25,635 nt of DNA from a virus: positions 1 through 25,635 of IMG/VR virus record IMGVR_UViG_3300025098_000254; one strand, 5' to 3'. The notes beneath the pieces were generated by a model. The model was not told the origin of the DNA. It saw only the letters and a program-made list of their open reading frames with translations, and made no database searches. Of this stretch, positions 1-25,635 are shown one piece after another (the stretch's first letter is position 1; each line of letters begins with the position of its first letter). A program made the position numbers and the translations under genes.

Positions 1-3000
1 TAGAATCAACACCACCTGTTAAAGTAAGGTTGTATTCATCTTTATTTTCGTCATAACTACCTACAACCTTTATGTTTGATACAGATAGTTTATCTCTAAA
101 ATAATCTTCCATACCATATTTAGATATTGGCGTTAATCCATTGCCAGAAAGCCTTAGTATAACACCTCTATTTTTATCTGAGAAGTATGCTCTGTTTCCA
201 TATCTAGCGTACGACTCAGGGTTCTTACTTATACCATAGTCTCCAGCGTAAGGCTGGATTGCTCCTAACACGTTCGTGCTTGATACTATATTTTTACTAC
301 CATCAGCGTTAAACAAAGCATCTCTGTCTGCTAGAACTTTGACAACATTGTCTTCTAGATAAACGTCTAAATCACCTAGTCTAAACTGCATTAACTGTAT
401 AGATCCGTATGATGGATTTATAGATTTAGTTATTTGTTCAGCTTGTATAAATTGATTTAAATTGTTTATACCAGACGTTGAGTTGTATATGCCAGAGTAT
501 ATAATGTCAGATTTTTTACGTACTTCTTTGTATTGACCTTCTATTGGTGCTGAAGCCCTAACGCCTTTCCCTAATATAGGTGCGTTAAAATCATCTCTAA
601 TTCTGTCTGACTCAACACCATTTCCAAAAGTAAAGCAATTAGAGTATATTAATCCTTGAGAATTACCAAAAGAATCTTTACTATAAGCACCACTAGCTTC
701 ATAATATATATCTAGTTCAGCTACTTCAAGAGGTTCTGTTTCAAAAACTGCAGGATTTTCAGATGTAAATTCATTCGTTTCCTCTTCAAACTCTGCTATA
801 AATTCAAGATTGGTAAACAGGCTGTCAGCTGGCATTTCGCCTCTATTTGCGTTCGTGTCAACAAAACCATTATTTTCCGGCGACCAATCTATGGGTTTGT
901 CTAGTTTTAATGTAAATTGAATTACTCTTTGCGTAGGTTCTTTTCCTTTGCCCCAAGCCACATGGTAATGCTTGCAATATTTCTCTATAGTATATATATT
1001 TTTACTGTTTTTTGGAGCTCCGGAGAATCTAAACTTAGATCCTTTTCTCATGATTTGTCCGACAATTGCATTCATCTCTGGGCGATAATCAGAGCTTTGG
1101 TTTGGGTCTGCAAACTTGTTGTAAGCGGTTTCAGTATAGCCACTATCGTATTCTCCCCAGCCTTGGTAAGCTATTTCTATAATATCCCACCCACTCTTAA
1201 CACCGTGGCCTGGTGACACTTCTCTAGAATAGTTAGAGGTAGAGTTTTTGTCTTTCTTTATTACTCCTTTCGTCTCCCAATATTTGTCATCTACCGCGTT
1301 TGCAGATTTAGAAAACCTTTGCTCAGCAAACTGCGTTCTATTTATAAACCAACCTAAGTTTCTATTACCTCCTTTATCAGGATCTGCTATCACCCATTCG
1401 TATGTCGGAGGATCAGCTGGATCCGAGGTGTCTTTGTAGCTCTGAGCCCTGTATTTACTCCAAAAGTCCTCTCTGTTAAAACCAAGCATGCTAGGGCCGG
1501 CTTGTATTATTTTTTGAGAGCTTTTAACTAAAAGTTCTGAGTTTGGTATGTTTTTAGGAATTATATAACTTTCTAATACAACGTCTCTTTGCAGCTTCGC
1601 GAAGAATCTTCCTTGAAACTCTGGCTTGGCTTTAGTTATTTTTTGAAATATCTCTATAGAAACTGTAGGATTGTCTTCGTCATAAATAGCCATCCAAGAA
1701 ACGTCTTCTAAGTCTAAAACTTTTTCTAAATTTAGTCTATATAGACCAAAGTTTTCAAAGTACTGGATACTAGCTATTTCATAGTTCTTTGTTTTGTTTC
1801 TATCAGAAAATATAACAATATTTAAATCGTTTAATTGATGCACTGGTGTGCCTGAAGATACGCTACTACCTACGCCTCCATACGTGCTTTGCCATAAATC
1901 AGAACGTATATCTATGAATTTATTGCCCGATAAAGGATAACCTTCTGCGGTTTTAAATATATTTTTTGTTCCACCGAGTACGCTTTGTGATAACACACCT
2001 TTAGATACATTTTCGTTTTTTATAAAATCAGGTGCTTCATTTTCTATTGCTAAAACCTTATATTTAGCCTCATCTTTAACGAAGTTGTTAGAGTCATGCT
2101 CTTTCTTCAATGTTAAAAATGTTTCTTCGTTAACTTTGTTTCTATCAGAACTTGAAAAAGCAATCCATAAATTACCATCTTCAGCAGCGTAATATCTATC
2201 CATTGCAACATTGTAGTACGGCTGAGATGTTTCTTTTATATAGTACTTAAAAGTCTCCATACCATCTGGCATTCCAGCTGGACTTTCTATGCGAACTCTA
2301 AAATTATTTCTTGTAGACGAAAAACCTTTGTTCAAAGTTATAGAGCCTGTCTTGTCTGTTATAACCGGAGTTTCTCTTCCGTACTTATCTCTAAATACTA
2401 CGCCTAATTGGTATGTTCTTTGAGACTTTATAGATTTACTAGGTCTGTCTTTTCTAGCATCGCTACCTATTACGCTTACTGCAAATTTTAAAGATATATC
2501 TTTACCCTCATATTTTAAGTTGTAATTTTCTAAATAATTACCAAATAACAACCTGTTGCCAGATACAGATACTGCCTTGGCTTTTCTAGGCACGTTATCA
2601 TACGGTCTAAGTATTTGGTTAGATGGTATTACTTTATATATAGTCTCAGACGTAATTTCAAGCTTACCAAAATATAGATCAGGATAAGTTCCTATATCGT
2701 GAAACTCGGAGTTTGTGTCTGTTGCGTCTATACTTTCAACGACATATATATTGTTAGATACAGAGTCTTTGTAAAGTATATCTACTTCCACAACTCCATA
2801 CGGTACAGATGTAGGAATAGCCCAATCAACTATCTCTAGCTTCCTTAGTTGGTTAACCATGCCTAAGTTATACCCTTTTCTGTGGTCATAATTAAACTCA
2901 TCACCTAAAAAAGCCACTTCGCTAAAAGGAGATATAGTAGAGTACTCACCATCTTTATATTTGTATCTATAAGCAAATCTTACGAACTTAGTTTCAAACA

Positions 3001-3994
3001 TTGCTGGTTTTTGTATTAACTCTACCTTCCAGTTTTGTATTCCTTGCTCTATGTTTACATCTACGGCGTCTACGTTTACTTTAAAGACTTTAGGTGCTGT
3101 TTCGTAAGTTTCTAGCACAGACAGTATAACAGCGGCTTCCTCGTCGGTGTCTTCGTTGTTTTTGTCAAGCAAAGTTACCTTAAGCTTATCACCTACTCTA
3201 AAGTCTGGAGCAGTTCCGCTAAATTCTACTTGGCTATCTACGGGGTTTGGGAGGATAGCACTCGCAGCATCAGCAGTCCCGTCACCATCTTGGTCAGTAT
3301 ACTCTCCAGTAGGCACTGTCTGCCATCTACCGTCTACATCAAGAAACGTAAATGAATAACCACCTGTTGCTGGTATAGTTAACGGAGCGTTAAGTCTGGC
3401 GGAAATGGGTCCGCTTCTAGTAGTGTTAGACATTCTTAATTTAGGAGCACTCGTTGGACCTTCTTTTATAACCGTGCAGTGTTTTTCTTCAAAGTTTCCA
3501 CCATCAACCTGTGTGTGTGTCCAGGCGTTATTTGTATAGCCTCTCCAGTCTGTTATCTTTATCATTTTTGGCTCTGACTTATCATCAGTCCAAATCAAAA
3601 AGTCATCTAGTATTTCTATGCCTGTTATTAAGTTTTCTCTATCAAATCCTAAAACTCTTCTTGTATCCACTATAATAGGTTTTGCTTCGCCTTTAAGCTG
3701 ATTAAACTCTACTATAAGATCCTTATCGTTAGAAACAACGAACCAATATATGCACTCAGTTTCGTCTCTTCTTATAGATCCTATTACTTTTGGAAAATCA
3801 CCTAAATTAGAAGCTATACTAGCTGCATGTGGTAATTTATTGCCTAGTATATTTTGTAAAGCACCAACGTCAGCACCTTCAGATGTAGACACTTGAACGT
3901 TCAATGCGTCTCTATATTTACCGTTAGGCAATAGTCTCTCATCGAGGTCTTTGTTCATAGCGCCTCCGCTAAACGTTCTTTTCAATTCTGCCAT
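1..3994 (-). CDS. Large tail nozzle / P22 gp10-like 'stabilization' protein, C-terminus off left edge
   Basis: The frame opens at ATG 3994 and reads without a stop to the left edge (1331 full codons), so the 3' end is missing. Near the N-terminus is the signature MNKDLDERLLPNGKYRDALN (residues 13-32) followed by SEGADVGALQNILGN. I recognise this pattern from large tail proteins of crAss-like and marine phages that are often annotated 'stabilization protein' after P22 gp10. The rest is beta-rich, with many short repeats of aromatic and hydroxyl residues and no transmembrane segment. A calcium-loop-like motif DQDGDGTAD sits at residues 234-242. The start lies 2 nt after the stop of the preceding gene; Met13 is an alternative start. 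Its place as the last of a connector/tail series suggests a tail tube or nozzle subunit. The family call is inferred from the N-terminal motif and gene order; the reading frame itself is certain. Confidence 0.8.
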   Translation of the reverse strand, partial: MAELKRTFSGGAMNKDLDERLLPNGKYRDALNVQVSTSEGADVGALQNILGNKLPHAASIASNLGDFPKVIGSIRRDETECIYWFVVSNDKDLIVEFNQLKGEAKPIIVDTRRVLGFDRENLITGIEILDDFLIWTDDKSEPKMIKITDWRGYTNNAWTHTQVDGGNFEEKHCTVIKEGPTSAPKLRMSNTTRSGPISARLNAPLTIPATGGYSFTFLDVDGRWQTVPTGEYTDQDGDGTADAASAILPNPVDSQVEFSGTAPDFRVGDKLKVTLLDKNNEDTDEEAAVILSVLETYETAPKVFKVNVDAVDVNIEQGIQNWKVELIQKPAMFETKFVRFAYRYKYKDGEYSTISPFSEVAFLGDEFNYDHRKGYNLGMVNQLRKLEIVDWAIPTSVPYGVVEVDILYKDSVSNNIYVVESIDATDTNSEFHDIGTYPDLYFGKLEITSETIYKVIPSNQILRPYDNVPRKAKAVSVSGNRLLFGNYLENYNLKYEGKDISLKFAVSVIGSDARKDRPSKSIKSQRTYQLGVVFRDKYGRETPVITDKTGSITLNKGFSSTRNNFRVRIESPAGMPDGMETFKYYIKETSQPYYNVAMDRYYAAEDGNLWIAFSSSDRNKVNEETFLTLKKEHDSNNFVKDEAKYKVLAIENEAPDFIKNENVSKGVLSQSVLGGTKNIFKTAEGYPLSGNKFIDIRSDLWQSTYGGVGSSVSSGTPVHQLNDLNIVIFSDRNKTKNYEIASIQYFENFGLYRLNLEKVLDLEDVSWMAIYDEDNPTVSIEIFQKITKAKPEFQGRFFAKLQRDVVLESYIIPKNIPNSELLVKSSQKIIQAGPSMLGFNREDFWSKYRAQSYKDTSDPADPPTYEWVIADPDKGGNRNLGWFINRTQFAEQRFSKSANAVDDKYWETKGVIKKDKNSTSNYSREVSPGHGVKSGWDIIEIAYQGWGEYDSGYTETAYNKFADPNQSSDYRPEMNAIVGQIMRKGSKFRFSGAPKNSKNIYTIEKYCKHYHVAWGKGKEPTQRVIQFTLKLDKPIDWSPENNGFVDTNANRGEMPADSLFTNLEFIAEFEEETNEFTSENPAVFETEPLEVAELDIYYEASGAYSKDSFGNSQGLIYSNCFTFGNGVESDRIRDDFNAPILGKGVRASAPIEGQYKEVRKKSDIIYSGIYNSTSGINNLNQFIQAEQITKSINPSYGSIQLMQFRLGDLDVYLEDNVVKVLADRDALFNADGSKNIVSSTNVLGAIQPYAGDYGISKNPESYARYGNRAYFSDKNRGVILRLSGNGLTPISKYGMEDYFRDKLSVSNIKVVGSYDENKDEYNLTLTGGVDS

Positions 3995-3996
3995 AC

Positions 3997-5079
3997 TTAA
4001 TGCTTAATTATTTTAGATTTGTTTTTCATCACAAGATTTATCTCTTCTATTTTCAGGTTAGACAATCTTAATTTAGCCTGTCTTATAGCAGCTCTTCTTT
4101 CCCTTTTAAATCTAGCCACTATATACTCTGGAGTATTTACTTTAGATGCTAATATTGCGTGTGCTATGTATTTGTATATAGCTTCTTCAGCGAATTTATG
4201 AACTCGCATTTCGTCTTCAGTTCCAAGGCCATCACTTATGTATTTTATAGTTATTACTTTGCCGTTAAGATCTGAGCTAAAAAAAGCGTAGCCTCTAGAA
4301 TTATCTATAAAAAATAATCCATTAAATTGTGCATGCTCAGGTGTTAGTCCGTATCTTCTGCCTTCAGCTAAAGTAGCATCAGTATCTGGTCCACTTACAT
4401 TTTCCACTGTGTTATCATTATCAGAGTTAGCTTTAAACGCTTTCCAAGTTTCTGAATCTTCCACCGTAAGTAGCTTATTATCATCACCAAAAACATAATT
4501 GTAACTACCGTCTTGTAGTATTGCTCTAGGATTACTAGTTTTCCTCACTGGATATATTATTCTCTCTACACCTGCGTTGTCTTTCCAAGAAAACTGAACA
4601 TAGTTAACATAGTCATGAGGTAACTTCATTTTCAAAGAAGGAGGTAGCTCTATCTCTTGAGACTTCTCAGATTTTAAAGTATCATAGCTAAACTCTTGCA
4701 TTGCTCTTTGAGCATGAAAGTTTATGTCTGGTATTTTGACTTTAGATATTATCTTGCCTTCGCCGACGTATGCAACTCTAAAGTTGTTTGTTATGTCTTG
4801 TAGGGTTATATATTGGTAATTACCCAGCTGATCATCAACGTTTATTTCTCTTACTAATATTAAAGCTCCACTCGCTGGAGCAGTATCGAAAGTTAATGTT
4901 CCTGAAGCGTATACGTAATCTCCATTGTCTACTTCCGTGCCATTCACGAAAACGTCTATATCAGACTCTAATAATGGCGCAGGGCTAAAACCTAAAACAA
5001 AGGCTTTGTTTGAACCATTACCTGTAAACGTCTTACTGTTATCGTAGTATTGTTGTTGTGTTCCCTTGAATAATGCCAT
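3997..5079 (-). CDS. Tail/ring structural protein with fibre-type N-terminal module (360 aa)
   Basis: A 360-residue protein starting at ATG 5079, 3 nt after the stop of the 232-aa gene. Residues 15-80 form a beta-sandwich-like module with the pattern F-x-G-N-G-S, D-V-F-V-N-G, Y and LTFDTAPASGA, as often found at the base of phage tail appendages, including T7-like fibres. Residues 90-180 contain LQDITNNFRVAYVGEGKI and YDTLKSEKSQEIELPPSLK, and the C-terminus (about 285-360) is helical and basic, ending in many Lys/Arg. I associate this second part with ring/tail proteins of crAss-like phages. No enzyme motif is visible. It sits between a connector-like protein and the large nozzle-like protein, so a role joining portal, tail and fibres is likely. 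The exact structural role is an inference. Confidence 0.75.
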   Translation of the reverse strand: MALFKGTQQQYYDNSKTFTGNGSNKAFVLGFSPAPLLESDIDVFVNGTEVDNGDYVYASGTLTFDTAPASGALILVREINVDDQLGNYQYITLQDITNNFRVAYVGEGKIISKVKIPDINFHAQRAMQEFSYDTLKSEKSQEIELPPSLKMKLPHDYVNYVQFSWKDNAGVERIIYPVRKTSNPRAILQDGSYNYVFGDDNKLLTVEDSETWKAFKANSDNDNTVENVSGPDTDATLAEGRRYGLTPEHAQFNGLFFIDNSRGYAFFSSDLNGKVITIKYISDGLGTEDEMRVHKFAEEAIYKYIAHAILASKVNTPEYIVARFKRERRAAIRQAKLRLSNLKIEEINLVMKNKSKIIKH

Positions 5080-5082
5080 TTC

Positions 5083-5781
5083 TTATTGTTTTTCTTGTTG
5101 AATGTTTTTAGCGTCTTCTGTTGCAGCTATTTGATACAGTTGTGGATCTCGTATTACTACACCAGAAAGCGATAATATTTTTAAAACTAATTCAGTTTCT
5201 TCTGAAGCGTGAAGCTCAAAGTTTATTGATGTTGCTGGATTATATAGTGCTTCTCCATTAATTATATTGTATCCCCAGTATACATCTACAGGTTTTTTTA
5301 TATAATTAATATTTGTGCCGTCAACTCCATCTCCGTGCATTACTATAGAGTTATTATCTATAGTATACATAGGTCTAGTTTTAGCTGGAGCAGTTAATGG
5401 CGAACTTAGATATTGCCTTAACTCACTGTGACTCATGTGTTGTGCTTCTATTATTTGAGTAGCACCATTTATAGAAACTCTAGCAAAAACAGCTCCAAGT
5501 CTGTAAACTTGAAGTACATCTAAGTTAGCATTTGTTGCAGGTGCGTTAAATATAGAAAACTTTTCTATTTTTTCTTCGAGCATATCGACAGGATCGGCGT
5601 GAATTGTGTCATTGCCTGGTAATCTTAAAAACTGATTAAGATCATAAAAATACTGCTCGAATATATCTAACTGAGCTTGATTAGCAAGCGTATTAAATTC
5701 TTGCGGAGTTATATAGCCCCTTTGCTCTTTGTTGGCTATAGCTAAAACTCTTAGATAAACTGTATTTATATTTACTGCCAT
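5083..5781 (-). CDS. Connector/ring protein, short-tailed phage type (232 aa)
   Basis: A 232-residue protein starting at ATG 5781 behind an A-rich leader. The N-terminal part has the pattern GYITPQEFNTLANQAQLDIF followed by EQYFYDLNQF (residues 22-51). I recognise this from small structural proteins encoded next to the capsid and tail genes of crAss-like and marine podovirus-like phages. The middle carries Tyr-rich beta segments (IDNNSIVMHGDG, NYIKKPVDVYWGY) and the C-terminus has a helix ending in IQQEKQ. Size, helical N-terminus and position after the capsid gene fit a head-tail adaptor or ring protein bound under the portal. It is separated from the upstream gene by 60 nt holding a small hairpin and from the downstream gene by 3 nt, so it probably starts a co-translated tail group. 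Confidence 0.72.
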   Translation of the reverse strand: MAVNINTVYLRVLAIANKEQRGYITPQEFNTLANQAQLDIFEQYFYDLNQFLRLPGNDTIHADPVDMLEEKIEKFSIFNAPATNANLDVLQVYRLGAVFARVSINGATQIIEAQHMSHSELRQYLSSPLTAPAKTRPMYTIDNNSIVMHGDGVDGTNINYIKKPVDVYWGYNIINGEALYNPATSINFELHASEETELVLKILSLSGVVIRDPQLYQIAATEDAKNIQQEKQ

Positions 5782-5800
5782 AATTTCTTTTTATATAGTT

Positions 5801-5826
5801 TGTGGCCACCTATACAGATGACCACA
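5801..5826 (-). promoter_or_regulatory. Small hairpin between two tail-module genes
   Basis: In the 60-nt space before the 232-aa gene, TGTGGTCA and TGGCCACA can pair over 8 positions (one G-U) around a 10-nt loop. It ends 19 nt before the start codon and is followed by an A-rich leader, not a U-run. This argues against a classical terminator and fits an mRNA end-protection or processing structure better. Confidence 0.35.
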
Positions 5827-5841
5827 TCCTATAAGTGACTA

Positions 5842-6597
5842 TTAATTTAGTTTCTTTTCAATAGCATTGAATACTTCAACACCTTCATCTGTTTTAAACC
5901 ATGCGGCTAATGCAGAGTAGGGTTGTTCTTCAAATGGTACGGTGAATAATTTTCTACCGTTACTAGCCCACTTAAACGTTCTGTTGTTGTCAGCTAGTTT
6001 TATAATATTTGCCTCAACGGCTTTGACTCCAATGTTTCTTAGTTGAACATTATCGTCTTGCGCTAGTTCTATGAATGCTTGAGGATTGCTTCTAGCATAC
6101 ACTAGTATATCTCTTTTTATTTCTTTAGAACTCATCTTAGATACCTTGGAACCTTGCTCTACTCTAAGTATAGCTTCTGCTGCATCTATATCTAGACTCT
6201 GCGCTAAGTTCAACGCCTCTATCTCTAACTCTATCCAATCCACTTGGTTATCAGCTATAACTTGAGGTTCAAACTCTGAGTACGTTATATCACGCTTTGG
6301 GTGATATAATGAAAGCATTAATTGTAATGCTTGATTTTCTTTAGGCACGTTAAGTTGTCCGTTTCTAAATACAATATGGCCTAAAGTGGCTTGCCCTCTC
6401 TGTTCGTCTACTATAGGCGAGTTTTGATTAGTAGCGTATCTTAGTTCTCTTTGTGTTCCAGTTTCTTCGTCGAACCATAACATAGGTTTTCTTCTACTAT
6501 GTTTAGACGATATTACTAAAGCTACAGGGGCAGCTTCGTTGTTGAGTACGTAGACTCGATCTTTGATTTCCCAATTTTTGGGTTTTGTTATTTTCAT
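5842..6597 (-). CDS. Conserved phage protein encoded just after the capsid gene (251 aa)
   Basis: A 251-residue soluble protein starting at ATG 6597 after an AT-rich leader without a Shine-Dalgarno. Residues 34-60 contain SRRKPMLWFDEETGTQRELR and then YATNQNSPIVDEQRG; further on comes VPKENQALQLMLSLYHP (about 104-120). I recall this pattern from uncharacterised proteins of marine and Bacteroidota phages. The second half has a helical segment with MSSKEIKRDILVYARSNPQ and a C-terminal block (WASNGRKLFTVPFEEQPYSA, then a helix in EGVEVFNAIEKKLN) that looks like a small binding domain. No catalytic residues stand out. Its place between the capsid and connector genes suggests a head-completion or capsid-associated protein. 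The function is unknown and I do not assign one. Confidence 0.65.
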   Translation of the reverse strand: MKITKPKNWEIKDRVYVLNNEAAPVALVISSKHSRRKPMLWFDEETGTQRELRYATNQNSPIVDEQRGQATLGHIVFRNGQLNVPKENQALQLMLSLYHPKRDITYSEFEPQVIADNQVDWIELEIEALNLAQSLDIDAAEAILRVEQGSKVSKMSSKEIKRDILVYARSNPQAFIELAQDDNVQLRNIGVKAVEANIIKLADNNRTFKWASNGRKLFTVPFEEQPYSALAAWFKTDEGVEVFNAIEKKLN

Positions 6598-6625
6598 GAT
6601 ATAATATAATTTAAAAATTTTAAAA

Positions 6626-6662
6626 GGGTAAATATTACCCTCGTTATTTAAACGAGGGTAAT
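6626..6662 (-). terminator. Strong hairpin after the capsid gene, with a competing smaller hairpin
   Basis: Reading the minus strand, a perfect 12-bp stem (6662-6651 with 6645-6634, loop of 5) begins 19 nt after the capsid stop codon. The right arm of this stem contains GGGTAA, and a second copy of TTACCC just downstream (6631-6626) could instead pair with it over 6 bp around a 3-nt loop. The 12-bp hairpin should win. It is followed by T-rich sequence broken by a short C-run, so it looks like a leaky terminator or 3' protection hairpin that would lower tail-gene expression relative to capsid protein. Confidence 0.65.
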
Positions 6663-6681
6663 TATTTACATTAATTATTGT

Positions 6682-8157
6682 TTATGCTTTAAGCAATACG
6701 AAGTTATTCGCGGCTTGTACACATAGACATCTTTCTGACAAGAAGTTTACTACCATTTCGTCTGCATCAGATGTATAGTTTCCACCTACAGATCCAGTGA
6801 TCCAAGATTTCATTTTTCTGTCATCAGCTTCTGAAGCTCGGTAACGTACGTGTAAGAAAGGTCTAGATATGTTTTTACCCAAAGACTGATCGTAAACGGT
6901 AGAAGTACCAGCAGGTACCATCAAACCTTCAATGTCTCCGATTAATCCTCTAGTAGTAGAATCATTTAAGTATTTCCAGTCAGACTTGTAGAAGTCGTAA
7001 GAACCTCGTCTGAATCCAGAGAAACCTAAATTTAAAGCCATATCTTCAGAGTTGTTGAATACTCCATAAGAAGTACCACCAACCTGGTATGCATTTTGAG
7101 AAGCTAACATTTTGTCAATTTCTAGAGTTGTAGCTCTGTCTAAGAACATCATGTTTTCTTCAATAGCACCTTGCTTGTCTAACTCTTGTAGTATAGTATC
7201 AAAAGTGTCAAGGCCAGTATGGCTGAACTGTACACCAGTTGCACTTGAAGCTCCAGTTCTGTAAGTATCAAAATCTGTACCGCTATAAACCACACCTCTT
7301 GCTTCTACAGCAGCGAATAAACCTTCTGTTCCTTGTACATTTAAGAAATTAGTTCCCATTGTTTGAGCAGCTTTTTCGCCTTCAACCATCATCATTTCAA
7401 TTTGGTCTTCAAAACGTAAACGAGCTTCGTGCTCAGACTTTAAGTACCATAGGTAGCCAGAAGCACCATTTTCAGTAGTTACTTCAACCCAACCGATTTG
7501 AGCAGTGTCAGAACCATTAACTTGGTATCTGTCACGCATGATAACTGGTCGATTTGAGAACTGTTGAAAAGAAGCGTCTATAGAACCTGTGATTCCAGAA
7601 GATCCTTTCGTGTACTCAGTACCATACACAAAAAGCTTAAGGTCTTCGCCATTAGCGAAAGCAGCACTACCAGAAGTAGCTAGTGTAGCTTGAGTGTAGG
7701 GTTTTACAGTTACACCTGTGTTTGTAACTGCTGTAACAAGACATTTAAGTACTTTTGTGCTAAGAGCATTAGACACGATAATTGTGTCATGAATTTTAAC
7801 TAAGTGAGCAGCTGGAAGAGTGATAGTGTTACCAGTTGCGCTGTTAACTTGAACTGTATCAGCTCCAGATTCAGCAGCATCGTATGCCACGTGTAGTCTT
7901 CCTTGCTCTGACCAAATAACTTGATCTGAAGCCAAAGGCATCTCAGCTCCAACCATTCTTAAGAATCCGTTGATTGTACGTTTTCCGTATCTTTCAACTT
8001 CTTTCTCATAGATTTCTGGTAAGAATTGAGCTGCAAATGAGTTAGTGTCTCCTGCTGTGCTGCCTCCGTTGAAAGACAAGTAGTTGTCTCCAAAAAGGTC
8101 TTTAGTAGGTCTTGGGGTTACGTGTTTTAAAACAGCACCCGTATTATTAATTGCCAT
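6682..8157 (-). CDS. Major capsid protein (491 aa)
   Basis: A 491-residue protein starting at ATG 8157. Residues 45-91 contain FLPEIYEKEVERYGKRT, a stretch rich in Met/Gly, and VIWSEQGRLHVAY, a pattern I associate with major capsid proteins of crAss-like and marine Bacteroidota phages, expected to have the HK97 fold. Residues about 100-190 are Thr/Val-rich beta strands that look like an extra surface domain inserted in the fold. The stretch around 235-290 (SEHEARLRFEDQIEMMMVEG) would be the long spine helix. The gene follows the scaffold-like gene by 26 nt and is followed by a strong hairpin, as expected for the most highly expressed virion gene. Its leader is A/T-only with no Shine-Dalgarno. 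Size and gene order support the call; the fold is inferred. Confidence 0.85.
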   Translation of the reverse strand: MAINNTGAVLKHVTPRPTKDLFGDNYLSFNGGSTAGDTNSFAAQFLPEIYEKEVERYGKRTINGFLRMVGAEMPLASDQVIWSEQGRLHVAYDAAESGADTVQVNSATGNTITLPAAHLVKIHDTIIVSNALSTKVLKCLVTAVTNTGVTVKPYTQATLATSGSAAFANGEDLKLFVYGTEYTKGSSGITGSIDASFQQFSNRPVIMRDRYQVNGSDTAQIGWVEVTTENGASGYLWYLKSEHEARLRFEDQIEMMMVEGEKAAQTMGTNFLNVQGTEGLFAAVEARGVVYSGTDFDTYRTGASSATGVQFSHTGLDTFDTILQELDKQGAIEENMMFLDRATTLEIDKMLASQNAYQVGGTSYGVFNNSEDMALNLGFSGFRRGSYDFYKSDWKYLNDSTTRGLIGDIEGLMVPAGTSTVYDQSLGKNISRPFLHVRYRASEADDRKMKSWITGSVGGNYTSDADEMVVNFLSERCLCVQAANNFVLLKA

Positions 8158-8183
8158 AATTTTGTTTTTTAATTTTTAAAAGT

Positions 8184-9395
8184 TTAAGTAATTCTGTTTG
8201 TTGATCTGTTTTGACCAATTTTAATTTTAAAATCAGAAGATGACTCTCCAGACGGTACAGCTCTAACTTTCATACCACCAGGAATGTTTTCGTTTGCTAA
8301 AGTACCTCTAGGTGACATGTCGACATTTTTTGCCTTAGACATACTTTCTTTTAAAGCATCCGCTTTTCCTTGTTGATAAAAATGATTAGCTACTACATCT
8401 GGATTCATTGCAGTAAACAAAGACTTGTGATAACCTTTAGCATCTTCAATTTTACTAGTTTCCTTGTTAAGGAACTTGTTTACAAAATTTCCAATGTCCA
8501 TTTGGTTGTCTTTAACACTGTCTGTATCTTTAACATTCAATCTAAATCTTTTGTCTCCTACATTGTATTCAAAACCTTTGAATCCATCAGAGAAAACTTC
8601 ATTAGTCTTGCGTTTAAAAAACTTAGCGTTGTCTTCAGCTACTGTCTGATTTTTGTTGTAACGGTTGAAGAAATCCATAGCCTTTTGTTGTTCCGGGTTC
8701 AACCTAGAACCAGCTTTGATTTCATCGTAATATTTAGACTTTAACCCGTCTAGGTGGTTTTTAGCATTTGCAACTTGCTCTTTTAATGCCAATTTCTTTC
8801 TTTTTATATCTCGCTCTTCATCGAGTTCTTCATCGTAGGAATAAAGGTCTTCCATTACAAAAGATCTTTCTTCGTCTGTTAAGTGAGGTTTAGTTTGCTT
8901 AAAGTACTCGCTCAATAAATCATTATCACTCATTTTTGAGTAATCTTTATTTAATTCAACATAATCTTCTAAAGTTCCTCCAGTTTCATCCATAAAGTCA
9001 ACTACCTTCTGTATATTTTCAGGAAGCCTAGTACCTTCTTCTTCAGCTTTTTCTATAGCTTCTTCTATATCATCTTCTAGTTTTTCTACAACCTCTTCTT
9101 CTGTTACCTCCTCTAAAGCTATCATCTCCTCTACAGGTTCTTCCGCTACAGGTTCTTCTGTAATCTCTTCTGCAGGTTCTTCTGTAGCGCTAGATGGTAT
9201 CTCTACTTTCACAACGTCATCGTCTACTTTTGTATCTGCTTCGTTATTTTGTCTTAGATCCACCTTAATAGTACCGTCTTCAAGAACTTCGTTCTTCACT
9301 TTAGGTTCTTCTGTTTGAGGCGCTTCTTCAACAACCTCTTCTTGTTTTACGTCAACGATCTCTTCGACCGCTTCGACTTTCTTTTTTTTAGCCAT
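8184..9395 (-). CDS. Acidic head scaffold-like protein (403 aa)
   Basis: A 403-residue protein between portal and capsid genes. After a short basic start (MAKKKK) residues 8-120 are dominated by Glu, with repeated EEP(V/A)E units. Residues 175-260 are charged and helical (DEERDIKRKKLALKEQ), likely coiled coil. The C-terminal part includes a compact segment (GFEYNVGDKRFRLNVKD, 274-290) and ends with GGMKVRAVPSGESSSDFKIK. Position, charge pattern and helical content match phage scaffolding proteins, which guide capsid assembly around the portal and contact capsid protein through the C-terminus. I see no protease motif, so it is not an obvious fused maturation protease. The alternative is an internal head protein that stays in the capsid. 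The leader is AT-rich without a Shine-Dalgarno. Confidence 0.7.
   Translation of the reverse strand: MAKKKKVEAVEEIVDVKQEEVVEEAPQTEEPKVKNEVLEDGTIKVDLRQNNEADTKVDDDVVKVEIPSSATEEPAEEITEEPVAEEPVEEMIALEEVTEEEVVEKLEDDIEEAIEKAEEEGTRLPENIQKVVDFMDETGGTLEDYVELNKDYSKMSDNDLLSEYFKQTKPHLTDEERSFVMEDLYSYDEELDEERDIKRKKLALKEQVANAKNHLDGLKSKYYDEIKAGSRLNPEQQKAMDFFNRYNKNQTVAEDNAKFFKRKTNEVFSDGFKGFEYNVGDKRFRLNVKDTDSVKDNQMDIGNFVNKFLNKETSKIEDAKGYHKSLFTAMNPDVVANHFYQQGKADALKESMSKAKNVDMSPRGTLANENIPGGMKVRAVPSGESSSDFKIKIGQNRSTNRIT
9131..9182 (-). repeat. Short repeats coding for the Glu/Pro-rich segment of the scaffold-like protein
   Basis: Three copies of a 13-mer (plus strand CT(A/G)CAGGTTCTTC) start at 9131, 9146 and 9170. 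They encode EEP-type units in the acidic N-terminal arm, so arm length may vary between relatives by repeat slippage. Confidence 0.6.
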
Positions 9396-9427
9396 AATAA
9401 AATATTATAAAATTGTATAGTTTTGTG

Positions 9428-11854
9428 TTATCTTGGATCAAAAGCATTTAATCCAAAACCGCCACCCATTATATCATTACCCGATGACTCGAAGTTTTTA
9501 GGTGGACTTTCTTTTTTTCTTTGATCTATTAATTCAGACTGTTGTGTAGCTTGAATTTTAGTTCTTTCATCTTTACGATCTTCTTTTTGCGATTCTCTTT
9601 CTTTTAGTATCTCAGTTTCCATTTGCTTAATCTGCATGTTCAACTGAAACTCGTGATTCATAAGCTCTTTCTTAAGCATAGCTTCTTGCTGCATTTTCTG
9701 CATTTCCATCTGCATCTTGCTTTGATCTACTTGAATTGTAGTTTGAGCCATTGCTTGATTTTTCTGCATTTCTGCTTGGGCTGCAACTTGCTGCGCCTGT
9801 GCGTTTGCTTGCGCTTGAGCTTGAATATTTTGTTGCTGCATCAACTGATCTTGCTGCGCCTTCTTTTTTCTTCGTATTTTTAATACTTGATTAGCTAGCT
9901 TTATGTTTTTAATCTCTCTAACATCTATAGCATCTTCTAGCTCTATACCGTTTTTAGACAACGCTACTTGAATATTGTTTTCAAGCATTTGCTTTTGCTC
10001 ATCATCTGGTGCTAGCTCTATAAATATACCAAAATCATACAAGTGCAAATCACCCATCTCTTTTAACGTAGCTACATTGTGACCACCTATCTTTTGTATA
10101 AAAGCATCTTTAGTTGGTGAGTACTCTATAATATCAGATATCCTTAGAGATATACACTCTGACAACTCAGCTGTTAAGAACAAACCACTTTGCAGTATAT
10201 GCCTAGTAGCAGTGTTTGAATTTGCTGCTGCCATTTTTTGTATACCTACTAAGGCATTTTTATCAGGTGTACTACCATCACGCGCCTCGTTCAATCCGGT
10301 GACATCTCTGATCATTTGAAGGTAGTAGTTGTATGTTTGTATCAGTGAAGCTAATTTAGCTCCTCCTGAGCCGCTCTGTATCTCTTGAATAGGTACTTTA
10401 CCTGGATTCATGTCTCCATCAGCAGTCATTGATCTACCAATTATACTACCTGTTTGGAAGAACATGTTTAAAGCTTCTTGCGGGTTGTAGTTTGTTCCGT
10501 TACCTAAATCTATTTCAGCTAAGCCATCAGCGTCCAAGTATATACCATCAGGTATCATACGTGACATTACTTGTTGCAGCTTTAAATGTGTAAGCTGTAT
10601 CATGTCAGCGAAAGTAGTTGTTCTACTAACTAAAGACTCAATCTTACCTTTATACATTCTAGGAGCTACTACTGAATAGTTCATTTTAACCTTAGTGTAA
10701 TCACTTTTAGGTCTCATCATGTTCTTAGCTAACTCCCACTTTAATAGCTGACTAGTACCTAAAACTAAAGCTCCTTCGTATAAAACCTCTATTTGCTTAG
10801 ACATTTTACCAAACCTCTCCTCTAGCACTTCGTTAGGTGGATTAAATTGATCGTCTTTAACTATTACCTTGCTAGCGCCTGTAGCTGTTTCTTTTACTTT
10901 GTATACTTCGTTCGCGTAAGTCTTAAAATTAAAGTATAATACTTGAACTTGATTTCTATCTAAGTTAGTTGACTCAGCTAGACTTCTATTGTAGAAACCT
11001 GTAGACTGATAACCTTGCTTACCTATTTTCTCTAGATCTTCGTTAGTTAGATCTGGAAACTCTTTTTTAAGCTCGTTTATAGGTACTGTTTTAATTTCAC
11101 CTATATAGTATATATCATCAAAGTATGGTGACTCAGTGTACGAATAAACAATATTAGCTGGATCAACATATTCTACTTTAACTCCTTCAGATTTTGTAAA
11201 TGTATTTTTTACAGCACCTATACCTATTACAGTTAGGTCATAATTAACCCTTTTCTTTATAAGCTCGTATCTGTTACCTTCTAATATAGTGTTTATAGCT
11301 TGTTCTTCAGCTATTTCTACAGCCTGCTTGTAGTTTAGCTGCATGTGTAACTGAAGCTCTTCTTCGCTGTCTGGTAGTTGCTCCGGAGGAGTACTTGCTA
11401 TAGTAACACCAAAAGCTTCTTGAGCAAACTCGTTAAGATCTCTAGTTTTCATATCCGCAATTATATCCTCCATATATTTAGTTCTTTTAGAAACTCCATA
11501 TGGATCTTGTGAATATGCTTTTATATCAAATGTTCTTTCTGATATTCCGTTAACTACTATGTCAACGAATTTAGGTATAATAGGAATAGGCTTCCAGTCT
11601 AAGTTTAAGTAACTTAAATCGCCGTTAATCGACAACTCATCTTTATATTTTTGTATTGATTGTTCTCCTCTAGCGTACAAACGTAGTTTGTGGAAGTTGT
11701 TTTGATTGCTAGCAAATCTATTTGTACCAGTGTCTCTTTTGAACCACTCGTACTCAATAGCTTTACCAACTTTAAGTCCATACTCTTTCGAGACTTTCTC
11801 TATGTCACTAACAACTTGACTAGGAAAATAATGCGATGTAACTGACTCAGCCAT
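9428..11854 (-). CDS. Portal protein (808 aa)
   Basis: An 808-residue protein encoded directly after the large terminase (1 nt between stop and start) and before the scaffold-like and capsid genes, the classic portal position. The N-terminal two thirds are mixed alpha/beta. They include NRFASNQNNFHKLRLYARGE (about 45-64) and, in the central region, a helical segment with DVTGLNEARDGSTPDKNALVG, which matches the stem/wing part of portal proteins where a V-T-G-x-N/S motif is common. Residues from about 660 to 780 are a long Gln/Met/Ala-rich coiled coil, ending in a Gly-rich tail (GGGFGLNAFDPR). About 800 residues and this Q-rich end fit portals of crAss-like phages, which are larger than T4 gp20 or HK97 gp3. 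Twelve copies would form the DNA-entry ring. The ATG at 11854 has no Shine-Dalgarno and probably depends on coupling to terminase translation. Confidence 0.85.
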   Translation of the reverse strand: MAESVTSHYFPSQVVSDIEKVSKEYGLKVGKAIEYEWFKRDTGTNRFASNQNNFHKLRLYARGEQSIQKYKDELSINGDLSYLNLDWKPIPIIPKFVDIVVNGISERTFDIKAYSQDPYGVSKRTKYMEDIIADMKTRDLNEFAQEAFGVTIASTPPEQLPDSEEELQLHMQLNYKQAVEIAEEQAINTILEGNRYELIKKRVNYDLTVIGIGAVKNTFTKSEGVKVEYVDPANIVYSYTESPYFDDIYYIGEIKTVPINELKKEFPDLTNEDLEKIGKQGYQSTGFYNRSLAESTNLDRNQVQVLYFNFKTYANEVYKVKETATGASKVIVKDDQFNPPNEVLEERFGKMSKQIEVLYEGALVLGTSQLLKWELAKNMMRPKSDYTKVKMNYSVVAPRMYKGKIESLVSRTTTFADMIQLTHLKLQQVMSRMIPDGIYLDADGLAEIDLGNGTNYNPQEALNMFFQTGSIIGRSMTADGDMNPGKVPIQEIQSGSGGAKLASLIQTYNYYLQMIRDVTGLNEARDGSTPDKNALVGIQKMAAANSNTATRHILQSGLFLTAELSECISLRISDIIEYSPTKDAFIQKIGGHNVATLKEMGDLHLYDFGIFIELAPDDEQKQMLENNIQVALSKNGIELEDAIDVREIKNIKLANQVLKIRRKKKAQQDQLMQQQNIQAQAQANAQAQQVAAQAEMQKNQAMAQTTIQVDQSKMQMEMQKMQQEAMLKKELMNHEFQLNMQIKQMETEILKERESQKEDRKDERTKIQATQQSELIDQRKKESPPKNFESSGNDIMGGGFGLNAFDPR

Positions 11855-11855
11855 A

Positions 11856-14060
11856 TTATCTTTCTATTAGTTTTGAATTAAAGCCTTTATTTTTATATTT
11901 GGCTATACTTAAGTTTAATTTTTTTCTCTCCATGTTTTGCTTTGGTGAATACAAATGCCTATTGCAAGCCATAATCGCTAGGCCAGAGCTAATAGATGCA
12001 TCAAATTTTGTTCTTTTAGTTATGTCAAACTTTGCCCAATCATTTAAAGTATCGTTGAATGGCATTGACCCAAAGCCTTGGCTTGTTTCTCCAACGTGAT
12101 CGTTGATATACATTTCTATAGCAGCTGCGTGAGCTTGCTTTATGTCTTCGCTTGAGTTTGGCATTCCACCAATCTCTCTTTCTGTTACAGATAATTTATT
12201 CCATACTTTATCTGGCCTATTCATTGAGAAGCCTCTGTAACCTCTTCTTTTAAAATAATAAAGTAATCTTGGCTTGTTATTCTCTGCTAATATTGGCATG
12301 CCATAAAATATGCAAGCCATAAGTACGTCTTCAAAGAACATTTCGGCAGTTTGAGGCCTTGCTATGTATTCTAAGAAAAACTCATTAGCTGGTGCGTCTT
12401 CCATACTAAACTTTGTAAGTCCATGTAAAGAACCTTTAGAACCTCTACCATCTACTGTGCCGGATATATCGTAAGAGTCACACCCAAACGCTCCTATGTG
12501 CTCGTTTCCAGGGTGTTTTACACCGTTCTTCAATACCATTTTGTTTTGAATATGTACTGGTGGCACCCAGTTCACTTTGAATCTACCTTTTTGATTTGGT
12601 AAAAACATTACCTTAGTATCTTTTACTCCATTTAACCACTGAAAATTACCAACATTTAAATCAACAGTTTCTTCGTTGTAATCTATTTGCTCGTATATCT
12701 TAGTTAAATTAAATATACTATTTTTAGTTTCGTCTCTGAAAGCGTGTTCTTCAGTTCTAGGAAACTGTCTATAGAATTCGTTTAAAGCGTCTTGATCTGA
12801 CTTTAAACCTTCTGCTTCGTTCTGCCAATGACTAAGTACGCCTACATCTATTACATCTCCATGTGGGTCAATAACCTCTCGTTCAGGTGTTTCGAACACA
12901 GGTAGTCCATAAGAATCAATGAATCCCTCGTAGTTCCATTCCATAGGTATGAACAAAGAATAGAGGCCCGAATTTGTCTGTCCGTTTCTGTTTCGTTTTG
13001 TAACATCTGAACTATTGTAAAGTTTTTTAAATTCGTTACCGCCTTTATCTAACGCGTTGCTAGTAGAACCCATCATGCATTTACCGATGATCCTACTACC
13101 AAGTCTTAGTGTAGTTTTAGTAACTCGCCAATTATTTAAAATATTATTAGGTCTCTCCCACTTACCACTCTCGTCGTGCACTAATAATCTTAATTTTTCA
13201 CCATCGTAGCTGTTATCACCAGTATTCTTCCAATCTATGGTTGTATCCAGTCCATCGAGCTCCTCAGGTTTGTCGGTGCTAGTAATGTTCCGTCTTGTAA
13301 GTTTAGAAGCGGGGACTCTGTACGCAAGCTCGGTCTTTGGTCGGTCCATCCCGTCCTGTATTGGTTTAAAAAAGAATGGATAATTGACTGATATTGGTAC
13401 AACTTTATCTGTGAACATTTTCTTGGCGTCTGGTCCAGATTTGGACAGTATTCCGAATCGTGCATCTGAACTAATAGTTGCTTGATTAACAGTTTCTCCT
13501 GACGCCATAAATGAGAATCCTGATCTACGATTTTTAAGATAGCACATTCCATAAGACCTTTTGTCTGCTTTACATGCTTCCCAGAATATGTAGAACAACC
13601 TGTTGGCTTCCCTAAAGTCTGGGTTACCGACATCAATCTTTGACCATTGAAGGTACATGTAGTGAGTACCAGTAATATAAGTAGGTTTACCATTGTTGTA
13701 AAACCAAAAACCTTCTTCTCTTTTCTTAAATTCGCTTTCAATGTAATCTATATATTCGTTTTTAAATTCGTTTGGTAGTTCTTTCCAGTCAAATATAGTT
13801 TTTACTCTATTGAGTTCCTTAGGATAAGGAGTCACCTCCCATTTATCACTTTTAAACTTATGAGCGTTATTTATTGGTGGTAAAGCTATTTTTAGATTTT
13901 GTATTTCGTATATTTCACCTATCTTACCAGTCTTACTTATTACAACAATGTCGTGTTCTTTGTTGTAGCCATATTCCCAGCGTTTAGCTTTGTTTAATCT
14001 TTTTATTGAATTAATAGATACGTGATCGTCAACTATTTTATATAAACTCTGCTGATACAT
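11856..14060 (-). CDS. terL: Large terminase subunit, ATPase-nuclease (734 aa)
   Basis: A 734-residue packaging motor protein. The ATPase part has a deviant Walker A at residues 176-184 (KNRRSGFSF, in the K/R...G-F-S style without the usual GK[T/S]), Walker B LLVHDE at 292-297 (D296, E297) and coupling motif GSTSN at 331-335. The nuclease part (about 520-700) has likely metal-binding acids D528/D531 (CDSYD), E593 (LAEN) and D687 (FDAS), in an RNase H-like order. It would pump DNA through the portal and cut it. Its start codon overlaps the stop of the 91-aa gene by one base, and an AGGAGGAG sequence lies just upstream, the only strong Shine-Dalgarno in the window. The portal gene follows after 1 nt. 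Length exceeds T4 gp17 and fits crAss-like terminases. Confidence 0.9.
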   Translation of the reverse strand: MYQQSLYKIVDDHVSINSIKRLNKAKRWEYGYNKEHDIVVISKTGKIGEIYEIQNLKIALPPINNAHKFKSDKWEVTPYPKELNRVKTIFDWKELPNEFKNEYIDYIESEFKKREEGFWFYNNGKPTYITGTHYMYLQWSKIDVGNPDFREANRLFYIFWEACKADKRSYGMCYLKNRRSGFSFMASGETVNQATISSDARFGILSKSGPDAKKMFTDKVVPISVNYPFFFKPIQDGMDRPKTELAYRVPASKLTRRNITSTDKPEELDGLDTTIDWKNTGDNSYDGEKLRLLVHDESGKWERPNNILNNWRVTKTTLRLGSRIIGKCMMGSTSNALDKGGNEFKKLYNSSDVTKRNRNGQTNSGLYSLFIPMEWNYEGFIDSYGLPVFETPEREVIDPHGDVIDVGVLSHWQNEAEGLKSDQDALNEFYRQFPRTEEHAFRDETKNSIFNLTKIYEQIDYNEETVDLNVGNFQWLNGVKDTKVMFLPNQKGRFKVNWVPPVHIQNKMVLKNGVKHPGNEHIGAFGCDSYDISGTVDGRGSKGSLHGLTKFSMEDAPANEFFLEYIARPQTAEMFFEDVLMACIFYGMPILAENNKPRLLYYFKRRGYRGFSMNRPDKVWNKLSVTEREIGGMPNSSEDIKQAHAAAIEMYINDHVGETSQGFGSMPFNDTLNDWAKFDITKRTKFDASISSGLAIMACNRHLYSPKQNMERKKLNLSIAKYKNKGFNSKLIER

Positions 14061-14335
14061 TATTTACTCCTCCTCTCAGCAAAGCCACTAAACGCTACAG
14101 ATTTATTTTCCACAGGTTTGTTTTCTAAAACAGCTTTTTCGTTTTCAATACGATTTAATATTTCAAAGGCATCGAATATAGCTAGCTTTTTTGTAGCAGC
14201 TGCATTTTTAAGTCTGTCAGCAGAAACATCATCTTCAGTATTTGTAATGATCTTTTCTTGCGCTACTTTAATTAGCTCCTCAACTGCTTTATACCCAGCT
14301 TGGATTATACTCTCTTTCTTCTCCTTCGTGTTCAT
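14060..14335 (-). CDS. Candidate small terminase subunit (91 aa)
   Basis: A 91-residue protein whose stop overlaps the terminase start by one base (TAATG). It is mostly helical: KESIIQAGYKAVEELIKVAQ at the N-terminus, then ADRLKNAAATKKLAIFDAFE and a helix with ILNRIENEKAVLE, ending in a basic tail FAERRSK. Its position directly before the large terminase, its small size, helical content and basic end fit a small terminase subunit that recognises DNA and activates the motor. I see no clear helix-turn-helix, so the call rests mainly on position. Its first 47 nt overlap the end of the GroES-like gene in another frame. There is no alternative in-frame Met, so the overlap appears real. Confidence 0.6.
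   Translation of the reverse strand: MNTKEKKESIIQAGYKAVEELIKVAQEKIITNTEDDVSADRLKNAAATKKLAIFDAFEILNRIENEKAVLENKPVENKSVAFSGFAERRSK
14067..14074 (-). promoter_or_regulatory. Strong ribosome binding site for the large terminase gene
   Basis: AGGAGGAG lies on the minus strand, 6 nt before the terminase ATG (8 nt from the AGGAGG core), inside the last codons of the 91-aa gene (coding Glu-Arg-Arg-Ser). All other starts in the window lack such a sequence. Confidence 0.6.
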
Positions 14336-14885
14336 ATTTAATTGTAATTTGTGATGTCATTACTCTATAAACACGCTCGCCATCTATAATAAACTCAAAC
14401 TCGCTTCTAGGTGTAAAACCTACTTTGTTTCCTACTTTTATACCTACGCTTTCTAAAATATCATTAGAGTATTTAACTATACCAACTAATGGTTTTTCTT
14501 TTTCTAAAGAAAACGTATCATCATTAGCTATAGGTTTTACAAAGCAATAGTCGTCTAGTGATTTCCATTCTTCGTTGTGTTTATATATATATAACTGATC
14601 GTCACTGACAAAGTACTTGTCTTCAGCAAAAAAGCTTCTACTGTTCTGTTCTTTGCCTCTGACGTCATGCCATCTTCTAAATACATTATGGTGTATGATA
14701 ACCTCATCACCAATTTGTATATCAGTTTTTTTATTCTTTGGCAAACCAACAACTATAGCGTTGTTGCTTACGTTCTTATGAGTAAATATCTCGGTGTTTA
14801 ATATAAGATCTACATCGCCAACTTTTTTAGTGTTGTCGTATCTTGATCTTACAGGTGACACTATAAAACTATCCCAACCGTGCAT
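14289..14885 (-). CDS. Tandem GroES-like co-chaperonin (198 aa)
   Basis: A 198-residue protein that reads as two GroES-type units. The first (about 5-105) has VSPV, AIVVGLP, a hydrophilic loop, IQIGDEVIIHHNVF and then EDKYFVSDDQLYIYK. The second (about 112-185) has CFVKPI, VGIVKYSND, GIKVGNKVGFTP, SEFEFIIDGERVYRV and a closing strand. This order (VKP... G-V... VGD-V-F... E-Y/F-x-IDGE... I) is the GroES/T4 gp31 pattern. T4 gp31 replaces host GroES when folding capsid protein, so a similar role for capsid or fibre protein is plausible. The mobile loop between VKP and GIV in each unit would touch GroEL. Its ATG overlaps the previous stop by one base (TAATG), and its end overlaps the next gene by 47 nt. 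The fold is inferred from motifs only. Confidence 0.6.
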   Translation of the reverse strand: MHGWDSFIVSPVRSRYDNTKKVGDVDLILNTEIFTHKNVSNNAIVVGLPKNKKTDIQIGDEVIIHHNVFRRWHDVRGKEQNSRSFFAEDKYFVSDDQLYIYKHNEEWKSLDDYCFVKPIANDDTFSLEKEKPLVGIVKYSNDILESVGIKVGNKVGFTPRSEFEFIIDGERVYRVMTSQITIKYEHEGEEREYNPSWV

Positions 14886-15103
14886 TAATATTCTAAATTA
14901 TATTCAACTGCAATAGCCATGTTCTTGTTAAAGTCTTTCCATGGCAAAACCTCATTATTTTTAGTAATGTAAATCCTATACTTTTCATCTTCTTCAAGTA
15001 TCGAATCTATTACATGTCCTCCGTAGACCTCTTGACCTACGGAGTAATGCATTGCTTCGTTCTTATAATCTTTACCTATACTAATCTTCCTTATCAGCTC
15101 CAT
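14885..15103 (-). CDS. Small phage protein of unknown function (72 aa)
   Basis: A 72-residue protein, MELIRKISIGKDYKNEAMHY followed by SVGQEV, a Gly-Gly turn, a segment of alternating charged and hydrophobic residues (YRIYITKNNEVLPWKDF) and a C-terminal VEYNLEY. The frame stays open upstream to a TTG at 15166, but those 21 extra residues would lie wholly inside the 82-aa gene and look unlike protein, so I chose ATG 15103, which starts at a pattern I recall from small marine-phage proteins. It overlaps the 82-aa gene by 23 nt and its stop overlaps the GroES-like start by one base. It looks like a small beta-barrel-type soluble protein. I do not recognise a function. Confidence 0.6.
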   Translation of the reverse strand: MELIRKISIGKDYKNEAMHYSVGQEVYGGHVIDSILEEDEKYRIYITKNNEVLPWKDFNKNMAIAVEYNLEY

Positions 15104-15329
15104 CTTCCTCTTGCTTGATTGTTCCGTCGTGCACGTTAATAGTAACCTTGCCGTACTCTTCTTCAAGCTCCTTTTGAAAAACTTCTAAGTCTTTTCTAAA
15201 AGCAGGGATAGCTGCTATTAAGTCAAATTTTCTAGATTCTACTTGTCCAAGCTCCATTTGTGCTTGGCTAATTTGGTTTACTAAAGCTTGTAGCTTTGTT
15301 AATTGTTCGTCTTTAATTTTTAAGTCCAT
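15081..15329 (-). CDS. Small coiled-coil protein (82 aa)
   Basis: An 82-residue protein starting at ATG 15329. Residues 5-60 are an uninterrupted amphipathic helix with regular hydrophobic spacing (LTKLQALVNQISQAQMELG, then a break near Ala-Ile-Pro, then FRKDLEVFQKELEEEYG), likely a helical hairpin or coiled coil. A short beta-like segment (KVTINVHDGTI) and an acidic tail follow. Similar small coiled-coil proteins occur upstream of packaging genes in marine phages, with no proven function that I know of. It could be an assembly chaperone or a terminase cofactor. The leader is AT-rich with no usable Shine-Dalgarno, and its 3' end overlaps the 72-aa gene by 23 nt, which suggests coupled translation. 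Confidence 0.6.
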   Translation of the reverse strand: MDLKIKDEQLTKLQALVNQISQAQMELGQVESRKFDLIAAIPAFRKDLEVFQKELEEEYGKVTINVHDGTIKQEEDGADKED

Positions 15330-15389
15330 AATAAAATTTAATTTGTTTACTCCTATATTATTACGCTATTTTCACGTTTTTTACTAATA

Positions 15390-15710
15390 TTAGTCTTCTA
15401 TAGTCATAGTTACAGATGTAGGGTTTTCTTTTTCTGCAATACTTGCAGCTAAACCAGCCTCTATAGCATCTACTTCATCTTCACCCATAGCTTCTTTGAC
15501 CCAGCCAACTACTGTTGCATTTGTTAGATCTTCAAAGTCTACAAAGTCTACATCTTCATCTACTTCTATCTGCTTAGTGCCTATAGATGTTGTACTAATG
15601 TCACCTTTAGAAGCTTCAACTATCCAATGCACATTGTACACTACGTTGCTTAAATCTCCTTCTGTAGGTTTTACGTCTACTGTTTTACAGTTCCAATTGT
15701 AATTAATCAT
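15390..15710 (-). CDS. Small acidic phage protein (106 aa)
   Basis: A 106-residue acidic protein. The N-terminal half is beta-like (NVVYNVHWIVEASKGDISTT, then a GTKQIEVD turn). The second half is helical and acidic (FVDFEDLTNATVVGWVKEAM, then DEVDAIEAGLAASIAEKE), with a final beta strand TSVTMTIED. This V-Y-N-V-H-W ... VVGWVK-x-x-x-G pattern recalls a small conserved protein found beside fibre and structural genes in marine phages, including cyanophages; its function is not known to me. The start codon overlaps the stop of the 40-aa gene (ATGA) and it directly follows the fibre gene group, so it may be a fibre accessory or assembly factor. No signal peptide or membrane segment is present. Confidence 0.65.
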   Translation of the reverse strand: MINYNWNCKTVDVKPTEGDLSNVVYNVHWIVEASKGDISTTSIGTKQIEVDEDVDFVDFEDLTNATVVGWVKEAMGEDEVDAIEAGLAASIAEKENPTSVTMTIED

Positions 15711-15829
15711 TTTTTTTGTTTTTTATTTGTTAATTTTTTAGCTTTGCTAAGTTGTTCTAAAGTTATAGGTATTAGTTTTTTACCTTGATCTTCTATTTTT
15801 TTTCTTAGTTCGGGTGTTAGTTTTATCAT
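15707..15829 (-). CDS. Basic mini-protein coupled by ATGA overlaps on both sides (40 aa)
   Basis: A 40-codon frame, MIKLTPELRKKIEDQGKKLI and then PITLEQLSKAKKLTNKKQKK, strongly basic toward the C-terminus and probably helical. Its ATG overlaps the TGA of the giant fibre gene (ATGA at 15829-15826) and its own TGA overlaps the ATG of the 106-aa gene (ATGA at 15710-15707). Two 4-nt stop-start overlaps with no wasted base are hard to explain unless the frame is translated by re-initiating ribosomes. The poly-A-rich end also encodes the Lys tail. Function is unknown; the basic tail could bind nucleic acid or the acidic neighbour protein. The alternative is a chance frame in AT-rich DNA. Confidence 0.6.
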   Translation of the reverse strand: MIKLTPELRKKIEDQGKKLIPITLEQLSKAKKLTNKKQKK

Positions 15830-18800
15830 GCTTCGTATGCTGGTAGTACGTAGTTTGTTCCGCCTATATCAACCATCAACCATTCGTCAGGTTCTGATAA
15901 GTAAAAATCAGCAGAACCTGGTGGGGGATTGTTCTTAATTATAGCTTGCGTTGGTGATTGGGACTGTGCTTGTGGTGATTGGGTTGGACCAGAGCCTCCT
16001 GTATCTATTCTAATTGAATCGGTAACGTGTAATTTAGCTCCAGGACTAGTTGTTCCAATTCCAACTTGGCCAGCTTGAGTTACTGCAAGTTGTACAGTAG
16101 ATGTGCCTCCTGGTTGAGTCTTAATGTAAAAGCTACCAGCGTTTTGAGCCATAAAAATTTCACCTGTTAGATCGTTGTTTTGACCTATCCACATATAATC
16201 ACTACCTGAAAAATCTCCGTTAGAGGCGTCAAGATATACTCTAGACGCTCCCGAGCCAGTGTTGCCCACGCCTATTGCACTTGTTCCAGATGAATCACTA
16301 TTTACATGAAGTTGGAATTGAGGACTAGTTGTCCCAATCCCGACGTTGCCGGATGCATTAATGCGCATAGCTTCAGAAGGCGCTCCTGAGACATCTCCTT
16401 TTGTAGAAAAAGCTAAACCAGTAGTGCTTCCGAAAACACTAGTTTCATTGACTAAATTTATACTAGCTCTCACGGAATTAGCAGCAGAGCCAGAAGAATC
16501 TTTGCTAAAATATTCTAAAGAAGCAATCGTTTGTCCAATAGTCCAACTTGCATCTCTTGTCCCAGTTATTCTAAGAGTTGGTATTGAGTCCGAGATATCT
16601 AACTTAGCACCAGGCGAAGTCGTCCCAATCCCTACGTTGCCCGCAGAAGTAATATATAATTTAGTAGCAGTTGCACCAGAATCGGATGTCTGTAAAGCTA
16701 AAGTTGTGTTACCTCCTGTAGATTTTGATGCTATTACACCGTCTCCACTTACTGCATTATATTGTAATTGTAAACTGTTACTTGTTGATATGCTACCATC
16801 ACCTGAGTATATAGTGCCGTTAATGAGTGCCGATCCAGCAACGTGAAGCTTTTGACTCGGACTAGTAGTTCCTATACCGACGTTGCCTGTAGACTTAACA
16901 ACCATCTTATACCCACTATCCGCATAAACACCTAGCACCGTAGCATCGTGAGCAGATGTGGCATCTGAACGGATTAATAATGCTTGTGCGTTTGCATCAG
17001 AACCTGTATTGTATATTCTTGAAACCCAAGTATCAACATCTTTTTCAACGTCTAATGTAAAATCAGGACTAGTAGTACCGATTCCTAAGTTGCCGCTACT
17101 GTTTAATCTCATTAGTTCAGAACCAGGGAAAGTATTATTAGCTCTAAATACAATGCCGTTTCCGTTTCCTTGTAACCCAAATAAGTTTGAGTTATCATCA
17201 TAGAATATTTCGCCAGCTTGGCTTGTTCCGCTTTGATTATCCCAAAATTCAATACTACTTTTACCAGAATCAACTGTATTTGTTAATCTCAACACTGGAC
17301 TGTCTGCGGATATATGTAATAAATCTTCAGGACTGGTAGTACCAATACCTACGTTGCCGTTTCCAGCAATGCGCATACGCTCAACATTATTCGTTCCTAA
17401 AATAAGCGGTCCATTATAATAATTTATAATATTTGCCTCGTCTGTAGTAGAATTGTTAAAAATTTGCAATCCACTAATAGCAGAGCCGCTTTGAACCGTA
17501 ATTGCAGAAGTTGTAGTTCCAACAACTGTTAATTTACTTACAGGACTTGTAGTCCCAATACCTAGACCTGTATTATTTAAAGTCATTTTATAATTAGGAG
17601 TAACACCAACACCAGTATGCTGAGCCCAATTCCAAATAGGTGTGCTTGAGCCTATAGTGTTAAACTGACTGTTCGTACTTGAGTAGAACCTATGCTCTTG
17701 AGACCCTGAATTATTAAACAATATACCTCCATTTTCACCACTACCCACCACACTAAGCTTAGCACTTGGACTAGTCGTTCCAATCCCTACGTTGCCCGCA
17801 GAAGTAATACGCATTCTTTCGGTCTCGTTATTTGCATCTCCGGTTATGAAACTAATAATACCGTATTCTGAGGCTAGTTTTAGATTGTTTTCACTATCAT
17901 GGAGTTGAATGTAACTTCTACGGGTTCCGCTTTGTACAAAGCTAATATATGGACTTCCGTCTGCGTTGCCGCTTTCTAGTCTTGCAAGTTCATCTCCAGT
18001 ACTAACTACGTGAAGTTTACTAGTTGGACTAGTAGTCCCAATACCTACGTTTGCTGCAGAAGTATCTACATACAACATTGACGGGTTGGCATTGTTACCA
18101 ATCTGTACATCCCTACTTCCATCGCTCATCAATGTAAGTATACCACTGTCATTTGTTAATTTACCTACGTAGGTTGCTCCAGTACCTACTCTCCAACCTC
18201 CTGTTGTATAGGCATCTCCATTTACGTAAAGCTTATCACTAAAAGCTGTAGAAGTTGAGTTTATTAAAAGTCTACCGCTAGAATCAATACGCATTCTTTC
18301 ACTTTGCGAACCAACCGTTGTTGCTGAAGAATGAAATGTAATACCATTATAACCGTCTATTCTAGTTGTAGAATTTGGAAAACTTACACCAGCAGAATTT
18401 GATGCGGAGCCATTATATATTTTATTTGCAAAAATACTTAAATTTCCATTTACTGTTAATTTATCTGTAGGACTACTCGTCCCAATACCAACGTTACCAG
18501 AGCTGTTTATGGTTAGCCTTGTGTTATTACCACCAGTTCTAAAATATAAACCATCTTCTGATCTTACAATAACATTTTCACTAGCAGATCCTTGTATTAA
18601 TAAATTATCATCAGCATCATCACCTATAAAATGTGAATCACCAAAGTTTATATTTCCTGCAAAAGTTGCAGCGTTAGTACTGTAATTTAAAGCGAGTAAA
18701 GTTCCTGCGTGAGCTTCAGTTGATAAATTTCTTTTAGTAAATTGTAATTCATCATCCCAAGCATATATTTTAAATAAAGAACCTACAGTACCGTTTATAT

Positions 18801-21800
18801 CTTCAAGTCTAATCTTAGGTACTAATAAATCATCTCCAACAATTACATCACCTGCAAAAGTTGATATTCCTGTTGCAATAGTTAATTCTGTAACAGCAGA
18901 GGGTTGTAAATAAATAGGTTTATTTTCCCCAGTATTATAATCTGACTGAATCAATAAAGCATCTGCTGCTCTTATATATGTACTAGCAGCATCATTTGTA
19001 AATGTTAATTCATTACCATTTATATTGAGGTCATCTGTAATAGTTAAATCACCTGTAACTTTAGCTCCTGCGCTTGTAGTTTCAAGTTTTTGTTGTGCTC
19101 CTGCTCCATTATAATATAATTTAGTAGCACCTCCATCAGTTCCTGAAATGTAAGTTTTTGTTCCTGCATTATTACCTATATAAACGCTGTTTGAACCTCT
19201 TATATATAAATCTCCTGTCCCTGTATCTGTTATATAACTATTAGAACCGTCGTGATAGATTTGTAGGTCGCTTGAATTACCTGCTGATATTTTTATATTA
19301 TCAGTAACTCTTATTTGTTTGCTAAATAAAGTTTCTTCTGAACTACCATCTATTCTTAAATATTCAGTAATTCCACCACTACCATTGTCATTGTAAAATC
19401 TTATTTTACCGTCATCAACATTTTGTATAAACCTTAAATCTCCTGTTCCTATTTCAGAAATATAACTATTAGAACCGTCGTGGTATATTTGAAGATCGTC
19501 TTGATCACCAAATAAAGCTTTTTTAGTATCCAGGTGTTTAGTATCTCTTACAAACACAGTTTTTGTTATACCACCATCAACTCTAAAATATTCAGCAACA
19601 CCACCTGAACCATTGTCACTTCTGAAAATAATATCTTTGTCATTTGCGTATTGAGACATATATAAATCTCCATTTATATTGTCTATATTATTATTACCAC
19701 TTAATCCATTATGATATATTTCAAGGTCTGAACCTGTACCTAGTATTAGTTTATTGCTATCGCCTAGCTTTATATTTCCGGCTACTTCTAATTTTTGACT
19801 TGGGCTAGTGGTTCCGATACCAACGTTGTCTGCAAAGGTTGCTCCATTAGAACTAATTTTACCATGAGTTACGAAAGTAGTTGAAGATGATGCGTTAAAA
19901 TTAGTAGTAGGACTTTTCGTGAAAAAACTACCACTTGTAGTTAAATTCATAGCCCAATCACCAACCCAATCAATAGCACTGGTGTAACCATCGTTTCCAT
20001 GTACTTTAGCTACATGAATAGTAGGATAACTCCAAGTTGAATTTGTCTCTCCAATTGCAATTACTCTTCTATTGTTAGTCCCGTCATTTCTCCAACCAAG
20101 ATAAACAGACTTAGGATTATCACCTATTACCTTAACACCAGCTTGATGCCACATGGTGGCACTAGTATTACTATTCCCGCCACTATTCCAGTTGTGACCA
20201 CCTATTATAAGCTTAGTAGCGTTAGTGCTATTATATTCGTATATGTCTATTTCTATATACGCCATGTCATAATTGGCAAGCGTACCCGGTAAGTCAATCA
20301 CAACTTGACCTACTGTAGAATTATTTGCTTCTCCCCATAGTGCGTTTTGCCCCGGATATGCAATTTTAGGATAAGCATCATGACCTATTCCTAGATGACC
20401 ATGTACTATAGCTTTGTCTGTCAAAGCGTTTCCAAGTATTGTGTCGCCAGCTACTTCCAACTTGGCATTAGGACTACTCGTCCCAATACCTACGTTGCCA
20501 CTGGTGTCAATAGCCATAGCATTACCAGAGTTGAAAGTATTATTATTTACGTTGAACCTAATACCTTTAGATAACCCGCCTTGGACGACAGCGTTTGCTC
20601 CAGAGTAACCAATCATTGTTCTTTCGTTAGCAAAGCGCATATAGGTCAAAGTGTTAGTATCATTACCAACACTTAATGCGTCTCCTGTGCCCCTGATTTC
20701 TAATAAATGACCCGGACTTGTTGTCCCAATACCAACTTTACCATTTGTATCAACAGTTACTCTAGTACCTCCGTTAGTTTTTAAATCTAACCTATGGTTT
20801 GTGTTTGTTCCTACAACACCTACTGATGCTTGAGATTGAATTAGGACTCCTGCACCCGAAGTTCTTTGGGCTAGGATTTCTGCATTTCCCGCACTAGCTA
20901 CGTGTAGGTTGTGGGAAGGTGACGTCGTTCCAATCCCGACGTTGCCATCCGCCTGTACGGTTAATCTATTTGCCCAACTAGAACCTCCATAAGCCCATAA
21001 ATTTAAGCTGCTACCATCCGCGTTTTGTTGAAAATTGTAAGCTCTGTTGTTAGCGGCGTTTGCTATATAAACACCAGAGGTTGCTAAGGCGTCATCTCCA
21101 TTTTTAAACAATCGGATTTGACCTTCCACGTGCAGTTTACCTGAAGGACTAGTCGTTCCAATACCAACGTTGCCACCGTTCAAATAAGAATTACCATCTG
21201 AATCTATATGAACAGTTGTGCTAACACCGCTATTTTTTAAATTTAAATAACCATCGTTTGCATTAATACCAACTTCAAAAAAGTTATTGTTGTTTGTTGA
21301 TAAATAACTTGCTCCCAATACTACACTTGTATCACTCGGCGATGCAACCATTAGCCTCTGTTGAGGACTACTCGTTCCAATACCGACGTTTCCTGCTGAA
21401 GTGATACGAACACGTTCTGTATTTCCTGTTGAAAAAGAGTGGCTACCCGAATTATTTCCTGAAGACTTGTAATCTACATTCGTTCCGTCTACTTTTAAAT
21501 AAAAGCTTTGAGTAGAGTGTCCTATTCTTGTTTGATAAGTGCCGTCAGCTCCAACAACGTGTAGCTTGCTAGCAGGACTAGTAGTACCTATCCCTACGTT
21601 GCCGCCTGAGGTGATACGCATACGTTCGGTAGAACCCCTGCTTATAGTAAAAGTTTGATTTTCAGAAACTAAGTTTAAATCTTGTGAATCTCCCCCACCT
21701 CTTATTTTTAAAATTGTTTGTCCAGACGTAACAGCTCTAATATTCCCATCAACAGTTAAAACTTCCGTTGGATTAGTAGTTCCAATACCTACGTCGCCAC

Positions 21801-24800
21801 CTGAGGTGATACGCATTCTTTCAGAGCCTCCATTAAATATCCTTACATTATTTGCACCAGATGAAACATTACCAAAAATAGTATCTCCTCCGCTTGTTGA
21901 AATGCTAGTATAATCTGAGCCTTCAGATAACCTTATTTCTCCAACAACCTCTAACTTTGAGCCAGGACTAGTAGTTCCTATACCGACGTTGCCGCCACTT
22001 TTTAGAGTCATTCTTACACCTGTCGACCCGTGTTCTTTAATCTGTAAATCAGAATTCACCCCACTAGCAATAGGATTAAATGCCCAACCTCTGTTTGGGT
22101 ATGAAGCATTTCTTACCCCTAAAAACAAAGACTCATCTCCGCTGTTAGCAAAAACACTTAACTCACCGTGAACATTTTGGTTTCCTTGTGATGCAACAGT
22201 ATATTTATTTACCTGTAATTTGCCAAGTGGACTATTCGTCCCAATACCAACTAGTCCATTTCTTCTAATAGTTATACCACTAGCAGTTCCTCCTGATCCA
22301 TCTCCGTGTATTTTAAGCAAATTATCTGCGCCTGCTCCTGCTCCATCGTGTTCTATAAAGAAACTTGCATCTCCAAGTATAGCTTCTGAAAATATAATTT
22401 TATTTTTTGTAGTTGCTGCGTTTACTGCTAAAAGCTCAATAGTACCATCTCCAGCTTCTGTTTCAATTGTTAATTTACTGCTAGGATTAGTTACTCCAAT
22501 CCCAACGTTACCAGCAGATGTGATACGCATTCTTTCTGCATTAGCAGTTTCGATAGATAAATATCTTGAAGCATTACTGTATATAAAACCTCCATCAAAC
22601 CCATCATCTTGGTCTCCAAAAGCTATTTGAGAATAACCCGTGCTATGAGAAGCAATTTGAAGTATTGATTGACTAAATCCTTCTATAAGCGCAGATGTGT
22701 TTGTTAAAGCCGAAGATAAAGTGTTACCGTCTTTAACATGCAATTTAGCTAAAGGCCCAGTCGTTCCAATACCTACGTTGCCTGATTGATTTAAGCGCAT
22801 TGCTTCCGAACCGCCTGCATTGAACTTTATTCCATCAGCACTTGAACCATAGATTTTAGCATTACTATTACCGAAATTTATACCTTGATTGTCATCAAAT
22901 AGCACAACGCCTGATAAGCTTATATTTCCAATTACTGAAAGTTTTTGACTAGGATTAGTATTTCCAATACCGACGTTGCCTGTACTTGCTGCTAAGTATG
23001 AATTACCTGTACCACTTAATCTATTTTGATCTGCAGAGGCATTTGTTAATACATCTACATTACCAAATAAACGATTAGTGTCTAAAGTTTTAGCCAAATA
23101 AGGCAATTCCATTTGGCTAGTGTGCCTACTAGACACATAGTTCATTAAAGCTATTTGAACACTGCTAGCGCCAGTTACTAAAGTAAACTCTATATCTGTA
23201 ACGTAGTTATTGCTAGGCACAGTAAGCCTTAATACTTCGTAAATAGCATTAGTTGATATGTTTGTTGCACCTGTACAATTTCTCCACACGCCATTTGCTT
23301 TTACTCTTGCAGTTAAACTAGTATAAGCGTGAAGACCGCTATAAAAAGAAAAGTATAAATATCCTTGAGGATAAGTATATCCATTAGCTGGAACTCCAGA
23401 TTGACCTGCTACGTTTATATTTACAGTATGTGTAGTGTTTGCAGCAAAAGTTGTGCCGGATGCATAACTTCCATTAAACATACCCACAACATTATTAGTC
23501 CCACCTGTTATAGTTATAGTAAATCTTCTATCTGCTCTATAAAGTACGTCCGTAAAATCTGGCAGCTGTATATTAGGTTGACCAAATACTGGGTTTATTG
23601 CGTGGAAGCCTAGTGAATCTATTGTTGACGATCCTTGTGCATTAACACCCGTAGAAAAGTTTGCGTTACCAACTACTTGTAACTTGTCTCCATTGTCTGT
23701 AGTAGTACCTATAAGAACGTTACCGTTAGATAAAAATCTTACTTTTTCTGAATTATTTGGATATAATGAAATATATGACCCGTCAACCCCTACTATCCTC
23801 GTTGCTCCTGCTCCCCATTTTAATGATTGCCCTGTATTTACTACTATACTACCTGCTACATCTAATTTTTCACTCGGTACAGAAGTTCCAATACCTAACT
23901 GTCCTGCATTATCTATGTATACTGTTTGTGATCCTGAGCTTCCTCCTCCTCTCAACTCAAGTTTATTAGAATTAGAGTTTTCCCCTATAAACGTATTACT
24001 TCCGCCGAAATATATATGCCTATTATCTCCATCTAGATTAATGTTACCAACTACATCCAACTTCTGACTAGGACTAGTCGTCCCAATACCTACGTTACCA
24101 TCATCTCTTACTCTAAATAATTCAGTTGTAGAAGAATTTTGTACTAGCAGAGATGTTGTAGCAGACGTTGCACCAGATCCTTTTATGTGTAGTCTTGCTG
24201 ATGGGGTTGAACCGGTTCCTATTCCTATGTTTCGACTTTGGTCTATCCTTAATGCGTTGTTGGTGGATATGTTTAAATTAATTCCAGTTTGACTTCTAAT
24301 GTCTATATTATTACCGTTGCTTGACGCTCTGATCTGTGATACATTACCTCCGTCTGAAGTTCTGCTTATGTATAGACCGTCATCTCTCAATTGAATACTT
24401 CTATTGGTAGTACCCTCGCTTACATGCACCCTACCTTCTACGGTTAGCTTCTCTGTTGGACTAGTTGTACCAATACCAACGTTGCTTGAGGAGTTGATAT
24501 TTAGCGTGTCAACTGTACCTCCTGCACCTAATCTTAAATCATCACCACTTTCAGCTGTTATTCTACAAGCGCTTGCTTGCGCTCCTATTGTCATAGCTAA
24601 TCCACCGGAAGTATTGTTTAGCTTTAAATTAACAGAACCAGCATTTGCTATTTCAAGCTTTTCACCAGGACTGGTAGTACCAATACCTACGTTTGTGTCG
24701 AAAGTATATTTACCGTAAGTTGAATTATTAGTAGTAAATTTAAAACCATCTCCATCTTGACCAAATATGTAATGAAGTCCTGAATTTGTATCATCAAGTC

Positions 24801-25635
24801 TTATTAAGGGTTCAGTAGATTCAAGATGTAACAACTCACCAGGACTAGTTGTTCCAATACCTACGTTGCCGTTAGGAATTATAATGTTGCTATAAGTAGC
24901 ATTGCCAATCGTCAATGTTCTATTTGAAGCGGTAGTGTTGGCTGACTGGAGAAGTATTGTGTTATTTCTATTGTCTCTTATAGCATACTGGGAGTCAATG
25001 CCTATGGAACCATCTGTGACTTGTAATTTATTGAGAGGACTAGTAGTACCTATTCCTACGTTGCCTGTGTTAGTGATGCGCATTTTAGTATACGTGTCGC
25101 TAGTACCACCTAATCTAAAATCTAAATAAGAGGCGCCTGTTGTCCAATTGGTCCATAACGCTGTTCCTGTTGTTGAACCATCACCAGTAAATCCTAATCT
25201 ATTACCAGACGCATCACCCATATCTACTTCTAACCTACTGTCAGGACTAGTCGTCCCGATACCAACGTTGCCAGAATTAGCCACATAAAAATCAGCACCT
25301 GCGGAAGCTGACCCATCAATCATTACACCACCGTCCCCATCAGTGTTGTATATTTCTAAATCTCCATTTCTATTGTACTCTATTATGCCTTGCTCTGATG
25401 TGCTTTTTTCGAAAATAAGTTTGATTGGAGATGCATTGGAATTTGTTGATGTAAGTTTTAGGAAGTCTGTAGATGTTGCGGAAGACAACTCTAATAAAGA
25501 GTCAGGACTAGTAGTACCAATACCTACGTTACCTGCGCTAGTAATGCGCATTCTTTCTGTATTTCCTGTTGAAAAAGAGTGGCTACCCGAATTATTTCCT
25601 GAAGACTTGTAGTCTACATTCGTTCCGTCTACTTT
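15826..25635 (-). CDS. Giant modular tail fibre with GIGTTSP repeats, N-terminus off right edge
   Basis: The frame is open from the right edge (no start needed inside the window) to TGA 15828-15826, giving at least 3269 codons; ATG 25551 is only an internal Met. It is built from about 33 modules centred on (S)(A/G)GNVGIGTTSPxxKLxV with 40-100 residues of Ser/Thr/Gly/Asn-rich beta sequence between them, often with ERMRITSAGN before the core. This module is common in fibre proteins of environmental phages and is expected to form a long trimeric beta shaft. Two non-repeat domains interrupt it (about 19832-20460 and 22985-23640), and about 18500-19800 carries YHDGSNSYI-type units instead. The C-terminus has a Pro/Gln linker and a short cap (YLSEPDEWLMVDIGGTNYVL). 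The S74 chaperone-protease that often ends such proteins is absent. It would bind the host surface. Confidence 0.85.
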   Translation of the reverse strand, partial: KVDGTNVDYKSSGNNSGSHSFSTGNTERMRITSAGNVGIGTTSPDSLLELSSATSTDFLKLTSTNSNASPIKLIFEKSTSEQGIIEYNRNGDLEIYNTDGDGGVMIDGSASAGADFYVANSGNVGIGTTSPDSRLEVDMGDASGNRLGFTGDGSTTGTALWTNWTTGASYLDFRLGGTSDTYTKMRITNTGNVGIGTTSPLNKLQVTDGSIGIDSQYAIRDNRNNTILLQSANTTASNRTLTIGNATYSNIIIPNGNVGIGTTSPGELLHLESTEPLIRLDDTNSGLHYIFGQDGDGFKFTTNNSTYGKYTFDTNVGIGTTSPGEKLEIANAGSVNLKLNNTSGGLAMTIGAQASACRITAESGDDLRLGAGGTVDTLNINSSSNVGIGTTSPTEKLTVEGRVHVSEGTTNRSIQLRDDGLYISRTSDGGNVSQIRASSNGNNIDIRSQTGINLNISTNNALRIDQSRNIGIGTGSTPSARLHIKGSGATSATTSLLVQNSSTTELFRVRDDGNVGIGTTSPSQKLDVVGNINLDGDNRHIYFGGSNTFIGENSNSNKLELRGGGSSGSQTVYIDNAGQLGIGTSVPSEKLDVAGSIVVNTGQSLKWGAGATRIVGVDGSYISLYPNNSEKVRFLSNGNVLIGTTTDNGDKLQVVGNANFSTGVNAQGSSTIDSLGFHAINPVFGQPNIQLPDFTDVLYRADRRFTITITGGTNNVVGMFNGSYASGTTFAANTTHTVNINVAGQSGVPANGYTYPQGYLYFSFYSGLHAYTSLTARVKANGVWRNCTGATNISTNAIYEVLRLTVPSNNYVTDIEFTLVTGASSVQIALMNYVSSRHTSQMELPYLAKTLDTNRLFGNVDVLTNASADQNRLSGTGNSYLAASTGNVGIGNTNPSQKLSVIGNISLSGVVLFDDNQGINFGNSNAKIYGSSADGIKFNAGGSEAMRLNQSGNVGIGTTGPLAKLHVKDGNTLSSALTNTSALIEGFSQSILQIASHSTGYSQIAFGDQDDGFDGGFIYSNASRYLSIETANAERMRITSAGNVGIGVTNPSSKLTIETEAGDGTIELLAVNAATTKNKIIFSEAILGDASFFIEHDGAGAGADNLLKIHGDGSGGTASGITIRRNGLVGIGTNSPLGKLQVNKYTVASQGNQNVHGELSVFANSGDESLFLGVRNASYPNRGWAFNPIASGVNSDLQIKEHGSTGVRMTLKSGGNVGIGTTSPGSKLEVVGEIRLSEGSDYTSISTSGGDTIFGNVSSGANNVRIFNGGSERMRITSGGDVGIGTTNPTEVLTVDGNIRAVTSGQTILKIRGGGDSQDLNLVSENQTFTISRGSTERMRITSGGNVGIGTTSPASKLHVVGADGTYQTRIGHSTQSFYLKVDGTNVDYKSSGNNSGSHSFSTGNTERVRITSAGNVGIGTSSPQQRLMVASPSDTSVVLGASYLSTNNNNFFEVGINANDGYLNLKNSGVSTTVHIDSDGNSYLNGGNVGIGTTSPSGKLHVEGQIRLFKNGDDALATSGVYIANAANNRAYNFQQNADGSSLNLWAYGGSSWANRLTVQADGNVGIGTTSPSHNLHVASAGNAEILAQRTSGAGVLIQSQASVGVVGTNTNHRLDLKTNGGTRVTVDTNGKVGIGTTSPGHLLEIRGTGDALSVGNDTNTLTYMRFANERTMIGYSGANAVVQGGLSKGIRFNVNNNTFNSGNAMAIDTSGNVGIGTSSPNAKLEVAGDTILGNALTDKAIVHGHLGIGHDAYPKIAYPGQNALWGEANNSTVGQVVIDLPGTLANYDMAYIEIDIYEYNSTNATKLIIGGHNWNSGGNSNTSATMWHQAGVKVIGDNPKSVYLGWRNDGTNNRRVIAIGETNSTWSYPTIHVAKVHGNDGYTSAIDWVGDWAMNLTTSGSFFTKSPTTNFNASSSTTFVTHGKISSNGATFADNVGIGTTSPSQKLEVAGNIKLGDSNKLILGTGSDLEIYHNGLSGNNNIDNINGDLYMSQYANDKDIIFRSDNGSGGVAEYFRVDGGITKTVFVRDTKHLDTKKALFGDQDDLQIYHDGSNSYISEIGTGDLRFIQNVDDGKIRFYNDNGSGGITEYLRIDGSSEETLFSKQIRVTDNIKISAGNSSDLQIYHDGSNSYITDTGTGDLYIRGSNSVYIGNNAGTKTYISGTDGGATKLYYNGAGAQQKLETTSAGAKVTGDLTITDDLNINGNELTFTNDAASTYIRAADALLIQSDYNTGENKPIYLQPSAVTELTIATGISTFAGDVIVGDDLLVPKIRLEDINGTVGSLFKIYAWDDELQFTKRNLSTEAHAGTLLALNYSTNAATFAGNINFGDSHFIGDDADDNLLIQGSASENVIVRSEDGLYFRTGGNNTRLTINSSGNVGIGTSSPTDKLTVNGNLSIFANKIYNGSASNSAGVSFPNSTTRIDGYNGITFHSSATTVGSQSERMRIDSSGRLLINSTSTAFSDKLYVNGDAYTTGGWRVGTGATYVGKLTNDSGILTLMSDGSRDVQIGNNANPSMLYVDTSAANVGIGTTSPTSKLHVVSTGDELARLESGNADGSPYISFVQSGTRRSYIQLHDSENNLKLASEYGIISFITGDANNETERMRITSAGNVGIGTTSPSAKLSVVGSGENGGILFNNSGSQEHRFYSSTNSQFNTIGSSTPIWNWAQHTGVGVTPNYKMTLNNTGLGIGTTSPVSKLTVVGTTTSAITVQSGSAISGLQIFNNSTTDEANIINYYNGPLILGTNNVERMRIAGNGNVGIGTTSPEDLLHISADSPVLRLTNTVDSGKSSIEFWDNQSGTSQAGEIFYDDNSNLFGLQGNGNGIVFRANNTFPGSELMRLNSSGNLGIGTTSPDFTLDVEKDVDTWVSRIYNTGSDANAQALLIRSDATSAHDATVLGVYADSGYKMVVKSTGNVGIGTTSPSQKLHVAGSALINGTIYSGDGSISTSNSLQLQYNAVSGDGVIASKSTGGNTTLALQTSDSGATATKLYITSAGNVGIGTTSPGAKLDISDSIPTLRITGTRDASWTIGQTIASLEYFSKDSSGSAANSVRASINLVNETSVFGSTTGLAFSTKGDVSGAPSEAMRINASGNVGIGTTSPQFQLHVNSDSSGTSAIGVGNTGSGASRVYLDASNGDFSGSDYMWIGQNNDLTGEIFMAQNAGSFYIKTQPGGTSTVQLAVTQAGQVGIGTTSPGAKLHVTDSIRIDTGGSGPTQSPQAQSQSPTQAIIKNNPPPGSADFYLSEPDEWLMVDIGGTNYVLPAYEA
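19145..19735 (-). repeat. Three YHDGSNSY-type coding repeats in the fibre gene
   Basis: Three units of the form L(Q/E)IYH(D/N)G... G(T/N)GDL occur, two with YHDGSNSYI exactly, and two followed by NGSGG(I/V)(T/A)EY(L/F)R(I/V)DG. DNA at 19238-19275 and 19461-19498 is nearly identical, so these arose by local duplication. Confidence 0.7.
21416..21495 (-). repeat. 80-bp direct repeat in fibre gene, internal copy
   Basis: This stretch matches 25556-25635 at 79 of 80 positions, in the same frame (offset 4,140 bp). It codes VDGTNVDYKSSGNNSGSHSF and neighbouring residues. The one difference (21472) is silent (GAT versus GAC). Confidence 0.9.
25556..25635 (-). repeat. 80-bp direct repeat in fibre gene, edge copy
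   Basis: Second copy of the repeat at 21416-21495, running into the right edge of the window, so its full length cannot be seen. Confidence 0.9.

What the first reader, a model, noticed from the sequence alone, without database searches (positions are those of the whole stretch)
15826..25635. Giant mosaic fibre of at least 3269 residues
One frame covers 9.8 kb and still lacks its start. About 33 GIGTTSP modules alternate with varied linkers and at least two foreign-looking domains. Such modules are known in environmental phage fibres, but this number in one gene is large. If each module adds a beta-shaft segment, the fibre would be very long for a phage that otherwise looks short-tailed.
Basis: partly seen in the sequence, partly recalled or inferred. 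Interest (0 to 1): 0.6.

Follow-up and report, generated by a model that had tools for sequence, protein, structure and literature searches.

The report
Giant shuffled-module crAss-like phage fibre
A marine virus of bacteria, related to the crAss phages, carries an exceptionally long fibre gene assembled from about 30 interchangeable repeat units, and single units have been traded with distant relatives at a short DNA word that every unit shares.

Summary
One minus-strand frame, 15826-25635, has 3269 codons and no start: it holds 22 exact GIGTTSP motifs, 28 close variants and about 33 motifs in all, two inserted domains, a stretch of a second repeat type and a 55-residue C-terminal cap. The window belongs to a crAss-like phage (muzzle, portal, TerL). 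Six complete fibres from relatives are 1191-2175 residues long, so this one is the longest of its group seen here, though not a record: one candidate-phylum bacterium has frames of 3694-6307 residues with such modules. The modules match the solved trimeric beta-helical "mosaic adhesive trimer" (MAT) fibres of Bdellovibrio, where the motif is a capping loop. At that scale the fibre would be about 125-145 nm long.

The new part is module shuffling. Single modules are shared at 89-97% DNA identity with phages whose core genes are saturated at synonymous sites, in scrambled order. 52 of 76 block ends lie at the motif, against 26% expected. The motif is conserved as DNA beyond its protein sequence. 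Four near-complete relatives encode an Erf annealing recombinase. I read this as a known fibre type built by recombination-driven cassette exchange. Trimerisation, virion location and Erf's role are inferred.

The parts
15826..25635 (-). Fibre gene, 3269 codons plus stop, 5' end missing (off contig)
   Evidence: PHROG tail fibre families phrog_9942 (1.6e-144) and phrog_18345 (1.1e-130)
23692..25533 (-). GIGTTSP module array 1 (residues 35-648)
22990..23616 (-). Inserted domain A (about residues 674-882), about 65% identical to a domain in the L092 fibre
   Evidence: no PDB sequence match; poor model, pLDDT 45
20458..22980 (-). GIGTTSP module array 2 (residues 886-1726)
19861..20427 (-). Inserted domain B (about residues 1737-1925), 58% identical to a domain in an S74 fibre on a contig with T4-type neck genes (L436)
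   Evidence: no PDB sequence match; failed model, pLDDT 35
18526..19773 (-). Second repeat type, DLQIYHDGSN.Y segments (about residues 1955-2370), related to fibres of cyanophages, roseophages and pelagiphages
16036..18498 (-). GIGTTSP module array 3 (residues 2380-3200), including modules 93.9-97.8% identical in DNA to L090 and L093
15829..15993 (-). C-terminal cap, about 55 residues (YLSEPDEWLMVDIGGTNYVLPAYEA), in place of the S74 chaperone
   Evidence: alignment A1; no S74 match
25555..25611 (-). 57-nt exact repeat of 21415-21471 next to the contig end, the likely cause of assembly stopping
15390..15710 (-). DUF7936 gene directly downstream of the fibre; candidate fibre accessory or assembly protein
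   Evidence: Pfam PF25590 1.9e-25; fibre directly upstream in 23 of 26 sampled viral hits, 0 hits in cellular loci
11856..14060 (-). Terminase large subunit, used as the phylogenetic yardstick
   Evidence: phrog_6681 3e-171
9428..11854 (-). Portal protein
   Evidence: phrog_6547 7.8e-159
6682..8157 (-). Probable major capsid protein
   Evidence: phrog_13704 1.9e-95; Crass_capsid below cut-off
2..3994 (-). Crassvirus muzzle protein (3' end off contig)
   Evidence: Pfam PF25731 above cut-off

Best explanation
This is the receptor-reaching tail (or head) fibre of a marine crAss-like podovirus. Three chains are expected to wind into a long beta-helical shaft of the MAT/GIGTTSP type. Each GNVGIGTTSPxxKL motif would form a capping loop that closes one shaft unit and opens the next, domains A and B would be side or in-line binding domains, and the 55-residue cap would end the tip in place of an S74 chaperone. 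A conserved N-terminal cap of about 25 residues, present in relatives and missing here only because the contig stops, would dock the fibre to the virion. The shaft evolves by cassette exchange: homologous recombination in the DNA word shared by every module boundary (GGCAACGTnGGTATTGGnACnACTAGTCCT) swaps, inserts or deletes whole modules in frame, probably with help from the Erf annealing recombinase these phages encode. Shown: one frame, cap architecture in relatives, homology to solved MAT fibres, single-module transfer between distant lineages, exchange borders at the motif, DNA-level conservation of the motif, purifying selection. Inferred: trimerisation, length of about 125-145 nm, virion location, receptor binding, Erf as the enzyme.
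For: Fibre families with E to 1e-144. PDB hits to MAT fibres, 8OND 7e-11 with the motif aligned; the published capping-loop consensus and trimer structure (PMC10769870). Same gene slot, caps and downstream gene order in L092, L094 and L103; same C-cap in L100 and the second L093 fibre. Modules shared with L093 have pS 0.09-0.27 and with L100 0.12, while TerL, portal and o14060 have pS 0.72-0.87 against L093 and TerL 0.80 against L100. 52 of 76 block ends within 30 nt of the motif against 25.7% for random shifts, p about 7e-15. Scrambled order. Motif codons skewed: GGC 0.67 vs 0.14, AAC 0.88 vs 0.37, AGT 0.89 vs 0.27. Erf in four near-complete relatives. Erf and other Rad52-like recombinases act efficiently on short, diverged homology (PMC3945230).
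Against: No structure, proteomics or read data. Models of domains A and B failed. Erf cannot be checked in the window, which is a fragment, and was not found in two partial relatives, G002 and G005. Three codons inside the motif vary freely, which plain homogenisation by recombination does not explain. Block ends are not independent, and BLAST extension through a conserved motif inflates the effect to some degree.
Confidence: 0.75

Rival explanations
1. Assembly artefact: modules of several strains were joined by a metagenome assembler into an over-long gene.
For: Repeat-rich gene in a metagenome contig that ends inside it; the contig of a 65-kb relative (G013) also ends inside its fibre.
Against: Only one exact repeat of 40 nt or more, at the contig end. 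Shared modules are 74-98%, not 100%, identical, all in frame, with dN/dS at most 0.37. Fibre-DUF7936 spacing is conserved with L092.
Confidence: 0.08
2. Vertical descent and in-house tandem duplication only: modules multiplied inside one lineage, without exchange between phages.
For: Two internal copies share 89% identity over 132 nt. A module shared with L092 has the divergence expected from the core genes (pS 0.38 against 0.32-0.42).
Against: L093 and L100 modules have pS 0.09-0.27 against saturated core genes, and in scrambled order. No other exact duplicate of 40 nt or more inside the gene.
Confidence: 0.07
3. The DNA-level conservation of the motif is not for recombination but serves translation (pausing between folding units) or an RNA or DNA signal.
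For: Constraint is codon-specific (AAC 24/24, but GTN, GGN and ACN free). First-Gly GGC is also preferred in general viral and cellular samples (0.51-0.56 against 0.22-0.28).
Against: No RNA structure signal (mean z -0.4). The skew is far stronger in the lineage with module exchange than in cellular proteins.
Confidence: 0.2
4. The protein is a secreted or cell-surface adhesin made during infection rather than a virion fibre, as MAT proteins are in Bdellovibrio.
For: MAT proteins are cell-surface fibres in a bacterium (PMC10769870); no virion proteomics here.
Against: Gene lies beside the structural block before TerL. In PhicrAss001 trimeric tail fibre gp22 docks by its N-terminal 26 residues (PMC10172136), comparable in length to the conserved N-cap of relatives.
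Confidence: 0.05

Closest known systems
Mosaic adhesive trimer (MAT) fibres of Bdellovibrio bacteriovorus (Bd2133, PDB 8OND; 8OML; 8OJN)
   Same: Homologous shaft units and the capping-loop motif (VGIN/GTxxPxxKL); variable tips, with S74 and non-S74 members (PMC10769870).
   Different: MATs are about 1000 aa, bacterial, with a signal peptide and a conserved N-terminal domain of about 130 aa. Here: at least 3269 aa, phage-borne, different N- and C-caps, many more units, single-module exchange.
GIGTTSP-type tail fibres of cyanophages, pelagiphages and roseophages
   Same: Same repeat motif and related DLQIYHDG repeats.
   Different: Below 60% identity in every cultured phage matched (mostly 27-44%); some fibres of this type end in an S74 chaperone; no cultured phage matched the cap or domains A and B.
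PhicrAss001 tail fibre gp22 docked on tail hubs
   Same: crAss-like virion; N-terminal segment of about 26 residues docks the fibre (PMC10172136).
   Different: Homology of the N-cap to gp22 not tested; the window lacks its N-terminus.
Phage tail fibre domain mosaicism (PMC10684548; Erf/Rad52-like relaxed recombination, PMC3945230)
   Same: Recent swapping of fibre segments between phages; relaxed recombinases.
   Different: Here the exchanged unit is a single repeat module of about 70-105 residues with borders at a codon-conserved motif repeated about 30 times in one gene.

Membership tests
MAT / GIGTTSP beta-helical trimeric fibre | Repeated capping-loop motif (VGxGxxxPxxKL type) between beta-rich units | tested here: met
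MAT / GIGTTSP beta-helical trimeric fibre | Sequence homology to a solved MAT fibre | tested here: met
   8OND E=7.2e-11, 8OML, 8OJN
MAT / GIGTTSP beta-helical trimeric fibre | Trimerisation into a beta-helix | not testable with these tools
   Only single chains can be predicted; not attempted for the shaft
MAT proper (Bdellovibrio superfamily) | Signal peptide and conserved N-terminal beta-rich domain of about 130 aa | not testable with these tools
   N-terminus of the window gene is missing; related phage genes start with a different cap of about 25 aa
S74 (endosialidase chaperone) fibre | C-terminal Peptidase_S74 domain | tested here: not met
   No Pfam match in the window fibre, while L109, L075 and L436 match PF13884
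Crassvirales / crAss-like phages | Muzzle protein of the crassvirus family | tested here: met
   PF25731 30.5 bits against cut-off 27
Crassvirales / crAss-like phages | Crass_capsid family MCP above cut-off | tested here: not met
   16.6 bits against cut-off 27; a head-and-packaging PHROG family matches strongly
Crassvirales / crAss-like phages | Placement inside a named family by TerL phylogeny | not tested
   Closest cultured-phage records by TerL: Flavobacterium Elemovirus 46.7%, plus Cellulophaga phages; Elemovirus is not placed in Crassvirales in the record. Hence 'crAss-like' only
Phages with Rad52-like (Erf) recombinase | Erf domain in the genome | tested here: inconclusive
   Present in G001, G003, G004 and G008, not found in partial records G002 and G005; the window is a fragment without that region

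The most novel reading that the evidence does not exclude
The 30-bp codon block at every module boundary is a dedicated recombination hook kept by selection at DNA level. It lets crAss-like phages, and perhaps other marine phages, rebuild their fibres in frame from a shared pool of exchangeable shaft cassettes, comparable to exon shuffling.
Probability: 0.25. Interest if true: 0.75.

Novelty: new variant of a known kind. Interest (0 to 1): 0.5.

Why it matters
Fibre mosaicism in phages is well known, but usually as exchange of tips or large domains. Here the exchanged unit, its borders and the shared DNA word can be read directly, so the mechanism of fibre remodelling becomes testable in culturable relatives. 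It also links crAss-like phages to the MAT fibre class used by predatory bacteria, suggests how a short-tailed phage might reach past long surface polymers, and points to DUF7936 as a candidate accessory protein of these fibres.

Tried and rejected
Structure models of domains A and B from two-sequence alignments were too poor to search with (mean pLDDT 45 and 35), so no fold search was run. RNA structure at the motif: no signal against synonymous shuffles. RecT recombinase: absent from all six relatives searched. Rfam and tRNA scans of the window: nothing. NCBIfam on the fibre: nothing. DNA-level match of a 7975-base part of the fibre gene to cultured phages: none. Domains A and B and the cap have no match in cultured phages. 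The size record was rejected: a bacterial genome (G022) has frames of 3694-6307 aa with such modules.

Full report
OBSERVATION. The frame 15826-25635 on the minus strand is open for 3269 codons up to the contig end. It holds 22 exact GIGTTSP, 28 GIGT[TSGN][SNTG]P and 33-34 GIG-type motifs; 27 regular motif-to-motif units average 74 residues. Two non-repeat domains (A, about residues 674-882; B, about 1737-1925) and a second repeat type (DLQIYHDGSN.Y, about 1955-2370) interrupt the arrays. The only exact internal repeat of 40 nt or more (57 nt) lies beside the contig end, a likely reason why assembly stopped. The record is a linear fragment of 25,635 bases.

SURROUNDINGS. All main genes lie on the minus strand: fibre, DUF7936 gene, four small genes including a GroES-like one, TerL, portal, one gene of no known family, probable capsid, other structural genes, muzzle. 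The muzzle matches the Pfam crassvirus family above its cut-off; the capsid match to Crass_capsid is below cut-off. The records closest by TerL are 63% (Manatee Spring phage genome MW202828), then 46.7% for cultured Flavobacterium Elemovirus, with Cellulophaga phages also matching. I therefore call it crAss-like and do not place it in a named family.

RELATIVES. A 55-residue C-terminal cap (YLSEPDEWL.V.I.GTDYVLPAYEA) found 17 loci with a single sequence and 21 with an alignment. Complete fibres: L092 2175 aa, L100 1763, L093 1647 (a different C-terminus) and 1191 (two tandem fibres), L103 1593, L094 1430. L092, L094 and L103 begin with MGDIKFYSPVDFDDTSSGVTIEGDL or a close variant; more distant relatives have a similar start (M.IKIYAPLELADTSAG). 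The window fibre lacks this cap, so it is incomplete at its N-terminus and already longer than every complete relative found. At the same slot, other relatives end in an S74 chaperone (L109, L075) or in another tip (L108). Size alone is no record: genome G022, a candidate-phylum bacterium, has frames of 3694-6307 aa with such modules.

WHAT THE MODULE IS. The fibre matches solved MAT fibres of Bdellovibrio (8OND 7e-11, 8OML, 8OJN), with the motif aligned at GNLGLGTAAP and GLVGINTAAP in the solved chain. The paper describes trimeric beta-helix units closed by capping loops with consensus V-G-G/N-pi-X-X-P-X-X-X-L, a 135-residue unit 60 A high and a 370-residue tip 142-150 A long (PMC10769870). 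Scaling gives about 125-145 nm for 3269 residues. This is an estimate; domains A and B may not add length.

MODULE EXCHANGE. Blocks of the window fibre match other fibres at 71-98% DNA identity, in frame where tested, and in scrambled order. L093 and L100 core genes are saturated at synonymous sites relative to the window (L093: TerL pS 0.78, portal 0.72; L100: TerL 0.80), yet shared modules have pS 0.09-0.27 for L093 and 0.12 for L100. These modules moved between lineages recently. The module shared with L092 and the L092 core genes have similar divergence (pS 0.38 against 0.32-0.42), as expected for vertical descent. dN/dS of shared blocks is at most 0.37. Over 18 fibre genes including the window's, 52 of 76 block ends lie within 30 nt of the motif centre, against 25.7% for random shifts (p about 7e-15; the ends are not fully independent).

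DNA-LEVEL MOTIF. In the window fibre the motif uses AAC 24/24 (33% elsewhere in the gene), GGC 17/24 (11%) and AGT 23/27 (24%), while GTN, the second GGN and the first ACN vary freely. In the crAss-like set: GGC 0.67 against 0.14 expected, AAC 0.88 against 0.37, AGT 0.89 against 0.27. A codon-neutral sample of IMG/VR contigs shows the same direction more weakly, and cellular genomes mainly GGC and GTC. Across 120 motif copies the consensus is GGCAACGTAGGTATTGGnACnACTAGTCCT. RNA folding does not explain it. The likeliest reading is shared homology maintained by exchange; the codon-specific freedom is unexplained.

RECOMBINASE. Four near-complete relatives encode an Erf protein. Erf and other Rad52-like recombinases recombine short and diverged homology (PMC3945230). 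Whether the window phage has one cannot be seen.

DOMAINS A AND B. A is shared with L092 only in the scan made. B is 58% identical to a domain in a 2208-aa S74 fibre on a contig with T4-type neck genes, so it appears to cross phage morphotypes. Neither has a PDB sequence match, and models failed.

DUF7936. In loci sampled only for the motif, a profile of this gene found 26 viral loci and no cellular locus; in 23 of 26 a fibre lies directly upstream. No held paper names it. It may be a fibre assembly or accessory protein (inference).

VERDICT. Fibre identity is near certain and the MAT-type shaft likely. Single-module exchange at the motif is well supported. Erf as the enzyme and the motif as a selected hook are hypotheses. 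No held paper found in the searches describes module-level shuffling of this kind, but subscription journals are mostly absent from that library.

Noticed in passing
window 15390-15710 (-); homologues in L214, L225, L215, L120, L129, L150, L124, L184 and others: DUF7936 (PF25590, phrog_7802) sits directly behind GIGTTSP-type fibres with very different tips in many viral contigs and is absent from the cellular loci sampled: a candidate fibre chaperone or accessory protein.
   Followed up: partly
L436 (IMGVR 3300020438_000105), 3418-10041: A contig with T4-type neck genes carries the window's domain B (58% identity) in a 2208-aa S74 fibre: domain exchange across phage morphotypes.
   Followed up: partly
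L251 / genome G022 (Candidatus Buchananbacteria MAG): At least six open frames of 2504-6307 aa with GIGTTSP-type modules in one candidate-phylum genome.
   Followed up: no
L093 1751-10267: Two tandem GIGTTSP fibres of different N-termini and tips in one phage, both sharing modules with the window.
   Followed up: partly
G013 (65,415-base record, L360): A near-genome-sized relative whose contig also ends inside its fibre gene after 1840 aa; assemblies of this group may tend to break there.
   Followed up: no
motif DNA in IMG/VR and GTDB samples (L120-L356): Excess of GGC for the first Gly of GNVGIGTTSP even in bacterial and archaeal genes (0.56 against 0.28 expected); cause unknown.
   Followed up: no
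window 14289-14885 (-): GroES-like (phrog_13932) gene conserved just upstream of TerL in nearly all relatives with sequence there.
   Followed up: no
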